Origin: Sphaerochaeta globosa str. Buddy
GTDB lineage: Bacteria; Spirochaetota; Spirochaetia; Sphaerochaetales; Sphaerochaetaceae
Direction: 5' to 3'
DNA: 64,000 nt
Assembly (NCBI RefSeq): GCF_000190435.1
Contig: NC_015152.1
Location: 502,458-566,457, forward strand
Positions 1 to 64,000 of the stretch are shown piece after piece. The notes beneath the pieces were generated by a model that saw only the letters and a program-made list of their open reading frames with translations, did no database searches and had not been told where the DNA came from. The position numbers and the translations under genes were made by a program. The first letter of the stretch is position 1. Every line of letters begins with the position of its first letter.

Positions 1-587
1 ACTCCTGCATTCCATACTGCTCCCTTGTCGATGTAGGTTTGAGCGGTGCTGCTATCGGGCTTTTCCTTGAAGGTGGAGACCTTGCTCACCTGTTGGGTAT
101 CGCTAGGGAGGATGTAGCCGTATTTCTCGCTTGCGTAGGTCGGTGTGATACCAAGGAGTACCAGGTTGGCGCTTCCTTGCTGGGCTTGCAGTCCTAGTTG
201 TTCAAGCATCGAGAAATAGTCGTCATCGACGAAGGGATCGACAGGGCAGACCACCACGGCCTCTTCTTCTCCCACACCCTGGATGTCATGGACATAGGAA
301 GCTGCAAGGGCAATAGCCGGGAAGGTGTCGCGCCGGCAGGGCTCCACCGATATTCCGACATCTTTGCCTAACTGATTGTGAATGGCGGAAACTTGGGTGC
401 TTGAGGTTGCTATGGTGATGGTTGCATTTGGGTCGACAGCGCGAATCTGGCGATGGACCCGCTGGAGCATGGATTCATAGGTTCCATCCTCTTGCTTGAA
501 GAATTTGATGAATTGCTTCGACCGTATTTCGTTGGATAGTGGCCAAAGCCGCTTTCCCGAGCCTCCAGAGAGCAGCACAATATGCAT
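1..587 (-). CDS. manC: Mannose-1-phosphate guanylyltransferase, N-terminal part (cut by window edge)
   Basis: Nucleotidyltransferase that would make GDP-mannose from GTP and mannose-1-phosphate for surface polysaccharide. My translation starts MHIVLLSGGSGKRLWPLS, the GGxGxRLWPLS nucleotide-binding loop of this family, and continues with an SKQF segment (PKQF in most relatives) and a later FKEKPD motif, all in order. About 195 residues are present; the family usually has about 350-470, so the C-terminal part lies beyond position 1. The ATG at 587 is preceded by AAGGAG at good spacing. The family is clear; whether it is GMP-only or a bifunctional GMP/PMI enzyme cannot be decided because the C-terminus is missing. 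Confidence 0.85.
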   Translation of the reverse strand, partial: MHIVLLSGGSGKRLWPLSNEIRSKQFIKFFKQEDGTYESMLQRVHRQIRAVDPNATITIATSSTQVSAIHNQLGKDVGISVEPCRRDTFPAIALAASYVHDIQGVGEEEAVVVCPVDPFVDDDYFSMLEQLGLQAQQGSANLVLLGITPTYASEKYGYILPSDTQQVSKVSTFKEKPDSSTAQTYIDKGAVWNAG

Positions 588-684
588 ACAGAGTTCTCCT
601 TGGCTTCATGATAGGCTAGAGAGGACGTATAGCCAAGTGAATTTTGAGGAATAGCATAGGCACAGTGGTTCCCATATCGGCTCC

Positions 685-1494
685 TTAAGGGGTGATCAGC
701 CTCGATAGTTCCTCTTCTGATGGAGTCTGTGGTTTTTCAGGCGACGTAATGCCTACTTCGCCAGCTTGCAAGCATGCTAGAGAGAGTAAGTATTCCAACC
801 GCTCGAAGGTAATCTGGTGCAGTTCATACGCACGAACAGCGTATTCGACCAAACTGTCCAAAGAAATTTTGTTAGTGCGTTCTATTGAATCCAAGCCCAG
901 CCTCTTCTTCCACAATCCTAGTTGATTCTTATCAAGATTCAATAAAGAAAGGTAGGTTTTCTGGGAAATTGCTTCAATCTCTTCCAACCGCTTAACCATG
1001 GTATGAAAAGGGACGAGAAAGATTCGGGCAAGTTTGAGAATGTCTGTAAGGTCTTTCAGTTTGGGTTCCATAGCATGCAGGTGCATTTCCTTAATGAGAA
1101 GCAGTTCAGGCAACAGTAGGGCTCTGACAAATTGATTGGCCTGCTGCTGGTTGGGAGTAAGCTCTTGTTTGGTTTCTTCAAGGGTGGCTGCCAGCAGAAC
1201 CCCCTCTCGATGGTCATACCAGATATGGTAGAGGGCATGAGCAGCTGACAGTATTTGCTCTTCATAGCTGAGAGAGGTATTGATGCACACAAAGGTTTCA
1301 CCCTGGAGATGAGAGAAGTATCCCCCAATACTCTCATCGTCCAGTGGATAGTACAGCACCCTGCTATGGAGCTGGAGGATATCAAAAATCTGATCTTGCA
1401 GGATGGTGTTCTGCTTGTAGTAGGAAGCCAGCTTATTTTGTGCTTGCATTTCCAAAAAGGAGTTACCGTTTGCTTTCTGTGTTGTGATTTGCAT
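685..1494 (-). CDS. ImmA/IrrE-like (DUF955) protein with degenerate metalloprotease motif
   Basis: The 269-residue protein follows the XRE regulator gene and overlaps its end by 32 bp. The central part has the ImmA/IrrE layout: a helix with H86-A-L-Y-H90 where family proteases have HExxH, followed about 40 residues later by ANQFVRALLLPE, matching the usual AN-FA--LLMP stretch. The catalytic glutamate of HExxH is alanine here, so the protein may be inactive as a protease and act only as a partner or sensor. I chose the ATG at 1494 because GGAGG lies 9 nt upstream; a longer frame from 1533 has no SD. XRE plus ImmA pairs usually control mobile elements or stress and toxin genes, but no mobile element is visible here. 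The missing glutamate is seen in sequence; the function is inference. Confidence 0.7.
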   Translation of the reverse strand: MQITTQKANGNSFLEMQAQNKLASYYKQNTILQDQIFDILQLHSRVLYYPLDDESIGGYFSHLQGETFVCINTSLSYEEQILSAAHALYHIWYDHREGVLLAATLEETKQELTPNQQQANQFVRALLLPELLLIKEMHLHAMEPKLKDLTDILKLARIFLVPFHTMVKRLEEIEAISQKTYLSLLNLDKNQLGLWKKRLGLDSIERTNKISLDSLVEYAVRAYELHQITFERLEYLLSLACLQAGEVGITSPEKPQTPSEEELSRLITP

Positions 1495-1831
1495 CAACGA
1501 CTTCCTCCAAGTAGAGAATTTCCTGCATGACATCGGCCAAGAACAGCAGCTTCTCTCGTGTATGTTGGTTCTGGATATGATTCAGGCAATCAAGAAAATC
1601 TGATTGTTTTATTACTCCTGACGGAGCAAGGAGCACGTCAACAGTTGTTCCTAAAGCTGTAGCAATGGACGATATTTCTGTTACGTTGATGGCTTTATTA
1701 CCTGCGACTATCTTATTCATTACTTGCTTGGAGACACCGATTGCTGTGGCGAGTGCTTGTTGGGTCATATCCTGCTCATCCAAGATCCTCTTGATTGTGT
1801 TTCCTACTTCTTCAAAGGAAAGAGTTCCCAT
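1463..1831 (-). CDS. XRE-family helix-turn-helix regulator
   Basis: A 122-residue DNA-binding protein with a Cro/CI-type HTH at about residues 10-65 (MTQQALATAIGVSKQVMNKI is the helix-turn-helix core). The C-terminal 50 residues are a helical tail of unknown role. It is the promoter-proximal gene of a two-gene unit with the ImmA/IrrE-like protein downstream, which it overlaps. In such pairs the XRE protein represses and the ImmA partner inactivates it; with the partner's active site degraded here, that relation is uncertain. Start ATG 1831 has AGGGGG about 11 nt upstream. Confidence 0.8.
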   Translation of the reverse strand: MGTLSFEEVGNTIKRILDEQDMTQQALATAIGVSKQVMNKIVAGNKAINVTEISSIATALGTTVDVLLAPSGVIKQSDFLDCLNHIQNQHTREKLLFLADVMQEILYLEEVVDANHNTESKR

Positions 1832-1853
1832 AGATTTCGTTGCCCCCTAACCA

Positions 1854-1882
1854 AGAGTACGTGCCTGTTGCTAGAAAGTCAA
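1854..1882 (-). promoter_or_regulatory. Predicted sigma70 promoter of the XRE/ImmA pair
   Basis: On the minus strand TTGACT (1877-1882), 17 nt, TACTCT (1854-1859). Predicted start near 1847 gives a 16 nt leader that includes the AGGGGG ribosome site. The rest of the gap up to 2009 is AT-rich and shows nothing else I can name. Confidence 0.5.
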
Positions 1883-2009
1883 CAATATGGAGAAAAAAAA
1901 TTAAAAATGACTTAAAAGGTACACGTAATATGCACTTTATTCGCAAAAGAATCGTTAGTGTGTCAATTACCTACAATCATTGAATACTCGCTTGTGGCCA
2001 CAAATGTGT

Positions 2010-2414
2010 TTAGTTCAGAGAAACCGTTATTTCTGTAGTAGTATCTTTGGTAATCGTAACAGCGATATTTTCCTGTTTTCTGATGATGTTAGTGGTTTCT
2101 AGAGTCGCACCTGCTCCAACGGCGCTGTAAAGCTCATACACATCACATACCCATGATCCCACATTCAGAATGCCGGTAGTGAACTCACCGCTATTATCCG
2201 ACAGAACATCAGCTTCATAACTTGCTTGTGTAAAATAACTATCGTCAGTGGTGTGTGCTCCTCTGAAATAGTAATGGCGAGTATCCTGTATGTCTGGAAC
2301 GGTGAATTCAATCAAACCAGTGTCTGCATTCTCGATGGATTCTTCACACCCGGTCAGTACCAGTGTGAGTGCCAACAAGCTGATAATAATGAGGGAGACG
2401 TATGCTTTATTCAT
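2010..2414 (-). CDS. Small secreted lipoprotein of unknown function
   Basis: 134 residues. The N-terminus is a lipoprotein signal: MNKAYV, a hydrophobic run, then LTGC with Cys23 as the lipidation site, so the mature protein should be membrane-anchored outside the cytoplasm. The mature part is about 110 residues, acidic and rich in T, E and D, with alternating short hydrophobic stretches such as GLIEFTVPDI and ENIAVTITKD, which look like beta strands of a small sandwich domain. I do not recognise a family. The ATG at 2414 has GGAGG at 7 nt; an upstream TTG frame (2471) is rejected because it would hide the signal peptide and lies over the promoter. Confidence 0.65.
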   Translation of the reverse strand: MNKAYVSLIIISLLALTLVLTGCEESIENADTGLIEFTVPDIQDTRHYYFRGAHTTDDSYFTQASYEADVLSDNSGEFTTGILNVGSWVCDVYELYSAVGAGATLETTNIIRKQENIAVTITKDTTTEITVSLN

Positions 2415-2442
2415 TGCGTCCTCCAGATAGTTTGGTAGTACT

Positions 2443-2471
2443 AGAATACGATACCTGGTTGGACACTTCAA
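2443..2471 (-). promoter_or_regulatory. Predicted promoter of the lipoprotein gene
   Basis: TTGAAG (2466-2471), exactly 17 nt, TATTCT (2443-2448) on the minus strand; predicted start near 2436, leader about 21 nt containing the GGAGG ribosome site. Confidence 0.5.
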
Positions 2472-2565
2472 GGATTATGTAATGATTTGTGACTTCTGGA
2501 TTTCAGAAATTGAGTGAGCCCAATACTAAAGTCCTAAATTTGTGCTATGGGGAATGCAAATATAC

Positions 2566-3078
2566 TTAGTCTGCTTCAAAGCCAAACAACATCCTGCAGA
2601 AACGCTTTCCCGTCTCAGTCCTGAAAATCTGTTCGTACGTGGTCTTGATAGTTTGGTTGTCCATGGCTTTTTCCTGGAGGTTTACCAGGAAGTCACTTTC
2701 TACAAGAATTTGATAATCGAGACCTTGGATGTCGGTGTAGGTGTGGTGATGACCTACCAGGTAGGCAACCCGATCTGTAATTTCTCTAGCGAATCCCAAG
2801 CTGGCAAGCAATTCCAATGCTAGCGGAGGTCCCTCGATCTCCTGCAACTTTCCAGAACTCTTTCCCTCATACTTGGCTTCACAGACCTTTATGCCGATGT
2901 CATGCACAATCGCTGCTGCTTCCAAGGTGAATTGAGTCCTATCATCGAGGCCTTCGAGCAATCCGATGGAGCGGGCATACCCATGTACTTTTACCAAGTG
3001 TGCGATTCTGCGTGAGTCGGGACTGTCAAAGGCAATCGTCTTATCAAGTAAAGTGGCAAGCATACGAGCGTTGTTCAT
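2566..3078 (-). CDS. HD-domain phosphohydrolase
   Basis: 170 residues with the HD superfamily metal-binding pattern: an early histidine in VKVHGYARS, the HD pair in AAIVHDIGI, and VGHHHTYTD later. HD proteins cleave phosphate esters or nucleotides; the substrate here cannot be told. Start ATG 3078 has AAGGAG six nt upstream, and a longer frame from 3126 overlapping the PHP gene is less likely. It lies 32 nt downstream of the PHP hydrolase gene on the same strand, so the two probably form an operon of small phosphoesterases. No fused signalling domain is present. Confidence 0.75.
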   Translation of the reverse strand: MNNARMLATLLDKTIAFDSPDSRRIAHLVKVHGYARSIGLLEGLDDRTQFTLEAAAIVHDIGIKVCEAKYEGKSSGKLQEIEGPPLALELLASLGFAREITDRVAYLVGHHHTYTDIQGLDYQILVESDFLVNLQEKAMDNQTIKTTYEQIFRTETGKRFCRMLFGFEAD

Positions 3079-3110
3079 GGCGTGCTCCTTGTTTTGAAGT
3101 GTAGAATGCC

Positions 3111-3893
3111 TTAAAGCTGTTGCCAAGCAATCTCTCTTACCTTGCTTTCAGGTTCATACAGATAGATTGGAATAGTGGTAGTCTCTTGTTGGGGTTTTGC
3201 AATACGCTCGGGTTCAGCGATCAGATCGTAGCCCTTCTGCTGTTTGACTGCCTCTACAAACTCCCCGATGGATTGCAATGGATAGTTAAAAGCCATACCC
3301 CTGCACGCAGGCCCGACCTTTGAAGCGTCGTGGATATCACTGCCGCTGGTCATGGAAAGATTGTATCTCTTGGCATAGGCACAAGCCTTTCGGTCATTCT
3401 CATGTTCATTCTCTCTATTGATCGCTTCAACGCCATGCACAACGGTGGGATGCAATTGTATGGAGTCGAGATAGAAGCGTTCGCGAAACGGGTGTGCTTG
3501 AATCATAAGTCCCCCGTCTCTGTCCACAGCCTCAAAGAGCTCTTGATGATTCCATTTCATAATCTGGGGATGGCTCAACAGCCATGTCTTGTCCAAGCCA
3601 TAAATCAAGTACTCATCGTTGCCAAAAGAGTGCTCCCAGCCAAAGAATACGGAGAGGCCTGCTTCATCACCGGCTTGCTTTGTATGTTCATATCCCATAG
3701 AGAACTGTTGGATACGTTGGTCCCAAGGAAGGGAACGGGATATGGATGAGTTGCCGTTGAAGAAATGGTCGGTAACGATAATACCGGCGTAACCGGCCTG
3801 CAAATAGGGTGCAATATACTCAGAAGCCCAGCTTAGTGAACAGGCGCTGGCTTCCTTGGTATGGAGGTGGGTCTCATAGAGGAACTGGTTCAT
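3111..3893 (-). CDS. PHP-domain metal-dependent phosphoesterase
   Basis: 260 residues. The first motif of the PHP fold, THLHT (residues 8-12), sits at the extreme N-terminus, followed by IVTDHFF, a MIQAHPFR histidine motif and SGSDIHD near residue 185, which together give the histidines and aspartates of the metal site. PHP proteins of this type hydrolyse phosphate esters such as histidinol phosphate or oligonucleotide ends; the exact substrate is unknown. ATG 3893 is not preceded by an SD; a -10-like TATACT ends 8 nt upstream, suggesting a nearly leaderless message. A GTG-started frame from 3929 is possible but adds residues before the conserved strand. Confidence 0.75.
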   Translation of the reverse strand: MNQFLYETHLHTKEASACSLSWASEYIAPYLQAGYAGIIVTDHFFNGNSSISRSLPWDQRIQQFSMGYEHTKQAGDEAGLSVFFGWEHSFGNDEYLIYGLDKTWLLSHPQIMKWNHQELFEAVDRDGGLMIQAHPFRERFYLDSIQLHPTVVHGVEAINRENEHENDRKACAYAKRYNLSMTSGSDIHDASKVGPACRGMAFNYPLQSIGEFVEAVKQQKGYDLIAEPERIAKPQQETTTIPIYLYEPESKVREIAWQQL

Positions 3894-3901
3894 ATGGCTT
3901 G

Positions 3902-3907
3902 AGTATA
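3902..3907 (-). promoter_or_regulatory. -10 box (TATACT) just upstream of the PHP gene start
   Basis: TATACT on the minus strand ends 8 nt before the ATG at 3893, so transcription should start about 2 nt before the start codon. The -35 is poor (TGTGCA, 3925-3930). The rest of the gap 3908-4060 is AT-rich with no recognisable feature. Confidence 0.4.
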
Positions 3908-4060
3908 CAGATTTGTATGAATTCTGCACATCCTTTTTGAGAATGCAAGGACTATGAGTGAGTTTTAAGATATTGTGAGATTTTACAATAAATTTGAATA
4001 TATACCTAATAAAAATACCGAGTTAGGAATAAAAAGAAAGTAAATGATAGTAATTTGGCC

Positions 4061-4084
4061 AAAACAAAGAGGCCCTTTCGGGCC
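4061..4084 (-). terminator. Rho-independent terminator of the fab operon
   Basis: Minus-strand hairpin GGCCC-GAAA-GGGCC (4071-4084) followed by TCTTTGTTTT (4061-4070). The loop is a stable GNRA tetraloop. It lies 11 nt after the fabV stop codon. Confidence 0.8.
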
Positions 4085-4094
4085 CCTATGCTTG

Positions 4095-5306
4095 TTATAC
4101 AATCCTTGGGTCTACGTCTTTGGTGTAATCGATATCAGAGAAGCCAAAGCCATGAATCTGCTCATACTCTTCCCAGACACCGCCCAAGTCTCCTTGGACA
4201 AGTGGTTTGCCTTCTTGTTGCAAGGCCCAACGTCTCTCGACCTCTTGCTGGATTTCACTCAACATTTCCCAGTCATCTACACGGACTCTGCCTTCGCTGT
4301 CGGTGGGGATTGCCTTATTGGAATACAACAGGGTAGTAAAGAGACGATAGATTTGTTGGGTGCAGTGTTCGTGTAAGCCCTTCTCCTTCATCACCTGGTA
4401 CAGCAGCGCCATGTACAGGGGAACTACGGGAATGACTGCACTGGCCCGGGTGACCAACGCCTTGTTGACGGACACGTACGCCTTGCCGTTGATGGCCTTG
4501 AGCTTGTTTGTGAGCTGTGCTGCGCTGTTCTCCAGATGTTCCTTCGCCTTTCCAATCGTACCTTCACGATAGACGGGGTAGGTGATTCTCGGGCCGATGT
4601 AGGAATAGGCAACAGTCATGGCGTCTTTGGCAAGCAGATGTTTCTTCAAGAGGAAGTCGATCCACAGACTCCAATCCTCTCCCCCCATCACCTTCACCGT
4701 CTCAGTGACCTGCTCTTCGGTTGCCGGCTCGATGGTTGCCTGCTTGACGATTTCACTCTCCAAGTCCACCGAAAGCGCTGAGAAGGTTTTACCGATAGGC
4801 TTGAGGACCGACTTGTACGTCTGACCGGTTGCCGGGTCATTCCGAAGGGGGCTGGCAAGCGAATAAATGACCAGGTCGACTTGGCCCAACTCATCCTGGA
4901 TTCTTTGGGCAACTGCTTCTTTGACTTGCGTGCTGAAGGCATCACCGAAAACCGAACTGGCTTTCAAGCCCTTACGCTTTGCTATGTCCTCGAACGCCAT
5001 CGTGTTGTACCAGCCCGGGGTTGCCGTTTTATTCTCGCTCGGTTCCCTCTCAAAACTTACATTGATTGTATCGGCCCCATTGGCGAACGCCGCGACAATA
5101 CGCGACGAGAGACCGTAACCGGTCGAACCTCCGAGAATGAGCACCCGCTTGGGAAGCGGGAGATTCTCTATCTGTGGATAGTGCTCCTGTGTGCTGTGTT
5201 TGGCATGCGATTCCACCCAGGCGATCTGGTCTTCGACATACCGCCTGCACCCTACAGGGTGGGCGGTAAGGCTCACATTTCTCAACACTTTCTTGGTAAT
5301 AATCAC
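4095..5306 (-). CDS. fabV: Enoyl-ACP (trans-2-enoyl-CoA) reductase, FabV type
   Basis: 403 residues, the expected length for FabV, a large SDR-type NADH-dependent enoyl reductase that finishes each round of fatty acid elongation and is insensitive to triclosan. Seen: the Rossmann loop GGSTGYGLSSR near residue 60, the catalytic stretch SYIGPRITYPVYREGTIG with the family's widely spaced Tyr and following Lys in GKAK, and a NADH-binding LVTRASAVIPVVPLY region. Translation starts at GTG 5306 with GAGG 5 nt upstream. It is the last gene of the fabHDGFZV operon, 11 nt after fabZ, and is followed by a terminator. No fabI or fabK is present in the window, so FabV is probably the main enoyl reductase. 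Confidence 0.92.
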   Translation of the reverse strand: MIITKKVLRNVSLTAHPVGCRRYVEDQIAWVESHAKHSTQEHYPQIENLPLPKRVLILGGSTGYGLSSRIVAAFANGADTINVSFEREPSENKTATPGWYNTMAFEDIAKRKGLKASSVFGDAFSTQVKEAVAQRIQDELGQVDLVIYSLASPLRNDPATGQTYKSVLKPIGKTFSALSVDLESEIVKQATIEPATEEQVTETVKVMGGEDWSLWIDFLLKKHLLAKDAMTVAYSYIGPRITYPVYREGTIGKAKEHLENSAAQLTNKLKAINGKAYVSVNKALVTRASAVIPVVPLYMALLYQVMKEKGLHEHCTQQIYRLFTTLLYSNKAIPTDSEGRVRVDDWEMLSEIQQEVERRWALQQEGKPLVQGDLGGVWEEYEQIHGFGFSDIDYTKDVDPRIV

Positions 5307-5317
5307 ATCTGCCTCTT

Positions 5318-5755
5318 TTATGCTTTATTGTCGCCGACGATGCACATCCAGGTAGCCTCGGCGGCTACCTTCCCATCGACGGTGATGGTACCGCACTGGC
5401 GGACCATGACCTGGGAAACCCGGGTGTTTTGCACCGTAATGATGGCTGTATCACCAGGCCGGACCTGAGCCCGGAATTTTGCTTTCTCAATAGTAGCCAG
5501 AACGAAAAAAGCGCCATGAGGAAGAATCCCCTCCTGGACCAAACCCGCACCACCGCATTGGGCCATAGTCTCAACCAGTATAACACCGGGAACAACCGGA
5601 TAGCCGGGGAAATGTCCCTTGAAAAAGAAGTGGTCGGCTGTGAACACACGTTTGGCCACCGTATGCTTGTCATCGACCTCCAAGAGCTCATCAAGAAAAA
5701 TGAACGGATCTCGGTGAGGAATCAAATCAACTGGCGATTCAAATACTTCAGACAT
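5318..5755 (-). CDS. fabZ: 3-hydroxyacyl-ACP dehydratase
   Basis: 145 residues, hot-dog fold. FabZ dehydrates 3-hydroxyacyl-ACP to trans-2-enoyl-ACP. The IPHRDPFIFLD motif, the catalytic histidine in GHFPGYPVVPG and the glutamate in VETMAQ are all present. ATG 5755 is chosen over an in-frame GTG 9 nt upstream because AAGGAG lies 8 nt before the ATG. It sits between fabF and fabV in the operon. Confidence 0.93.
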   Translation of the reverse strand: MSEVFESPVDLIPHRDPFIFLDELLEVDDKHTVAKRVFTADHFFFKGHFPGYPVVPGVILVETMAQCGGAGLVQEGILPHGAFFVLATIEKAKFRAQVRPGDTAIITVQNTRVSQVMVRQCGTITVDGKVAAEATWMCIVGDNKA

Positions 5756-5767
5756 TGTCAGCACTCC

Positions 5768-7021
5768 TTACAATGGTGTATAGGCTTTGAAGACGAGCAC
5801 ACCGTTATGCCCTCCAAACCCAAGCGAATTACTCATAGCATAGCGAATTGTACCCTCTCTTCCGTGGTTTGGTACATAGTCAAGATCACACTCGCTGTCT
5901 GGATTTGTCAGGTTCAGCGTACAAGGGAAGTACTGATCCCTGATAGCGAGCAGACACACAATCGCTTCCACAGCACCAGCAGCAGCAATGAGGTGACTGG
6001 TCATGGACTTGGTGGATGAGACCTTGAGATTGTAAGCGTGGCTTCCAAACGCACTCTTGATAGCTTTGGTCTCCATTGAATCGTTGGCGGCGGTACTGGT
6101 CCCGTGGGCGTTGATGTAGTCAACCTCCTCAGGTTTTGCCCCGGCCATTGCAATGGCGGCTTTCATAGCTCTGGCGGCTCCTTCGCCGTCAGGATTCGGG
6201 GCGGTGAGGTGGTAGGCATCACAGGTCATGCTGTAGCCGGCAATTTCACCCAGAATCGTAGCTCCACGAGCCATTGCATGGGAAAGCGATTCGAGAACGA
6301 GCATACCCGCTCCCTCTCCCATGACAAATCCATCGCGCTCCTTATCGAAAGGACGACTGGCGATCAGAGGTGTATCGTTGTACTTGGTCGCCAAAGCCTG
6401 GAGGCGGCAGAAACCAGCAACGCTGAGCTTGGTTATCGCAGCCTCGGTACCGCCGCTTAGGGCAACATCGACTTGACCGTAGCGGATGGCGTTGAAGGCG
6501 TCCCCGATGGCATCGGTGCCGCTTGCGCAGGCAGTGACGGTGGTGTGGCAGGGCCCTTTGAAGTTGTAATGGATGGCAATGTTGCCGGCGGCCTCATTGC
6601 TGATAAGCTTGGGAATGGTCAGAGGGGCAACTGCATGAGGTCCACGCTCAAAGAGCTTTGCCATGTTTTCCCCAACAACCTCGAAGCCACCGATTCCGTT
6701 TCCCAGGTAGACTCCGCTTCGGTACGGATCATATCCGCCTTTGTCCAAATCCGCCTGCTGCATGGCCTGCACCGCTGCATGCACGGCAAACTTGGTAAAG
6801 TCGGCCATTCCCCGTGTTTCCTTGCGGTCCAGCAAATCAGAGGGATCGAAATCACGTACCTCCCCGGCAATCTTTGCAGGGTAGTCGGTGGTGTCGAACT
6901 TGGTAATCGGTCCAATACCCGAAACACCTGCTTTGATATTGGCCCAGAACTGCGTGATGCTCGTTCCCAAGGGGTTTACGGTCCCCATACCGGTTACTAC
7001 TACTCGTTCAAGTTCAATCAT
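5768..7021 (-). CDS. fabF: 3-oxoacyl-ACP synthase II
   Basis: 417 residues, thiolase fold condensing enzyme that extends acyl-ACP with malonyl-ACP. The Cys-His-His triad is visible: nucleophile in TACASGTD, INAHGTST, and KSMTSHLIAAAG. The last motif is KSMTGHLLGAAG in most relatives, so the residue before the histidine is Ser, not Gly, and a Gly-to-Ala change follows; the catalytic Lys and His remain. SD GGGGAG precedes ATG 7021. The gene follows fabG after 12 nt: the acpP gene that commonly sits between fabG and fabF is absent. Confidence 0.93.
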   Translation of the reverse strand: MIELERVVVTGMGTVNPLGTSITQFWANIKAGVSGIGPITKFDTTDYPAKIAGEVRDFDPSDLLDRKETRGMADFTKFAVHAAVQAMQQADLDKGGYDPYRSGVYLGNGIGGFEVVGENMAKLFERGPHAVAPLTIPKLISNEAAGNIAIHYNFKGPCHTTVTACASGTDAIGDAFNAIRYGQVDVALSGGTEAAITKLSVAGFCRLQALATKYNDTPLIASRPFDKERDGFVMGEGAGMLVLESLSHAMARGATILGEIAGYSMTCDAYHLTAPNPDGEGAARAMKAAIAMAGAKPEEVDYINAHGTSTAANDSMETKAIKSAFGSHAYNLKVSSTKSMTSHLIAAAGAVEAIVCLLAIRDQYFPCTLNLTNPDSECDLDYVPNHGREGTIRYAMSNSLGFGGHNGVLVFKAYTPL

Positions 7022-7033
7022 ATCGTTCTCCCC

Positions 7034-7741
7034 TTACATTGCCATGCCGCCATCGACCGCCAACACTTGGCCGGTGATGTAGGATGCTTTTTCAGACGCC
7101 AAAAATGCTACTGCATTGGCAACTTCCTCTGCTTTTCCGATTCTCCCGAGCGGAATCTGAGTAGCAATCTGCAGTCTGATTGTCTCAGACAGTACTTCGG
7201 TCATTGCCGTATCGATGAAACCAGGAGCGATGACATTGACCCTCACATTGCGGGCCGAAAGCTCGCGGGCAAGGCTTTTTGAAAAACCGATGATCCCCGC
7301 CTTGCTGGCTGCGTAGTTGGTCTGTCCGCCGTTACCCATGATTCCCACCACACTGGAGATATTGATGATAGAGCCCTTGCGTTGGTTGGCCATAAGCCGT
7401 GATATCCTGCGGCAGGTGAGGAAAACCGAAGTCAGGTTGACCGCCAGCACTTCGTCCCAGGCCTCATCCTTCATGCGCATGATCAGGCCATCACGGGTGA
7501 TACCTGCGTTGTTGACCAAAACATCCAGCGTTCCTGCTTCCTTTATCACGGTCTCCAAAGCCGCTTCGACGCTGCTTCGGTCAGCCATGTCGCATCCAAC
7601 GTGATGCAGGTTCTCATGCTCCTCACTTTTGCTGCGGGAGAGGGACCAAACTGCATAGCCCTCCGAAAGCAAGACCTTTACAATCTCCCTTCCAATTCCC
7701 CGTGAGCCTCCGGTTACCAAGGCATGTTTCTGTTCGCTCAT
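7034..7741 (-). CDS. fabG: 3-oxoacyl-ACP reductase
   Basis: 235 residues, short-chain dehydrogenase that reduces 3-oxoacyl-ACP with NADPH. The cofactor loop TGGSRGIG, NNAG, the catalytic Ser in NISSVVG, Tyr-x3-Lys in NYAASKAG and the C-terminal GQVLAVDGGMAM are all typical of FabG. Its ATG overlaps the fabD stop codon (ATGA), which implies translational coupling. The position inside a fab operon separates it from the two catabolic SDR genes near 48-53 kb. Confidence 0.92.
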   Translation of the reverse strand: MSEQKHALVTGGSRGIGREIVKVLLSEGYAVWSLSRSKSEEHENLHHVGCDMADRSSVEAALETVIKEAGTLDVLVNNAGITRDGLIMRMKDEAWDEVLAVNLTSVFLTCRRISRLMANQRKGSIINISSVVGIMGNGGQTNYAASKAGIIGFSKSLARELSARNVRVNVIAPGFIDTAMTEVLSETIRLQIATQIPLGRIGKAEEVANAVAFLASEKASYITGQVLAVDGGMAM

Positions 7742-8679
7742 ACTGCTCGTTCCTTTGCATATGCTTGTATTGTTGTCTCTTCACCCAGACTGAGGCAGGA
7801 TGACTGTATTCCATTGTTCTTGCACAGCCCACTCAGGACTGTCCCGTATCCGACTTCTGCAATATCGGCATCAGCCATTGCTTTGATATTCTGCATGAGT
7901 TTTGTCCATCGTACCGGTCGTGCCAGCTGTAGGCTGAGCTGCCTTCGTGCATCTTCTGCACTGGTGATGCTCTGGCCATCTACACTGGAGAGAACCAGGT
8001 GGCTTGGATCGTGCATGACAAGTCCATCCAAAAAGGTTCTGAAAGGCTTGCTTGCCTCCTCCATGAAGGGCGTGTGGAAGGGCCCTGAGACCTTGAGTGC
8101 AATAAAACGCTTCGCCCCTTTTGCCAAAAAGGATTCCTTGGCTTTGGCAATGCTCTCGCTCAGACCTGAAAGCACCACCTGGTTGGGCGCGTTGTCATTG
8201 GCGGCATACAAACCCTCCAAACCGAGCTCTTGTAGTACCTCTAGCACTGCCTCATAGTCAAGGCCAATGATGGCCGCCATCCCGAGATCTCCTAAGGAAA
8301 GACGTGCCTTTTGTGACATTTCGTCCATCAACTTGGTTCTTTGCTTTACAATCGTGAAGAGTGTTTCATCATCAAATATTTCGGCTGCACGGTATGCCGA
8401 AAGCTCCCCAAGACTGAAGCCGCAATGGACCTTGGATTGGATGCCATACTCCTGAAGGCGAATCTGTGCAGAGCAACTGGCCAGCGTTATGGCCATCTGG
8501 GCGGAGCTGGTCAGCTCTTGTTCGCTACCCTCGGATAGGAGGTTGAACAAATCCTTGCCGGCAACATCGCTTGCTAGGGCAAAGAGCTCACGTACCTTCG
8601 CGCTTGCATGATAGAGGTCGATGGCCATACCTTGTTTTTGTGAGCCTTGGCCTGGGTAGAGTGCGATTATTGGTGCCAT
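7738..8679 (-). CDS. fabD: Malonyl-CoA:ACP transacylase
   Basis: 313 residues. FabD moves malonyl groups from CoA to ACP. The N-terminus MAPIIALYPGQGSQKQG has the PGQGSQ oxyanion motif, GFSLGELSAY carries the nucleophilic serine (GxSxG), and SGPFHTPFM contains the catalytic histidine. The start at 8679 is set by this conserved N-terminus; longer frames run into fabH. It overlaps fabH by 13 bp upstream and fabG by 4 bp downstream. Confidence 0.92.
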   Translation of the reverse strand: MAPIIALYPGQGSQKQGMAIDLYHASAKVRELFALASDVAGKDLFNLLSEGSEQELTSSAQMAITLASCSAQIRLQEYGIQSKVHCGFSLGELSAYRAAEIFDDETLFTIVKQRTKLMDEMSQKARLSLGDLGMAAIIGLDYEAVLEVLQELGLEGLYAANDNAPNQVVLSGLSESIAKAKESFLAKGAKRFIALKVSGPFHTPFMEEASKPFRTFLDGLVMHDPSHLVLSSVDGQSITSAEDARRQLSLQLARPVRWTKLMQNIKAMADADIAEVGYGTVLSGLCKNNGIQSSCLSLGEETTIQAYAKERAV

Positions 8680-9620
8680 GTCAGTAGTGTTCCTCCATAG
8701 GTGAGTCCCGCCCCGAAGCCGACGAGCAACAGCTTTTGTCCATCCTTCAGCAATCCTTTTTCCTGCATTTCTGCAAGAGCCAGGGGAATGGAAGCAGCCG
8801 AGGTATTTGCATACTGTTCGATGTTCAAATAGAATTTCTGAACATCGATATCCAACCGTTTTGCACATGCGGCGATGATACGTTGGTTTGCCTGATGCGG
8901 GACGATCCAGGCAATATCGTCAATGGTCATGGTGTTTCTTTGCAGCAGGGTCTCAATGGTATGTCTGATGGAGCGGACTGCGAACGAGTAGACAGAGCGG
9001 CCATCCATTTGTATCGTACGGCTCTTTTGGTCGATGACCAGAGCATCGGCTCCCGCTGCTTCCGCTTTCAGGTACGTATCCAGAATTCCTTCGGTCTCTT
9101 CCTTGCTTTCAAGCAGGACGCAACCCGCCCCGTCTCCGAAGAGCACGCACGTATTGCGGTCATCCCAGTCGACAACCGACGAAAGGGTTTCAGAACCCAC
9201 CACCAGAGCATTCTTCATAGCCCCGGATACAATCATGGCCCGACCTACCTCAAGGGCATAGATGAAGCCTGTGCAGCCTGCACTGATGTCCAAAGCGGGG
9301 CCGGTAATGCCCAGTCTTTGGGCAAGCAGGCAGGCGGTGGAAGGAAACCCGGGATAGTCGGGCGTAGCGGTCGCCACGACGATACCGTCGATTTGGTCGG
9401 CGCTTCTGCCGTACAGTGCAAGCATATTCTCAACAGCCTTGCAGGCAAGATCGCTTGTTGTCTCGTTTTCTGCTGCCAAATGCCGTTGCCCGATTCCTGT
9501 ATGACTGCGGATCCACTCATCGCTGGTGTCGACCCTGTGTGAAAGTTCATCGTTGGTGACCACCCGAATTGGGCTGTATGAGCCCAGTGCTGTGATCTGT
9601 ATGGATTGTGGAGGCTTCAA
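8667..9620 (-). CDS. fabH: 3-oxoacyl-ACP synthase III (initiating enzyme)
   Basis: 317 residues. FabH condenses acetyl-CoA with malonyl-ACP and thereby starts each chain. Catalytic residues are seen in DISAGCTGF (Cys), VPHQANQRI (His) and QYANTSAASIP (Asn). Translation starts at TTG 9620: GGAGG lies 6 nt upstream and no ATG is near, so the weaker start codon may limit how much initiator enzyme is made. First gene of the six-gene fab operon, transcribed away from accB. Confidence 0.92.
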   Translation of the reverse strand: MKPPQSIQITALGSYSPIRVVTNDELSHRVDTSDEWIRSHTGIGQRHLAAENETTSDLACKAVENMLALYGRSADQIDGIVVATATPDYPGFPSTACLLAQRLGITGPALDISAGCTGFIYALEVGRAMIVSGAMKNALVVGSETLSSVVDWDDRNTCVLFGDGAGCVLLESKEETEGILDTYLKAEAAGADALVIDQKSRTIQMDGRSVYSFAVRSIRHTIETLLQRNTMTIDDIAWIVPHQANQRIIAACAKRLDIDVQKFYLNIEQYANTSAASIPLALAEMQEKGLLKDGQKLLLVGFGAGLTYGGTLLTWHQ

Positions 9621-9655
9621 CGTCTCCCTCCTTGGTTACATAACATAGGCTTATA

Positions 9656-9683
9656 ATTATTACAAAATAGTAATATTTGTCAA
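9656..9683 (-). promoter_or_regulatory. Promoter of the fabHDGFZV operon
   Basis: Minus strand TTGACA (9678-9683), 16 nt, AATAAT (9656-9661), a 5/6 match to the -10 consensus; predicted start about 9650. Its -35 box forms the left half of the palindrome shared with the accB promoter. An imperfect inverted repeat TATTAC-N6-GTAATA (9658-9675) fills the spacer and -10, another possible operator. Confidence 0.7.
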
Positions 9684-9691
9684 TATTGACA
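9678..9691. promoter_or_regulatory. Palindrome joining the -35 boxes of the fab and acc promoters
   Basis: TGTCAATATTGACA is a perfect 14-bp palindrome containing TTGACA on each strand, 2 bp apart. RNA polymerase can occupy only one of the two promoters at a time, and a repressor bound here would shut both. Regulation by a fatty acid repressor is inference; no FapR, FabT or FadR gene is seen nearby. Confidence 0.75.
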
Positions 9692-9714
9692 CTGAAAGAG
9701 TGTACTGTTATTAT
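9686..9714 (+). promoter_or_regulatory. Promoter of the accBCDA operon
   Basis: TTGACA (9686-9691), exactly 17 nt, TATTAT (9709-9714), 5/6 on the -10. Predicted start about 9721, so accB has a leader of about 53 nt with GAGGAA before the ATG. Confidence 0.8.
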
Positions 9715-9773
9715 AAAAAGTAGGTTGGATGCACCCTATAAGCATCCCATCCCCATACATATGAGGAACTTTC

Positions 9774-10202
9774 ATGGACAGTATTGACAACTTGAATCTC
9801 CAACAGATCATTGCCTTGTTTGACAACAGCACACTTGGTGAGCTTGAACTCTCATCTTCTGCCTATACCCTCAAACTCAAACGTTCTTGCGCCCCAAGTG
9901 AAGCCTTTGTACCGGCTGCCAAGCCAGATCAGCCTGCTGTGAAGCAGGAAATACAAGTAAGCTCGGAAGTGATCACCAGTCCTATAGTCGGGACCTTCTA
10001 TCTGACCCCCGCCCCCGATGCTCCTCCCTACGTCCGGGTGGGTAACAGAGTGGAAACAGGCTCGGTGCTCTGCACCATCGAGGCAATGAAGCTGATGAAT
10101 CAACTCGAAGCTGATTTTGCCTGTGAAATTGTGGAAATTTTGGCCAAGCCCGAACAGATGGTCGAGTTCGGCCAGCCTTTGTTCAAGGTGAAGCGTGTAT
10201 GA
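9774..10202 (+). CDS. accB: Biotin carboxyl carrier protein of acetyl-CoA carboxylase
   Basis: 142 residues. The C-terminal biotinyl domain (about residues 65-142) has the biotin-lysine motif EAMKLMN; a Pro/Ala-rich linker at about 38-62 joins it to a short N-terminal helix region. The protein carries CO2 on biotin from AccC to AccD/A. SD GAGGAA before ATG 9774. It is the first gene of accBCDA and overlaps accC by 4 bp (ATGA). Confidence 0.93.
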   Translation: MDSIDNLNLQQIIALFDNSTLGELELSSSAYTLKLKRSCAPSEAFVPAAKPDQPAVKQEIQVSSEVITSPIVGTFYLTPAPDAPPYVRVGNRVETGSVLCTIEAMKLMNQLEADFACEIVEILAKPEQMVEFGQPLFKVKRV

Positions 10203-11530
10203 TTGAATCGATTCTGATCGCCAACCGGGGCGAAATCGCCGTGCGGGTGGTTCGTGCCTGTAAGGATTTGGGAATACGGTCGGTGGTGGCCTATTCAACT
10301 GCCGACAAAGAAACCCTTGCCGTGAGGATGGCCGACCAAGCAGTCTGCATCGGTGGCCCCACCAGTAAGGAAAGCTATCTGCAGAGCCGGAACATCATTA
10401 TGGCAGCGTGTTTGACACGCTGTGATGCCATCCACCCCGGAGTCGGTTTCCTCAGTGAGAATGCTGCCTTTGCCAAGGCGGTGGAAGATTCAGGCCTCAT
10501 TTTCATCGGGCCCAAGAGTGAGACCATCGCCCTGTTGGGCAACAAGGTACAAGCGCGCAAGGCAGCCCTGAAAGCCGGCCTTCCCATTACCCCGGGTAGC
10601 AAGGAAGCCATAGTCGACCTTGAGGATGCCAAGCAGACTGCCAAGCAGATCGGCTATCCAATCATTCTCAAGGCTGCAGCAGGAGGTGGAGGCCGGGGTA
10701 TGCGGATCGTCCGAAAGGAAGCCGACCTTGCAGCCTCCCTCGCACTTGCCAAGAAGGAAGCCTTACTCTTTTTTGCCGACGATTCGGTACACATGGAGCG
10801 CTACCTCGAGCAACCCAGACACCTTGAGGTACAGCTGCTCAGTGATGGGAAGGGAACGGTCCTCCACCTTGGAGAGCGTGACTGTTCGGTACAGAAAAAC
10901 CATCAGAAGCTTTTGGAAGAAAGCCCATCGCCTGTTTTGAATGATAGCATGAGAAAAGCAATGTGTAATGACGCAGTTCGGCTCTTTCAGGAACTGGGTT
11001 ATCGTTCAGCGGGAACGGTGGAGTTTCTTCTTGACGGCGGTGCCTATTATTTCATGGAAGTCAATGCAAGGCTTCAGGTTGAGCACCCGGTCAGTGAACT
11101 GGTCTCGGGCATCGACTTGGTCCACGCACAAATTGAGATCGCCCAGGACAAAGCCCTTCGCAATACCCAAGACGATGTAACCTGCAAGGGCTATAGCTTG
11201 GAGTGTCGTATCAACGCTTTGAGTGCCGGAACCATCACTACCTGTACTATGCCCTCCGGCCCTCATGTCCGCGTTGATACGTACCTGGAGAGCGGCTCAG
11301 TACTCAGCCCCTATTACGACTCTTTGATTGCAAAAATTATTATCTATGCCCCGAATCGCGAAATAGGATTGCGGGTCATGTTGCGTGCCCTTGGTGAGGT
11401 CGTCATCGAAGGGGTGAAAACTAATATTGAAGAGCAGAAACTGCTCATCCAAAGCCGTCCGTTCACAAGCGGACGCTTCTCGACCGACCTGTATGCAAAG
11501 GTCATTGCCCAGGAGAAACATCATGATTGA
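10199..11530 (+). CDS. accC: Biotin carboxylase subunit of acetyl-CoA carboxylase
   Basis: 443 residues, ATP-grasp enzyme that carboxylates biotin using bicarbonate and ATP. Seen in order: ILIANRGEIAVR at the N-terminus, the glycine-rich ATP loop AAAGGGGRGMRIV, the conserved ERDCSVQKNHQK segment, and EVNARLQVEHPVSE, which holds the metal ligands. Translationally coupled to accB (ATGA overlap) and to accD (8-bp overlap). Length is normal for bacterial AccC. Confidence 0.94.
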   Translation: MIESILIANRGEIAVRVVRACKDLGIRSVVAYSTADKETLAVRMADQAVCIGGPTSKESYLQSRNIIMAACLTRCDAIHPGVGFLSENAAFAKAVEDSGLIFIGPKSETIALLGNKVQARKAALKAGLPITPGSKEAIVDLEDAKQTAKQIGYPIILKAAAGGGGRGMRIVRKEADLAASLALAKKEALLFFADDSVHMERYLEQPRHLEVQLLSDGKGTVLHLGERDCSVQKNHQKLLEESPSPVLNDSMRKAMCNDAVRLFQELGYRSAGTVEFLLDGGAYYFMEVNARLQVEHPVSELVSGIDLVHAQIEIAQDKALRNTQDDVTCKGYSLECRINALSAGTITTCTMPSGPHVRVDTYLESGSVLSPYYDSLIAKIIIYAPNREIGLRVMLRALGEVVIEGVKTNIEEQKLLIQSRPFTSGRFSTDLYAKVIAQEKHHD

Positions 11531-12293
11531 ACTTTGTCCGAATTGTCAGAAGGAAGTGGAAGTCGGCTCGTACCGAATCTGCCCCTCCTGCAATCACTAT
11601 TTCCCACTCTCCCCTGAACAACGCATCGAGCTCTTTGCCGATCCCGACTCCTTCGTTGAGATGGCTAAAGAGATGAAATCGATGAACCCAATCTCTCTGG
11701 CCGGCTATGAGGACAAACTGAAGGAGAACGAGAAGAAATCGTCGCTCAGCGATGCTGTTACCATCGGCAGTTGTACCATCGAAGCGCAGCCGGTTATTGT
11801 AGGCATTATGTCCTTTGCCTTCATGGGTGGAAGTATGGGCTCGGTTGTTGGGGAGAAAATCACCCAGGCGATGCTCGAAGGAGCTTTGAGGGGGGAACCT
11901 GTAATAATTTTCACTGCAAGTGGTGGAGCGCGCATGCAGGAGGGCATTTTCAGCCTTATGCAAATGGCCAAGACTGCCAGTGCTGCCGCCCTTATGGAGG
12001 AGACGAGAACCCCGCTCTTTCTGGTGTTGACCAATCCCACCACCGGCGGCGTTACCGCCTCGTTTGCGATGCTCGGCGACGTCATTCTTGCCGAACCCGG
12101 TGCAATCATTGGATTTGCAGGACCCCGGGTTATCGAAGGAACCATCGGACAGAAGCTGCCCGATGGGTTCCAGCGTTCCGAGTTCCAGCTCAAGAAAGGC
12201 TTTGTCGATGCCTTGGTCCAGAGAAAAGAGCTTCGCTCGACCCTTTCGTTCCTCATCAAGACCCATACAAAAAGGGGTGCTGCATATGCATGA
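11523..12293 (+). CDS. accD: Acetyl-CoA carboxylase carboxyltransferase beta subunit
   Basis: 256 residues. An N-terminal zinc ribbon with two CPxC pairs (CPNC at 5-8, CPSC at 20-23) precedes a crotonase-fold carboxyltransferase domain with SGGARMQEGIFS and the PTTGGVTASFAML oxyanion region. With AccA it transfers CO2 from biotin to acetyl-CoA. The ATG at 11523 lies inside the last codons of accC, giving an 8-bp overlap; the zinc ribbon fixes this start. It is somewhat shorter than the 285-300 residues of many relatives. Confidence 0.93.
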   Translation: MIELCPNCQKEVEVGSYRICPSCNHYFPLSPEQRIELFADPDSFVEMAKEMKSMNPISLAGYEDKLKENEKKSSLSDAVTIGSCTIEAQPVIVGIMSFAFMGGSMGSVVGEKITQAMLEGALRGEPVIIFTASGGARMQEGIFSLMQMAKTASAAALMEETRTPLFLVLTNPTTGGVTASFAMLGDVILAEPGAIIGFAGPRVIEGTIGQKLPDGFQRSEFQLKKGFVDALVQRKELRSTLSFLIKTHTKRGAAYA

Positions 12294-13203
12294 AGAACAG
12301 ACGCCTGTGCTCAAACAAACGCTTGAACAGATAGAAACCCTTGCCAAAAGCCATGAAAAGTGTGAAGGAGCCTCCTCGTGGGAGTGTGTATTACGTTCAC
12401 GCCAACAGGGAAGGCCGAGTGCCAAAATGTTCATCGACCTTATCTGCGACTCCTTTATGGAAATGCATGGCGACCGTCTGTATGGTGATGATCCTGCTAT
12501 GATCGGAGGGGTGGGCCTGGTTGAAGGGCGCCCTATTACCTTCATCGGCAATCGCAAGGGTGCAAACCTGAAGGAGAATGTGCTGTGCAACTATGGGATG
12601 AGCAACCCGGAGGGTTATCGCAAGGCACTCAGGCTTGCCAAGCAGGCTGAAAAGTTCGGCCGACCTGTTGTCTGCTTCATCGACACCCCCGGAGCCTATC
12701 CAGGCCTTGGGGCCGAGGAGCGGGGTATAGGAGAGGCAATTGCCCAGAACCTGAAGGTATTCTCAACGCTGAAAACACCCATTCTGAGCTTTATCATCGG
12801 GGAGGGTGGCAGTGGTGGTGCACTGGGCATCGGAGTTGGCGATAAGCTGTACATGCTCGAACATGCAGTATACTCGGTCATTACTCCCGAGGGCTTTGCA
12901 TCCATTCTGCTACGTGACCCTTCCAAGGCCAAAGAGGCTGCAGAAGCGATGAAAATGACCAGCTACCACCTCAAGGAGTTCTCTGTCATTCACGATATTA
13001 TCAGTGAAGGCAGCGCAGAGGAGACAGCCTCTCGTATCAAACAGACGATTCTTCGTGACTTGGACGTATTATGCAGCAAGCCTGCCGAGCACTTGGTCCG
13101 CTACCGAATAAAAAAGATTCGGGGTATCGGAGAAGTGTCGGGAGGTAAAGAGTGGTGGCAGCCGCTTTTGGAAGTGTTCAAGAAAACCCAGAGCCTTCGC
13201 TAG
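12286..13203 (+). CDS. accA: Acetyl-CoA carboxylase carboxyltransferase alpha subunit
   Basis: 305 residues, crotonase fold. Diagnostic stretches are FCIDTPGAYPG-like VCFIDTPGAYPGLGAEERG, IGEGGSGGALGIGVGD and MLEHAVYSVITPEG. Start ATG 12286 overlaps the accD stop by 8 bp, the same spacing as accC/accD. Its stop codon TAG shares the tetranucleotide CTAG with the stop of the convergent MATE gene, so no terminator separates the two. Confidence 0.93.
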   Translation: MHEEQTPVLKQTLEQIETLAKSHEKCEGASSWECVLRSRQQGRPSAKMFIDLICDSFMEMHGDRLYGDDPAMIGGVGLVEGRPITFIGNRKGANLKENVLCNYGMSNPEGYRKALRLAKQAEKFGRPVVCFIDTPGAYPGLGAEERGIGEAIAQNLKVFSTLKTPILSFIIGEGGSGGALGIGVGDKLYMLEHAVYSVITPEGFASILLRDPSKAKEAAEAMKMTSYHLKEFSVIHDIISEGSAEETASRIKQTILRDLDVLCSKPAEHLVRYRIKKIRGIGEVSGGKEWWQPLLEVFKKTQSLR

Positions 13204-14567
13204 ATTTTTGCCGCTTTCCTCTCCAAGTCCCTCAGGCCCCTGAAAAAGAAGAAGGCAGTCACCAGCGTAGCAAGCACATCCGACACCGGTGCCGACCAGA
13301 GAATGCCTTCCATACCGAAGAAGTGGGCGAAAATGAGGATACAAGGAATCAAAAAGAGTCCTTGGCGGGAGAGGGTGAGTGTCATGGCGATCTTGCTCTT
13401 TCCTATGGCCTGGAAAAAACTTCCTGCAATAATCTGGAAACCCACCAACGGAGTGAACAGGAACCATCGCTTCAGGGCGAAGGTTCCTAGTTCAAGCAGC
13501 TGCGGTTCCCGGTTGAACATGCCTACCATGGCGACCGGAAAGAACCGGGTGGCGAGGTACCCCACCATAATGACTGCGGTGGAGCTCAATATGCCGAGTT
13601 TTGCCGCTTCCCTGACCCGGTCGAACTGCTTGGCACCGAAATTGAAGCTGATCAAGGGCTGAACCCCTTGGTTGATGCCGATAACCGGCAATATGAGCAG
13701 GGTCTGCAGGCTGTGAACGATGCCCATTGCCGAAATGCCCAAGTCCCCTCCGTGCGCGATCAGGGTCTTGTTCAAAATTACGTTGAGTAGGCTGGAGGCT
13801 ATCTGGAGCGCAAAGGGGGGAATCCCCAAGGTGATGATCAATTTGATCACCGACCACTCGGGTTTGAGTGCCTTCAGGCTCAGTTTTACGCGGCTGCGTT
13901 TGCCCAAGAAATACGATATCACCCAGATGAAGGAGAAGCTTTGGCTGATAATGGTTGCCAGGGCGGCTCCCTCCATGCCCCAATCGAGTGCATAGATGAA
14001 AATAGGATCGAGAATGATGTTGGTACCGGCTCCGAGAAACATGGAAAGCATTGCTACCTTGGGATTGCCGTCAGCGCGGATGAAGTGATTCAATCCCATG
14101 CTGGTTACCCCGAACACTGAACCGAAAAGAATGATGCGCAAATAACTGGTTGCATACGGAAGTACGTCTTGGCTTGCCCCGAAGAGAACCAGGATATCCG
14201 TAAGGAATATCTGGCCAACAACGACGAACACCAAGCCTCCACCGATTAAGAGGAGAAAGGCGTTTTCCAGTACATGGGCGGCTTCAGTTTCCTTTTTCTG
14301 GCCCAAGCGGATAGAGAAGAGGGTGGCTCCGCCGATGCCGAACAGTACTCCCATGGCCATGAGTATGATCATGATGGGAAACGCAATGGTGATGCCTGCA
14401 ATGCCGTTTGCTCCCAAAGAGGGGCTGTTTCCGATGTACATGCGATCGACTACGTTATACAGTGCGTTGACCATCATGCCCACAATTGCAGGGATGGAGA
14501 AGCGCATCAATAGTTTGAGTATCGGCTCAGTGCCTAACGGATTGGTGTGTGTAGCTACGGTATCCAT
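13200..14567 (-). CDS. MATE-family multidrug exporter
   Basis: 455 residues with about twelve hydrophobic segments and the MATE signatures near the N-terminus (IPAIVGMMVNALYNVVDRMYIG) split over the first two helices, and a second similar half starting near residue 235 (LGIPPFALQIASSLLNVILN). It resembles the MepA/NorM group, which expel cationic drugs or dyes with Na+ or H+ entry. It lies 4 nt downstream of a MarR regulator gene in one transcription unit, so it is probably a MarR-controlled efflux pump. Its 3' end overlaps accA by 4 bp tail to tail. Confidence 0.85.
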   Translation of the reverse strand: MDTVATHTNPLGTEPILKLLMRFSIPAIVGMMVNALYNVVDRMYIGNSPSLGANGIAGITIAFPIMIILMAMGVLFGIGGATLFSIRLGQKKETEAAHVLENAFLLLIGGGLVFVVVGQIFLTDILVLFGASQDVLPYATSYLRIILFGSVFGVTSMGLNHFIRADGNPKVAMLSMFLGAGTNIILDPIFIYALDWGMEGAALATIISQSFSFIWVISYFLGKRSRVKLSLKALKPEWSVIKLIITLGIPPFALQIASSLLNVILNKTLIAHGGDLGISAMGIVHSLQTLLILPVIGINQGVQPLISFNFGAKQFDRVREAAKLGILSSTAVIMVGYLATRFFPVAMVGMFNREPQLLELGTFALKRWFLFTPLVGFQIIAGSFFQAIGKSKIAMTLTLSRQGLFLIPCILIFAHFFGMEGILWSAPVSDVLATLVTAFFFFRGLRDLERKAAKI

Positions 14568-14571
14568 GATT

Positions 14572-14991
14572 CTACTCCGCTTTTTCGTTGGATAGGATAG
14601 TTTCCAGGCTCAAGCAGAGCTGGTCGTATGTCGATTCCCCGATTAGATTTGCTGCCTTGGAATTCCAAGTGCGCACTTGTGTGGTAATCACTTGACGCAG
14701 CTCTTTAGCCTTTTGTGTGAGGTATATGCACTTGCATCGCTTGTCCTGTTCATTGACCCTGCGCTGGATATACCCCTTGTCCTGCAGCGAAGTGAGGGCT
14801 CGTGTGGCAGCAGCCTTGTCGATTGAAAGAATGCTCGAGAGTTGTTCCTGGGTTCGGCCTTCCTCTTGGTAAAGTGTCATCAGAAAGCCCACCTCCCCGC
14901 TGGTGATGTTCCAAGGTTTGAGAACTCGATTGACATACATTGCATGGTTGCGGTGCAGGATGGCCACAAGGCGCGATAAACTGTGTTGCAT
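14572..14991 (-). CDS. MarR-family regulator of the adjacent MATE exporter
   Basis: 139 residues with a winged helix-turn-helix: TQEQLSSILSIDKAAATRAL is the recognition region and VNEQDKRCKCIYLT the wing, with flanking dimerisation helices. The protein most likely represses its own operon. The ATG at 14991 lacks an SD; a promoter TTGACA-N17-TACAGT ends 7 nt upstream, so the message should be leaderless. A TTG 36 nt further upstream is in frame but lies inside the -35 box and cannot be transcribed from this promoter. Confidence 0.82.
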   Translation of the reverse strand: MQHSLSRLVAILHRNHAMYVNRVLKPWNITSGEVGFLMTLYQEEGRTQEQLSSILSIDKAAATRALTSLQDKGYIQRRVNEQDKRCKCIYLTQKAKELRQVITTQVRTWNSKAANLIGESTYDQLCLSLETILSNEKAE

Positions 14992-14998
14992 GGCAGAC

Positions 14999-15027
14999 AC
15001 TGTAGAGTCTTTTAGTTGATATGTCAA
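14999..15027 (-). promoter_or_regulatory. Promoter of the marR-MATE operon
   Basis: Minus strand TTGACA (15022-15027), 17 nt, TACAGT (14999-15004). Predicted start about 14992, one base before the marR ATG. The -35 box lies inside the 20-bp operator. Confidence 0.65.
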
Positions 15028-15031
15028 CTAA
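15012..15031. promoter_or_regulatory. MarR-type operator, perfect 8-bp inverted repeat
   Basis: TTAGTTGA-N4-TCAACTAA, arms fully complementary, 20 bp in all. Length, AT-rich arms and position over the marR -35 box match operators of MarR proteins. It lies between the divergent marR and HAD genes, so the HAD gene could also respond. Confidence 0.75.
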
Positions 15032-15059
15032 TAAATACAAGCCGGTTTCTCCCTCTTCA

Positions 15060-15068
15060 TGCTATACT
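15060..15068 (+). promoter_or_regulatory. Extended -10 promoter of the HAD gene
   Basis: TGC followed by TATACT (15063-15068), the TGn extended -10 form; no good -35. Predicted start about 15075, three bases before the ATG at 15078. Confidence 0.55.
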
Positions 15069-15077
15069 TACGCTACT

Positions 15078-15923
15078 ATGGAAACACGACCCACGATTGC
15101 CATCATGTACGATTTTGACAAGACGCTGACCACCCGTGATATGCAGGAGTATACCTTTATTCCCAAGCTAGGTCTCAGCTCTTCCGCTTTCTGGCAGAAA
15201 GCCAACGCCCTTGCCCGAAAGCAAGGGATGGACAGCATTCTTGCCTATATGAAGTTGATGCTCGATGAATCCAAGAAACAGGCAAAGCCGATTCGCAGAA
15301 ACGACTTTGTCGCCCTTGGTCAGGAGCTGGAATTCTTCCCCGGCGTTCTTGGGTGGTTTTCCTTTGTTAATGAGCTGGGAGCAAAGCGTAATCTTTGCAT
15401 CGAGCATTACATCATTTCCTCGGGGTTGAAGGAAATCATCGAAGGCTCTGCAATCGGAGGCGAGTTTTGTCGCATCTATGCCTGCGAGTACCTCTATGAT
15501 GAGAATGGGGTTGCGGTCTGGCCAAAACTTTCAGTCAATTATACGGCTAAGACGCAGTTTCTCTTTAGGATCAACAAAGGCGTACTGGATGTGTATGAGG
15601 ACCAGGCTCTCAATGCGTACACGGCTGATAGTGAGCGCAGTGTGCCGTTTCGCAACATGATTTACATCGGGGATGGGCTTACCGATGTGCCGTGCATGAA
15701 GCTGGTCAAGCAGAATGGAGGCAAGAGCATTGCAGTCCATGCCAAGGGCAAGGAAGAAATCTCTAGGCGTCTGATGGCCGAGGGCCGCATCAATTTCTAT
15801 ACCGAAGCTGATTATACCCCCGGATCAGAACTATCCTTTTTGGTCGAAACCAGCCTTGATGAGATGTGCTCACAGAACATTTTGCAGGCCTACCAACGCC
15901 GTATGCGGGGCGAAGGGCAATAA
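15078..15923 (+). CDS. HAD-superfamily phosphatase
   Basis: 281 residues. Motif I is YDFDKTLT near residue 10 (nucleophilic Asp plus acid/base Asp), a serine in YIISSG is motif II, and YIGDGLTDVPCM is motif III with the metal-binding Asp. The order and spacing fit the phosphoserine phosphatase-like branch with a C1-type cap between motifs I and II. The substrate is not known. No SD precedes the ATG and the -10 box ends 9 nt upstream. It is divergent from marR and convergent with the next gene, 28 nt away. Confidence 0.8.
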   Translation: METRPTIAIMYDFDKTLTTRDMQEYTFIPKLGLSSSAFWQKANALARKQGMDSILAYMKLMLDESKKQAKPIRRNDFVALGQELEFFPGVLGWFSFVNELGAKRNLCIEHYIISSGLKEIIEGSAIGGEFCRIYACEYLYDENGVAVWPKLSVNYTAKTQFLFRINKGVLDVYEDQALNAYTADSERSVPFRNMIYIGDGLTDVPCMKLVKQNGGKSIAVHAKGKEEISRRLMAEGRINFYTEADYTPGSELSFLVETSLDEMCSQNILQAYQRRMRGEGQ

Positions 15924-15951
15924 GTAGAAAAGAGAAAAGTGACGTTTTTCA

Positions 15952-16470
15952 TTAAGCCTTTCTGGTACAACGCTTGGTGCCCATCTTTGATTCGATGAGT
16001 TTCCAGACTTCCTCACTCTCTTGTAGTAGCTCAAGGGGGAGCAGGAAAGCCCTGTCCTTAGTTATGAATAGATAGATGCTCTCTTTCTCGTAATATGCAT
16101 GAAACGCATCCTGCCATCGATAGCTTGCCCTTTCCTTGTCGTTGGAAATCTCAAGTACATCGGAATCTTCAGTGAACTGCAACGTGTAGACCAAGCGGGG
16201 AGGATCCAGGTTTTGCTGCTTTACCTGCTTCTTCAGGGAAGCGAAAAACGATGTGAAATATACGATCGGCATACCCAGTCCTACGATAAGCAGAACCGTG
16301 CCCAACAAAACAGCACCTTCGACTTTGTACATCAGAAAGCTGATGACGGCGCATGTGGTGAGAATGGATGCAAAGATGAGAGGGCTTCTGTAGAGTTTCA
16401 GCCGCCCGAGGATGTTGAAGATGAGAAACTGTCTGAAGTGGCTTTCATGCAATAGCACTGGAATAATCAT
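15952..16470 (-). CDS. Small membrane protein with YcxB-like C-terminal domain
   Basis: 172 residues. Two hydrophobic segments at about 29-47 and 52-75 are followed by a soluble domain of about 90 residues with an alternating pattern (LEISNDKERASYRWQDAFHA, then YLFITKDRAFLLPLELL), resembling the YcxB-like domain found at the C-terminus of small bacterial membrane proteins. No catalytic motif is seen and the function is unknown. The ATG at 16470 has no SD; the transcript is predicted to begin on the A of this ATG. Confidence 0.6.
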   Translation of the reverse strand: MIIPVLLHESHFRQFLIFNILGRLKLYRSPLIFASILTTCAVISFLMYKVEGAVLLGTVLLIVGLGMPIVYFTSFFASLKKQVKQQNLDPPRLVYTLQFTEDSDVLEISNDKERASYRWQDAFHAYYEKESIYLFITKDRAFLLPLELLQESEEVWKLIESKMGTKRCTRKA

Positions 16471-16476
16471 GGTGCA

Positions 16477-16485
16477 ACTATACCA
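16477..16485 (-). promoter_or_regulatory. Extended -10 promoter giving a leaderless start at 16470
   Basis: TGG then TATAGT (16477-16482) on the minus strand, ending exactly 6 nt before the ATG, so +1 falls on the A of the start codon. Confidence 0.55.
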
Positions 16486-16547
16486 CAGAAAATTTTTCCT
16501 TTCATTCCCTTTTTGGGATATGAATGCTAGTATGTTGCAGGGTACCC

Positions 16548-18086
16548 ATGGAAACACGTAACAAAAGAAGCCTTCATCTAAACCTCTTTCACAGAATATT
16601 TCTGTTTCTTATTGTCTTCATTCTTTTCATATTCCTGCAGCTCGGAATTTCCGCGTATCAGGAACGATTCATCTTGGCCCCGATACAGAAGAGTTCGGGA
16701 AATGTCCAGAAAATCAGTCTGCTTCTCGATTCCTTGGGAAAGGCCCGTGAGGTGCTCTCCTCCTACCGTTGGGATTTTGGGGACATTGCCACCCTTGTTT
16801 CCGAACTCAGAAAGGAAAATGAGATTTCTGAGGAGAACCTTGAAAAAATCGATACTGCTATTGGGAGTATAGGGGTGGAGCAGTACCTTCTCGTTAGTGC
16901 GGTGAATACCACGTACAACAACTACAGGGGATATTTGTCCCTCATGCAGGAACTTCTTATCAGCAACAATATTGATCAGGCCTCAGAAGTGTATTACTCC
17001 GATCTGGAACCCTGTTTGAACTCCCTCTATACGTATGTTCAGCAACTTATCGAGAGAGCCATCATGGACAATCAGTCTACGTACGACCGTTTGATACGAC
17101 TCAATGAGGACCTCAATACGGTATATGCTCTGACGGTTTTAGTGATGATTCTTTTTGGCTTTGCCGCTTTCAAGGAAGTAATACGAATGCTCTCCATCGT
17201 TCAGGAGATGGCAAGTTCCTCCAAGGCGATTACTGCAGGAGACTACGACAGGCCGGAGCTTTCCGAGCATCGCAAGGACGAGATAGGGGACATGGCCCGG
17301 GCTTTCAATGAAATGAAAAAGGCTATGAGAAATCAGGTGAGATTGCTCACGGCAAACAATGAGATGGAGAAGGAGATTCATAGAAAGGATACAGAGGCCT
17401 TGGCGATGCAGAATCTTCTCGAGCGAGAGAAGCTCCAGTTGTTGAGAAGCCAGATAAACCCTCATTTTCTCTTTAATACCATCAATGTCATGAAGTATAC
17501 AGCCCAGGAGGAAAAGGCGGAGAAAACCGATGCCTTGCTCTCTTCCCTTGCTCGCCTTTTTCGCTATGCCTTGGCTGATAATGAGGTAATGGTCCCGCTT
17601 TCCAGGGAGATTCAGATTGTTGACGAGTACTACAGCCTGTACAAGGCACGGTTCAAGGATAAGGTATCGCTTATTTGGGATGTATCACCTTTCTTGGTCT
17701 TGACTGAAACGTTGGTGCCTTCATTTTTCCTTCAGCCTTTGGTGGAGAATGCCTTCAAGCATGGGCTTGGCCCAAAGGAGCTTTCCGGCAGTATCTGGCT
17801 TACCTTACAAGAGAAGGATGAAATGCTATGGGTAACCGTCGAGGACGATGGGGTGGGCATGGATGAGGAGAAACTTCAGATGCTCCGTTCCCGGCTTCTT
17901 GATCCACCTGTAACGGGAGAACATATCGGACTGTATAGCGTTGCTGCACGATTGAAGTTGATGGATGTACGGTGTCGTCTGGAGGTGACTTCAAAGCAAG
18001 GACAGGGCACTACTATTAGGATCGAGATGCCTTTGATGTTCAGAAAGGAGGAGGAAGAGGATGATCAAGATACTGATTGTCGATGA
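16548..18086 (+). CDS. Sensor histidine kinase, YesM/LytS type
   Basis: 512 residues: a membrane helix at about 13-36, an extracytoplasmic helical domain of some 150 residues, a second membrane helix near 190-215, a HAMP linker (VQEMASSSKAITAGDYDRPE region), then a His_kinase-type phosphoacceptor LRSQINPHFLFNTINVMKY with His306, and an ATPase domain with VENAFKHGLG (N box) and EDDGVGMDEEKL (G1). It should phosphorylate the response regulator encoded next, which overlaps by 26 bp. The putative TGn-TAGTAT -10 (16525-16533) leaves an 8 nt leader without SD. The presence of an SBP gene as third cistron suggests it senses a ligand-loaded binding protein. Confidence 0.88.
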   Translation: METRNKRSLHLNLFHRIFLFLIVFILFIFLQLGISAYQERFILAPIQKSSGNVQKISLLLDSLGKAREVLSSYRWDFGDIATLVSELRKENEISEENLEKIDTAIGSIGVEQYLLVSAVNTTYNNYRGYLSLMQELLISNNIDQASEVYYSDLEPCLNSLYTYVQQLIERAIMDNQSTYDRLIRLNEDLNTVYALTVLVMILFGFAAFKEVIRMLSIVQEMASSSKAITAGDYDRPELSEHRKDEIGDMARAFNEMKKAMRNQVRLLTANNEMEKEIHRKDTEALAMQNLLEREKLQLLRSQINPHFLFNTINVMKYTAQEEKAEKTDALLSSLARLFRYALADNEVMVPLSREIQIVDEYYSLYKARFKDKVSLIWDVSPFLVLTETLVPSFFLQPLVENAFKHGLGPKELSGSIWLTLQEKDEMLWVTVEDDGVGMDEEKLQMLRSRLLDPPVTGEHIGLYSVAARLKLMDVRCRLEVTSKQGQGTTIRIEMPLMFRKEEEEDDQDTDCR

Positions 18087-18831
18087 CGAAAGCATTGAAA
18101 GAGAACTGCTTAGCAAGATTCTCTCAAGCAATTCCCTCCTGGAGCTGTATCAGGTGGAAAACGGGCGGTTGGCCGTTACGTATGCATCGCTGTACGATGT
18201 GGATATTGTTCTTATGGATATTGAGATGCCGGCCCTGAATGGCCTGGAAGCTGCGAAAAGAATACTGGACGACAAGCCCTCTTGCCGTATTATTTTCATT
18301 ACTGCCTACAGCATTTTCTCGTATGCCCGTGAAGCCGTCAAATTAGGGGCCAATGATTACATCCTCAAACCGGTGGACAGGGAAGATGTTCAGCGGGCGG
18401 TCAAGCGAGCGATCAGTCAGGTGGAGGCTGAACGGCAGCTGAAGGCTGTACGTCCGGATGTGGGTACTCTGGAGGACTGTGAAGCTACCGATAAAACTGC
18501 CTTGATGATGGCAAAGGTGAAGAAGTATCTGGAACACAGCTACATGAACTATGATCTTTCCTTGGACTCGGTAAGCAGCCTGCTGAATATCAATCCATCG
18601 TATCTTAGTTGCATTTTCAAGCGTTGCACCGGTGTCAACTTTCTCGATTACATCACCAACCTCAGGATTGGTGCAGCAAAGGATTACCTGCACGATCCCT
18701 TCAAGTCTGCATCCGAGATTGCCGCAATGGTGGGTTATGACAGTTCCAGCTATTTTACCCGTGCTTTCAAGAAAAATACCGGGCTTACCCCAACCGAATA
18801 TCGGAAGCAGGTCGGAGGACTCACGCGATGA
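18061..18831 (+). CDS. Response regulator with AraC-type DNA-binding domain (YesN type)
   Basis: 256 residues. Receiver domain (about 1-120) with the acidic pair DDES at 8-9, phospho-acceptor Asp53 in LMDIEMP, ITAY and LKPVD (switch Thr and Lys). The AraC C-terminal domain (about 150-252) has two HTH units: LSLDSVSSLLNINPSYLSCI and SASEIAAMVGYDSSSYFTRA. Partner of the kinase upstream; probable targets are the TRAP genes starting at 19940. Its stop overlaps the next ATG by 4 bp (ATGA). Confidence 0.9.
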   Translation: MIKILIVDDESIERELLSKILSSNSLLELYQVENGRLAVTYASLYDVDIVLMDIEMPALNGLEAAKRILDDKPSCRIIFITAYSIFSYAREAVKLGANDYILKPVDREDVQRAVKRAISQVEAERQLKAVRPDVGTLEDCEATDKTALMMAKVKKYLEHSYMNYDLSLDSVSSLLNINPSYLSCIFKRCTGVNFLDYITNLRIGAAKDYLHDPFKSASEIAAMVGYDSSSYFTRAFKKNTGLTPTEYRKQVGGLTR

Positions 18832-19817
18832 AGAAGGTATTGCTCATAGTCGTGATTATCGTAGTAGGTTTCTTTTCCTGTCGGAAGGAGGAATCCAAGT
18901 ATCCCGAGTTGGTGCTCCGGTATGCAGACAATCAAAGCTCCGGCTACCCGACGGTTGAAGCGGCAAAGTATTTGGCATCATTGATAAAAGAGCGGACCGG
19001 GGGAAGGATAGAGCTCAGAATATACCCCGACAGCGTTTTGGGATCAGAAATTGATGTGATGAAACAGATGGTCTACGGTGGCATCGACATGTCCCGCTTC
19101 TCTTTAGGAACCCTTTCCCAGTTTTTCCCCGAGCTTTGGACGCTCCAATTGCCCTACCTGTACTCCGACAGCGAGCATATGTGGAGGGTCCTCGATGGTG
19201 AGATCGGAGACATGTACCTGCATGGTATGGTGGGTAAGGGAATCGTTGGCTTGGCTTGGTATGATGCCGGGGCTAGAAGCTTCTATACCAGAACTCCTAT
19301 TGCAAACATCAATTCTCTCAAAGGTCTGACGATCCGTGTCCAAGAGAATGATATGATGAGTCGTACCATCGAGCTTCTTGGAGCCAAGGCGGTGCAGATA
19401 CCCTATGGGGATGTCTATTCTGCTCTTCAGAAACTTCGTATCGATGGCGCGGAGAACAACCTGCCGAGTTATGTGTTCATGGACCACAACCAAGCTGCTC
19501 CCTATTTCTACCAGGATGAGCACTTTCGGTTGCCCGAGGTCGTGATGATCAGTGTCGATGCCCAAAAAAAAGTAGCAGCGATCGACCCCTCCTATGTTGA
19601 GCTTTTCGCAGAATGCGCACGGGAAAGTGGTCTGTATGAGCGAAAGCTCTGGCTGGAAGAGGAAAAACGGGCCTTTGATGAGGCCCTCCAGTCAGGGGTG
19701 ACATTCACTGTCCCCGATGAGGACGATCTGCTTGCCCTGAGGAAGGCGATGGAGCCGCTGTATCAGGAGCTTGGCGAGCGAGAACGGGAAATTGTTGAAA
19801 GGATTGGAAATACCTAA
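18828..19817 (+). CDS. TRAP-type DctP binding protein, lipoprotein form, co-transcribed with two-component genes
   Basis: 329 residues. A short lipoprotein signal ends in GFFSC with Cys18, so the protein is membrane-anchored, unlike the other two DctP proteins here, which have ordinary cleavable signals. The DctP fold is clear: GGRIELRIYPDSVLGSE, IDMSRFSLGTL, LKGLTIRVQEND with the carboxylate-binding Arg, and YGDVYSALQKLRIDGAEN. It is translationally coupled to the response regulator and has no Q/M genes directly after it; a separate DctP starts 122 nt on. I infer it serves as a ligand co-receptor for the kinase or as a second receptor for the same permease. Confidence 0.85.
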   Translation: MKKVLLIVVIIVVGFFSCRKEESKYPELVLRYADNQSSGYPTVEAAKYLASLIKERTGGRIELRIYPDSVLGSEIDVMKQMVYGGIDMSRFSLGTLSQFFPELWTLQLPYLYSDSEHMWRVLDGEIGDMYLHGMVGKGIVGLAWYDAGARSFYTRTPIANINSLKGLTIRVQENDMMSRTIELLGAKAVQIPYGDVYSALQKLRIDGAENNLPSYVFMDHNQAAPYFYQDEHFRLPEVVMISVDAQKKVAAIDPSYVELFAECARESGLYERKLWLEEEKRAFDEALQSGVTFTVPDEDDLLALRKAMEPLYQELGEREREIVERIGNT

Positions 19818-19939
19818 GCTTTTCAATTTTTTGGATACGTTGCACTTTCTTTGACTGCACCTTGCGGGCATAGATTTCCTCCTTTAGATTTTTTCGTGTA
19901 CCTGGGGTAATCAGGTTGAAGTATTATTAGGAGGCAACT

Positions 19940-20959
19940 ATGAAACGTGTATTGTATGTTCTCTTGGCGCTGTTGCTCTGTTCTTCCATGGCTTTTGCTG
20001 CTGGAGAGAAGGAAACTGCAGCTGCTGGACCAGTAGCTGAAAAAACCGTAAAGCTTGTATATGCAGAGGTAAACCCTCTTGATACCATCGTAGGAAAGAC
20101 TGGTACCTATTTCAAGGAACAGGTCGCCAAGCTCAGCGGTGGTACGGTAATTATCGACATCCAGGCTTCCGGTGTTCTTGGTTCCGAGAATGACGTTCTC
20201 GACTCCATCCTCGGCGGTGGTACCTCGATCGACATGTCCAGAATTTCCGCTTTTGCACTCACCAGCTATGGTGCTGCAAAGTCCAAGCTTCTTTCCATTC
20301 CGTTCACATTCGAGAACAGAGCACACTTCTGGGCTTTTGCAAACTCTGAACTTGCTCCTGAATTCCTGAACGAACCCCAGACCATCGGTCTTCCGATTCG
20401 CGGTATTTTCTATGGTGAGGAAGGTTTTAGGCATTTCTTTACCGTCAAGAAGGTTGCCAGCATGGCCGATCTCAAGGGCCTGAAGCTTCGTGTATCCAAT
20501 GACCCGGTTATGAACGGTATGGTAAAGGGCCTTGGTGCTTCTCCGACCGTTGTTTCCTTTGGTGAGCTGTATTCCGCCCTGCAGACCGGTGTTGTTGATG
20601 GCGCAGAGCAGCCGATCGCAAACTACAAGTCCAATGCATTCCAGGAAGTTGCTCCTACCATGATTCTTGATGGTCACACCCTCGGTGCCATCCAGGTTGT
20701 TATCACCGATACCGCTTGGAACAAACTCTCCGAGAAGCAGAGAAGCGCCATCATGGAAGCCGGCAAGCTTGCTCAGGCATACAATGCAGAGATCAGCGAA
20801 GGTGCTGAGAACGAAGTTCTTGCAAAGCTCAAGGCTGAAGGCACGAATATTGTTGAAGTTACCAACAAGGGTGAATGGGCCGATGCTTGTAAGGCTGTAA
20901 TCGAAGAGAATACCAAGAGCCAGGCAGCTCTGTATCAGCAGATCAAAGCTTTGAAATAA
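19940..20959 (+). CDS. TRAP transporter substrate-binding protein DctP
   Basis: 339 residues with an N-terminal signal peptide (MKRVLYVLLALLLCSSMAFA). Mature protein shows the DctP pattern: IDIQASGVLGSEND, IDMSRISAFALTS, LKGLKLRVSND with the substrate-carboxylate Arg, and GELYSALQTGVVDGAEQP. It captures an organic acid in the periplasm for the DctQ/DctM permease encoded next. Strong SD TAGGAGG before ATG 19940. The gap of 122 nt after the previous gene has TTGACT at 19853-19858 but no convincing -10, so a separate promoter is only possible. Confidence 0.9.
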   Translation: MKRVLYVLLALLLCSSMAFAAGEKETAAAGPVAEKTVKLVYAEVNPLDTIVGKTGTYFKEQVAKLSGGTVIIDIQASGVLGSENDVLDSILGGGTSIDMSRISAFALTSYGAAKSKLLSIPFTFENRAHFWAFANSELAPEFLNEPQTIGLPIRGIFYGEEGFRHFFTVKKVASMADLKGLKLRVSNDPVMNGMVKGLGASPTVVSFGELYSALQTGVVDGAEQPIANYKSNAFQEVAPTMILDGHTLGAIQVVITDTAWNKLSEKQRSAIMEAGKLAQAYNAEISEGAENEVLAKLKAEGTNIVEVTNKGEWADACKAVIEENTKSQAALYQQIKALK

Positions 20960-20978
20960 GGGTTTTTAGTTAGATACA

Positions 20979-21009
20979 GGTGGGATTGCATAGTCAATCC
21001 CACCTTTTT
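20979..21009 (+). terminator. Strong stem-loop between dctP and dctQ
   Basis: GGTGGGATTG-N6-CAATCCCACC followed by TTTTT: a perfect 10-bp stem with a U tract, i.e. an intrinsic terminator inside the operon. It should cut down transcription into dctQM while protecting the dctP mRNA 3' end, which gives more binding protein than permease. Confidence 0.85.
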
Positions 21010-21029
21010 AAAGTCTCAGGAGATGAAAT

Positions 21030-21569
21030 ATGCCAAAGTTCTTTGCAACAATGGATAAGATTAAACTGGCCTATGATTGGACCGATAGGATTGTATTGTT
21101 AGTATGCAAACTATTGCTTATAGCCGATATCCTGATTACCAGTTATGCAGTAGCAGGCCGCATGTTCAATGAGTATATTCCGTTCCTCAAGGATCCAGCT
21201 TGGTCGGAAGAAGTGGTGTTGACCTGTATGTCCTATATGGCTGTTCTTTCAGCCGCCCTTGCCATCCGTAGGAGTTCCCACATCAGGATGACGGCATTTG
21301 ATAAATACCTTCCCAAACGTGCTATTAAGTTCCTTGATATCCTTTCGGACATCGCGGTTCTCAGTCTTGGATTGATCATGCTCTTTGTCGGTTGGCGATA
21401 TGCCACAACCATCGGGAGTAGGGGATCCTATGTCTCCATGCCATGGCTCAGCCGCTTTTGGATGTACTTCCCTGTACCCCTCGCTGGATTCGCCATGATC
21501 ATTTTTGAGCTGGAGTCTCTGTATAACCATGTGAAGTCCTTCTTTGTGAAGGAAGAGGAGAAAGCCTGA
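21030..21569 (+). CDS. TRAP transporter small permease DctQ
   Basis: 179 residues with four hydrophobic segments (about 20-40, 62-82, 104-125, 146-165) and the DctQ hallmark WSEEVVLTCMSYMAVLSAAL followed by RRSSHIRM. Small membrane subunit that pairs with DctM. SD AGGAG precedes ATG 21030. Overlaps dctM by one base. Confidence 0.87.
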   Translation: MPKFFATMDKIKLAYDWTDRIVLLVCKLLLIADILITSYAVAGRMFNEYIPFLKDPAWSEEVVLTCMSYMAVLSAALAIRRSSHIRMTAFDKYLPKRAIKFLDILSDIAVLSLGLIMLFVGWRYATTIGSRGSYVSMPWLSRFWMYFPVPLAGFAMIIFELESLYNHVKSFFVKEEEKA

Positions 21570-22885
21570 TGGATACGAACAGCATTGCAATTCTGATTCT
21601 TCTTGGAACCTTCTTTGGTATGATCATACTTCGTTTCCCTATTGCTTATGCGGTGGGACTTTCCTCTGTCTTCTGCATGCTTTTCCAAGGGACAAACCTG
21701 AATGATATCTGCCGTCTTATGGTCAAGGGTATCAGTTCGTTCTCCCTGATGGCGGTTCCTTTCTTCATCACCATGGGTGTGTTGATGGGGTCTGGTGGAA
21801 TATCGGAAAAACTTATTGCTCTTGCCAATGCTTGTGTAGGGTGGATGAGGGGAGGCTTGGCTCAGGTAAACATCGTAGCTTCCTACTTCTTTGGAGGTAT
21901 TTCCGGGTCTGCAGCCGCTGATACTGCTTCCCTTGGTTCAATCCTCATTCCCATGATGGTCAATGAAGGCTATGATGCAGATTTTTCTACTGCGGTTACG
22001 ATTACCAGTTCCTGTGAAGGGCTTCTTGTCCCTCCTAGTCACAACATGGTCATCTATGCGACCACTGCAGGTGGTATTTCCGTAGGAAGTCTCTTTCTTG
22101 CCGGGTATCTTCCTGGTGCGTTGCTTGCGGTCACCCTGATGATTGGCTCCTACATCATCTCAGTAAAGCGGGGCTATCCCAAGGGGGATAAGTTCAGCCT
22201 CAAGAACTTTTTTATCCAACTGGGAAAATCCTTCTGGGCGTTGGCCGCAGTCATTATTGTTGTCGTTGGTGTTGTAGCCGGTTTCTTCACCGCTACAGAA
22301 TCGGCTGCTATAGCAGTAATTTACTCCTTGATTGTTTCGGTCTTCATCTACAAAGGTTTGACATGGAAGGGAGTTTGGAAGGTATTGGATAATGCTGTAG
22401 GAACTCTTGCAATAGTCCTCATCCTTATCGCAACATCCTCGGTCTTCGGCTACTGTCTTACCACGCTCCATGTTCCCGATCTTGCAGCTACGGCCATTAC
22501 CAATCTTACCAGCAATAGGATTCTTCTTATTCTGCTGTTGAATGTGATTTTATTGGTTCTCGGATGCATCATGGACATGGCTCCGATCATCCTCATTGCA
22601 ACCCCGATTCTGTTTCCTATAGCAATTGGAGTCTGTGGCCTCGATCCTATCCAGTTCGGCATCATGGTTGTGCTCAACTGTGGTATCGGTCTGCTTACCC
22701 CTCCTGTAGGAGCAGTACTTTTCATCGGTTCAGCTGTTGCAAAGATTTCCATGGAGCGGGTTGTAAAGGCAACGCTTCCGTTCTATCTCTGTATGATCGT
22801 CGCACTTCTGATGGTTTCCTTCATTCCTGAGATCAGCCTCTTCCTGCCACAGGTTTTTGGAGGGTATGTCCCAGCCAACCTGTAG
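21569..22885 (+). CDS. TRAP transporter large permease DctM
   Basis: 438 residues with about twelve membrane segments. DctM signatures seen: VPFFITMGVLMGSGGIS, GGISGSAAADTASLGSILIP, VPPSHNMVIYA and the C-terminal GLLTPPVGAVLFIGSAV. This is the Na+-driven channel subunit. Last gene of the dctPQM unit; a terminator follows 31 nt after its stop. Confidence 0.9.
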   Translation: MDTNSIAILILLGTFFGMIILRFPIAYAVGLSSVFCMLFQGTNLNDICRLMVKGISSFSLMAVPFFITMGVLMGSGGISEKLIALANACVGWMRGGLAQVNIVASYFFGGISGSAAADTASLGSILIPMMVNEGYDADFSTAVTITSSCEGLLVPPSHNMVIYATTAGGISVGSLFLAGYLPGALLAVTLMIGSYIISVKRGYPKGDKFSLKNFFIQLGKSFWALAAVIIVVVGVVAGFFTATESAAIAVIYSLIVSVFIYKGLTWKGVWKVLDNAVGTLAIVLILIATSSVFGYCLTTLHVPDLAATAITNLTSNRILLILLLNVILLVLGCIMDMAPIILIATPILFPIAIGVCGLDPIQFGIMVVLNCGIGLLTPPVGAVLFIGSAVAKISMERVVKATLPFYLCMIVALLMVSFIPEISLFLPQVFGGYVPANL

Positions 22886-22916
22886 TATCACATCTCTATT
22901 TGTTTCGGTTTCCATC

Positions 22917-22949
22917 GAGCCAGAGTGTATTCTCTGGTTCTTTTTTTTT
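22917..22949 (+). terminator. Rho-independent terminator after the first TRAP operon
   Basis: GAGCCAGAG-N6-CTCTGGTTC (one G-T pair) followed by nine T. The remainder of the gap up to 23106 is AT-rich without recognisable features. Confidence 0.85.
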
Positions 22950-23106
22950 GCCTCTGCCGATGTCACTGAAGCGGTACGATCTTTTCTCATGTATTCCATT
23001 GAAAAATTGATGAAGTCAGCATAGCATTTGTAAACCTTATATATAGAAAAGAAATACAAAGAAAAGCAAGGGTGAAGAAGAAATCATAAAACAGATGCAG
23101 GGTGGA

Positions 23107-23135
23107 TTGACAGTTCATTTTTTTCAAGTTAGCAT
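23107..23135 (+). promoter_or_regulatory. Promoter of the second TRAP operon
   Basis: TTGACA (23107-23112), exactly 17 nt, TAGCAT (23130-23135). Predicted start about 23142, inside the operator palindrome. Confidence 0.75.
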
Positions 23136-23144
23136 ACTAGTATG
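23133..23144. promoter_or_regulatory. Operator palindrome CATACTAGTATG over the -10/+1 region
   Basis: Perfect 12-bp palindrome, extended imperfectly to TAGCATACTAGTATGTTA. It covers the -10 box and start point. FCD-type GntR repressors bind short AT-rich palindromes of this sort; the GntR gene at 26129 at the end of the operon is the obvious candidate (inference). Confidence 0.7.
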
Positions 23145-23146
23145 TT

Positions 23147-23166
23147 AGCGGTTGGATCCAGCCGCT
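23147..23166 (+). other. Stem-loop in the 5' leader of the second dctP
   Basis: AGCGGTTGGA/TCCAGCCGCT is a 20-nt near-perfect hairpin (one G-T pair) directly before the TAGGAGG ribosome site. At the very 5' end of the transcript it should protect the mRNA from decay. Confidence 0.5.
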
Positions 23167-23180
23167 TATAGGAGGAATCG

Positions 23181-24182
23181 ATGAGAAACAAACATGTTGC
23201 AGTCGTGGCTATCGTATTGATGCTTGCAATGGTGACTGTCTCTGTGTTCGCACAGGGTGGTGCAGAGAAGGGTGACAAAGTATACACTCTTAAGCTTTCT
23301 ACCCAGTTGAATGAGACCACCCCGATGGTAGAGGGTTTCAAAGCATTGGCAGAGAGTGTGAAGGCTCGCTCCAATGGACGGCTGGTTGTTGAGGTATATC
23401 CTTCTGCTCAGCTCGGAAGCGATGAGGACGTAATCGAGCAGGCTCTGCAGGGTGTAAACGTAGCAGTACTGACCGACGGCGGCCGCATGGGCAACTATGT
23501 AAAGGACATCGCGATCATCGGTATGGCTTACTTTGCCAACAACTATGATGATGTTCTGAAAGTAACCCAGAGTGCAAAGTTTGCTGAATGGGAGAAGGAA
23601 CTTGTTGACAAGAATGGCATCCGCATTCTTTCTTTCAACTGGTACGACGGTGGTCGTCACTTCTTCACCAACAAGGTAGTCAATACTCCTAGCGACCTGA
23701 AGGGTCTGCGCATTCGTACCCCCGGCGCTCCTGCTTGGGCTGAAAGCGTTACTGCTCTTGGTGCAACCCCGGTTGCAATGCCTTGGGGCGAGACGTACTC
23801 TGCTGTCCAGTCCAAGGCTGTTGACGGATGTGAAGTACAGCTTACCTCTGCACTTGGCTCCAGAATCTATGAAGTCTTGAAGTACATGGTCCGCACCGAG
23901 CACTTCCAGCTGATCAACGGCCTCATCGTTGGCGAGAAGTGGTTCCAGACCCTTCCTGCAGACCTGCAGACCATCTTGCTTGAAGAGACCAAGGCCGCTG
24001 GTGAGAAGAATGCCCGGTATGTCGAATCCAAGATTGCTGACATTGAGAAGCAGCTGGTTGGCTACGGCATCACCGTTATTGAACCCGATGTACAGGCCTT
24101 CGTAAAGGCTAGCGATGCTGCCTATGCAAAGCTTGGTTTTGCTGACCTGCGCAAGGAAATCTACAAGCAGATCGGTAAGTAA
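23181..24182 (+). CDS. TRAP transporter substrate-binding protein DctP (second system)
   Basis: 333 residues with a cleavable signal peptide ending near FAQGG. DctP features: VEVYPSAQLGSDEDVIEQ, LKGLRIRTPGAPAW with the carboxylate-binding Arg, and WGETYSAVQSKAVDGCEVQ. SD AGGAGG before ATG 23181. Its operon goes on with DctQ, DctM and a GntR regulator and is followed by the etf operon, so the ligand may be a 2-hydroxy acid such as lactate or glycolate; that assignment is inference from context. Confidence 0.9.
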   Translation: MRNKHVAVVAIVLMLAMVTVSVFAQGGAEKGDKVYTLKLSTQLNETTPMVEGFKALAESVKARSNGRLVVEVYPSAQLGSDEDVIEQALQGVNVAVLTDGGRMGNYVKDIAIIGMAYFANNYDDVLKVTQSAKFAEWEKELVDKNGIRILSFNWYDGGRHFFTNKVVNTPSDLKGLRIRTPGAPAWAESVTALGATPVAMPWGETYSAVQSKAVDGCEVQLTSALGSRIYEVLKYMVRTEHFQLINGLIVGEKWFQTLPADLQTILLEETKAAGEKNARYVESKIADIEKQLVGYGITVIEPDVQAFVKASDAAYAKLGFADLRKEIYKQIGK

Positions 24183-24189
24183 TGATTGT

Positions 24190-24209
24190 TGGGGGAGGCA
24201 ACTCCCCCA
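24190..24209 (+). other. Stem-loop between dctP and dctQ (second system)
   Basis: TGGGGGAG-GCAA-CTCCCCCA, a perfect 8-bp stem with a GNRA-like loop, 8 nt after the dctP stop. A second weaker stem GGGATAGC/GCTATCCC (24221-24249) follows and is trailed by TTCGTTTT. Both lie in the dctP-dctQ gap and would shield the dctP message or attenuate readthrough. Confidence 0.75.
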
Positions 24210-24281
24210 CGCTTGGCTATGGGATAGCTTGACTTCTTCTTGCTATCCCTTCGTTTTGCAGTAAGAGAGGGAGATGGTATT

Positions 24282-24785
24282 GTGAATAAAGTATTACAAG
24301 GCTACAAGAAGTTTTGCAAAGTGGAAGAGTTGATTTCCAGCATTCTGCTTTTTGCAATTACCGTGTTGGTATTTGTGTCAGCCATCGCACGAACACTGGG
24401 ACATCCGCTTAACTGGGCGGTAGACATTTCCCTCCTGCTTTTTGCATGGCAAGTGTTCATCGGTGGCGACATCGCAGTGAGGAACACCAACCTTATCGGC
24501 GTTGAATTGTTGGTGAACAAGTTTCCCGCCAAGGTGCAAAAAACACTGAAAATTGTGTTCTTTCTTATGATTATTGCCTTCTTGGCAGTTTTGGTGTATT
24601 TCGGCATTCCGCTTTTGATCCAAAACTATAAGCGCTTGTTCCAGGTACTTCCGATTAGTTATTCCTGGGCTACGCTGAGTGTACCCGTCGGGTCATTTCT
24701 CATGATTATTTCTGCAAGTATCCGTATGGCAGAAGTCATTAAGAAGCCTGTGTCCTTCTGGGAGCAGGGAAGGGTGGATGCATAG
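24282..24785 (+). CDS. TRAP transporter small permease DctQ (second system)
   Basis: 167 residues from GTG 24282, which has AGGGAG 8 nt upstream; longer frames start inside the stem-loops. Four membrane segments and the DctQ-type NWAVDISLLLFAWQVFIGG then AVRNTNLIGVELL. It pairs with the DctM encoded next, overlapping by 8 bp. Confidence 0.85.
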   Translation: MNKVLQGYKKFCKVEELISSILLFAITVLVFVSAIARTLGHPLNWAVDISLLLFAWQVFIGGDIAVRNTNLIGVELLVNKFPAKVQKTLKIVFFLMIIAFLAVLVYFGIPLLIQNYKRLFQVLPISYSWATLSVPVGSFLMIISASIRMAEVIKKPVSFWEQGRVDA

Positions 24786-26076
24786 TATGGGTGTAGCAAC
24801 AATAGTATTTATCGTTTTCTTGCTCTTGGGCATGCCTGTTGCTTTTGCCATCGGCATCTCAGGTTTGGTATTCTTTATGGTTACTGAGGGCTTGCCGTAC
24901 ACCATTGTGGTGCAGAAGGTATTGGCAACCACCCAATCCTTTACCATGCTCGCAATTCCCCTCTTTATTTTTGCAGGGAATTTAATGAACAACACCGGAA
25001 TCACCAAGCGTCTTATGAAGCTTGCCGATGTTCTTACCGGTCATATGCATGGCAACATTGCACAAATCTCCTGTGTGCTCTCCACCCTGATGGGAGGTGT
25101 TTCCGGCTCTGCCAATGCTGACGCCGCCATGGAGTCGAGAATTCTGGGCCCGGAAATGACCAAGCGTGGGTATTCACGCGGCTGGTCTGCTGCCATCAAC
25201 GGCCTTTCTTCCTTGATTGTAGCGACGATTCCCCCTTCCATGGGTCTGATCATTTTCGGTTCCATCGGTGAGGTATCGATAGGCCGCTTATTCGCTGCCG
25301 GTCTGATTCCCGGCCTGATCATGATGGTCGCCTTGATGATTGCTGTTGATATCAGCGCCAGAAAGCGCAAGTATCTTCCCGATCACAAAAAGCCGGCAAG
25401 TCTGAAAGAGGTCGGAAAGGCCTTGATTGATGGCATTTGGGCCTTGCTTTTCCCGATTCTGCTGATTGTCTTCATCCGCTTCGGTATTATGACTCCGTCT
25501 GAGAGCGGTGCCTTTGCAGCTGTCTATGCAATTTTCGTAGGCACGGTCATTTATAAGGAACTGACTTGGAAGGTTTTCTTCCAGACCCTGAAGGACAGCA
25601 CCAAGGATATTGCCGTAGTTACCCTTATTCTCGCCATGAGTGGCGTTTTCGGGTATGGTATTGTCTACGATCGTGTACCTCAGGTTATTGCCAGTACGTT
25701 GATGAATATCACCAGCAATCCTACGTTAATGCTGTTGATCATCATTGCACTGCTGACTGTCAGTGGTATGTTTGTGGAAACCACGGTCATTGCCTTGCTG
25801 TTGACACCAATCCTACTTCCTGTGGTAACCTCTTTGGGAATTGATCCGGTTCACTTCGGTATCGTTATGATGACCGTTACTACGATGGGTATTATGACGC
25901 CGCCGGTTGGGATTGCCCTCTATACGACCTCAACAATCATGGAATGTACTCCTGAGGAGACAGCGAAGGAGTCCGTGCCGTTCTTTATTGCAATTTTTAC
26001 TACGGTGGCGATAGTGACCTTGATTCCTCAAGTCTCGCTGTTTGTGCCCAATTTGATTTTCGGTCCTGCATTCTAA
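24778..26076 (+). CDS. TRAP transporter large permease DctM (second system)
   Basis: 432 residues, about twelve membrane helices. Signatures: IPLFIFAGNLMNNTGIT, GGVSGSANADAAMESRILGPE, TIPPSMGLIIFGSIGEVSI, and MGIMTPPVGIALYTTSTI. ATG 24778 overlaps the dctQ stop by 8 bp; ATG 24787 is an equally plausible start. The usual SAAAD of the channel motif is SANAD here. Confidence 0.9.
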   Translation: MHSMGVATIVFIVFLLLGMPVAFAIGISGLVFFMVTEGLPYTIVVQKVLATTQSFTMLAIPLFIFAGNLMNNTGITKRLMKLADVLTGHMHGNIAQISCVLSTLMGGVSGSANADAAMESRILGPEMTKRGYSRGWSAAINGLSSLIVATIPPSMGLIIFGSIGEVSIGRLFAAGLIPGLIMMVALMIAVDISARKRKYLPDHKKPASLKEVGKALIDGIWALLFPILLIVFIRFGIMTPSESGAFAAVYAIFVGTVIYKELTWKVFFQTLKDSTKDIAVVTLILAMSGVFGYGIVYDRVPQVIASTLMNITSNPTLMLLIIIALLTVSGMFVETTVIALLLTPILLPVVTSLGIDPVHFGIVMMTVTTMGIMTPPVGIALYTTSTIMECTPEETAKESVPFFIAIFTTVAIVTLIPQVSLFVPNLIFGPAF

Positions 26077-26085
26077 TTGAATGGA

Positions 26086-26103
26086 GGGGGCCTTATTGGC
26101 CCC
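26086..26103 (+). terminator. Stem-loop after the second dctM
   Basis: GGGGGCC-TTATT-GGCCCC followed by TTCC; GC-rich stem without a long U tract, so a partial terminator allowing some readthrough into the GntR gene. Confidence 0.6.
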
Positions 26104-26128
26104 TTCCGCATTTTGAGGAGTTGCTTTC

Positions 26129-26824
26129 ATGGACGATACATCAGCTATACTGGTATTGGAACGCCAAGGCCGGGAACTTACCCGCGATTATGCTTTGCGA
26201 TGTCTGGAATACAACATCAGCCATCTGCATCTCAAACCTGGTCAGTTTATCAGTGAGCAATCGGTCTGTGAGCAACTTGGACTGAGTAGGACTCCCATCC
26301 GGGAAGCCTTTTCAAAACTTGCCAACGAGATGTTGGTGATCATCTACCCCCAGATAGGTACGTGCGTTGCACCTATCCGTCAGGAGTATGTGCAAGAAGC
26401 GCGGTATACCCGTTGGTTGCTTGAGTGCGGTATTATCAAAAAAGTAGTTGAGCAACGTTCAAGCGAGGATGTCCGCTGGTTTGAGTGGAGTCTGGAGTGT
26501 CAGAAAGACATCGTAGCCTCCGGTGATTCTGAGCGCTTCCTTGAGTTTGATAACCAATTCCACAAAAAATTCTTCGAGATCACCAACATGGCCCTCACCC
26601 GGTCGTTGGTGCAAGGGCTCTTGGTTCATTTCGACCGTGTAAGACTCCTGTACCTGCAGGATATGGACTGGAACCGTACTATTTCAGAGCACACCATCCT
26701 CCTCGATGCCATTAGGGCTTCTGATGCGGATAAGGCATACCATGCCTTGGACATTCACCTGGGCAGAGTCCTCACCGATATGGATATTCTGTCCAAGAAG
26801 TACCCCGAATACTTTAAAGCCTAA
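26129..26824 (+). CDS. GntR-family regulator with FCD ligand-binding domain
   Basis: 231 residues. N-terminal winged HTH at about 20-80 with ISEQSVCEQLGLSRTPIREA, C-terminal helical FCD domain from about 90 with the histidines that normally hold a metal and a carboxylate ligand (NQFHKKFFE, EHTILLDAI, DIHLGRV). SD GAGGAG before ATG 26129. Position after dctPQM makes it the likely regulator of that operon through CATACTAGTATG at 23133. Confidence 0.87.
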   Translation: MDDTSAILVLERQGRELTRDYALRCLEYNISHLHLKPGQFISEQSVCEQLGLSRTPIREAFSKLANEMLVIIYPQIGTCVAPIRQEYVQEARYTRWLLECGIIKKVVEQRSSEDVRWFEWSLECQKDIVASGDSERFLEFDNQFHKKFFEITNMALTRSLVQGLLVHFDRVRLLYLQDMDWNRTISEHTILLDAIRASDADKAYHALDIHLGRVLTDMDILSKKYPEYFKA

Positions 26825-26863
26825 TATTCTGCAGTTGGACTGGCCTTTGTTGAAATAAAAAAT

Positions 26864-26875
26864 TGACCGCGGTCA
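26864..26875. promoter_or_regulatory. Palindrome TGACCGCGGTCA upstream of the etf promoter
   Basis: Perfect 12-bp palindrome centred about 50 bp upstream of the predicted transcription start. GC-rich palindromes of this size are common TetR-family sites; the TetR gene ends this operon. A following run of six T makes a weak terminator possible but the stem would be only 4 bp. Confidence 0.55.
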
Positions 26876-26883
26876 CTTTTTTG

Positions 26884-26912
26884 TTGACGATTGCCAAAAC
26901 CCCTCATAAGAT
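26884..26912 (+). promoter_or_regulatory. Promoter of the etfBA-dehydrogenase operon
   Basis: TTGACG (26884-26889), exactly 17 nt, TAAGAT (26907-26912); start about 26919. An inverted repeat AACCCCTC (26898-26905) / GAGGGGTT (26922-26929) brackets the -10 and includes the ribosome site. Confidence 0.7.
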
Positions 26913-26933
26913 GAACCAAAAGAGGGGTTATCC

Positions 26934-27755
26934 ATGCATATCATCGTTCCTATAAAACAGGTTCCCCAGACCAGTGATGTCCAAATGGACCGGCAAACCG
27001 GTACCATGATCCGTTCAAGCTCTGCCTCCATTCTCAATCCATTGGATTTGTATGCGATCAGTGCAGCACTTGAGCTCAAGGATCGGTACCAAGCTCGGGT
27101 CAGTGTCATCACCATGGGTCCGGCAAATGCTGTCAAAGTACTTAAGGAAGCCATCGCAATGGGTTGCGATGACGCCGTCCATCTGACCGACCGTGCCTTT
27201 GGCGGCTCAGACACCTGGGCTACATCCTACATTCTGTCTCTTGCAGTCAAGAAACTCGGCATTCCCGATTTGATTCTAGCCGGAGAGAGAGCCACCGATG
27301 GTGATACCGCCCAGGTGGGTCCGGCTCTGGCATCCTGGCTTGACTTGCCGGCTGTTACCTATGTTTCCAAGATTGAGACTGTCGATGGCGACACTCTGAT
27401 AGCTGAACGCTTGATCGAGGAGGGGTACCAAAGGGTGAAAACCTCCTTGCCGGCTCTGCTTACCGTCGTCAAGGAAATTTCTTCTGTGCGGCTTCCCACT
27501 CTCAGCGGAAAAAAGCGTGCAATGGCCAGTTCCATTGCGGTTTGGGATGCCCAGGCAATCCAAGCTGACAGCAGATACATCGGCCTCAAAGGCTCTCCCA
27601 CAAAGGTGGTGAAGATAGATGTCCCCAAGGTAAGCAGGAATTGCATTTTGACCAAGGTTGAGGACGATGTTTCGTTGAAGAAGGGAGTCGACCAATTGAT
27701 GGCATTCCTGGAAGAAAAAGACTTACTGCCAAAGGGAGGTGCCCACCATGGCTGA
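26934..27755 (+). CDS. etfB: Electron transfer flavoprotein beta subunit
   Basis: 273 residues. N-terminal MHIIVPIKQVPQTSDV and the loop ATDGDTAQVGPALA match EtfB; the DGDTAQVGP form is common in anaerobe EtfB proteins linked to dehydrogenases that split or join electron pairs between NADH and ferredoxin, but sequence alone does not prove bifurcation. SD GAGGGG precedes ATG 26934. It overlaps etfA by 8 bp and is co-transcribed with a FAD-linked 2-hydroxyacid dehydrogenase. Confidence 0.88.
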   Translation: MHIIVPIKQVPQTSDVQMDRQTGTMIRSSSASILNPLDLYAISAALELKDRYQARVSVITMGPANAVKVLKEAIAMGCDDAVHLTDRAFGGSDTWATSYILSLAVKKLGIPDLILAGERATDGDTAQVGPALASWLDLPAVTYVSKIETVDGDTLIAERLIEEGYQRVKTSLPALLTVVKEISSVRLPTLSGKKRAMASSIAVWDAQAIQADSRYIGLKGSPTKVVKIDVPKVSRNCILTKVEDDVSLKKGVDQLMAFLEEKDLLPKGGAHHG

Positions 27756-28743
27756 AGTATGGACGCTCAGTGAATGTTCTTTCCATGGTTTGAAGGATGT
27801 CTCCTATGAACTATTAGCTCGTGGCAGGGCTCTTGCCGATGAGCTTGGGGTGCTTCTGGGAACGGTGGTATTGGGTCATCGAATTCAGGGAGAGGACTTG
27901 CAATCCCTGATCGAGCATGGCTGTGATGTGGTCTATGTTGCCGATGACCAATCGCTTGCCAACTTTACCTGCGAAAGCTATGCAAACGTATTGGTCCCTC
28001 TCATACAAGAGAAGGGACCGCAGGTGATGATTGCTGCGGCAACCACTACAGGCCGGACGCTGATGCCCTATGTGGCGGTAAAGGTTCATGCAGGATTGAC
28101 TGCCGATTGCACCGAGCTGGCCATAGAGAAGGAGACTAAAAACCTTTTGCAGACACGCCCGGCGATTGGTGGCAATATTATGGCAACCATCAAGAGTCCC
28201 GACCATCGCCCCCAGATGTCTACGATCAGGCCCCGTTCCACCAAAAAGCCTCTGCCCGATGCGAAGCGGACAGGTACTGTGGTCCGTATTGCCTCCTCTC
28301 CGACTTGGAAGAATGAACAGGTCCAGGTACTTGGCTTGAGGAGTCTGGAAGGACAGAGTGCAAGTATAGAAGAGGCCGATATTGTGGTAAGTGGAGGCAA
28401 AGGCCTGAAGAAACGCGATAATTTTTCGCTCATTGAAGACCTCGCCAAGGCTTTCGATGGGGAAGTGGGTGCCAGTCGCGATGCCGTTGATCGTGGATGG
28501 GCTGCCTACCCCCATCAGGTTGGACTTTCGGGTAAGACCATATCACCCCGTCTGTATGTGGCTGTCGGCATTTCGGGTGCCATCCAACACCTTGCTGGTA
28601 TTAAAACAGCCAAATGCATTGTGGCTATCAATCACGATGAACATGCAAATATCCTCAATCTTGCAGATTTCGCTCTGGTCGGGGATTTGTTTGCCATTCT
28701 GCCTGAAATCCAGAAACGGCTGCAAGAGAGGAGTCGAGTATGA
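27748..28743 (+). CDS. etfA: Electron transfer flavoprotein alpha subunit
   Basis: 331 residues. The C-terminal FAD-binding region has the family signature: [41 protein letters not shown] and [12 protein letters not shown], ending in NHDEHANI. The N-terminus has no ferredoxin-like 4Fe-4S domain, unlike LctC of Acetobacterium woodii. Start ATG 27748 follows GGGAGG. Overlaps the dehydrogenase gene by 4 bp (ATGA). Confidence 0.9.
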
Positions 28744-30158
28744 AGTACCAATATGGAACCGTCACTAAAGCGTTGGTCGGGGAACTCCAGGCCATTGTAG
28801 GGAAGCCCAATCTCATGATCGACCTTGAGCGTATCGAGAACTACAGCCATGACGAAACTTCCAAGGAAGAGTATGCCCATACTCCGGATTTGGTCCTCAC
28901 CCCTACATCCGCTTTGCAGATTGCCGCTATTATGAAACTAGCCACCCGCGAGCGTATTCCTGTAACACCCCGTGGTGCTGGTTCGGGCCTCTCTGGTGGT
29001 GCCATACCCTTGTTTGGGGGCATTGTACTGTCGGTGGAGAAGATGAACAAAGTCCTCGAGATTGATGAGGCAAACCTAACGGTCACCGCCGAAGCAGGCA
29101 TTGTGACCAACGAGTTGAACGAACAGCTCAAGAGCCGGGGGCTTTTCTTTGCCGGCTATCCAATGAGTCTTGAGACTTGTTTTCTGGGTGGCAACATCGC
29201 TGAGAATGCCGGAGGCGGCAAGGCAGTGAAGTACGGGGTGACCGGACGGTATATTTTAGGCATGGAAGTGGTCACACCCCAAGGCGACATTGTTGAGTTG
29301 GGAGGAAAAGTCACCAAGGATGTCAGCGGATATGATTTGAAACAGCTGTACATCGGCAGTGAAGGGACCTTGGGCATTATCACCAAGGCGACGATCAAGC
29401 TGTTGGGAGTCCCCAAGGTGGCTTCCAACCTCCTAGTCCCGTTTGCAAGTGCTCAAGAGGCTATTGCTGTGGTGCCTTTGATCATGAAACAGGGTATTAT
29501 TCCCACCAGCATTGAGTTCATGGACCGTAGTTCGATCGAACTGACTTGCTCCTATCTCAATGAGAGCCTGCCTCTTGAAGGAGTGGGTGCGATGTTGCTC
29601 ATTGAGATTGACGGTACTGATGAGCAGACGGTGGAGCGCGAGTTGATTCAGGTAGGGGATTTGTGCAGTGAGCAGGGTGCTATGGAAGTCTATATTGCTG
29701 AGGATGCAACGACGCGCGAGCGTATCTGGTCGGTCAGACGCAATATCGCCGAGGCCATCAAGGTGTATAGTCCCATCCAGAGTTTGGAGGATGTGGTGGT
29801 TCCCATTGCTTCCATCCCCCTTGTTCTGCCCCGCCTTGAGCAGCTGAAGGCCAAGTACCAGGTCAGCATCCCCTGTTATGGACATGCAGGGGATGGAAAC
29901 CTGCACGCCACCATTGTCAAGGATCCGCAGATGAGCCTTGATGATTGGAAGGATCTGGAACCGAAGCTGCTCTCTGAACTGTATGCCTTCATTACCGGTG
30001 AGCTTGGAGGAAAAATAAGCGGTGAACATGGCATCGGGCTGAAACGCAAAGGGTATTTGAAAGCGGTAACTCCCCCTGCTGAATACCAGCTTTTCAAGGC
30101 CCTGAAAGCGGCGTTCGATCCCCTCTATATTATGAATCCAGGCAAAATTCTGGACTGA
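28740..30158 (+). CDS. FAD-linked 2-hydroxyacid dehydrogenase (GlcD/LctD type)
   Basis: 472 residues. FAD-binding PCMH domain with PRGAGSGLSGGAIP and the NIAENAGGGKAVKYGVT stretch, then the C-terminal FAD-oxidase domain with YGHAGDGNLH (metal-binding His) and SGEHGIGLKRKGYL. Family members oxidise D-lactate, glycolate or other 2-hydroxy acids. In an operon with etfB and etfA it probably passes electrons to ETF, as in the lactate dehydrogenase-Etf complex of acetogens. The substrate may be what the neighbouring TRAP system imports. Confidence 0.9.
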   Translation: MKYQYGTVTKALVGELQAIVGKPNLMIDLERIENYSHDETSKEEYAHTPDLVLTPTSALQIAAIMKLATRERIPVTPRGAGSGLSGGAIPLFGGIVLSVEKMNKVLEIDEANLTVTAEAGIVTNELNEQLKSRGLFFAGYPMSLETCFLGGNIAENAGGGKAVKYGVTGRYILGMEVVTPQGDIVELGGKVTKDVSGYDLKQLYIGSEGTLGIITKATIKLLGVPKVASNLLVPFASAQEAIAVVPLIMKQGIIPTSIEFMDRSSIELTCSYLNESLPLEGVGAMLLIEIDGTDEQTVERELIQVGDLCSEQGAMEVYIAEDATTRERIWSVRRNIAEAIKVYSPIQSLEDVVVPIASIPLVLPRLEQLKAKYQVSIPCYGHAGDGNLHATIVKDPQMSLDDWKDLEPKLLSELYAFITGELGGKISGEHGIGLKRKGYLKAVTPPAEYQLFKALKAAFDPLYIMNPGKILD

Positions 30159-30167
30159 GGAAGTACC

Positions 30168-30776
30168 ATGGCAAAGCAACCCAAGCCGCACGGCAAGGCA
30201 GAGGCAACCAAGCAACTGATTTTTGAGAGTGCATTGGCACTGTTCAAGAAGAAGGGCTTCGACCAAGTTTCCATCAAGGAAATCACTGACTATGCCGGTA
30301 CGGCAAAGGGTAGTTTTTATACCTATTTCAACACCAAGAGCGATACCATCGTCCAAGAGTTCTGGGCCATCGATGCTTACTACCGAAGCATCGAGGCCGA
30401 AGTGCTTACTCAAGCGTCGGCCTCTGACAAGCTCTTGAAGTTTACCGAGTTGCAGCTGACCTATGTGCGTGATGTCATCGGTTGCGATACGCTGAAGGTC
30501 CTCTACGCCAACCAGGTGCTCAAGGACGGCTCTGACAAGGTTATTACCGACCAGAGCCGGTTCTGGTACACCTTCATCTGCTCCCTCATTGAAGAGGGGC
30601 AGAGATCAGGGTTGTTCCACTGTGAAAAGACAGCAGCCGAGTATGCCGGATTTTTCAACCGTGCAATCCGCGGCCTGTTCCTGGACTGGAATATCAGCTC
30701 GGCCTCCTTCGATCTGGTAGAGGCCGGGCTCGACTATTGCACTTCGCTGTTGCTTCCCGCCCTGCTACAGAGCTAA
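30168..30776 (+). CDS. TetR-family regulator
   Basis: 202 residues with the TetR HTH at 14-60 (ALFKKKGFDQVSIKEITDYA, GTAKGSFYTYFNTKSD) and a helical ligand domain. Ten bp after the dehydrogenase gene, so it is the fourth gene of the etf operon and likely controls it through the palindrome at 26864. Its last 12 bp overlap the convergent SGNH hydrolase gene. Confidence 0.88.
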   Translation: MAKQPKPHGKAEATKQLIFESALALFKKKGFDQVSIKEITDYAGTAKGSFYTYFNTKSDTIVQEFWAIDAYYRSIEAEVLTQASASDKLLKFTELQLTYVRDVIGCDTLKVLYANQVLKDGSDKVITDQSRFWYTFICSLIEEGQRSGLFHCEKTAAEYAGFFNRAIRGLFLDWNISSASFDLVEAGLDYCTSLLLPALLQS

Positions 30777-31406
30777 ACCCTGCTCTATCAGATGGGAGAG
30801 CATTACCATTCCTTTTTTGGTGGGATGGAGGTTGTCGGCAAGAACGCCGTCTCCTTCTTGTATCGGAAAAGCTGCAAGGTCGATAAGGTGGGCCCCGCAA
30901 TGGGCTGTAACGATGCTTCGAATCTCCTGTGCCAAGTCAAGCTGATTCCAGTTGTGCATGTTTACCTGCTCAAGGGTGCGGTCGGTGCGCTGAACGGGTG
31001 TGCAGAAGAACAGGGTGCTGGTGGTGAATCGAGCGAGCATTGAAGTAACCAACTGCTCATAGGCTTGGGAAAAGACTGCCTTGGTTACCGGCTGGTCAGC
31101 CTGGCCCCAATCGTTGGTACCACCGAACACGATGATGATGTCACCAGAAAGACGTGACTGTCTTTTTTCATCCTGGAAGCAGGATGAAAGCGGCCTGAGT
31201 CCAGTTCTGCTGATCCTACTGCCTGAGTATGATTCATTCATAATCAAGCTCAGGTTGCATCGTTTGGACAAGAGATGCCACCATGTGTGTTCGACGTGCG
31301 TCACATCGACGCCATCCCGTGGATAAAAGAGTTCGTTTTCACTCGGTACGTAGCCGGCGAAGGTGGATATGGAATCACCGAGAATGGAGAAGGTTGTGTG
31401 TGTCAT
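30765..31406 (-). CDS. SGNH/GDSL-type esterase
   Basis: 213 residues. SGNH blocks: ILGDSISTF (nucleophilic Ser), a Gly/Arg region SYSGSRISR, FGGTNDWG (Asn of the oxyanion hole), and DNLHPTKKG (Asp and His). It should hydrolyse acyl or acetyl esters, possibly on sugars given the neighbours. No signal peptide. ATG 31406 has no SD; TACACT ends 6 nt upstream with TTGAGT 17 nt before, which predicts a leaderless mRNA. Confidence 0.82.
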   Translation of the reverse strand: MTHTTFSILGDSISTFAGYVPSENELFYPRDGVDVTHVEHTWWHLLSKRCNLSLIMNESYSGSRISRTGLRPLSSCFQDEKRQSRLSGDIIIVFGGTNDWGQADQPVTKAVFSQAYEQLVTSMLARFTTSTLFFCTPVQRTDRTLEQVNMHNWNQLDLAQEIRSIVTAHCGAHLIDLAAFPIQEGDGVLADNLHPTKKGMVMLSHLIEQGLAL

Positions 31407-31412
31407 GCGCTG

Positions 31413-31441
31413 AGTGTATCGCACTGCTTTTCCTCACTCAA
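31413..31441 (-). promoter_or_regulatory. Promoter giving a leaderless start for the SGNH gene
   Basis: Minus strand TTGAGT (31436-31441), 17 nt, TACACT (31413-31418). Predicted +1 is the A of ATG at 31406. Confidence 0.65.
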
Positions 31442-31473
31442 GTGTCTATGGTATGCTTGGCAAGGAGGCTTGC

Positions 31474-32760
31474 ATGGATACGAAGATTTCGCTGGTGCAA
31501 AGAGGAGCCATTGAGAAGGTTGGCTCAACCTTCGTAGAGGCATTCGGCCACACGAACGCATTGCTGGTAGCCGATGGGAACACGTTGCGTGTTGCCGGCT
31601 TTGCCACAGTCCGCTCCCTTGAGAAGGCCGGCATTGAAGTGCGTCGGTTCATTTTCCCCGAGCTCCCCCAGCCGTATGCCGATGAGCACTCGATAGCGCA
31701 AGTCCGCCTTAGTTTGGAGATGGACAATTGCATTGCCGTAGTACTGGGGTCTGGAACGCTCAATGATATAACCAAGCGTGCAAGCTCTGAATTGGACCGC
31801 CCTTACATGGTGGTTGCCACCGCCCCATCGGTGGATGGATACACCTCCTATGGTGCAGCTGTTTCCATAAAGGGGTTCAAGCAGACCCTCAGTTGTGCTG
31901 CTCCCCAGGTTGTTCTTGCCGATACCGATATTCTGTGTGAAGCTCCTTCTGATATGATTGCCAGCGGCTATGGTGATTGCATGGCCAAGTTCACTGCCGG
32001 CATGGATTGGATTCTTGCCGATCTTCTAGGCGTGCAGGCGATCAGAAGCGATGTATGGGATATGGTCCAGAAGCCCTTGCGTTCGGTGTACGCCCATCAC
32101 CACGGGATTGCCAACAGGCAACGTGAGGGGATCGGCCTGCTTTTCGATGCCCTCTCAGCCAGTGGCTTCGCCATGCAAATCATGCATGACTCAAGACCTG
32201 CCAGTGGCGCAGAGCACCTTATCAGCCATATTTGGGAGATGGAACACCTCAGTAAGGATGGCCTTGCGGTAAGTCATGGTTTCAAGGTTGCAGTAGGTAC
32301 GATGACCATCGTTCACCTGTATGAGGAACTTGCTTCGTTGGATATTTCCGACTGCTATGGCAAGAGCAGCCAGAGTTGGGAGGAGCGAAAACAAGCAATT
32401 CTTTCATTCTTCCCCAATGAGAAGGTAGCAGAAGAAGCCCTCGCGGTTTCCAAAGCGAAGTTTTTGGAAGGGGAGGCATTGCAGGCGAGGAGAAAAGCCT
32501 TGATTGCGTTGCTTCCCGCTCTCAAGCAGAGAATTGCCGAGCAGCTTCCTCCTGCTCAAGAGCTGCGCTCTACGCTTCTTGAGGTAGGCTGCCCTGTCCA
32601 TCCCAGTCACATCAATGCAACCCTTGTTGACCTGAAGCGTGCAGTGCTAGGTGCTCAGATGATTCGCAATCGCTATACGGTATTGGACCTCTACTATGAA
32701 TTGGGGTTGTTTGACCGGGCACTGGAGTGTTTGGAAGGGCTTAGCGGAAGAGTAGATTGA
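31474..32760 (+). CDS. sn-glycerol-1-phosphate dehydrogenase (AraM/EgsA family)
   Basis: 428 residues, iron-type alcohol dehydrogenase fold. Seen: VLGSGTLNDITK (NAD loop), ATAPSVDGYTS, SGYGDCMAKFTA, and the metal histidines in SRPASGAEHLISH and SHGFKVAVG. Relatives reduce dihydroxyacetone phosphate to sn-glycerol-1-phosphate: EgsA in archaeal lipids, AraM in Bacillus. Start ATG 31474 has AAGGAGG. Standing next to sugar genes, its product might go into a phosphoglycolipid or phosphoglycan; that is inference. It overlaps the convergent IolI-like gene by 20 bp. Confidence 0.82.
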   Translation: MDTKISLVQRGAIEKVGSTFVEAFGHTNALLVADGNTLRVAGFATVRSLEKAGIEVRRFIFPELPQPYADEHSIAQVRLSLEMDNCIAVVLGSGTLNDITKRASSELDRPYMVVATAPSVDGYTSYGAAVSIKGFKQTLSCAAPQVVLADTDILCEAPSDMIASGYGDCMAKFTAGMDWILADLLGVQAIRSDVWDMVQKPLRSVYAHHHGIANRQREGIGLLFDALSASGFAMQIMHDSRPASGAEHLISHIWEMEHLSKDGLAVSHGFKVAVGTMTIVHLYEELASLDISDCYGKSSQSWEERKQAILSFFPNEKVAEEALAVSKAKFLEGEALQARRKALIALLPALKQRIAEQLPPAQELRSTLLEVGCPVHPSHINATLVDLKRAVLGAQMIRNRYTVLDLYYELGLFDRALECLEGLSGRVD

Positions 32761-33544
32761 TGCTCTTTTTGATTTCTTCTTCCAGAGCCGCAGTATCGAG
32801 AGTATGCACCCTTGGGCTGAAGGGTTCAAACGAGAAGGTTCCCCGATAGCCACTGGTTACCAAGGTCTGAGCCTGTTCCTTTGTACAAAGCAAATCCTCC
32901 TCCAAAAAGAGAAGCCGGTCGGCATCACTGGGTTCTTCTCCAAGCTGTGCCGGCAAGACTGATGAAATATGCACAATACCGGTATGGGAGGAAAAGAACT
33001 CCTGCTCGTTTGCTAGGTGATGGTGGAAGGTATCGTGCACAAGCCGATACCATTTCTGATACCCGCTTGCCTCGATTGCCTGTATTGCTTCTGCTTTGTT
33101 TCTCAGTGAACTCGTTGTGAAACCCAGCGGTTCAACATAGCCGTATAGCCCATACTCCTCAAACAACGGTCCGTATTGGGAGAGTGCAAACCGGGTACGT
33201 TCGAGCCATACAGTACGCTCTGCATCAGGGGGAAGACCACTTACCGGGCACAATACGATTGCCTCAGCACGAATCTTTTTCGCATACTCCAGGAGGGCTC
33301 GGAGCTCTTTTTTTCTTGCATCCGTGTAGTCGTTGAAACGCTGCAGGGAATTGATGCTGGCAATGCTGAGATTGTTGTTCGCAAGTTGCTTCCGTACTTC
33401 CCTTGGATTCTTGCCGTCAAACGGGTTTTGATTTCCGATAGTGTTTCTCAATTCAATGGTTGAGCATCCACACCGCCGGGCAAGGGCAAAGAAATCAAAG
33501 AGAGGCAGGGAAGGGGCGATAATCCTGTTCAATCCAATCTGCAT
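32741..33544 (-). CDS. IolI-like sugar isomerase/epimerase (xylose isomerase-type TIM barrel)
   Basis: 267 residues. The metal-ligand pattern of this barrel family is present: Glu in GYVEPLGF, Asp and His in RLVHDTFHHHL, His in GIVHISSV, Glu in FSFEPFSP. The ASINSLQRFNDYTD and VHDTFHHH segments align by eye with 2-keto-myo-inositol isomerase IolI of Bacillus subtilis. The substrate is a guess (keto-inositol or a keto-sugar). SD GGAGGG before ATG 33544. Confidence 0.75.
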   Translation of the reverse strand: MQIGLNRIIAPSLPLFDFFALARRCGCSTIELRNTIGNQNPFDGKNPREVRKQLANNNLSIASINSLQRFNDYTDARKKELRALLEYAKKIRAEAIVLCPVSGLPPDAERTVWLERTRFALSQYGPLFEEYGLYGYVEPLGFTTSSLRNKAEAIQAIEASGYQKWYRLVHDTFHHHLANEQEFFSSHTGIVHISSVLPAQLGEEPSDADRLLFLEEDLLCTKEQAQTLVTSGYRGTFSFEPFSPRVHTLDTAALEEEIKKSINLLFR

Positions 33545-33624
33545 GTGTTCAGCCCTCCCGCTCTCATACTACCACCGGAGAACATCATGTCAAGCAAACG
33601 ATGCTGGTGTTCAGTTCACTGCAG

Positions 33625-33633
33625 TGTTACACT
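33625..33633 (+). promoter_or_regulatory. Extended -10 promoter giving a leaderless start for the GH2 gene
   Basis: TGT then TACACT (33628-33633), ending 6 nt before ATG 33640; +1 is the A of the ATG. No good -35 (TGGTGT). Confidence 0.55.
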
Positions 33634-33639
33634 ACCTGC

Positions 33640-35391
33640 ATGCAAACCATCTACCTATCTCACCTGCACGATCAAGCTTTTAGGGCGAAGTTCCACCAGA
33701 AGCAACTAGCTTGCGACCAGCTGGTCACGCTCACCGGTCGTACATCCATTCCCCTTGAAGGGCCATGGAGGCTGTGTCCCGACCAGTATGACACCTGCCT
33801 GAGGGCGGGATGGTACGCTTACACGGGCAAGGAAACAACGCCGGTTGACTGTGATTTTGAATTCTGGAAGGAAGTAATCGTTCCCTCGGTTTGGAATACC
33901 GAGCATGAGCCTTGGGAGTATTATGAGGGCAGCATGCTCTACCGGACGGAGTTTGCTTCCTCCCAAAAGGAGGGAACAAGAACCTTCCTGGTTTTCGAGG
34001 GAGTGGCAAATCGTGCCTATGTGTTCCTCAATGGAATCTACCTTGGGTTTCACGAAGGTGCCTCTACTCCTTTCAGTGTTGAGATAACCGCCTCTCTCCA
34101 GGATAGAAATACCCTGTTGGTTTGTGCCAACAACACACGAAGTGTTAGCTCTGTTCCTTCGGAGAATACCGATTGGTTCAACTATGGGGGTATCTACCGG
34201 CAGGTGCATCTGATGCAGGTTCCCCCTTCTTTCATCAGACATTGGTATGTACGGCTTCTCGATGCACACACCCTCGGTATCGATATTGAGCTTTCAGGCA
34301 TCCATGACAGTGTCCAAGTTGTTTGCAAGGAGCTTGGCCTTTCCCTCCTTCTTGCAGTACACGACCATACGGCTTCGGTCCAGGTTCCCTTTACCGGACA
34401 GGTTTGGGGTATCGAGAACCCCAAGCGATATACCTTTTGCCTGCAGTATGGACAGGACAGGGTGGAGGATACCATCGGACTGAGGACCATCGCGTGCAGG
34501 GGGAACCAGATTTTGCTCAATGAAAAACCAATATTCCTACGCGGTGTCTGCCTGCACGAGGACCACCCTGACTTTGGTCGCTACGTCAACGAGAACCTGG
34601 TACGAAGGAGCTTGGAGGATGCAAAGCTTCTGGGTTGCAATTGCATCCGTCTTTCCCACTATCCCCATCACCGCTACATGGCTGAAATAGCTGATGAGCT
34701 TGGCATGCTGCTTTGGGAAGAGCTTCCAGTCTATTGGGCGATTGCCTTCTCAGATCCTGCAGTACTCGCTGATGCGAAAAACCAGCTTTCCGAGTTGATT
34801 CTTCGGGATCGAAATCGCTGCAGTGTGATCATATGGTCGGTCGGCAATGAGAATCCTGATACTGATGAGCGTCTTGCATTCATGTCTTCTCTCGCCTCCT
34901 TGGCCCGCAGCCTCGACCCTTCAAGGCTTGTCGGTGCAGCGTGTTTGGTCAATGAGCATACGCTATGCATCCAGGACCGCTTGGAAGCTTGCTTGGATGT
35001 CATCGGGCTTAATGAGTACTACGGTTGGTATGACCCCGATATGGGCAAGTTGAAAATACTGCTTGAGCATTCGCTTAAGGACAAACCGGTATTGATCACC
35101 GAGTTCGGTGCAGGTGCAAAGGCCGGTTTCCACGATGCTGAGGCAGCCTTGTTCAGTGAAGAGCGGCAAGCCTTGTTTTACAAGCAGCAGTTTGTCTTGC
35201 TGCTCGGCAGTCCTACCGTTTCTGGTACTTTTCCTTGGCTTTTGTACGATTTTCGCTCCCCAAGGCGGATGAACAAGTACCAAGGCGGGTATAATCGCAA
35301 AGGCCTCATCGATCAGTCCCGCCGGCATAAGAAGCTTGCCTATGCGACGGTTCAGACTGAGTATAGGCGATTTAAAGAGCAAGGAAGGTAA
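33640..35391 (+). CDS. Glycoside hydrolase family 2 (beta-glucuronidase/beta-galactosidase type)
   Basis: 583 residues, cytoplasmic (no signal). Order: sugar-binding jelly roll (about 40-200, with NTDWFNYGGIYRQVHL), an Ig-like domain, then the TIM barrel from about 290: RGVCLHEDHPDFGR, RLSHYPHH, WSVGNENPDTDERL with the acid/base Glu, and LITEFGAGA with the nucleophile Glu. Length and motifs suit the GH2 branch containing beta-glucuronidases. No SD: transcript predicted to begin at the ATG. A Gfo/Idh gene follows after 2 nt. Confidence 0.85.
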   Translation: MQTIYLSHLHDQAFRAKFHQKQLACDQLVTLTGRTSIPLEGPWRLCPDQYDTCLRAGWYAYTGKETTPVDCDFEFWKEVIVPSVWNTEHEPWEYYEGSMLYRTEFASSQKEGTRTFLVFEGVANRAYVFLNGIYLGFHEGASTPFSVEITASLQDRNTLLVCANNTRSVSSVPSENTDWFNYGGIYRQVHLMQVPPSFIRHWYVRLLDAHTLGIDIELSGIHDSVQVVCKELGLSLLLAVHDHTASVQVPFTGQVWGIENPKRYTFCLQYGQDRVEDTIGLRTIACRGNQILLNEKPIFLRGVCLHEDHPDFGRYVNENLVRRSLEDAKLLGCNCIRLSHYPHHRYMAEIADELGMLLWEELPVYWAIAFSDPAVLADAKNQLSELILRDRNRCSVIIWSVGNENPDTDERLAFMSSLASLARSLDPSRLVGAACLVNEHTLCIQDRLEACLDVIGLNEYYGWYDPDMGKLKILLEHSLKDKPVLITEFGAGAKAGFHDAEAALFSEERQALFYKQQFVLLLGSPTVSGTFPWLLYDFRSPRRMNKYQGGYNRKGLIDQSRRHKKLAYATVQTEYRRFKEQGR

Positions 35392-35393
35392 TC

Positions 35394-36539
35394 GTGCAAA
35401 CACTTAACGTGGCAATAATCGGTTGTGGGGGCATTGCAAAAGCCCACATTGAGGCATATCAGCTGCTCGGGCAGGGGTGCGTGATTCGTGCACTGTGTGA
35501 TATCTATCAGCAAAAAATGGAGAGTCTGAAAGAACACTACCTGCTAGGCGATGTTTTCATGACGGAGGACTATCATCAGTTGCTCAAGGACGATGATATT
35601 CAGCTGGTATCGGTGTGCCTGCCTCCTTCCTTGCATTGCCAGATTTCGGTAGATTGTCTTCTGGCAGGCAAGCATGTTCTTTGCGAAAAGCCTATGGCTC
35701 CCTCCCTCAGCGAGTGCGACCTGATGATGCAGGCGGAGCAAAAAAGCGGGAAGCTACTCTCAATCGTAGCCCAGAACCGCTTTAAGACCGATGCCATGCG
35801 CATGAAAACCCTGTTTGAGGAGGGTAAGCTAGGCAAGGTCTTGTTGGCCCGTGTCAACTCGATGTGGTGGCGTGGTACCAAGTATTACGACCTCTGGTGG
35901 CGTGGAACCTATGAGATGGAAGGGGGTGGATGCACGCTCAACCATGCTGTACACCAGATCGATATCCTGTTGTGGCTGCTGGGCATGCCTAAGAGCGTCT
36001 ACTCGGTAATGGCCAATGTAGGCCATCCGAATTCGGAGGTCGAGGATGTCTCCCTTTCCCTTCTTTCCTACGAAGGAATGCTTGCCCAGATTGATACTAG
36101 CTTGGTCGACCATGATGAGAAGCAGGAGTTCTTCTTTGCCTGTGAGAAAGCTTCTGTTGGTATTCCTTGGATGCTGAAGGCATGCAAACAAAGGCCCAAT
36201 GGATTTTTGGACCCGAATCCCGAGCAGGAAGAGACCCTGCAATCATATGTGCAAAGCCTGCCGGAACTCGATACGCAGCGGCATGCAGCCCAAATTGAGG
36301 ATGTAGTGCATGCCATTCTCCAGCGAAAAGCGCCTTTGGTTACCTCACAGGATGGACGTAATGCCATTGAACTCATCAGCGCGATGTATAAAAGTGCAAC
36401 CTTTGCCCAGAACGTAATGCTTCCTTTGCAACCGGATGATCCCTTCTATACCCAAGAGGGATTGCAGAAGTACGCAATACGATATCACAAGAAGCAAAAG
36501 TCGATGGAAAACCTGGAGGATGCAGAGATTACCCTGTAA
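35394..36539 (+). CDS. Gfo/Idh/MocA-family sugar oxidoreductase
   Basis: 381 residues. Rossmann loop IIGCGGIAKAHIEAY at the N-terminus, then LCEKPMAPS (EKP, with the catalytic Lys) and GGGCTLNHAVHQIDILLWLLG, the substrate-site segment of the C-terminal domain. It oxidises or isomerises a sugar with NAD(P). GTG start at 35394 with AAGGAAGG upstream. Co-transcribed with the GH2 glycosidase, so it probably acts on the released sugar or uronic acid. Confidence 0.85.
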   Translation: MQTLNVAIIGCGGIAKAHIEAYQLLGQGCVIRALCDIYQQKMESLKEHYLLGDVFMTEDYHQLLKDDDIQLVSVCLPPSLHCQISVDCLLAGKHVLCEKPMAPSLSECDLMMQAEQKSGKLLSIVAQNRFKTDAMRMKTLFEEGKLGKVLLARVNSMWWRGTKYYDLWWRGTYEMEGGGCTLNHAVHQIDILLWLLGMPKSVYSVMANVGHPNSEVEDVSLSLLSYEGMLAQIDTSLVDHDEKQEFFFACEKASVGIPWMLKACKQRPNGFLDPNPEQEETLQSYVQSLPELDTQRHAAQIEDVVHAILQRKAPLVTSQDGRNAIELISAMYKSATFAQNVMLPLQPDDPFYTQEGLQKYAIRYHKKQKSMENLEDAEITL

Positions 36540-36543
36540 GGTT

Positions 36544-37320
36544 TCAGGCTTCCACTCCCCAGATTTCCAGCTGGGTAAGGGCCGGGAAGGGGGAAGGGTC
36601 ATCCTCAGCTTTCTTTAGGTCATGGAGGGTGATGCTTGTCACTACTTTTGCCTTGATCGGAAAGCGTTGGGGAAGCTCCTCCTTCTTCAGCGGCAATCTA
36701 TAGGTCTCTCCCTCGTTGTCGGTTATTGAAGCCTGGGTCCACCAGCTGTCATGCGGCCAGTCGGCACGCAGGGTCAGCCGTATTTCATCCATGCGAACCG
36801 GTCTGCCGAAATCAAGACGAAGCTCAGCCTTGGGGTCGCGGTTTATCCCCCAGCTTTCAAAAGGATACTCCCCGTGGCTGTGGTTGGCGAAGTTCCCATC
36901 GATGGCATTGCGTGCAGCAAACACCATTTCCCCGCGTGTTTCCACATTGGCTTTTGCATGAGGGAACAGGCCAATGGTGTGGTGATGGTCGTAGGGGTTG
37001 AGGGCAAGGTTTCTGCGTCCGGGTTGCTCCACTTTGGAAAGGGTGAGCAGGTGCATGCTACCCATGAAAGCTTGGGCAGGATAGCAGGTACGAAGTGCAG
37101 GCAGCAATGGGATGGCATACCGGGCTTCTTGCTGCAGGTAGACTATATGGGCTCCCAGGGCTTCATCCAGCTGGACCTGATAGAGGCCGCTTTGTCTGAC
37201 GTGGATGACGATCTGGTCTCCCTCGTTGTACGGGGATGGGTGCACTAAGGCAACTCCATACCCACTCTCTACGCTACGACGGATAACGGCCTCATCCTTG
37301 TCCAGAATTACAATGTGCAT
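36544..37320 (-). CDS. Uncharacterised protein with C-terminal galactose-binding-like domain
   Basis: 258 residues, no signal peptide. The N-terminal 90 residues look beta-rich (IVIHVRQSGLYQVQLD, EARYAIPLL). The C-terminal half has the pattern of a discoidin/F5-8 jelly roll: NAIDGNFANHSHGEYPFESWG, then AELRLDFGRPVRMDEIRLTLRA, VTSITLHDL and LTQLEIWG. These folds bind sugars; no catalytic residues stand out. SD GGAGGAAG precedes ATG 37320. It lies tail to tail with the Gfo/Idh gene, 4 nt apart, so it likely belongs to the same sugar locus. Function unknown. Confidence 0.65.
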   Translation of the reverse strand: MHIVILDKDEAVIRRSVESGYGVALVHPSPYNEGDQIVIHVRQSGLYQVQLDEALGAHIVYLQQEARYAIPLLPALRTCYPAQAFMGSMHLLTLSKVEQPGRRNLALNPYDHHHTIGLFPHAKANVETRGEMVFAARNAIDGNFANHSHGEYPFESWGINRDPKAELRLDFGRPVRMDEIRLTLRADWPHDSWWTQASITDNEGETYRLPLKKEELPQRFPIKAKVVTSITLHDLKKAEDDPSPFPALTQLEIWGVEA

Positions 37321-37362
37321 CTGCTTCCTCCTACGTGCGTACTATAGCATATGCATACTGAC

Positions 37363-37391
37363 TTGACAGCAGGCTTTTGTTCGTCCATGGT
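37363..37391 (+). promoter_or_regulatory. Promoter giving a leaderless start for the metallohydrolase gene
   Basis: TTGACA (37363-37368), 17 nt, CATGGT (37386-37391, 3/6). +1 falls on the A of ATG 37398. Confidence 0.5.
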
Positions 37392-37397
37392 TATGGT

Positions 37398-38081
37398 ATG
37401 AATTGTACATATTTAGGTCATAGCACCTTTTTGCTCGAAACAGAAGAAGTGTTGCTCCTTTTCGATTACACCGGAGGGCCGCTGAACCTCCCCGATGGAA
37501 AGAAGAGCTTGCTGGTGTTTGCCAGCCACCGCCATGGGGACCACTTCAGTGATGCCATTTTCTCACTGGCACAAAGGGAAGGGAAAACGGTGTTCATTCT
37601 CTCCTCCGATATTGCCACCCACCTTGTACCGGCACATGTGCAGGTTCGCTGGATGGGACCGTACGAGGAGCTAACTATAGAGAATGTGGCACTCAGAACG
37701 CTGAAGTCTACCGATGAGGGTGTTGCTTTTGTCCTGCAGGTGGGGGAAAAGACCCTCTACTATGCAGGGGACTTGAACCACTGGCACTGGGAGGGTGAAA
37801 GCGAGGCGTATAACAAGCAGATGCAGCATGATTACCACACCGAGCTCAGACTGCTTCCTTCCAAGCTCGACCTTGCCTTTGTTCCGGTGGATCCAAGACT
37901 TGGCCGGTTCTATAGCCTTGGGGCAAAAGATTTGGCAACAAGGGTCACGGTGAAAACCCTCGTTCCGATGCATTTCTGGAAGGATAGCTCAGTGTGTGCA
38001 AAGCTTGCCAAGGAACTTGACCTTTTGGTTGGAGAGGTTGTATTGCTTACAAACGATATCACTACGTGGAGGATTCAATGA
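37398..38081 (+). CDS. Metallo-beta-lactamase-fold hydrolase
   Basis: 227 residues. The metal motif SHRHGDH (HxHxDH) is near residue 45, followed by YYAGDLNHWH and MHFWKD for the remaining ligands. It resembles the UlaG/YtkL-type cytoplasmic metallohydrolases; the substrate is unknown. No SD before ATG 37398; an in-frame upstream codon at 37377 lies in the promoter and is rejected. Overlaps the glyoxalase gene by 4 bp. Confidence 0.8.
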   Translation: MNCTYLGHSTFLLETEEVLLLFDYTGGPLNLPDGKKSLLVFASHRHGDHFSDAIFSLAQREGKTVFILSSDIATHLVPAHVQVRWMGPYEELTIENVALRTLKSTDEGVAFVLQVGEKTLYYAGDLNHWHWEGESEAYNKQMQHDYHTELRLLPSKLDLAFVPVDPRLGRFYSLGAKDLATRVTVKTLVPMHFWKDSSVCAKLAKELDLLVGEVVLLTNDITTWRIQ

Positions 38082-38449
38082 AGTTTAGCTTTGTTCATAA
38101 TAATTTCAATGTTACCGATCTGGATACATCGCTTGCTTTCTATAAAGAGGCTTTGGGCTTGGTCGAAGTGAGGCGTAAGATTGCTACCGATGGTTCCTTC
38201 ATTCTCGTTTTCCTTGGCGATGGGGTTTCCAAGCATCAGTTGGAGCTGACTTGGCTGAGGAACTGGGAGAAAGGCACGTATAATCTTGGCGATAATGAGT
38301 TCCACTTGGCCTTCGATGTTGATGATATGGATAGCGCTCGGGCAAAGCATCGGGAAATGGGATGCATCTGCTACGAGAACATCAATATGGGCATCTATTT
38401 CATCGTAGACCCAGATGGTTACTGGTTGGAGATTGTTCCCAAGAAGTAA
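38078..38449 (+). CDS. Glyoxalase I-like protein (VOC superfamily)
   Basis: 123 residues with two beta-alpha-beta-beta-beta halves: HNNFNVTDLDTSLAFYKEAL, QLELTWLRN, FHLAFDVDDMDSA and FIVDPDGYWLEIVP. The His/Glu metal ligands of lactoylglutathione lyase are at the expected places, so it may detoxify methylglyoxal, though the thiol partner is unknown. ATG 38078 overlaps the preceding stop (ATGA) and has GGAGG upstream. Confidence 0.82.
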   Translation: MKFSFVHNNFNVTDLDTSLAFYKEALGLVEVRRKIATDGSFILVFLGDGVSKHQLELTWLRNWEKGTYNLGDNEFHLAFDVDDMDSARAKHREMGCICYENINMGIYFIVDPDGYWLEIVPKK

Positions 38450-38450
38450 G

Positions 38451-38472
38451 CAAGGGACCTTTGCGTCCCTTG
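38451..38472 (+). other. Stem-loop after the glyoxalase gene
   Basis: CAAGGGAC-N6-GTCCCTTG, perfect 8-bp stem two bases after the stop codon, without a U tract. Possibly a weak terminator. Confidence 0.5.
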
Positions 38473-38537
38473 AGCTTCCTTGGTGAAAGTTCTATGCTTG
38501 GCCTCGATTCATATGCATGTGTGTGGGGGTAGGTGGG

Positions 38538-40166
38538 ATGCGTAAAGCTAATAATCTTAAACAAGCTTCATTTCTTACAGACTTGAAGCGTGAGTTCTCT
38601 TCATATTCGGCGGCCTCGTTTTCCAAGGACCTGCTGGCGGGTTTGACTGTCACTGCAGTTGCCCTGCCGCTGGCTCTTGCATTCGGGGTGAGTTCCGGTC
38701 TCGATGCAGCCAGCGGTCTGATTACTGCAATTCTGGCAGGTCTCATTATCGGGGCCTTGGGCGGAGCTTCCTTTCAGATTTCCGGACCAACCGGAGCCAT
38801 GGCTGCCATTCTGGTCAGCTTGGTTGTTCGTCATGGTACCGAAGGTGTCTTCATTGCAGGATTCTTGAGCGGGCTCATCCTGTTGGCAGCAGCGTATCTG
38901 AAAGTCGGTGCCTTGGTTTCCTATATCCCCAGCCCGGTTGTTACCGGCTTTACCAGCGGTATTGCCGTCATTATTGCGTTAGGGCAGATAGATAATTTCT
39001 TTGGTACTGCCAGCAGTGGTGAGGGAGCCCTTGCAAAACTGATTTCCTATACTTCATTGGGATTCCCCATCGATCTTGCTACCATGGCTTATGGTTTGTT
39101 TGTCGTTCTGCTCATGGTTCTCTGGCCCAAGAAGTGGAATGCACGATTCCCGGCAAGTCTTTTGGGTATTATCATCACCTTGGGTGTGCAGATGTTCCTG
39201 AATCTTTCGGTGAAGGAAGTAGGGATGATTCCCCGTTCCTTGATGGGAGAGAACAGGCTTCATATTTTTGAGCTTCCGATTAGAGAGCTGGCACAGTATA
39301 TATCCCCGGCAATTTCCATTGCAGCCCTTGGTATGGTTGAGAGTTTGCTGTGCGGCAGTTCGGCTGGAAAAATGAAGGGGGAGAAGCTGAATGCAACCCG
39401 TGAATTGTATGCCCAGGGCATCGGCAATGTCATCATTCCCTTTTTCGGAGGTATTCCTGCAACAGCAGCCATCGCCCGTACATCGGTGGCGATAAAGAGC
39501 GGGCAACAGACTCGCATAACCGGTATCATTCATGCTATCGGACTGCTGGCCTCCATGTTCCTGCTTTCTCCGTACATGAGCAGGATTCCTCTGGCTTCCT
39601 TGGCCGGGGTTCTCATGGTTACCGCCTGGAGGATGAATGAGTGGCACTCCATCCGCCAGATATTCTCCAAGAAGATCAAGACTTCGATGGCCCAATTCCT
39701 TATTACCATGGTGGCAACGGTCGTATTTGACCTGACCATCGCCATTCTCATCGGTCTGATTTTCTCCATGGTGATGTTCATCATCCGCAGTCACCACATT
39801 TCTATAGAGATTGATCCTGTCTCGGCAGAGCTCGGTACGTACGATGCAACGACAAAGGTCGTCTATGTCGATGGCTCACTGTTCTTCGGCAGTCAGGAAC
39901 AGTTGACAAAAACCGTGGAGAGCTTGCTTTCAGAGGGTGTGGGTCGCATTATCTTCAGCCTCAGAGGGGTAGCTACCATTGATCACAGTTCCATCAATGA
40001 GTTTGTGGAGATAGTGCATATGTGTAGGAAACAATCGGTGGATGTACTGTTTTGCGGTTTGCAACCTTCGGTGCAGTCGCTGATGAAGCGCCTGGATTTC
40101 TATGATCTTGTAGGTCAGGACAAATTCTTTTCCTCAGCGGTGACTGCCTTGGAGTCGCTTAGGTAA
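38538..40166 (+). CDS. SulP-family anion transporter with STAS domain
   Basis: 542 residues. About eleven to twelve membrane helices with the SulP signature region LLAGLTVTAVALPLALAFGV and QISGPTGAMAAILVSLV, then a cytoplasmic STAS domain from about 440 (VVYVDGSLFFGSQEQL, GVATIDHSSINEF). SulP proteins carry sulfate, bicarbonate or dicarboxylates; the substrate cannot be read off. ATG 38538 is chosen for the G-rich AGGTGGG just upstream. The 3' end overlaps the convergent AraC gene by 8 bp. Confidence 0.88.
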   Translation: MRKANNLKQASFLTDLKREFSSYSAASFSKDLLAGLTVTAVALPLALAFGVSSGLDAASGLITAILAGLIIGALGGASFQISGPTGAMAAILVSLVVRHGTEGVFIAGFLSGLILLAAAYLKVGALVSYIPSPVVTGFTSGIAVIIALGQIDNFFGTASSGEGALAKLISYTSLGFPIDLATMAYGLFVVLLMVLWPKKWNARFPASLLGIIITLGVQMFLNLSVKEVGMIPRSLMGENRLHIFELPIRELAQYISPAISIAALGMVESLLCGSSAGKMKGEKLNATRELYAQGIGNVIIPFFGGIPATAAIARTSVAIKSGQQTRITGIIHAIGLLASMFLLSPYMSRIPLASLAGVLMVTAWRMNEWHSIRQIFSKKIKTSMAQFLITMVATVVFDLTIAILIGLIFSMVMFIIRSHHISIEIDPVSAELGTYDATTKVVYVDGSLFFGSQEQLTKTVESLLSEGVGRIIFSLRGVATIDHSSINEFVEIVHMCRKQSVDVLFCGLQPSVQSLMKRLDFYDLVGQDKFFSSAVTALESLR

Positions 40167-41022
40167 AACGGCTGGTAAATATCCGCTGGTACTGTTTGGG
40201 GCTCATTGCCATGACCTTGCGGAATTGGCGGGAAAAGTAATTGGGGTCCTTGAAGCCGCAAGCTTCGCTGACTTGTCCCATCGAGAGCCCTCTCTCCTGG
40301 ATGAGCGAGCAAGCATACGCGATACGTTTATGGATGTGGAACTCAATCGGCGAAAGCCCGGTACTCTGCTTGAAACAACGATTGAGCGTGCTGGTGCTCA
40401 TATTTGCAATAATCACAAGGTCCTCGGTAGTGAGGGCCTTGTCCAAGTTTCCATCCATGTAAGAGATGACTTCCCAAAGCCTGCGGGCGTTTTGGTTGGT
40501 TTCCCGGGGTATCTGATCGTAAATGCGCGAGATTTGGACAAGCAGTTCAACCAGATACGCGTAGGCGAGGGTTTTGGAGCCCGAGCCGAAGCTTTGGTCG
40601 TCTGCTTCCTTTTCCATGAGCTGGACCAAGGGAATGAGCTCGGCGATCTGGGAAGGGGAGAGGGTGAGTCCCTCGATGTGTTCGGATTGCATGAAAATGG
40701 CACAGAACCCCGGCAGTTCGGTTAAATCCAAGGCATGGCGGGTTATGAGGTTCCTTCCATACAGAATATTGTACAACACGAGGTTTTCCACATCCTTGTA
40801 CCCATGTTCGACACCGGGCGGAATGAAGAGTACCGAACCTTCTCGCAGCGGCATCTGTTCATCGGCCGTAAAGTTGATCCCTCTTCCGCTGATAACGATA
40901 ACCAATTCATGAAACTCATGGCTATGAAGCCGGTACGGTAGCTCGGGGTCGCGCTTGATTACCTTCAGTTGCATAGTTGGCTCGTAGAAGAACGAATTTT
41001 CGGTAAGGATGGTTTCACTCAT
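40159..41022 (-). CDS. AraC-family regulator with cupin sensor domain (RhaR/RhaS type)
   Basis: 287 residues. N-terminal cupin (about 15-100: LPYRLHSHEFHELVIVISG, then VLFIPPGVEHGYKDVEN), C-terminal double HTH (about 185-285: TTEDLVIIANMSTSTLNRC and SMGQVSEACGFKDPNYFSRQ). It senses a sugar or related ligand. ATG 41022 is chosen because TTGACA-N17-AACCAT places transcription start on that base; ATG 41040 lies inside the promoter spacer. Possible targets are the sugar genes on either side. Confidence 0.85.
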   Translation of the reverse strand: MSETILTENSFFYEPTMQLKVIKRDPELPYRLHSHEFHELVIVISGRGINFTADEQMPLREGSVLFIPPGVEHGYKDVENLVLYNILYGRNLITRHALDLTELPGFCAIFMQSEHIEGLTLSPSQIAELIPLVQLMEKEADDQSFGSGSKTLAYAYLVELLVQISRIYDQIPRETNQNARRLWEVISYMDGNLDKALTTEDLVIIANMSTSTLNRCFKQSTGLSPIEFHIHKRIAYACSLIQERGLSMGQVSEACGFKDPNYFSRQFRKVMAMSPKQYQRIFTSRFT

Positions 41023-41028
41023 GCCGAA

Positions 41029-41057
41029 ATGGTTGTGCATCTTACCGTGTTTGTCAA
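41029..41057 (-). promoter_or_regulatory. Promoter giving a leaderless start for the AraC gene
   Basis: Minus strand TTGACA (41052-41057), 17 nt, AACCAT (41029-41034, 3/6 match); +1 is the A of ATG 41022. Confidence 0.5.
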
Positions 41058-41121
41058 GAACGCCTAGCAGACAGTTGTTCAGTTTGCTTTTGTGTGACAC
41101 ACTGGTTCTAGAGGTATTGCC

Positions 41122-41799
41122 ATGGATTTGTTGCTTGATACTGCTGATCTTGCAGAGGTGGAACATGCGCTTCACTACTATCCCATCAAGGGAGTCACCA
41201 CCAATCCAACGATGCTCTCCCGATTGGCCCAAACGCATGTGGTTTCGCATCTGAAAGCAATTCGAAGTGTAATCGGGGATGGTCGGGACTTGCATGTGCA
41301 GCTGATGGCACGTGATGAGAAAACCATGATCAGGGAAGCCCACCACCTCGTTTCTCAGTTGGGGGAGCGGACATTCATTGCTGTTCCGGTAACAGAGGTC
41401 GGTCTTTCGGTGATAAAGGAATTGTCCCAAGAAGGCCTTCTCATTACCGCTTCCACCGTCTTTTCCACAATGCAGGGCATTCTAGCCATGCTCAGCGGGG
41501 CACGCTATGTGGCTGTCTTCTATGATCGGATGCTGAACCTGGACATCGATGCTAGCAGGGTCATCAAGGAGTTGGCAGGGCTTTTGTGGACCAATACCAG
41601 TTCCACCCAGGTTCTGGCAGCAAGCTTTCGCAACATCGCTGAAGTGACCAACGCCTATGCAAGCGGGGCGGGCTGCTGCACAGTGAAACCTGAGCTTCTC
41701 TCCACCGGCCTTGCCATGCCTTCCATCAAAAAAGCGGTGCAGGACTTTGCCGATGACTGGCAGAAGGTGTACGGGGATAAGACGCTGTTGGATTTGTAG
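41122..41799 (+). CDS. Fructose-6-phosphate aldolase/transaldolase-like protein lacking the Schiff-base lysine
   Basis: 225 residues, the length of FsaA/TalC-type aldolases. The frame of the family is well kept: LLLDTADLAEVEHAL with Asp6, KGVTTNPTML, VPVTEVGLSVIKEL and TASTVFSTMQGILAMLSGA. The catalytic lysine, which lies in VK(V/I)PVT in active enzymes, is replaced: FIAVPVT here, with Ala87 in the lysine position. It therefore should not work as a Schiff-base aldolase unless another lysine takes over. SD AGAGG before ATG 41122. Convergent with the GNAT gene, 6 nt apart. Confidence 0.8.
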   Translation: MDLLLDTADLAEVEHALHYYPIKGVTTNPTMLSRLAQTHVVSHLKAIRSVIGDGRDLHVQLMARDEKTMIREAHHLVSQLGERTFIAVPVTEVGLSVIKELSQEGLLITASTVFSTMQGILAMLSGARYVAVFYDRMLNLDIDASRVIKELAGLLWTNTSSTQVLAASFRNIAEVTNAYASGAGCCTVKPELLSTGLAMPSIKKAVQDFADDWQKVYGDKTLLDL

Positions 41800-41805
41800 A
41801 CAGGC

Positions 41806-42594
41806 TTAGAATTTCATCATACCCCAACGTCCGATGGTCTCGAACCCCAGCCGGTGATAGATTGCACCAGCAAGTGGATTGCTGTAGAACAAGCAGAGAA
41901 AACTCAGACCATCGGTGAAGCATTGGGAGCACAGTCTGCTCATTACCTGTGAGGCATACCCCCGTTTGCGATAGGAAGGGTGGGTTGCCACCCCGATAAT
42001 CATGGCTCCGCTTTGGGTTTTCGCCGCAATATTTGCCATACAGACGAGCTGCCCATTATTGAAGATCCCAAACCCAAGGCAACCTTTTTCATACGTTTCC
42101 TTTGTTTGCTTGAGTTTTTCCGACTCGTGTTCAATGTAGGGTTTTGCGAACTCTTCTATCTGTTTATAGAGGTCAATAATTGCCTGGGCATCGCTCGGAC
42201 CAAGTTTGACAATGTCCCGGTCGGCAGAAGCTTCCATCTTAAATGTTTGTTTATTGAGTCTGCATAGGTACGTCCCTTGTACCTTACTGGCAGGAAAATA
42301 CTGCTGGATATCGAGCAAGAGGCTCTCTTTGGCGCTGAGGCAGAGCATGGTTTGCTTCTTAAGGAACTCAACAACCGGCTGCAAGTCAGGTTGGGCCTTG
42401 TTACTGGTGATCAGGAAGTTCTCATAGAATCGCAAGACAAGGCAATCCCAATCATCGCCGAAGGCATACAGATTCACCACATCGCTCTCGAGTCCATAGA
42501 GCTCTATATCTCCTTCGATGAAGAGATTGACTTCCTTCTCCCCAGCGATGTATTGCAGCACCGCCGGAATATCCTGGTTTGTTAAAACTTGCAT
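41806..42594 (-). CDS. GNAT-family N-acetyltransferase
   Basis: 262 residues. The C-terminal half is a GNAT domain: acetyl-CoA-binding motif A is GVATHPSYRKRGYASQVMS (R-x-x-G-x-A form), followed by FLCLFYSNPLAGAIYHRLGF. The N-terminal half (about 1-130) is a less conserved domain. Acceptor unknown. ATG 42594 has no SD; TATAGT ends 6 nt upstream, which predicts a leaderless transcript. Confidence 0.82.
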   Translation of the reverse strand: MQVLTNQDIPAVLQYIAGEKEVNLFIEGDIELYGLESDVVNLYAFGDDWDCLVLRFYENFLITSNKAQPDLQPVVEFLKKQTMLCLSAKESLLLDIQQYFPASKVQGTYLCRLNKQTFKMEASADRDIVKLGPSDAQAIIDLYKQIEEFAKPYIEHESEKLKQTKETYEKGCLGFGIFNNGQLVCMANIAAKTQSGAMIIGVATHPSYRKRGYASQVMSRLCSQCFTDGLSFLCLFYSNPLAGAIYHRLGFETIGRWGMMKF

Positions 42595-42600
42595 GTCGCT

Positions 42601-42629
42601 ACTATACGACAGCAAGTAATCAAAGGCAA
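42601..42629 (-). promoter_or_regulatory. Promoter giving a leaderless start for the GNAT gene
   Basis: Minus strand TTGCCT (42624-42629), 17 nt, TATAGT (42601-42606, 5/6); +1 is the A of ATG 42594. Confidence 0.6.
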
Positions 42630-42653
42630 TTGTCTGGTATTCGTGGGATTTAT

Positions 42654-42682
42654 TTGACCAATCGATTTTTACCCCCTATGAT
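42654..42682 (+). promoter_or_regulatory. Promoter of oadB-oadG
   Basis: TTGACC (42654-42659), exactly 17 nt, TATGAT (42677-42682); start about 42689, leader about 69 nt with GGAGG before oadB. Confidence 0.75.
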
Positions 42683-42757
42683 GAACCCTGTTGGGGGAGC
42701 TTCATTGCCATCGTGCGAAGTCAACTTCTTCCCCTATTTCTTTTCTGGAGGTTCACT

Positions 42758-43894
42758 ATGGACTTCTTGTTGGACGGACTGCTCGCCACTACCTGGAAGC
42801 AACTGGTAATGTTTGGTGTTGGCAGCCTTCTCATCTATCTTGCAATTGCAAAGAAACTCGAACCCTCACTGTTGCTTCCCATGGGATTCGGAGCGATTCT
42901 GGTCAATCTGCCGTTCAGCGGTGCTGTAACGCAGATGATGACAGGCATTGGTGAAGTCCCAGGCATTCTTGACTGGCTCTTCCACTTTGGCATCGAGGCT
43001 GCAGAGGCTATGCCGCTGTTGCTGTTCATTGGCATTGGAGCGATGATTGACTTTGGCCCGCTGTTGGCCAACCCCAAGCTCATTCTCTTCGGTGCTGCTG
43101 CCCAGTGGGGTATTTTTGCCACGATCAGCTTGGCAACCCTCATGGGATTCAGCCTGGTCGATGCTGCTTCCATCGGTATTATCGGGGCTGCCGACGGACC
43201 GACGTCCATTCTGGTCTCCCAAGTATTGGGTAGTACCTACATTGGACCCATCGCCATTGCCGCTTACTCGTATATGGCATTGGTTCCAATCATCCAACCC
43301 TTTGCGATCAAATTGGTGACAACCAAGAAAGAGCGGATGATCAGAATGCCGTACAATCCACGTTCGGTCTCAAAGCGTTCCAAAATTCTCTTTCCTATTA
43401 TTGTTACCATCGTTTCAGGCTATGTTGCTCCGGCTTCCGTTTCGCTGGTCGGCATGCTGATGTTCGGCAACCTCATCCGTGAGTGCACGGTATTGGATAC
43501 TTTGTCCACTGCGGCCCAGACGGTACTGGTAAACCTGGTAACCCTGCTGCTTGGTATCACTATTGCATCCACCATGAAGGCTGATGCCTTCGTAACCGTG
43601 CAAACGGTCATGATCATGGGCTTGGGATTGTTGGCTTTCGTGTTCGATACCATCGCAGGTGTTCTGTTTGCCAAGGTCCTGAACCTGTTTGTAAAACAGA
43701 AGGTAAACCCGATGATAGGGGCTGCCGGAATTTCAGCATTCCCGATGTCAGCCCGCGTCATCCAGAGAATGGGACAGCAGGCTGATCCTCAGAATCACCT
43801 GTTGATGCACGCAGTCGGGGCGAACGTAGCCGGTCAGATCGCCTCGGTCATTGCCGGTGGTGTTATCCTGGGCTTGGTCCCAGGCCTATTGTAA
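42758..43894 (+). CDS. oadB: Sodium-translocating decarboxylase beta subunit
   Basis: 378 residues, hydrophobic, with the OadB/GcdB/MmdB hallmark GAADGPTSILVSQVLG containing the Asp needed for Na+ transport, and the C-terminal AGISAFPMSARVIQRMG and HAVGANVAGQI regions. This subunit decarboxylates carboxybiotin and pumps Na+ out. Strong SD GGAGG. The gene is followed by a short oadG, but no carboxyltransferase (alpha) or biotin-carrier gene lies nearby, so the complex must borrow them from elsewhere. Confidence 0.9.
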   Translation: MDFLLDGLLATTWKQLVMFGVGSLLIYLAIAKKLEPSLLLPMGFGAILVNLPFSGAVTQMMTGIGEVPGILDWLFHFGIEAAEAMPLLLFIGIGAMIDFGPLLANPKLILFGAAAQWGIFATISLATLMGFSLVDAASIGIIGAADGPTSILVSQVLGSTYIGPIAIAAYSYMALVPIIQPFAIKLVTTKKERMIRMPYNPRSVSKRSKILFPIIVTIVSGYVAPASVSLVGMLMFGNLIRECTVLDTLSTAAQTVLVNLVTLLLGITIASTMKADAFVTVQTVMIMGLGLLAFVFDTIAGVLFAKVLNLFVKQKVNPMIGAAGISAFPMSARVIQRMGQQADPQNHLLMHAVGANVAGQIASVIAGGVILGLVPGLL

Positions 43895-43909
43895 GGGAGG
43901 GGGTGGTAT

Positions 43910-44035
43910 ATGGACACGGTGTTTGGCAAATCGCTGACCCTCATGGCACAAGGGATGGTGGGCATTTTTGTTGTAATTCTCATTATCTTTTTTGTGCTGT
44001 TGGTTTTGGGAAAAAGTAAGAAAGTAAAAGAGTAA
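43910..44035 (+). CDS. oadG: Very short OadG-like gamma subunit
   Basis: 41 residues: MDTVFGKSLTLMAQGMVG, one membrane helix of about 18 hydrophobic residues, then LGKSKKVKE. The N-terminal amphipathic stretch ending in GMxG before the helix is the pattern of OadG proteins, which assemble the Na+ pump. It lacks the longer cytoplasmic tail that binds zinc and the alpha subunit in well-known members (about 80 residues). SD GGAGG lies about 11 nt before the ATG; the gene starts 15 nt after oadB. Confidence 0.75.
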   Translation: MDTVFGKSLTLMAQGMVGIFVVILIIFFVLLVLGKSKKVKE

Positions 44036-44041
44036 GGTAGC

Positions 44042-44073
44042 AAAGGAGGAGGTAGCAATATTCCCCCTCCTTT
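44042..44073 (+). other. Stem-loop after oadG
   Basis: AAAGGAGG ... CCTCCTTT, 8-bp stem extended inward by GG/CC pairs, 6 nt after the oadG stop; no U tract. Possible terminator. Beyond it, two copies of ATATCGATA (about 44083-44107) lie upstream of the GntR gene. Confidence 0.5.
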
Positions 44074-44142
44074 AGCCTATATCGATACAGTAATATCGAT
44101 ATATTTATACGCTATAAGCATTTTGTAATAAAAAGTTGTTGA

Positions 44143-44197
44143 CATCCCCAACTTGTATGATAACCTATGAGTATCGAGACCAAGGGGGTTGGGGATG
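44143..44197 (+). promoter_or_regulatory. GntR leader: inverted repeat CATCCCCAAC / GTTGGGGATG and half-site
   Basis: Arms at 44143-44152 and 44188-44197 are perfectly complementary; the right arm contains the gntR start codon and part of its ribosome site. Between them lies TTGTATGATAAC (44153-44164), similar to the half-sites before tctC. TTGACA (44139-44144) and TATGAT (44156-44161) are both present but only 11 nt apart, so the exact promoter is unclear. Confidence 0.5.
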
Positions 44198-44902
44198 CCG
44201 GGACACAGTACCATGAAAATTGTCAAGTCGCAAAAAGTATCCGCCCAGGTCTACGATCAATTGCTTGAACGCATTAAGAACCACAAATGGGATGAGGGAA
44301 CCAAGCTTCCCTCCGAAAACGAGCTTCGCCTTGAAATGGGCGTGAGCCGTATCAGCATTCGAGAAGCCATGCAGAAGTTGACCGCCCTCGGAATAGTGGA
44401 AACACGCCAGGGAGAAGGGTCCTTCGTCAAGAAGGTCACCAGCGACAGCTATAGGGACATGATGCTTCCGATGTTCATGATCAACAAGAATTCGCTTGAG
44501 GAAATCCTCGAGTATCGTATGGTGATGGAGGTAGGGGCAACAGAAATTGCCGCAAATCGCATCACCGCTTCTGAGTTGGCTGAGTTGGAAGCCATCGTAG
44601 TGCGTATGGAACAGAATGATAACGATGTGAAGACCTTTTCACATGACGACATTCTTTTTCATATGGCCATCTCGAAGGCAACCAAGAATCAGATGTTGAT
44701 AAATGTTTCCTTGTTTATGCAGGACTTGCTTGCAGCAAGCATGGAATCCATTGTTACCCATTTGGGCATGAAGGACGGAAAATACTTTCACCGTCTTATC
44801 CTGGAAGAAATGAAAAAAGGGAACAGGGCAGGGGCGGTAGAAGCGATGCGAGAGCATGTAGCTAAGACTGTTGACCGGGTTTCTGAGCTCTCAGAGCTCT
44901 AG
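44195..44902 (+). CDS. GntR-family regulator with FCD domain, of the tct/catabolic operon
   Basis: 235 residues. Winged HTH at about 10-80 (LPSENELRLEMGVSRISIREA is its core, then VETRQGEGSFVKK as wing) and an FCD domain with histidines in DDILFHMAISKA and MREHVAKTVDR. Such regulators bind sugar acids or other carboxylates. ATG 44195 is preceded by AAGGGGG. It stands just upstream of tctC and shares a TTGTnTnAT half-site with that promoter, so it most likely controls the whole 45-53 kb operon. Confidence 0.88.
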   Translation: MPGHSTMKIVKSQKVSAQVYDQLLERIKNHKWDEGTKLPSENELRLEMGVSRISIREAMQKLTALGIVETRQGEGSFVKKVTSDSYRDMMLPMFMINKNSLEEILEYRMVMEVGATEIAANRITASELAELEAIVVRMEQNDNDVKTFSHDDILFHMAISKATKNQMLINVSLFMQDLLAASMESIVTHLGMKDGKYFHRLILEEMKKGNRAGAVEAMREHVAKTVDRVSELSEL

Positions 44903-44928
44903 GTACGATGTACAGATACTGTTAACTG

Positions 44929-44964
44929 TTGTCTTATAGCTAATTGCGATAACTCATAAGACAA
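44929..44964. promoter_or_regulatory. Operator candidate: TTGTCTTAT-N18-ATAAGACAA
   Basis: Perfect 9-bp inverted repeat between gntR and tctC. Each arm resembles TTGTATGAT in the gntR promoter, so it is a likely binding site for that GntR protein. The tctC -10/-35 cannot be assigned with confidence. Confidence 0.6.
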
Positions 44965-45026
44965 CTTACAACTGACTAATAATCTTATGGCTTGTGCCAT
45001 GGAATATAAAAAAGGAGATTTTTGTT

Positions 45027-46097
45027 ATGAAGAGAAACAAGATTCTGGTCGTATTGTGCATCCTGATGGTTGCCGCCTCTTTCCTGTTTGCCCAGGCAAC
45101 CGGTGAGACCGCCAACGTGAAAGTGTGGCCGAAAACCCAGCCGGTGGTGTATGTCGGATTCGGAGCCGGCGGTGGTACCGATACTGCTGTTCGCCCTGTC
45201 ATCGCAAAGATGGAAGAGTACCTTGGTGAAACCATCAACGTGGTAAATCAGGCTGGAGCTGCTTCTGCTGTTGCTGCAAATACGGTTATGTACACCAAAG
45301 CGCACGACGGTTATAGCATGTTTGCAACCGGTAGCGCCCCGATTTCCGGTTTCCGCGTAATGGGCACCAGTGAAACTTACTGGGCCGACTGGGCTTCCTT
45401 CCACCCCTACATGGGAGCAGCTGCCCTGGTCGTTCGCACCGATTCCAAAATCCAGACCTATGACGAAGCAATTGCCTACTTGAAGAGCAAGAAAGTCAAC
45501 TTCGCCATCAGCGGATTTGGTGTTGGTCCCCACGTTCTGTTCGAAGCTGTTCGTGATATCGCCGGTATCGCAGCACCCAACTACATGACCGCTGGTTCCT
45601 GCCGTCAGGCCGGTATCAACGTAATTGCTGGTGATGCAGAGATTTCCATGGCAACCTTCAGCTCGGTTATCGACTTTATCAAGGCTGGACAGCTCCGTGC
45701 TCTTGCTATTACTGATACCAAGGACTATACCGATTTCGGTCTGAATATTCCTTCTATCACCAAAGTGCAGAAGAATGCTGAGAACATCCCCTTGCTCAGT
45801 GAGACATGGCCGATTTTGATCCCCCGCGATGCTCCCAAGGCTGTTGTTGACAAGTTGACCGAAGCTTTCTACTGGGCCGTCAAGCAACCCACCATTGTTG
45901 ACTATGCAAAGAATCAGGGGCTCGTAATCGCTGGCTACGCCGGTGAAGATGCAGACAAGTTCCTTGCCATCCAGGAAGCTGGTTATGCTTGGACTCTGCA
46001 GGGCGTTGGCTCGACTACCGTGAGCCCGGAGAAACTTGGCATTCCCAAGCTTGCTGATTTCAACTGGGAAGTTGCAAAGCAGAAGATCAAGAAATAA
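45027..46097 (+). CDS. tctC: Tripartite tricarboxylate transporter binding protein TctC
   Basis: 356 residues with a signal peptide (MKRNKILVVLCILMVAASF, cleavage near FAQ). TctC/Bug family pattern: YVGFGAGGGTDTAVRPV with the first ligand loop, INVVNQAGAASAVAANTV, and GSCRQAGINVIAGD. Bug proteins bind small carboxylates. SD AAGGAG before ATG 45027. First gene of a nine-gene run with only one stem-loop break after it. Confidence 0.88.
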   Translation: MKRNKILVVLCILMVAASFLFAQATGETANVKVWPKTQPVVYVGFGAGGGTDTAVRPVIAKMEEYLGETINVVNQAGAASAVAANTVMYTKAHDGYSMFATGSAPISGFRVMGTSETYWADWASFHPYMGAAALVVRTDSKIQTYDEAIAYLKSKKVNFAISGFGVGPHVLFEAVRDIAGIAAPNYMTAGSCRQAGINVIAGDAEISMATFSSVIDFIKAGQLRALAITDTKDYTDFGLNIPSITKVQKNAENIPLLSETWPILIPRDAPKAVVDKLTEAFYWAVKQPTIVDYAKNQGLVIAGYAGEDADKFLAIQEAGYAWTLQGVGSTTVSPEKLGIPKLADFNWEVAKQKIKK

Positions 46098-46106
46098 GGA
46101 AGTGTT

Positions 46107-46132
46107 CGGGAGGTGGGGTTTCCCATCTCCCG
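46107..46132 (+). other. Stem-loop between tctC and tctB
   Basis: CGGGAGGTGGG-N4-CCCATCTCCCG, 11-bp stem with one G-T pair, followed by CTTTCT. Same position and similar GGGAG core as the stem-loops after the other binding-protein genes. Confidence 0.75.
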
Positions 46133-46153
46133 CTTTCTAGAAAGGGTAGTTGC

Positions 46154-46639
46154 ATGAGCCAGAAAATTAAAACGACAACGTCCGATCTCATCATGAGTGT
46201 CATACTCATTGTATTCGGAATCTATCTCATTATCGAAGCACTTGGGATGAAAGTGTTCAATACCTTCCTTGATGCACCGGGATTTTTCCCGTTGATCCTG
46301 GGATTCATCTTTATTGCATTCGGTCTCCTTATGCTCAATGGTGCTTTACGGGGTGGTAGTGTACAGGCCGCCAAGGCAACCTTTACCAAGGATAGTCTGA
46401 CAACGCTTTTTTTGAATAGCCAGACCAAGCGCGTAGTGATCCTCACGTTCTTCATGGTGGTGTATATTTATGGGCTTATTGGAAAGGTTCACTTTTCCAT
46501 TGCCACCTTCCTCTATCTGTTTGTGACCTTTTTTTATCTCAAATCCACGACGTTGGTGAAGAATATCATCATATCAGCAATCTCTGCATTGGTTATCGGT
46601 GCAGTCTTCCAGTACGTCTTTAAAATTCCTCTTCCTTAA
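46154..46639 (+). CDS. tctB: Tripartite tricarboxylate transporter small subunit TctB
   Basis: 161 residues with four membrane segments, starting MSQKIKTTTSDLIMSVILIV and with DAPGFFPLILGFIFIAFGL, the characteristic pxFFP stretch of TctB. Pairs with TctA. SD AAAGGG before ATG 46154. Confidence 0.85.
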   Translation: MSQKIKTTTSDLIMSVILIVFGIYLIIEALGMKVFNTFLDAPGFFPLILGFIFIAFGLLMLNGALRGGSVQAAKATFTKDSLTTLFLNSQTKRVVILTFFMVVYIYGLIGKVHFSIATFLYLFVTFFYLKSTTLVKNIIISAISALVIGAVFQYVFKIPLP

Positions 46640-46652
46640 GGTAGGAGAACTT

Positions 46653-48170
46653 ATGTTTGAAGCACTATCTTTGCAATTTGCCCTGTTCGGATCTGCAGCT
46701 GCGCAAGCGTTTGCGTTCCCCCAGGTATTTGTAACAATGATCGCCACGATAGCCGGGATTGTTGTCGGAGCTATTCCAGGGCTTACGGCAACAATGGCAC
46801 TCGCACTTCTGATCAACTTGACGTACTCCATGCAACTGCCGGTTGCCGTGGCCTTCCTCTTGGGAGTCTATGTCGGAGCCGTCATGGGTGGCTGTTACTC
46901 CGCCATCATGATCAACATTCCTGGAACACCCTCTGCAGCGGCGACTGCATTGGATGGATTCATCCTTGCCAAGCAAGGCCATGGCGGCCAAGCCATCGGC
47001 GTTGGTGTCATCGCTTCGTTTATTGGATCGTTGTTCTCCATCGTCATCCTTATTTTCCTCACTCCGTTTCTCTACAAGATTGCCTTGAAGTTCGGCCAGT
47101 GGGAATATTTCCTGATTTCTGTGTTTGGTATTATGATTTGTGGAAACCTTTCAACGCAAAGTACGCCGATCAAGGGGTGGATCGTCGGCTTCCTTGGCTT
47201 CTTTACTGCCATGATAGGCTTGGATGCAGTGTATGCATTCCCACGCTTTACCTATGGCAGCTACAGCCTGATGGGAGGTATCTCCCTCATTCCAGCCCTC
47301 ATAGGTGTATTCGGTATCTCTGAGATTCTCTCTGTGTTGCAGGAAGATATTCCTTACTCGATAGAAACTCAGCTCGGCAGGGTGCTCCCGACCAAGAATA
47401 TCGTCAAGGATATCGTGCATACTGCAGTACGTTCCGGCCTGATCGGCTGTGGCATCGGTGCCGTCCCTGGTGCTGGTGAAGATATTGCCGCTTGGGTCTC
47501 CTACGATGTCGGTAAGCGGCGAAGCAAGAAAGGCCATCTGTTCGGGAAGGGCTGTTATGAGGGATTGGCTTCGGCTGAAACGGCAAACAATGCTTGTGTC
47601 GGTGGTGCCATGATTCCTCTGCTTACGCTTGCCATTCCAGGCTCGCCACCGGCAGCCATGTTCCTCGCCGCCATTTGGTTGCACGGAATCAAGCCCGGTC
47701 CGATGCTGGCCTTGGAATCTCCTGATTTCCTCTACTTGACTGCAATAACCTTGACTATTGCCACTTTCTCGATGCTGGTATTCGGTCTTGCTTTGGTAAA
47801 GCCCATGGTTAAGATTTTGAAGATCAATCGTAAGATCCTCATGCCTATCATCGTGCCATTGACGGTCATTGGTGCCTATGCAGGCAATGTGAATAGCTTT
47901 GATATCGGTGTTATGTTTGTCTTTGGTATCCTGGGCTACATCCTGCGCAAGCTTAACTATCCCATGGCTCCCTTGGTGCTCGGCATCATTCTTGGACCTA
48001 CGGCAGACATCAGCTTCCGTCAGGCTCTGATGCAGGGACAGGGTTCGATCATCCCGCTTTTGGGACGACCGGTCGGTATCGTTCTTATGCTCGCCATCAT
48101 TTGGATTTTGTTTTCCGGCGTACGGAACAGTCGGGTAGCTAAGGACATGACCAGTCCAAGTGCTGGTTGA
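46653..48170 (+). CDS. tctA: Tripartite tricarboxylate transporter large subunit TctA
   Basis: 505 residues, about eleven to twelve membrane helices. TctA signatures: VVGAIPGLTATMALALL, YSAIMINIPGTPSAAATALDG, GAVPGAGEDIAAWVSYD and LTLAIPGSPPAAMFLAA; the two PGxxx loops form the substrate path. SD TAGGAG before ATG 46653. The next gene starts 14 nt on. Confidence 0.92.
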   Translation: MFEALSLQFALFGSAAAQAFAFPQVFVTMIATIAGIVVGAIPGLTATMALALLINLTYSMQLPVAVAFLLGVYVGAVMGGCYSAIMINIPGTPSAAATALDGFILAKQGHGGQAIGVGVIASFIGSLFSIVILIFLTPFLYKIALKFGQWEYFLISVFGIMICGNLSTQSTPIKGWIVGFLGFFTAMIGLDAVYAFPRFTYGSYSLMGGISLIPALIGVFGISEILSVLQEDIPYSIETQLGRVLPTKNIVKDIVHTAVRSGLIGCGIGAVPGAGEDIAAWVSYDVGKRRSKKGHLFGKGCYEGLASAETANNACVGGAMIPLLTLAIPGSPPAAMFLAAIWLHGIKPGPMLALESPDFLYLTAITLTIATFSMLVFGLALVKPMVKILKINRKILMPIIVPLTVIGAYAGNVNSFDIGVMFVFGILGYILRKLNYPMAPLVLGIILGPTADISFRQALMQGQGSIIPLLGRPVGIVLMLAIIWILFSGVRNSRVAKDMTSPSAG

Positions 48171-48184
48171 GAAGGAGAGCGGGT

Positions 48185-48937
48185 GTGAACGTACAAAATA
48201 AAGTCATCCTGGTCACCGGCGGAGCCGGTGGACTGGGAGCTGAAATGGTGGAACTTCTCTGCAGAAACGGGGCGAGGCTCTATATTCTGGACTTGGATGT
48301 GCAAAAGGGTGAAGCCTTGCAGGCTCAGATGAGACAACTGTCGTATAGTGCGACGTTCCTCAAGCTGGACCTTACCAGTGAGCAAGCCTGGCAGGAAGTC
48401 ATTGCCCAAATCGTAACGGAAGCAGGAAGAATCGACGTCCTGGTGAACAATGCAGGCATCAACATCCGAAAGCCCATCGAAGAGATGAACTTCTCTGAGT
48501 TCAATACCATGATGTCAGTCAATGTGGGGAGCGTGTTCTTGGGAACGAAATACGTGCTGCCGGTAATGCGGAAGCAGGGCGGCGGGGCTATCATCAATAC
48601 TTCCTCGGTCTGCGGCCTCATTGGTCATCGCTATACGCCGGAGGCTTACACCACCAGCAAGGGTGCGGTGACGCTGCTGACCAAAGCAATCGCCAGCCGG
48701 TACGGACACGAAAACATTCGCTGCAACTCGATCCACCCGAGCACCGTCGACACCCCGTTGGTGCAACAGATGTTCAAGGATCCGATCAAGAAGCAGCAGC
48801 GCCTTGATGAGGTGCCGCTGGGACGGCTTGCAACAGCGAGCGATGTCGCCAATGCAGTATTGTATCTGGCCAGCGAAGAAGCCTCCTTCATCAACGGGAT
48901 CGCCCTGCCGGTGGACGGCGGAGTCACCTGTTGCTAA
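48185..48937 (+). CDS. Short-chain dehydrogenase/reductase, first of two in the tct operon
   Basis: 250 residues. NAD(P) loop TGGAGGLGAE, NNAGIN, Ser in NTSSVCGL, Tyr-x3-Lys in AYTTSKGAV, and NGIALPVDGGVTCC. The substrate is probably a sugar alcohol, sugar acid or related hydroxy compound brought in by TctABC. Start is GTG 48185 with AAGGAG 7 nt upstream, overlapping no gene. Co-transcribed with transketolase genes 26 nt on. Confidence 0.87.
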   Translation: MNVQNKVILVTGGAGGLGAEMVELLCRNGARLYILDLDVQKGEALQAQMRQLSYSATFLKLDLTSEQAWQEVIAQIVTEAGRIDVLVNNAGINIRKPIEEMNFSEFNTMMSVNVGSVFLGTKYVLPVMRKQGGGAIINTSSVCGLIGHRYTPEAYTTSKGAVTLLTKAIASRYGHENIRCNSIHPSTVDTPLVQQMFKDPIKKQQRLDEVPLGRLATASDVANAVLYLASEEASFINGIALPVDGGVTCC

Positions 48938-48963
48938 GGCAATGAGAGGAGTAGGAGAAAATC

Positions 48964-49812
48964 ATGGAATATTCACAAGAAATCGTAAAGGAACTGAAGC
49001 GCAAAGCGATTCAGGTACGTGCCAATATCCTGGAGATGATACCTCCGGGAAAAGTGGGGCATCTTGGTGGCAGCAGCTCGATAGCGGATGTGATGGCGGC
49101 CCTGTACTTCCACACAATGAAAGTCAGTAGGACCAATCCAAAGGATCCGGGCCGCGATCGTCTAATCATGAGCAAGGGCCATGCGGTGCTGGTCCAATAC
49201 GCCTGCCTTGCAGAGCTGGGGTACTTCGACCGCAGTGAACTGGGTAAGGTGAAAACCTTCAACGGTATGCTGCAGGGACACCCGGACATGGACCGAACCC
49301 CCGGAATCGAGGCCGTTACCGGCTCGCTCGGTCAAGGTTTGTCCGTATCACTGGGCATGGCACTCGGCCTCAGGTTGGACAAGAGCGAAAACCGCGTCTA
49401 TGCAATCCTGGGAGACGGAGAACTTGCCGAGGGGCAGATCTGGGAGGCCGTGATGGCCGCTTCCGTCTATAAGGCGAGCAATCTGTGCGCCATCATCGAC
49501 TGGAACGGGGTGCAGGCAACCAGCACCACCGCCGAAATCTTCCCCATCGCCAATCTGGTGGAGAAGTGGAAGTCCTTTGGCTGGAACGTCATCGAGATCG
49601 ACGGCCATGACATGGTCCAGATCCTGAAAGCCCTCGATGCAGCAAAAGCCTACACCGACGGCCCGACGGCAATCCTTGCCCACACGATCAAGGGAAAATG
49701 CTTCCCCTTCGCAGAAGGAAAGGCGAAATACCACAATGCTGCCATGAACGATGAAGAGTACAAGATTGCATGGCAGTGCATCGAGACCATGAAGCGGGAG
49801 GTAGAGGCATGA
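48964..49812 (+). CDS. Transketolase, N-terminal (TPP-binding) subunit
   Basis: 282 residues: the separately encoded first half of a split transketolase. Seen: GKVGHLGGSSSIADVMAALY, MSKGHAVLVQYACLAELGYF, VTGSLGQGLSVSLGMALG, and the thiamine diphosphate motif GDGELAEGQIWEA ending in IDWN. Most split transketolases have GHPGGS; here it is GHLGGS. Within this operon it likely moves a two-carbon ketol unit from a breakdown intermediate rather than serving the pentose phosphate pathway. Confidence 0.88.
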   Translation: MEYSQEIVKELKRKAIQVRANILEMIPPGKVGHLGGSSSIADVMAALYFHTMKVSRTNPKDPGRDRLIMSKGHAVLVQYACLAELGYFDRSELGKVKTFNGMLQGHPDMDRTPGIEAVTGSLGQGLSVSLGMALGLRLDKSENRVYAILGDGELAEGQIWEAVMAASVYKASNLCAIIDWNGVQATSTTAEIFPIANLVEKWKSFGWNVIEIDGHDMVQILKALDAAKAYTDGPTAILAHTIKGKCFPFAEGKAKYHNAAMNDEEYKIAWQCIETMKREVEA

Positions 49813-50747
49813 GAACGAGTGACAGCTTGAGGAAGACCTACGGGGAGACTTTGGTCGAACTGGGAAAGGATAACAAGAATATCGTATTGATGGAGGCCGA
49901 CCTGGGCAATTCGACGATGAGCAGTCTGTTTGCCGCGGCATACCCCGAGCGGTATTTCCAGATGGGCATCGCCGAGCAGAACATGGCAAGCACGGCAGCT
50001 GGGCTTTCGTTGACGGGCAAGATCCCGTTCATCAACTCATTCGCAGTGTTCGCCTCCGGTCGTGCCTACGACCAGATCCGCTCCTCTATCACCATCGCAA
50101 ACCTGAATGTAAAAATCTGCGGCTCGAGTGCGGGCCTCTCGGACTACGGCGACGGCAAGACCCACCAGAGCATCGACGATATCGCCCTGATGCAGGTGCT
50201 TCCTCACATGACCGTGCTCTCCCCCTGTGATGCAGTGGAGACCGAGCAGATGGTCAAGGCGATGGTTGCAAGCAAGGGACCTGTGTACATCCGTATCAAT
50301 CGCAACGACCTGCCGATCGTGACCAATCCCAATGCCGAGTATCACATCGGTAAGATGACGCAAATCGTTGAGGGAAAAGACGTGGTGGTGTTCGCCACCG
50401 GTATCATGGTGCAGCAGTCGATGGCGGCTGCCGAACTTCTGAAGAAGGAAGGGATCAGCGTCAGGGTAGTCAATGTCAGCACGATCAAGCCGCTGGATAA
50501 GGATGTTCTTTTAGGCTACTGCGACGGTGTGAAAGCTGTGGTGACGGCTGAGGAGCACAGTATTATCGGCGGACTTGGAAGTACCGTTGCAAGCGCCCTG
50601 TCAAAGAGCCGCCTGCCGCTGGAGATTCTTGGAGTCGGTGACTGCTACGGTACGAGTGCCGAGAACTATGACATCCTGCTCAAGCACTACGGCTTGGAGC
50701 CCAAGGATGTGGCGCAGAAAGTCAGAGACGTTCTGGCCGTCAAGTAA
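49809..50747 (+). CDS. Transketolase, C-terminal subunit
   Basis: 312 residues: pyrimidine-binding and C-terminal domains of the split enzyme. Key stretches: MEADLGNSTMSSLF, RYFQMGIAEQNMASTAAGLS with the TPP-activating Glu, DGKTHQSIDDIALM and TAEEHSIIGGLGS. Overlaps the N-terminal subunit gene by 4 bp (ATGA), as expected for a 1:1 complex. Confidence 0.9.
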   Translation: MRTSDSLRKTYGETLVELGKDNKNIVLMEADLGNSTMSSLFAAAYPERYFQMGIAEQNMASTAAGLSLTGKIPFINSFAVFASGRAYDQIRSSITIANLNVKICGSSAGLSDYGDGKTHQSIDDIALMQVLPHMTVLSPCDAVETEQMVKAMVASKGPVYIRINRNDLPIVTNPNAEYHIGKMTQIVEGKDVVVFATGIMVQQSMAAAELLKKEGISVRVVNVSTIKPLDKDVLLGYCDGVKAVVTAEEHSIIGGLGSTVASALSKSRLPLEILGVGDCYGTSAENYDILLKHYGLEPKDVAQKVRDVLAVK

Positions 50748-50758
50748 GGAGAAACACT

Positions 50759-51643
50759 ATGAAGATTGGATTCATCGGACTTGGCATCATGGGCAAGCCC
50801 ATGGCGAAGAACCTGCTGAAGGCAGGTCATAGTATTGTTTGTTATGATGTGAATGCGGCCAATGTGGCCGATGTGGTTGCAGCCGGAGCGACAGCGGGCA
50901 GGAGTTCTGCCGACGTGGCGGGCCAGGTGCCCCTTCTGATCACGATGCTGCCCAACAGCCCGCACGTAAAGAGCGTGGTCATGGGAGAGGGCGGGGTGCT
51001 CGAGGGGGCAAGAGAGGGCCTGATCCTCATCGACATGTCCTCCATCGCCCCCCTTGCAAGCCAGGAGGTCGAGAAGGCCTGTGCACAGAAAAAGGTGCGC
51101 ATGCTCGACGCCCCGGTAAGCGGCGGCGAGCCGAAGGCCATCGACGGCAGCCTTGCGATCATGGTCGGGGGGGAGAAGGGCCTCTTCGAGGAAGTGAGGG
51201 ACATCCTGCTGGTCATGGGGGCCAGTGCGGTGCACTGCGGGCCGATCGGGGCGGGCAACACGACCAAGCTGGCCAACCAGATCATCGTGGCGCTGAACAT
51301 AGCGGCGGTGGCGGAGGCCTTCACGCTGGTGCGCAAGGCCGGGGTGGACCCGCACCTTGTGTTCGATGCGATCAAGGGAGGTCTTGCGGGCAGCACGGTG
51401 ATGAACGCCAAGGCCCCGATGATGATGGACTCTAACTTCAAGCCGGGCTTCAAGATCGACCTGCACATCAAGGACCTCGCCAATGCATTGGACACCGGCC
51501 ACGGGGTGGGATCCCCGCTCCCGCTGACCTCACTTGCGCGCGAGATGATGGAGACGCTGCACAGCGACGGGTTCGGAGGCGACGACCACAGCGCCCTTGC
51601 CCGCTACTACGCCAAGCTGTCCGGCACGAAGATCGGACAGTAA
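50759..51643 (+). CDS. garR: 2-hydroxy-3-oxopropionate (tartronate semialdehyde) reductase-like
   Basis: 294 residues of the 3-hydroxyisobutyrate dehydrogenase family. FIGLGIMGKPMA (NAD loop), DAPVSGGEPKAIDG, the catalytic Lys in GAGNTTKLANQ, and FKPGFKIDLHIKDLANALD with DHSAL near the end match GarR/GlxR closely by eye. It would reduce tartronate semialdehyde to glycerate. GC content is clearly higher than in neighbours (65% and 73% in two 60-bp rows counted by hand, against about 52% in the next gene), a hint of separate origin. SD AAGGAG before ATG 50759. Confidence 0.85.
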   Translation: MKIGFIGLGIMGKPMAKNLLKAGHSIVCYDVNAANVADVVAAGATAGRSSADVAGQVPLLITMLPNSPHVKSVVMGEGGVLEGAREGLILIDMSSIAPLASQEVEKACAQKKVRMLDAPVSGGEPKAIDGSLAIMVGGEKGLFEEVRDILLVMGASAVHCGPIGAGNTTKLANQIIVALNIAAVAEAFTLVRKAGVDPHLVFDAIKGGLAGSTVMNAKAPMMMDSNFKPGFKIDLHIKDLANALDTGHGVGSPLPLTSLAREMMETLHSDGFGGDDHSALARYYAKLSGTKIGQ

Positions 51644-51652
51644 GGAGCCTTG

Positions 51653-52675
51653 ATGAACTACCTCCAGTGGCTGGCAAACGAAACAGATTCAATATGGTGG
51701 CATGATTCCGCCAATCAGGATGAACAACAACGTGCTCTTTCGTGGGGTGCGGTAGGCATGACCACCAATCCGTTTCTGGTCAATCAAACACTGTCCAGCC
51801 AGCCTGGACAGTGGAATGATGCAATCAAGGATGTCTTGTCGCTTTACGGCGATGAGAAGGTGCTTGGCTTGGTTAAGGCAGTCACGGGCCATTACGCTCA
51901 ATCGTTCTCTGAGTTATATCTCCAAAGACTTCCTGGTTACGGGTATGTATGCGTACAGACCAATCCGAACAAGTGCGGCGATTATGCATACATGCTTTCC
52001 CAGGCAAAGCAATACGCAACGTGGTTTCCCAATGTGGTGATCAAGCTGCCGGCAACCAAAGCAGGCATTCAAGCTTACGAAGAGTGTGCCGCACTTGGCA
52101 TCAATGTGGCTGCTACGGTTAGTTTTACTGTACCGCAGGTGCTTAGCGTTGCCCAAGCCGCCAAGCGTGGTATTGAGCGCGCTCGCCAAAAGGGCTTGAA
52201 AGCTCCGCTTACCATCGCAGTCCTCATGGTGGGACGGCTGGACGACTACCTTCGGGATGTTGCCCAGGACCAACAAGCTGATGTTCTGGAATCGGATATC
52301 CGTCAGGCAGGAACTGCCTGCATCAAGAAAGCGTATCAACTCTTTACGCAGCGTGGCTATGAGACCTATCTCATGCCGGCGGGCTGTAGAGGTGCTAATC
52401 ACATCACCGCACTTAGCGGGGCGAGGATGATTATGTCCATTTCGGTGAAAATTCAGGAAGAGCTTCTCTCTCTTCAGGGACCGTTTGAGACAGAGATCGA
52501 CAAACCAGTCGATGATGCTGTTATCCGACGGCTGCTGAAGCTTTCAGAATTCCGCAAGGCCTATGATGAGGATGGCATGCAAACCGAGGATTTCATCACC
52601 TTTGGCAGTTGCAACCGTACGATCGACCAATTCATCAACGACGGGTGGAATCCCCTGGTAAGCAAGAAGGGGTAG
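51653..52675 (+). CDS. Transaldolase-like protein
   Basis: 340 residues. TIM-barrel transaldolase features: WHDSANQDE, GMTTNPFLVNQTL, and VVIKLPATKAGIQAYEE with the Schiff-base Lys retained (unlike the protein at 41122), then NVAATVSFTVPQVLSVAQAA. Acceptor and donor cannot be told from sequence. ATG 51653 has AAGGAG 5 nt upstream. Together with the split transketolase it suggests a pathway that splits and rejoins sugar phosphates or sugar-acid analogues. Confidence 0.82.
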   Translation: MNYLQWLANETDSIWWHDSANQDEQQRALSWGAVGMTTNPFLVNQTLSSQPGQWNDAIKDVLSLYGDEKVLGLVKAVTGHYAQSFSELYLQRLPGYGYVCVQTNPNKCGDYAYMLSQAKQYATWFPNVVIKLPATKAGIQAYEECAALGINVAATVSFTVPQVLSVAQAAKRGIERARQKGLKAPLTIAVLMVGRLDDYLRDVAQDQQADVLESDIRQAGTACIKKAYQLFTQRGYETYLMPAGCRGANHITALSGARMIMSISVKIQEELLSLQGPFETEIDKPVDDAVIRRLLKLSEFRKAYDEDGMQTEDFITFGSCNRTIDQFINDGWNPLVSKKG

Positions 52676-52676
52676 C

Positions 52677-53441
52677 ATGAAACGAAATCCATTTGACTTG
52701 ACGGGTAAAAATGCAGTGGTGACCGGCTCCTATCAGGGGCTGGGATGGGGTATGGCAGAGGGCCTTGCCCAGGCAGGGGCTTTTGTCATCCTCGTTGATG
52801 TAAACCCTGAGGTATCCCAAAAAGCTGGACAGCTGCGAGCACAAGGACTGCTTGCAGAAGGCCTGTGTGCAGATTTGCTGGAGAGGGCAGACCGTACAAG
52901 GCTTAAGGCAGCCATTGAAGAGAGGCTTTCTGGAAAGCTCGATATCATGGTCAATAATGCAGGAATTCAAATCCGTCACCCGGTTCTCGAATTTCCCATG
53001 GAAGATTGGGACAAGGTCATTGAGCTCAACCTTACCTCTGTATTCGATCTTGCCCAATGGGCGGCACGTCTGATGGTCGCCCTCGGCAAGGGCAAAATCA
53101 TCAATACCGCCTCAGTCAACTCGCTAGCTGCCGGAGTCTATACAGTAGCATATTGTGCCGCAAAGGGTGGAATCATGCAGTTGACCAAAACCATGTCCAA
53201 TGAGCTCTCTTCTCTGGGCGTCAACGTCAATTGCATTGCTCCCGGCTACATGGCTACGCCGATCAATACAGCGTTGGTCGAAGACGAGAAGCGGTTTGCA
53301 GAATTAAGTCAGCGTATCCCCGCCAAACGATGGGGGCAACCCCAGGATATGGCAGGGGCTGCAATATACCTTGCCAGTGATGCCTCAGACTATGTATGCG
53401 GCATCATGCTTCCTGTTGACGGGGGGTATTTGGGAAGGTAG
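52677..53441 (+). CDS. Short-chain dehydrogenase (KduD/gluconate dehydrogenase type)
   Basis: 254 residues. TGSYQGLGWGMA (cofactor loop, SYQ in place of the usual S-R-G), NNAGIQIRHP, Ser in NTASVNSLAAG, Tyr-x3-Lys in AYCAAKGGI, CIAPGYMATPIN, VCGIMLPVDGGYLG. The overall pattern resembles 2-deoxy-D-gluconate 3-dehydrogenase and gluconate 5-dehydrogenase. One base after the transaldolase stop; last gene of the operon. Confidence 0.85.
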   Translation: MKRNPFDLTGKNAVVTGSYQGLGWGMAEGLAQAGAFVILVDVNPEVSQKAGQLRAQGLLAEGLCADLLERADRTRLKAAIEERLSGKLDIMVNNAGIQIRHPVLEFPMEDWDKVIELNLTSVFDLAQWAARLMVALGKGKIINTASVNSLAAGVYTVAYCAAKGGIMQLTKTMSNELSSLGVNVNCIAPGYMATPINTALVEDEKRFAELSQRIPAKRWGQPQDMAGAAIYLASDASDYVCGIMLPVDGGYLGR

Positions 53442-53491
53442 TTACCGAGTGTCAATACGACATACATAGGGGTTTGCATCTCAACCATGAA

Positions 53492-53517
53492 CACAATAAT
53501 ACATATGTACTATTGTG
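53492..53517. repeat. 26-bp near-perfect palindrome upstream of the ABC/GH43 operon
   Basis: CACAATA-A-TACATATGTA-C-TATTGTG: both arms and the 10-bp core are complementary, with a single mismatched pair. ACATATGT recurs at 53613-53620. It lies 50 nt after the SDR gene and about 220 nt before the sugar-binding protein gene, so it could be the operator of the sugar operon or a hairpin ending the upstream one. A second perfect inverted repeat, TTTATTAA-TTGT-TTAATAAA, lies at 53532-53551. The whole 53442-53739 gap is very AT-rich; no promoter can be assigned with confidence. Confidence 0.6.
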
Positions 53518-53739
53518 ATTTGTGGTTTTTCTTTATTAATTGTTTAATAAACAAATATTTATTGTAATGTATTTGATTATTCGTAGATGATTTTACTTAA
53601 AATATCAATAAAACATATGTAATGCATATATTAGATATTCTTGTCTGGCCCAAATGACCCCACACTGGTTACATGAAAGGATGCAGGCTTGAGAGGCTTG
53701 CAATGCAAAGTGATGCGTTACCTAAAAGGAGGTTACTGC

Positions 53740-55038
53740 ATGAAGAAAATGATTACCTTGGCACTAGCCCTGGTAGTGGGAATGTCCTTGCTGTTTGCAG
53801 CAGGGGCTCCCGAAGCAACAGCAGCTGTCAAAGCTGAACAGATCACGCTGAATGTGTGGCACATCGGTGTTGATGTCTCCCGACGTGCAACCATGGAAGC
53901 GGCTATTGCCCGCTATCAAGCGGCCAACCCGAATGTGAAAGTGGTTGAGCAGGCGATCGAGAACGATCCCTACAAAACCAAGCTGAAGACTGCTATGGGC
54001 GGTGGAAATCCTCCCGACTTGTTCATCACCTGGGGTGGTGGCTGGATGGAAGAGTTCATCAAGGCCGGTAAGGTGCTTGATATTACCGAACAGGTAAAGA
54101 GTGTTTCCAAAAACTATCTTGAACCCGGTATCTCCATCAGTATGAGCGGAGACAAGGTCTATGGTCTTCCGATTACCTGCGGACCTTCCTCGGTGTACTA
54201 CAACCGCCAGCTGTATGATAAGTACGGTCTGAAGGCTCCCACAACCCTCGCTGAATTCGAGCACAACTGTGACGTCCTGAAAGCCAATGGGATTATCCCC
54301 ATCGCTTTGGGTAACGCCAGCAAGTGGCCCGGCGCCATTACCTTCATTTACCTTTCGATGCGCTACGGTGGAGCACAGGTCTTCATCGATGCCTTCAATA
54401 GGGAAAATGGAAAGACCTTCGAGGACGAGAGTTTCATCAAGGCCGGAGAGAAGATTCAGGAATGGGTTCGCAAGGGTTACTATCCTGAAGGCATGAACGG
54501 CATCAACTATGATACCGGCGGGTCAAGAATGTTGTTCTACAGCTCCAGAGCTGCACACCTCATCCAGACCAACGGTCTGCTTGGTAACTGTATCAATGAA
54601 GCTCCTGACTTCTATAAGAATAATCTTGGCTTGTTCAAGTTCCCGGTTATCGAAGGTGCAAATGGTTCTGCCGACGAGATCGTTGGTGGCGGAAATGTCA
54701 TCCATGTCTATGGTGGCACCAAGTACCCGAAGGAAGCCTTTGATCTGCTCGTAGTTCTTTCCGACCTTGCCTATGGTCAGGACATGATCAATGGGTCACG
54801 CATGATTTCCGGTGTCAAGGGCATCGAGATCAAGGATCCTCTCATTCAGCAGCAGTATGATGTGCTCATGGGTGCAAAGGTTATGCAGAACTTCTACGAT
54901 CAGTACATGCCTCCTGCCCTCGCAGAAGTGCATAAGGATACGACTCAGGCCTTGTTTGGTTTGACCATGACTCCCGCCCAGGCTGCAAAGCTGGTGGAAG
55001 CAAAGGCTGTTGAAGTTTTGGGTCCTGCCAAGAAATAA
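53740..55038 (+). CDS. ABC sugar-binding protein (CUT1 family)
   Basis: 432 residues with a signal peptide (MKKMITLALALVVGMSLLF, cleavage near AAGAPE). Family 1 extracellular solute-binding pattern: LNVWHIGVDVSRRATMEAAI, GGGNPPDLFITWGGGWMEEF, YGLPITCGPSSVYYNRQLYDKYGL. Next to a beta-xylosidase, the ligand is probably a xylo-oligosaccharide (inference). SD AAAGGAGG before ATG 53740. A stem-loop follows. Confidence 0.9.
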   Translation: MKKMITLALALVVGMSLLFAAGAPEATAAVKAEQITLNVWHIGVDVSRRATMEAAIARYQAANPNVKVVEQAIENDPYKTKLKTAMGGGNPPDLFITWGGGWMEEFIKAGKVLDITEQVKSVSKNYLEPGISISMSGDKVYGLPITCGPSSVYYNRQLYDKYGLKAPTTLAEFEHNCDVLKANGIIPIALGNASKWPGAITFIYLSMRYGGAQVFIDAFNRENGKTFEDESFIKAGEKIQEWVRKGYYPEGMNGINYDTGGSRMLFYSSRAAHLIQTNGLLGNCINEAPDFYKNNLGLFKFPVIEGANGSADEIVGGGNVIHVYGGTKYPKEAFDLLVVLSDLAYGQDMINGSRMISGVKGIEIKDPLIQQQYDVLMGAKVMQNFYDQYMPPALAEVHKDTTQALFGLTMTPAQAAKLVEAKAVEVLGPAKK

Positions 55039-55058
55039 GCATTGGAATCTCTCTATAA

Positions 55059-55081
55059 GGGAGGCTGTTCTACAGCCTCCC
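55059..55081 (+). other. Stem-loop between sugar-binding protein and permease genes
   Basis: GGGAGGCTG-TTCTA-CAGCCTCCC, perfect 9-bp stem 21 nt after the stop; weak U content after it. Probably stabilises the upstream message and lowers permease expression. Confidence 0.75.
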
Positions 55082-55106
55082 GCTCTTCATCATAAGGAAT
55101 GTAAGT

Positions 55107-56006
55107 ATGGTTCCAACGAAACGCCGAGCGATCGACCATAAGGAGATTCTCTTTGTTGTGGCAGCCTTGCTGCCGGGTCTCCTGTTTTATGGTATTTATA
55201 ATCTCTACGGTATTGTCATGACCTTCCAGTTTTCCACGTTGGACTGGACCGGTATCAGCCAAAATTCCGGATTTGTCGGGTTTGCGAACTACCTCAAGCT
55301 CTTCAAGGATCCCATGATGGGTGTTGCGGTAAAAAACAACCTGATATTGATGATCACCTCGATTGTCATCCAGCTTCCCTTGGCACTGCTGCTCGCCCTC
55401 GCATTGAACAGCACCATCAAGGGAACACGGTTCTTCCGCACTATCTTTTTCCTGCCTATGCTTTTCTCCACGGTTGCCACCGGCATTATGTGGCAGCTCT
55501 TCTTTGATCCGATGTTCGGCATCCTGGCATATGTCATGAACCAGATCGGACTCGGCAACTACATCATCGGCTTCCTTGCCGATGTCCGTACTGCCATGCC
55601 TTCGGTGCTGTTTGTCATCTGCTGGCAGTTCATCCCCTTCTACATGATCATCCTGAAGGCCGGTCTGACCAACATCTCCACCGAACTGTATGAAGCTGCC
55701 ACTATCGACGGGGCAAATCGCTGGCAAGTTTTCTGGAAGATTACGTTGCCTCTGATGGTCCCTACACTGCGTACCAGTGCGGTCATGTCGATGGTAGGTT
55801 CTCTTAAATATTTTGATTTGGTCTACATCATGACAGGTGGCGGACCCAGTGGTGCCACTGAACTCATGGCAACGTATATGTACAAGAAAGGATTCGTGGA
55901 ATTTGGGATGGGTTATGCCTCTGCCATTGCAGGCTTGATGTTCATCATCTGCTTCCTCTTTGCTTGTATCTTCCTCTATATCACCAGGGTGAGGGAGGCT
56001 CATTGA
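55107..56006 (+). CDS. ABC sugar permease 1 (MalF/UgpA type)
   Basis: 299 residues, six membrane helices, and the EAA loop ELYEAATIDGANRWQVFWKI that docks on the ATPase. ATG 55107 with AAGGAA upstream. No ATPase gene lies in the operon. Confidence 0.88.
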   Translation: MVPTKRRAIDHKEILFVVAALLPGLLFYGIYNLYGIVMTFQFSTLDWTGISQNSGFVGFANYLKLFKDPMMGVAVKNNLILMITSIVIQLPLALLLALALNSTIKGTRFFRTIFFLPMLFSTVATGIMWQLFFDPMFGILAYVMNQIGLGNYIIGFLADVRTAMPSVLFVICWQFIPFYMIILKAGLTNISTELYEAATIDGANRWQVFWKITLPLMVPTLRTSAVMSMVGSLKYFDLVYIMTGGGPSGATELMATYMYKKGFVEFGMGYASAIAGLMFIICFLFACIFLYITRVREAH

Positions 56007-56007
56007 T

Positions 56008-56844
56008 ATGAAAAAAGAACATGCTAGCGACAAATTGTTCAAAGCCGGTATCTATCTCTTTTGCATTGTGGTCCTCATTCTTACCGGTTTCCCGTTGCTT
56101 TTCTTGGTATTCAACAGTTTCAAGAGCCTTCCAGAGTACATGATGAATATCTGGCAGCCCCCGAAGAAACTCTTCCTCGGAAATTACAAGTTGGTTTTTG
56201 CTCCGACATTTTTGAGATACTTCATCAACAGCCTGATTGTCAGTGCCAGTGGTGTTACCTTGGTAATTCTTGTATCCTCTCTGATGGCTTTTGTGTTTGC
56301 CAAATTCTCGTTCAAAGTCACAAAGGGCATATTCTTTCTCGTTGTTGCCGGTATGATGATTCCCATCCATACCACCTTGATCCCCATTTATTCGCTCAGT
56401 ATCAACATTGGGGTGTACGATACGCTCTTCGCCCTTATCGGGCCCTACATCTCGTTCAATATTCCCGTTTCGGTGTTTATCATGACCCAGTTCTTCAAGG
56501 AGATGCCCAAGGAACTTGATGAGGCTGCCAAGATTGATGGTGGCTCGCTCTTTTTGATTTATCGCAAGATTGTGATGCCTCTCTCCGGTCCTGCTGTCTC
56601 CACCGTGGGTGTCTACACCTTCCTGACCATGTGGAACGAATTCGTTTATGCCCTGGTCATGATCGACACTCGTTCGAAGAAGACGCTTTCGCTTGGTATC
56701 CGTGACTTCTACGGCTTCCAGACGATCAACATCCCCGCAGTGCTTACTGCCATTCTGGTAGGTTCACTTCCAGTACTAATATTCTACTTCGTGGCACAGG
56801 ACAAGGTTATCAACGGCCTTACCCAGGGTGCCTTGAAAGGTTAA
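56008..56844 (+). CDS. ABC sugar permease 2 (MalG/UgpE type)
   Basis: 278 residues, six membrane helices, EAA loop ELDEAAKIDGGSLFLIYRKI, typical C-terminus QGALKG. One nt after permease 1. Works with an ATPase encoded elsewhere, as in MsmK-type shared systems. Confidence 0.88.
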   Translation: MKKEHASDKLFKAGIYLFCIVVLILTGFPLLFLVFNSFKSLPEYMMNIWQPPKKLFLGNYKLVFAPTFLRYFINSLIVSASGVTLVILVSSLMAFVFAKFSFKVTKGIFFLVVAGMMIPIHTTLIPIYSLSINIGVYDTLFALIGPYISFNIPVSVFIMTQFFKEMPKELDEAAKIDGGSLFLIYRKIVMPLSGPAVSTVGVYTFLTMWNEFVYALVMIDTRSKKTLSLGIRDFYGFQTINIPAVLTAILVGSLPVLIFYFVAQDKVINGLTQGALKG

Positions 56845-56855
56845 GAGGAGATCCC

Positions 56856-58421
56856 ATGACGCTCGTAGCAAATCCAATTCTCAAAGGTTTCAATCCCGAT
56901 CCTTCCATCCTTCGGGTTGGGGATGACTATTATATCGCCACCTCGACCTTCGAGTGGTTTCCAGGGGTGCAGATTCACCACAGCAAGGACTTGGTGAACT
57001 GGACGCTCCTTACCCGGCCGCTTGATCGGGTGAGCCAGCTCGACATGCGTGGTTGTCTCGACTCCACCGGAGTGTGGGCCCCCTGTCTTACCTACGACAA
57101 GGGAACCTTTTACCTGCTGTATACCATCGTGCATACCAAGGATCACTTCAAGGATACCCACAACTACTTGGTTACCGCTGCTTCCATCACCGGACCATGG
57201 AGCGAGCCGATCTATCTCAATAGCTATGGTTTCGATCCCTCGCTCTTCCACGACGATGACGGACGCAAGTATGTGGTTACCATGACCACCGATTTCCGAA
57301 AGGGCCACAGCCGGTTTGCCGGCATCGTGCTGGAAGAGTTCGACATGAAAATGGGCTGCTGCGCCGGTGAACCCAAGCTTATTTTCAAAGGAACTGAACT
57401 GGGTTGGACTGAAGGACCCCATCTCTACCACATCGGCAAATACTACTATCTGCTGGTAGCCGAAGGGGGAACCTTCTACAATCATGCAGAGTCGGTTGCC
57501 CGCTCAATATCCATTGATGGTCCCTATGAGGAGATGCCGGGCAATCCTTTGGTCACCAGCAGGGATAGACCCGACCTTCCGATCCAGAAGGCCGGTCATG
57601 CTGACTTGGTGCAGATGCAAAACGGTGAGTGGGCGATGGTCCATCTCTGTGGCCGCCCGGTGGATAAGCACTGTATGCTTGGGCGGGAGACTTCCATCCA
57701 GAATATTGTCTTCGATGAGGATTTGTGGCCGAGGATCAAAGGCGGCGGCAATGCTCCACGAACTTTCTTTGAGTCCCCGTTTGATGCAATGCCCGCAGGT
57801 CTTGTGGATATTCACTACACGTTCGATGGCCCCCGGTTGCCTGTCGATTTCCAGACGCTGCGTATGCCTCTCGGAGAGGATGTTCTTTCACTGAAAGCAC
57901 GCAAGGGATACCTTCGCCTTTACGGCAAGGAGAGCCCCAATTCCACCTTTACCCAGGCATCAGTGGGACGCAGGCAGCAGGCTTTCAAATGTACCGTTAC
58001 CACCAAGGTCGATTTCGATCCATCCTGGTACAAACATATGGCCGGCCTTTCCTACTACTACGGAACCCGTCAGTATTACTACCTCCGTTTCAGCCATGAT
58101 GAAGTGCTGGGGAAGGTGATTTGTCTGCTCAGTTGCGACAACGGCAAGCACGATGAACCGTTTGAGCCGGTTGTAGTCGGGGACGCTACCTCGCTGTACC
58201 TGCGCGTTGAGACCGACTATGGGATTGTCAGGTTTTTCTATTCCTTGGATGGCAAACAGTACATTCAATACGGTCAGGATAGTGATGCACTGCGTATCAG
58301 CGATGACCGATTGGACAATACGGCTTTTACCGGTGCATTCTTCACGCTCTCCTGCCAGGATATGACAGGCTTTGGAAAGAGCGCTGATTTTGCATTCTTG
58401 CACTATACGGAATTGGAGTAA
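56856..58421 (+). CDS. xynB: GH43 beta-xylosidase (XynB type)
   Basis: 521 residues, cytoplasmic. The N-terminal five-bladed propeller starts NPILKGFNPDPSILRVGDDY; the GH43 triad is Asp15 (NPDPS), Asp127 (GFDPSLF) and Glu186 (GWTEGPHLY), essentially the positions known in the Selenomonas ruminantium xylosidase. The C-terminal 200 residues form the beta-sandwich domain typical of this subgroup. It would release xylose (and perhaps arabinose) from imported oligosaccharides. SD AGAGGAG. Confidence 0.9.
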   Translation: MTLVANPILKGFNPDPSILRVGDDYYIATSTFEWFPGVQIHHSKDLVNWTLLTRPLDRVSQLDMRGCLDSTGVWAPCLTYDKGTFYLLYTIVHTKDHFKDTHNYLVTAASITGPWSEPIYLNSYGFDPSLFHDDDGRKYVVTMTTDFRKGHSRFAGIVLEEFDMKMGCCAGEPKLIFKGTELGWTEGPHLYHIGKYYYLLVAEGGTFYNHAESVARSISIDGPYEEMPGNPLVTSRDRPDLPIQKAGHADLVQMQNGEWAMVHLCGRPVDKHCMLGRETSIQNIVFDEDLWPRIKGGGNAPRTFFESPFDAMPAGLVDIHYTFDGPRLPVDFQTLRMPLGEDVLSLKARKGYLRLYGKESPNSTFTQASVGRRQQAFKCTVTTKVDFDPSWYKHMAGLSYYYGTRQYYYLRFSHDEVLGKVICLLSCDNGKHDEPFEPVVVGDATSLYLRVETDYGIVRFFYSLDGKQYIQYGQDSDALRISDDRLDNTAFTGAFFTLSCQDMTGFGKSADFAFLHYTELE

Positions 58422-58430
58422 GGAGTCAGC

Positions 58431-59156
58431 ATGGCAGAGAAAAAAGCTCTTTTGTTGGTTGGTGGCTGGGATGGCCATCAACCGGAGTTGGTTGCAAAGC
58501 GTTTTTCCACGTTTCTTGCAGAAGCGGGATTTGAGGTACGAGTCGAACGCTCGCTCGACATTCTCCAGGACCGGGAGTACTTGTTCAGCCTCGACCTGTT
58601 CATTCCCATCTGGACCATGGGCGAACTGCACTCCAAGCTGACGAACCATCTAGCCGATGCAATCGGGAGCGGAGTGGGGGTGGCCGGTTGCCATGGGGGA
58701 ATGTGTGATGCATTCCGTACCAATGTATTGTGGCAGTTCATCATGGGCGGCAATTGGGTTGCCCACCCGGGTGCCGATGGAGTTCCGTACAAGGTACATA
58801 TCAAGCAGGGCAGCAGTGAACTGATACAGGATATCAAGGACTTCGATGTGGTCAGTGAACAGTACTATTTACATGTCGATCCCGTGGTGGAAGTACTTGC
58901 CACTACGACGTTTCCCACTGTCGATTGGTACCACAGTACCAATGGCCAGGTTGAGATGCCGGTCGTATGGACAAAGAAGTGGGGACATGGAAGGGTTTTC
59001 TACAACTCACTGGGACACCACGATGATATCTTTGACATACCTGAGGCTTGGGATCTGATGAAGCGGGGCCTTCTGTGGGCAGCCGAAGGGAAACAGATTG
59101 CCCTACAGCAAGGATTGACGATCGACCGATTCGCCAGTGAAAGGAAGATGTTCTGA
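58431..59156 (+). CDS. ThuA-like (trehalose utilisation) domain protein
   Basis: 241 residues with the glutamine amidotransferase-like fold of ThuA: LLVGGWDGHQPE at the N-terminus, GVGVAGCHGGMCDAF near the middle, and GHGRVFYNSLGHHDDIFD at the C-terminal end. ThuA proteins accompany sugar dehydrogenases and act on keto-sugars, but the exact reaction is poorly known. SD AAGGAG. It is followed by a Gfo/Idh dehydrogenase whose ATG lies 1 nt after its stop codon. Confidence 0.85.
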   Translation: MAEKKALLLVGGWDGHQPELVAKRFSTFLAEAGFEVRVERSLDILQDREYLFSLDLFIPIWTMGELHSKLTNHLADAIGSGVGVAGCHGGMCDAFRTNVLWQFIMGGNWVAHPGADGVPYKVHIKQGSSELIQDIKDFDVVSEQYYLHVDPVVEVLATTTFPTVDWYHSTNGQVEMPVVWTKKWGHGRVFYNSLGHHDDIFDIPEAWDLMKRGLLWAAEGKQIALQQGLTIDRFASERKMF

Positions 59157-59157
59157 T

Positions 59158-60234
59158 ATGGATAAACTCAAAGTTGGAATCATAGGGCTTGGAAAGATAA
59201 GCGGAATCTACTTGGAGAACCTGACCAAGGTGTTTTCCCACAAAGTCGAGCTGGTCGGGGTGGTCGACCTGCTCAGTGAACGTTCAGCTAGCGTAGCCGA
59301 GCAGTATAAAGTCAAGCAGTACGCCGATGTAGAGGCTCTGCTAGGGGACCCTGCGATCGACCTGGTGCTCAATCTCACAACGCCGCAAAGTCATTTTGCA
59401 CTGTGCAAGCAAGCCTTGGAGGCGGGTAAGCACGTCTACGTGGAGAAGCCCCTCTCTCTGAATGTTGAACAGGCCTCAGCTCTGGTTGAGCTGGCTCAGA
59501 AAAAGCAACTGCGTCTTGGGTGTGCTCCCGATACCTTCCTTGGTGCGGGAATCCAGACGTGTCGCAAGCTCATCGATGACGGGTGGATCGGCAGGCCTGT
59601 AGCCGCTTCTGCCTTTATGATGAACCACGGCCATGAGAGCTGGCATCCGGACCCGGCCTTCTACTATCAGGTAGGTGGCGGTCCCTTGTTCGATATGGGT
59701 CCCTACTACATCACTGCCATGGTGAATCTGCTGGGGCCTGTTGACTCGGTGACCGGGTATGCCCAGAAGAGCTTTGAGACGAGGACCGTCACCAGTGAGC
59801 CCAAGAAGGGAGAAGTCATCGACGTTGAGGTTGCCACCCACATTGCAGGAGCCTTGCATTTTGAGTCGGGAGCTGTTGCCACACTGGTAACCAGCTTCGA
59901 TATCTGGCATCACAGCATGCCCCGCTTGGAAATCTACGGTACCGAGGGGTCTCTGCAGGTTCCCGATCCCAATACCTTCGGCGGTCCCATCCTGTTTTGC
60001 AGGAAAGGAACCAAGGAGTGGAAGGAGATTCCCCTGCTCTTCGACTATGCCGAAAACTCCCGAGGCTTGGGTGTGGCCGATATTGCCCAATCGATTGTAG
60101 AAGGCTCAGACAATCGCGCCAGCGGTGTTCTTGCCCGCCATGTGGTTGAGGTGATGAGCAGCCTGATCCTTTCTGCTGACAAGAAGCAGCAGGTCGCGAT
60201 CAAACACTCCTGTCAAAGACCTTTACCTAGGTAA
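59158..60234 (+). CDS. Gfo/Idh/MocA-family sugar oxidoreductase (second)
   Basis: 358 residues. NAD loop IIGLGKISGIYLENL, YVEKPLSLN (EKP), and GGGPLFDMGPYYITAMVNLLG. Probable partner of the ThuA-like protein in oxidising a sugar derived from xylan side chains. The C-terminus overlaps the convergent asparaginase-like gene by 8 bp. Confidence 0.87.
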   Translation: MDKLKVGIIGLGKISGIYLENLTKVFSHKVELVGVVDLLSERSASVAEQYKVKQYADVEALLGDPAIDLVLNLTTPQSHFALCKQALEAGKHVYVEKPLSLNVEQASALVELAQKKQLRLGCAPDTFLGAGIQTCRKLIDDGWIGRPVAASAFMMNHGHESWHPDPAFYYQVGGGPLFDMGPYYITAMVNLLGPVDSVTGYAQKSFETRTVTSEPKKGEVIDVEVATHIAGALHFESGAVATLVTSFDIWHHSMPRLEIYGTEGSLQVPDPNTFGGPILFCRKGTKEWKEIPLLFDYAENSRGLGVADIAQSIVEGSDNRASGVLARHVVEVMSSLILSADKKQQVAIKHSCQRPLPR

Positions 60235-60730
60235 GGGTCTCAAATATTCCCTTTTCCTTGTTCTTTCGGCAGTTGTCCCAGCTGAAGATTCTTCCACTCA
60301 TGGTCAGGTAGACTCCGCTTGGAAGCAACTGGACCGAAGCGATGGCAGTCCCTAGGTTGAAGATGGCGTCAGATCCCTCCAATGAGTAGGGAATCATGGC
60401 GCCGGTAAGCACCACAGTCTTGGTGTTCTCCTTGCCTAGGGTTTCTGCTATCACCTTTGCAGTATTGCACATGGTATCGGTGCCGTGTACGACGATGATT
60501 CTGTCCTCGGCACTATGCAAACACGTCCTGGCAATTTCATGACGCTGCTCCTCTGTCATATAGAGGCTGTCCACCGCAAGCGGCCCTTCCAGGTGGACGG
60601 TGAGCGTACAGCGTGACTGGCCCAGAATACGAGGGAGCTGGGACTCACGAAACGTGAGTTCCCCGCTGATCGCATCGTACTGCTTGTCAAAGGTGCCCCC
60701 GGTTGTGATAATTCTCAATTCTTGTGCCAT
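60227..60730 (-). CDS. Half-length asparaginase-like protein
   Basis: 167 residues equal to the N-terminal domain of L-asparaginase: TTGGTFDKQYD with the first catalytic Thr, VVHGTDTMCNTA with the second Thr and Asp, and LTGAMIPYSLEGSDA. The C-terminal domain, needed for the usual dimer active site, is absent and the next frame contains no remnant, since another gene starts there. It may be a stand-alone single-domain amidohydrolase. SD AGAGGA; 12 nt after the ABC ATPase gene in the same operon. Confidence 0.8.
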   Translation of the reverse strand: MAQELRIITTGGTFDKQYDAISGELTFRESQLPRILGQSRCTLTVHLEGPLAVDSLYMTEEQRHEIARTCLHSAEDRIIVVHGTDTMCNTAKVIAETLGKENTKTVVLTGAMIPYSLEGSDAIFNLGTAIASVQLLPSGVYLTMSGRIFSWDNCRKNKEKGIFETLT

Positions 60731-60742
60731 AGTATGGTCCTC

Positions 60743-61813
60743 TTACGTGAGAATCTTGGAATACGAATCGTCGCCATCGTCCTTGAATACAGAATATTCA
60801 TCAACGCGCAGCAGAAAAGTCTCTCCTACGTTGGATGAATCAAAGCTCGTTGGTTCTGCAATCACCCTGATCACCTCTCCACCCAGATCGAGGCGGCAGT
60901 CATTCACATCCCCAAGGTAGAACTTGCTGATAAGTTTCCCTTCGAAATCACCTTTCATTGAAACAAAACGCACATTCTCCGGTCTGATGCCTACCACGAC
61001 ATCCCCTGTCAGCTTTCCTTCATACGGCAGTTGATGACCCGATTTCTTGAAGGTTAGCACCTTGTCCTTGCTGGTAGCTTCCAGGAAGTTGATTTTTCCC
61101 ACGAAGTCTGCGACGAACTGGTTGGCGGGGTGACGGTAGATATCGGTAGGCTTCCCGATTTGCTGGATTACGCCCTTGTTGATGACAATGACACGGTCGC
61201 TCATCGTCATTGCCTCCATCTGGTCGTGGGTGACATACACGACGGTGATACCAAGCTGCCTCTGGATATCCTTGATCTCGAAGCGCATCGAGTCGCGCAG
61301 CTTCGCATCGAGGTTGGACAGCGGTTCATCGAGCAGCAGCAACTGCGGTTTTGCCACCAGAGCTCGGGCGAGGGCTACTCGCTGCTGCTGGCCTCCGGAG
61401 AGCTGGCTGGGAATGCGCTGGGCATACTGGGATAGGTGAACAGTTTCCAGTACCTCTTCCACCAGCTTCTTTATTCCATCTTTGTGCATTTTCTTCATCT
61501 TCAGCGGGTAGGCGACATTTTCAAACACCGTCATATGCGGCCAAACGGCATAGGACTGAAACACCATCCCGATATCTCTACGTTCAGGAGGAACAAAGTC
61601 TTTGGTTGAACTTACCTCCCTATCACCGATGAATATCTCCCCTTCGGTGGGTTTCTCGAATCCTGCAAGCATTCTCAGCATCGTGGTCTTGCCGCAACCG
61701 GAGGGACCGAGGAGTGTGACAAACTCACCATCGGCGAACTCTGCATTGAAGGAGGAGAGGACAACTACCTCTCCAAAGGCTTTCTTCACATCCTTGATTA
61801 CAATTCTAGACAT
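60743..61813 (-). CDS. ABC transporter ATPase (PotA/FbpC type)
   Basis: 356 residues. Walker A GPSGCGKTT, Q-loop VFQSYAVWPHMTV, signature LSGGQQQRVALARAL, Walker B LLLLDEPLSNLD, H-loop THDQMEA, then a C-terminal TOBE domain with VGIRPENVRF. Energises uptake of iron, putrescine, thiamine or a phosphonate. ATG 61813 is preferred over ATG 61816 because GAGG is better spaced. Confidence 0.9.
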   Translation of the reverse strand: MSRIVIKDVKKAFGEVVVLSSFNAEFADGEFVTLLGPSGCGKTTMLRMLAGFEKPTEGEIFIGDREVSSTKDFVPPERRDIGMVFQSYAVWPHMTVFENVAYPLKMKKMHKDGIKKLVEEVLETVHLSQYAQRIPSQLSGGQQQRVALARALVAKPQLLLLDEPLSNLDAKLRDSMRFEIKDIQRQLGITVVYVTHDQMEAMTMSDRVIVINKGVIQQIGKPTDIYRHPANQFVADFVGKINFLEATSKDKVLTFKKSGHQLPYEGKLTGDVVVGIRPENVRFVSMKGDFEGKLISKFYLGDVNDCRLDLGGEVIRVIAEPTSFDSSNVGETFLLRVDEYSVFKDDGDDSYSKILT

Positions 61814-61825
61814 CATGCACCTCGT

Positions 61826-63541
61826 TTAGATTGAGAATTCACCGTCGGTGAGCTTGTTCAACAACCAGTTGATCCCGAAGACGATGAACAGGATCGCAGT
61901 CGCCAAGGCTGAGGCAGTCTGCTGGTTATGGTAGGTCTGATACGTATACAGCTCATACCCAAGCGTCTTGGTATTGGTTGAGTAGAGCAAGGTGGACATG
62001 GTCAGTTCGTAGAAGCAGGGCATGAAGATCAAGAACCAACCTGCAACCAGAGCGGGAGCAATGAGGGGCAGGGTGACATTCTTCATGCTTTTCAGCCACG
62101 AGGCTCCCGATATCTGGGATGCCTCCTCCAAGGATGGGCTGATCTGCGTCAACGCACTCACCACCGTTCGCATACCCATCATCATATACTTGATCATGTA
62201 GGCGATTACCATGATGGTCAGCGTATTGTAGATGTTGATGCCGAACTTGCCGCTCATTGTCATGATCAAGCCGAGCGCAATGACGACGGATGGAGTCCCA
62301 CTTCCCACAGTAATCATGAAGTCGGGAAGCTTCTTTCCTTTGACGTTGGTACGTACCAACAGGTAGGCCATCATACAGGAGATCAGCAGTCCGAAGGTGG
62401 CAGCCATCACAGCGGTAATCAAGCTGTTCTTCGTCGAATTGAGAATTGACTTGCGGGTGAAGATACGTTCCCAATACCTGAATGTGATATTGCCTTCGGA
62501 GAATACCGACTCACCCAAGTTCACCGTAATGCTGGAAAGGGCTACGGTCACAAAGGGAATGATGACTACCACCAGAGCAAAGATCACCACCACGGCAGTA
62601 ATGAGGATTCTCCACCTGCCCAGGTCAACGATGTTGGGTCTGGTCGATTTGCCGCTGACGGTGATGTATTGCTTCTTACCGATCGAGAACGTGGACAGAT
62701 AGAGCACTACGTTGGCGATGATCATCAAGAAGACTGCCAGGGTTGTGGCATCGGTGAGCCCTTCCTGACTGCCAATATAGACGAAGTCAATGATTCTTGT
62801 GGTAACCGTATGAATCTGGCCCGGTACTCCGATGATCGAGGGGATGCCGTAGCACGAGCCGGCTGCCACGAAAACTAAAAGGGCTGCTGCCACGATGGAG
62901 GGCAGCATCATCGGAAGGGTGATGGTACGCAGTGTAGTGAGCGGGCTCGCCCCGCTGATTCGCGAGGCCTCCTCCAAGGAGGGATCCATTTTCTCCATCG
63001 CCCGGCTGATGGTGATGAAGGCATAGGGGTAATAGAATCCGGTGAGTACCCAGATCAGGCCACCCATCGTATAGATATTAAAAGGTGCCGATCCCAGATT
63101 AAAAATCTTCATGAAAAACATGTTCATGGAACCGACGGTGGGGTTAAGCAGCCGCATCCAAGCCATGGCTCCGACATACGGGGGAACCATATAGGTGGCG
63201 ACAAACAGGGTGCGGAAGAATTTCTTTCCATACAGGTTCGTCCGACCTACCAACCAAGCCAAGGGGAAGGCTATCAGGACGCCGAAGACCATGGAAAAGG
63301 TCGCAGCGACGATTGTATTGGTCAAAGCCGACCAGTTCAAGGGATAGGTATATACGCGCTTGAAGGCCTCAAGAGAGAACTTTCCCGTCGAAAAGAAGGC
63401 ACGGAATACCAGATAGAGAAGGGGGAAAACCTGAAAGACCAGAAGGAATCCGACAATGCCCAGAATGATAATCCACTTTGGGTCAAGAAACCATCGGTGT
63501 TTCCCTACTTGCTGAGGGGCACGGATTTTGAGCGATTGCAT
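61826..63541 (-). CDS. Fused double permease of an iron/polyamine-type ABC transporter (FbpB type)
   Basis: 571 residues with about twelve membrane helices and two copies of the EAA loop: SLEEASRISGASPLTTLRTI and SLEEASQISGASWLKSMKNV, so the two permease halves are fused as in FbpB-like Fe3+ transporters. ATG 63541 has AAAGGAG 8 nt upstream. Confidence 0.9.
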   Translation of the reverse strand: MQSLKIRAPQQVGKHRWFLDPKWIIILGIVGFLLVFQVFPLLYLVFRAFFSTGKFSLEAFKRVYTYPLNWSALTNTIVAATFSMVFGVLIAFPLAWLVGRTNLYGKKFFRTLFVATYMVPPYVGAMAWMRLLNPTVGSMNMFFMKIFNLGSAPFNIYTMGGLIWVLTGFYYPYAFITISRAMEKMDPSLEEASRISGASPLTTLRTITLPMMLPSIVAAALLVFVAAGSCYGIPSIIGVPGQIHTVTTRIIDFVYIGSQEGLTDATTLAVFLMIIANVVLYLSTFSIGKKQYITVSGKSTRPNIVDLGRWRILITAVVVIFALVVVIIPFVTVALSSITVNLGESVFSEGNITFRYWERIFTRKSILNSTKNSLITAVMAATFGLLISCMMAYLLVRTNVKGKKLPDFMITVGSGTPSVVIALGLIMTMSGKFGINIYNTLTIMVIAYMIKYMMMGMRTVVSALTQISPSLEEASQISGASWLKSMKNVTLPLIAPALVAGWFLIFMPCFYELTMSTLLYSTNTKTLGYELYTYQTYHNQQTASALATAILFIVFGINWLLNKLTDGEFSI

Positions 63542-63566
63542 AGTGAGAGCTCCTTTGAACAAGAAA

Positions 63567-63594
63567 GCGGAAGCCCTCTTAAGAAGACTCCCGC
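63567..63594 (-). other. Stem-loop between binding-protein and permease genes
   Basis: Imperfect 28-nt hairpin (GCGGGAG... / ...CTTCCGC on the minus strand, several G-T pairs) in the 71-nt gap, in the same place as at the other four transporter operons. Confidence 0.6.
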
Positions 63595-63612
63595 CTCAAG
63601 ATGTTGAGGTAC

Positions 63613-64000
63613 TTATTTCTTGGCTACAGCTTCCTGGAACTTGGTGCGAAGTTCTTCGCGCAAGGTAAGGGTTGCCTGCCAGTCGACGGGAATGGTGTTC
63701 TTCAGGATTTCCTTGGTCGGAATGGCATCATAGGGAGGAGTGGGGTACTTGGCGGAAACAGAGTGCATCCAAGCCTTGACGATGTTGGCCTGTCCTTCAT
63801 CACTCATGAACCACTCGGTGACAGCCTTGGCGGCAGCACTGTTCTTGCTGGGACTCCATTGGTCGTTGATCGACATGATCGGTGAGGGAACAACGATGGT
63901 TCCATCGGTGGGGTAGATTACCTCAATCTTGGACTTGTCCATCTCACGCTTCTGCAGAACCGATTCCTCAAGAATCATGATGACTTTGCATTCGCCTGTC
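63613..64000 (-). CDS. ABC binding protein, C-terminal part (cut by window edge)
   Basis: About 129 residues readable; the reading frame is open to position 64000 without a start, so the gene continues beyond the window. Segments such as DGTIVVPSPIMSINDQWSPS and AVTEWFMSDEGQANI match the C-terminal lobe of FbpA/PotD-like extracellular proteins. It belongs to the permease/ATPase operon downstream. Confidence 0.78.
   Translation of the reverse strand, partial: TGECKVIMILEESVLQKREMDKSKIEVIYPTDGTIVVPSPIMSINDQWSPSKNSAAAKAVTEWFMSDEGQANIVKAWMHSVSAKYPTPPYDAIPTKEILKNTIPVDWQATLTLREELRTKFQEAVAKK

Follow-up and report, generated by a model that had tools for sequence, protein, structure and literature searches.

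The window analysed here, a stretch of 64,000 nucleotides of the genome of Sphaerochaeta globosa str. Buddy, contains on its forward strand an intact open reading frame of 225 residues, which starts with the ATG at 41122 and ends with a TAG whose last base is 41799 (Table 1). The product reaches 125.2 bits with the Pfam model TAL_FSA, for which 27 is the cut-off, and 239.5 bits with the NCBIfam equivalog model NF009299 for fructose-6-phosphate aldolase (FSA; cut-off 214). With TIGR00875 it scores 145.6 bits and the FSA paralogue L011 158.4, both below the cut-off of 245.95. The genome (3.32 Mb, one contig) encodes four TAL_FSA proteins, namely the protein studied here, L011, which is encoded elsewhere in the genome and is 56% identical to it, a transaldolase within the window and L014. 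The last three keep the Schiff-base lysine; for the window transaldolase, of which the preliminary description had already said so, it is found in the translation as VVIKLPAT.

Table 1. Features of the lysine-less FSA-like gene and its upstream region (positions in the window)
Feature	Position	Strand	Basis
Divergent AraC/RhaS-like regulator, start codon at 41022 inferred	40159..41022	-	neighbour in 16/17 carrier genomes
TTTGTCAA block, invariant in 16/16 aligned upstream regions	41051..41058	.	alignment
Probable Shine-Dalgarno sequence AGAGG, 7 bases before ATG	41110..41114	+	sequence
Lysine-less FSA-like protein (candidate pseudo-aldolase), 225 aa	41122..41799	+	Pfam TAL_FSA, NF009299
Codon 87 GCT (Ala), Schiff-base lysine position, strand beta-4	41380..41382	+	sequence, alignment, model
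Codon 133 TTC (Phe), Tyr131 proton-shuttle position, end of beta-6	41518..41520	+	sequence, alignment, model; Tyr131 role from the accessible part of PMC13259622
Codon 189 AAA (Lys), end of beta-8; Lys/Arg in 15/15 distinct orthologues	41686..41688	+	sequence, alignment, model

According to the accessible part of PMC13259622, the covalent catalyst of FSA is Lys85, which is called essential, and activity is abolished when it is mutated; Tyr131 serves as the main proton shuttle, and the donor pocket is lined by Asp6, Asn28, Gln59, Thr109 and Ala129. We matched the E. coli numbering to that of the window protein by alignment. Residue 87 of the latter, within the motif FIAVPVT, stands in gapless register with the FIKIPVT of close relatives and is alanine in place of the Schiff-base lysine of strand 4, and residue 133 is phenylalanine where E. 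coli FSA has the proton shuttle Tyr131. Among 15 distinct orthologues position 87 is Ala in 13 and Ser in two, and position 133 is Phe in all of them. A sequencing error is excluded, because the codon GCT is three base changes away from any lysine codon and the same loss is found in the orthologues of 16 other genomes. The absence of the lysine, as reported in the preliminary description, is thereby borne out, whereas the accompanying statement that all FSA landmarks are kept holds for Asp6, GVTTNP and PVTxxGL and fails for the tyrosine. Invariant among the 15 orthologues are Asp6, Thr26, Asn28, Gln60, Thr109, Ala131, Arg136 and Ser168, so the donor pocket residues D6, N28, Q60 and A131 are present in every one. 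The equivalent of E. coli Thr109 is position 111 of the window protein, which varies (Thr in 10, Ser in 5). Seven of eight pocket positions are invariant (hypergeometric p 0.018), a modest signal, given that conservation is usual in the barrel strands, where 22 of 39 sites are invariant as well. As judged from the alignment, the Lys/Tyr catalytic dyad is shown to be wholly lost and the donor and phosphate pocket residues to be retained; a loss of class I chemistry at residue 87 is supported as well.

When the 15 lysine-less rows are compared with 19 rows bearing the lysine, the two groups share no residue at 12 of the 225 positions (2, 31, 33, 87, 114, 115, 133, 157, 159, 160, 184 and 189), and alignment and model place positions 87, 114, 115, 133 and 189 at or near the barrel mouth. 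Position 189 is basic throughout, being Lys in 5 and Arg in 10 of the distinct orthologues, and is one of nine positions at which Lys/Arg is invariant. One could imagine a class I aldolase with a relocated Schiff-base lysine, for example Lys189, whose place after strand 8 is in the region of the active-site mouth of the barrel. The preliminary description had raised the question of another lysine at the catalytic position; we searched the 15 distinct orthologues for an invariant lysine and found none, and because of this a relocated Schiff base appears unlikely. For Lys189 the proposal was rejected and is very improbable, since Arg takes its place in 10 of the 15, Lys189 coexists with Lys87 in other homologues, and the tyrosine is lost too.

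The AlphaFold2 model of the lysine-less protein, calculated with a 36-row alignment, has a pLDDT of 94.7 and a pTM of 0.87; an earlier model with 11 rows had a pLDDT of 65.1. Ala87 lies in the strand 84–89, Phe133 ends the strand 129–133 and Lys189 follows the strand 185–188. Comparison with known structures gave a Z score of 31.4 for 9v4c (1.7 Å, 220 residues) and of 31.1 for 3r8r, and a BFVD search returned mostly general barrels. The predicted structure shows the FSA fold. Both E. coli FSA (1l6w; Z 30.2 over 220 residues) and the engineered FSA variant Tyr131Phe (4rxf; Z 30.4 over 220 residues), which likewise has Phe at this place, are about 30% identical to the window protein and differ from it in keeping Lys85. 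The engineered Lys86Ala transaldolase of Thermoplasma (3s1w; Z 29.7 over 221 residues) carries the same substitution, there man-made; it has Glu60 instead of Gln60, whereas in the lysine-less protein the loss of the lysine is natural and conserved. Classical transaldolases have Glu where FSA has Gln59, and Phe where it has Tyr131. The lysine-less protein has Phe133 but Gln60, and Ala87 for the Schiff-base lysine, and does not follow the transaldolase pattern either. With the PRK12656-type FSAs (NF009299), represented by the Lys paralogue, it has in common the fold, the length and the pocket and phosphate residues, and it is unlike them in missing the Schiff-base lysine and the Tyr131 equivalent and in having Lys/Arg189 instead of Pro. 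The product should be filed as an FSA-fold protein and not as an FSA enzyme, which exposes a naming error, as the curated equivalog model NF009299 labels it fructose-6-phosphate aldolase.

FSA matches were found in 55 of the 139 genomes of the family Sphaerochaetaceae that were searched, two short fragments and one 27% partial match being left out of the reading. Of the 26 genomes of the genus Sphaerochaeta, 17 carry the lysine-less form and 19 the Lys form; both are present in 16 genomes, the lysine-less form alone in one, the Lys form alone in three and neither in six. The lysine-less copy of G097, with Ser87 and Arg189, is a fragment at the end of a contig. We surveyed position 87 in an alignment of 141 rows, taken from genomes of Spirochaetota and from 13 plasmid records; near-copies are counted, a part of the search matches was fetched, and L013, L014 and L159 were left out (no tblastn match to P0001). 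The residue is Lys in 114 rows, Ala in 19, Ser in two, Arg in five and Glu in one. Lys87 is kept in all 13 plasmid FSAs and in all 80 viral-contig homologues, a viral-contig search with one Lys protein as query found no relative, and outside the bacterial family every sequence read has the lysine. In the sequences read, Ala/Ser87 is absent outside a single clade (see below), so a wide presence of alanine in active members, which would have spoken against the preliminary description, is not seen.

The two copies co-occur in the genus genomes (Fisher p 0.0022, kinship uncorrected), with 16 of the 17 carriers of the lysine-less gene also having the Lys copy. Together with the 56% identity of the two proteins and the decameric state of FSA given in the accessible part of PMC13259622, this would fit an inactive subunit that joins and tunes the decamer of the Lys-bearing paralogue, for which a dead deoxyhypusine synthase paralogue in trypanosomes offers a precedent (PMC3663545, accessible part). 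We nevertheless regard such a partnership as unlikely: G111, a draft genome in 410 contigs, carries the lysine-less copy only, the Arg87 forms of G061, G069, G073, G083 and G084 are the sole FSA match of their genomes, and the lysine-less and Lys paralogue genes are unlinked.

In a tree of 129 of the 141 rows, copies having been removed, the Ala/Ser87 form makes up one clade of 15 distinct rows (support 100/99), and because this clade is nested among the Lys copies of the genus it is, on the evidence of the tree, the product of a duplication inside the genus. Labelling the whole tree by residue 87 gives four changes, of which at least three are forced by well supported branches. One origin for all lysine losses was rejected, as a single group of all 21 lysine-less rows yields a p-AU of 3.1e-06 in a topology test for which the group was chosen after seeing the tree and in which long branches are present. 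Going by the tree, three further lineages of the same family have lost the lysine separately and have Arg or Glu at position 87.

Among these, L119 has Glu87 and adjoins a rhamnulokinase-like FGGY kinase. L122 and L124 have Arg87 and also lack Asp6, Asn28 and Ser168, so that loss of the pocket can follow loss of the lysine, which is not so in the Ala/Ser87 clade. L130–L132 have Arg87, and the next gene downstream of each is that of a mannose-6-phosphate isomerase (the family search covered L163 alone), a setting that is also found for Lys87 relatives such as L179 and L180, as judged by position and a similar protein start. All these homologues are alike in the loss at position 87 and differ from the Ala/Ser87 clade in their separate origins, in having kept the tyrosine or lost more of the pocket, and in their gene neighbours. 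Position 189 holds Lys/Arg, Pro, Asn and Lys in the four origins, the last being common to the Lys87 sister group of the fourth origin, and as the origins differ in this way Lys/Arg189 was rejected as a general partner of lysine loss. The preliminary description was right about Lys87 and overlooked the loss of the tyrosine, the Lys paralogue, the gain of Lys/Arg189 and the repeated losses within the family.

Further observations concern the same homologues. An Arg87 homologue stands directly upstream of the mannose-6-phosphate isomerase gene in L163 (7983–9865; the only one searched), L164 (6784–8666) and L165 (6780–8696), and it is the sole FSA match in each of their genomes. In L160 (7995–11656) the Glu87 homologue adjoins the rhamnulokinase-like kinase, a DeoR-type regulator (sequence start only) and a class II aldolase-like protein, and its genome also carries a Lys87 copy. 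L068–L070, L126 and L129 are FSA homologues that combine Lys87 with Lys189.

Pairwise dN/dS values (NG86) of the lysine-less genes range from 0.017 to 0.085 for close pairs and rise to 0.25 for distant pairs with high dS; for the Lys paralogue they are 0–0.126. By these sequence comparisons the lysine-less gene is shown to be under purifying selection. Over the same 105 genome pairs the mean identity is 76.1% for the lysine-less protein vs 82.8% for the Lys copy, the lysine-less protein being less identical in 95 pairs and more identical in 8, and it thus evolves somewhat faster. This divergence could speak for a decaying gene or a sequence error, which is scarcely credible and is refuted by the orthologues, as their reading frames are intact and of equal length, dN/dS is low and the loss is common to 17 genomes. 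The description of the gene as intact, with a good Shine-Dalgarno sequence and not decaying, agrees with these data.

The AraC/RhaS-like regulator (111.6 bits with the RhaS model, cut-off 288) is divergent from the lysine-less gene in 16 of 17 genomes; in G097 the locus is broken by contig ends. The TTTGTCAA block is probably the regulator's own element, because it is also present upstream of AraC in L177, where the FSA-like gene is absent (of L175–L177, the upstream region of L177 was read). In G093, G094 and G112 AraC, the SulP/VOC/metallo-hydrolase block and OadB are kept and the FSA-like gene is absent, and therefore the gene was either inserted into or lost from an older block. The proposal of AraC as a dedicated regulator is weakened by these three genomes and by TTTGTCAA in L177.

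The old genus block of metallo-hydrolase, VOC protein, SulP permease, AraC and OadB-like membrane protein, in which the FSA-like gene may be present or absent, occupies 36544–43894 of the window and is also seen in L175–L177. It is followed at 44189–53441 by genes for a GntR/FCD regulator, a TctCBA transporter, two SDRs, a split transketolase, a beta-hydroxyacid dehydrogenase and the distant Lys-bearing transaldolase, likely a catabolic cluster for an acidic or sugar-acid substrate. In L045 (10675–16390) and L051 (3282–9001), and similarly in L050, L052–L055 and L058, a convergent cluster lies beside the lysine-less gene, with a glycerol-kinase-like FGGY kinase, a split transketolase and a DeoR regulator (the family searches covered just L045 and L051); one protein of the L051 cluster matches the sulfoquinovose isomerase SftI weakly (94 bits, cut-off 700). 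This cluster, a candidate for a sulfosugar or glycerol pathway, is convergent where present and absent at the window locus.

Our best reading, which we hold tentatively, is that the protein is a naturally occurring pseudo-aldolase with non-covalent binding of a sugar phosphate. At an early point in one lineage of Sphaerochaeta, a duplicated PRK12656-type FSA would have exchanged Lys87 for Ala/Ser and Tyr133 for Phe, and the copy without the dyad would have been retained. As no enamine could be formed, FSA activity would be absent. A phosphorylated ketose or aldose may be held non-covalently by Asp6/Asn28/Gln60 together with Arg136/Ser168/Arg170, and Lys/Arg189, placed next to strand 1 where strand 8 ends, may replace the lost positive charge near Asp6 or bind a further anionic group; we infer the nearness of residue 189 to Asp6 from the barrel order in the model. 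Most likely the protein would serve sugar use as a sugar-phosphate sensor, buffer or regulator. That AraC is a conserved neighbour does not prove a regulatory role, because the same block lacks the gene in G093, G094 and G112, and the kept Asp6 and hydrogen-bonded pocket equally suit another enzyme.

Such an enzyme, with Asp6 as base, water held by Gln60/Ser111 and Lys/Arg189 as electrophile, could catalyse enolisation, isomerisation, epimerisation or hydrolysis of a sugar phosphate without a covalent intermediate. That acid/base and hydrogen-bonding residues are kept, that a new invariant basic residue was gained in 15 of 15 orthologues, that selection equals that on the Lys paralogue for close pairs and that so few positions separate the two groups, several of them at or near the barrel mouth, would agree with this. 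However, the proton-shuttle tyrosine is also lost, no pathway neighbour fixes a substrate, and a non-systematic reading brought out no metal site or further catalytic group, so that we consider a live enzyme possible and somewhat doubtful.

Searches of the open-licence literature brought up no paper that deals with a lysine-less FSA or with the FSA of Sphaerochaeta, which is no proof of absence. Rather unlikely, though worth stating, is a reading in which one clade has remade the FSA barrel as a sensor or as an enzyme that works non-covalently, the dyad being removed and the basic residue moving to strand 8 from strand 4, with new sugar-phosphate chemistry or signalling as the outcome, and in which the family repeatedly recruits FSA in this way, as in the four separate lysine losses. 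FSA is a widely used biocatalyst, and a natural and conserved paralogue without the dyad would mean that its pocket has another use. The pseudo-aldolase, if it is one, may serve as a test case for the step from class I aldolase to pseudoenzyme, for which the same cell supplies a control in its active paralogue.
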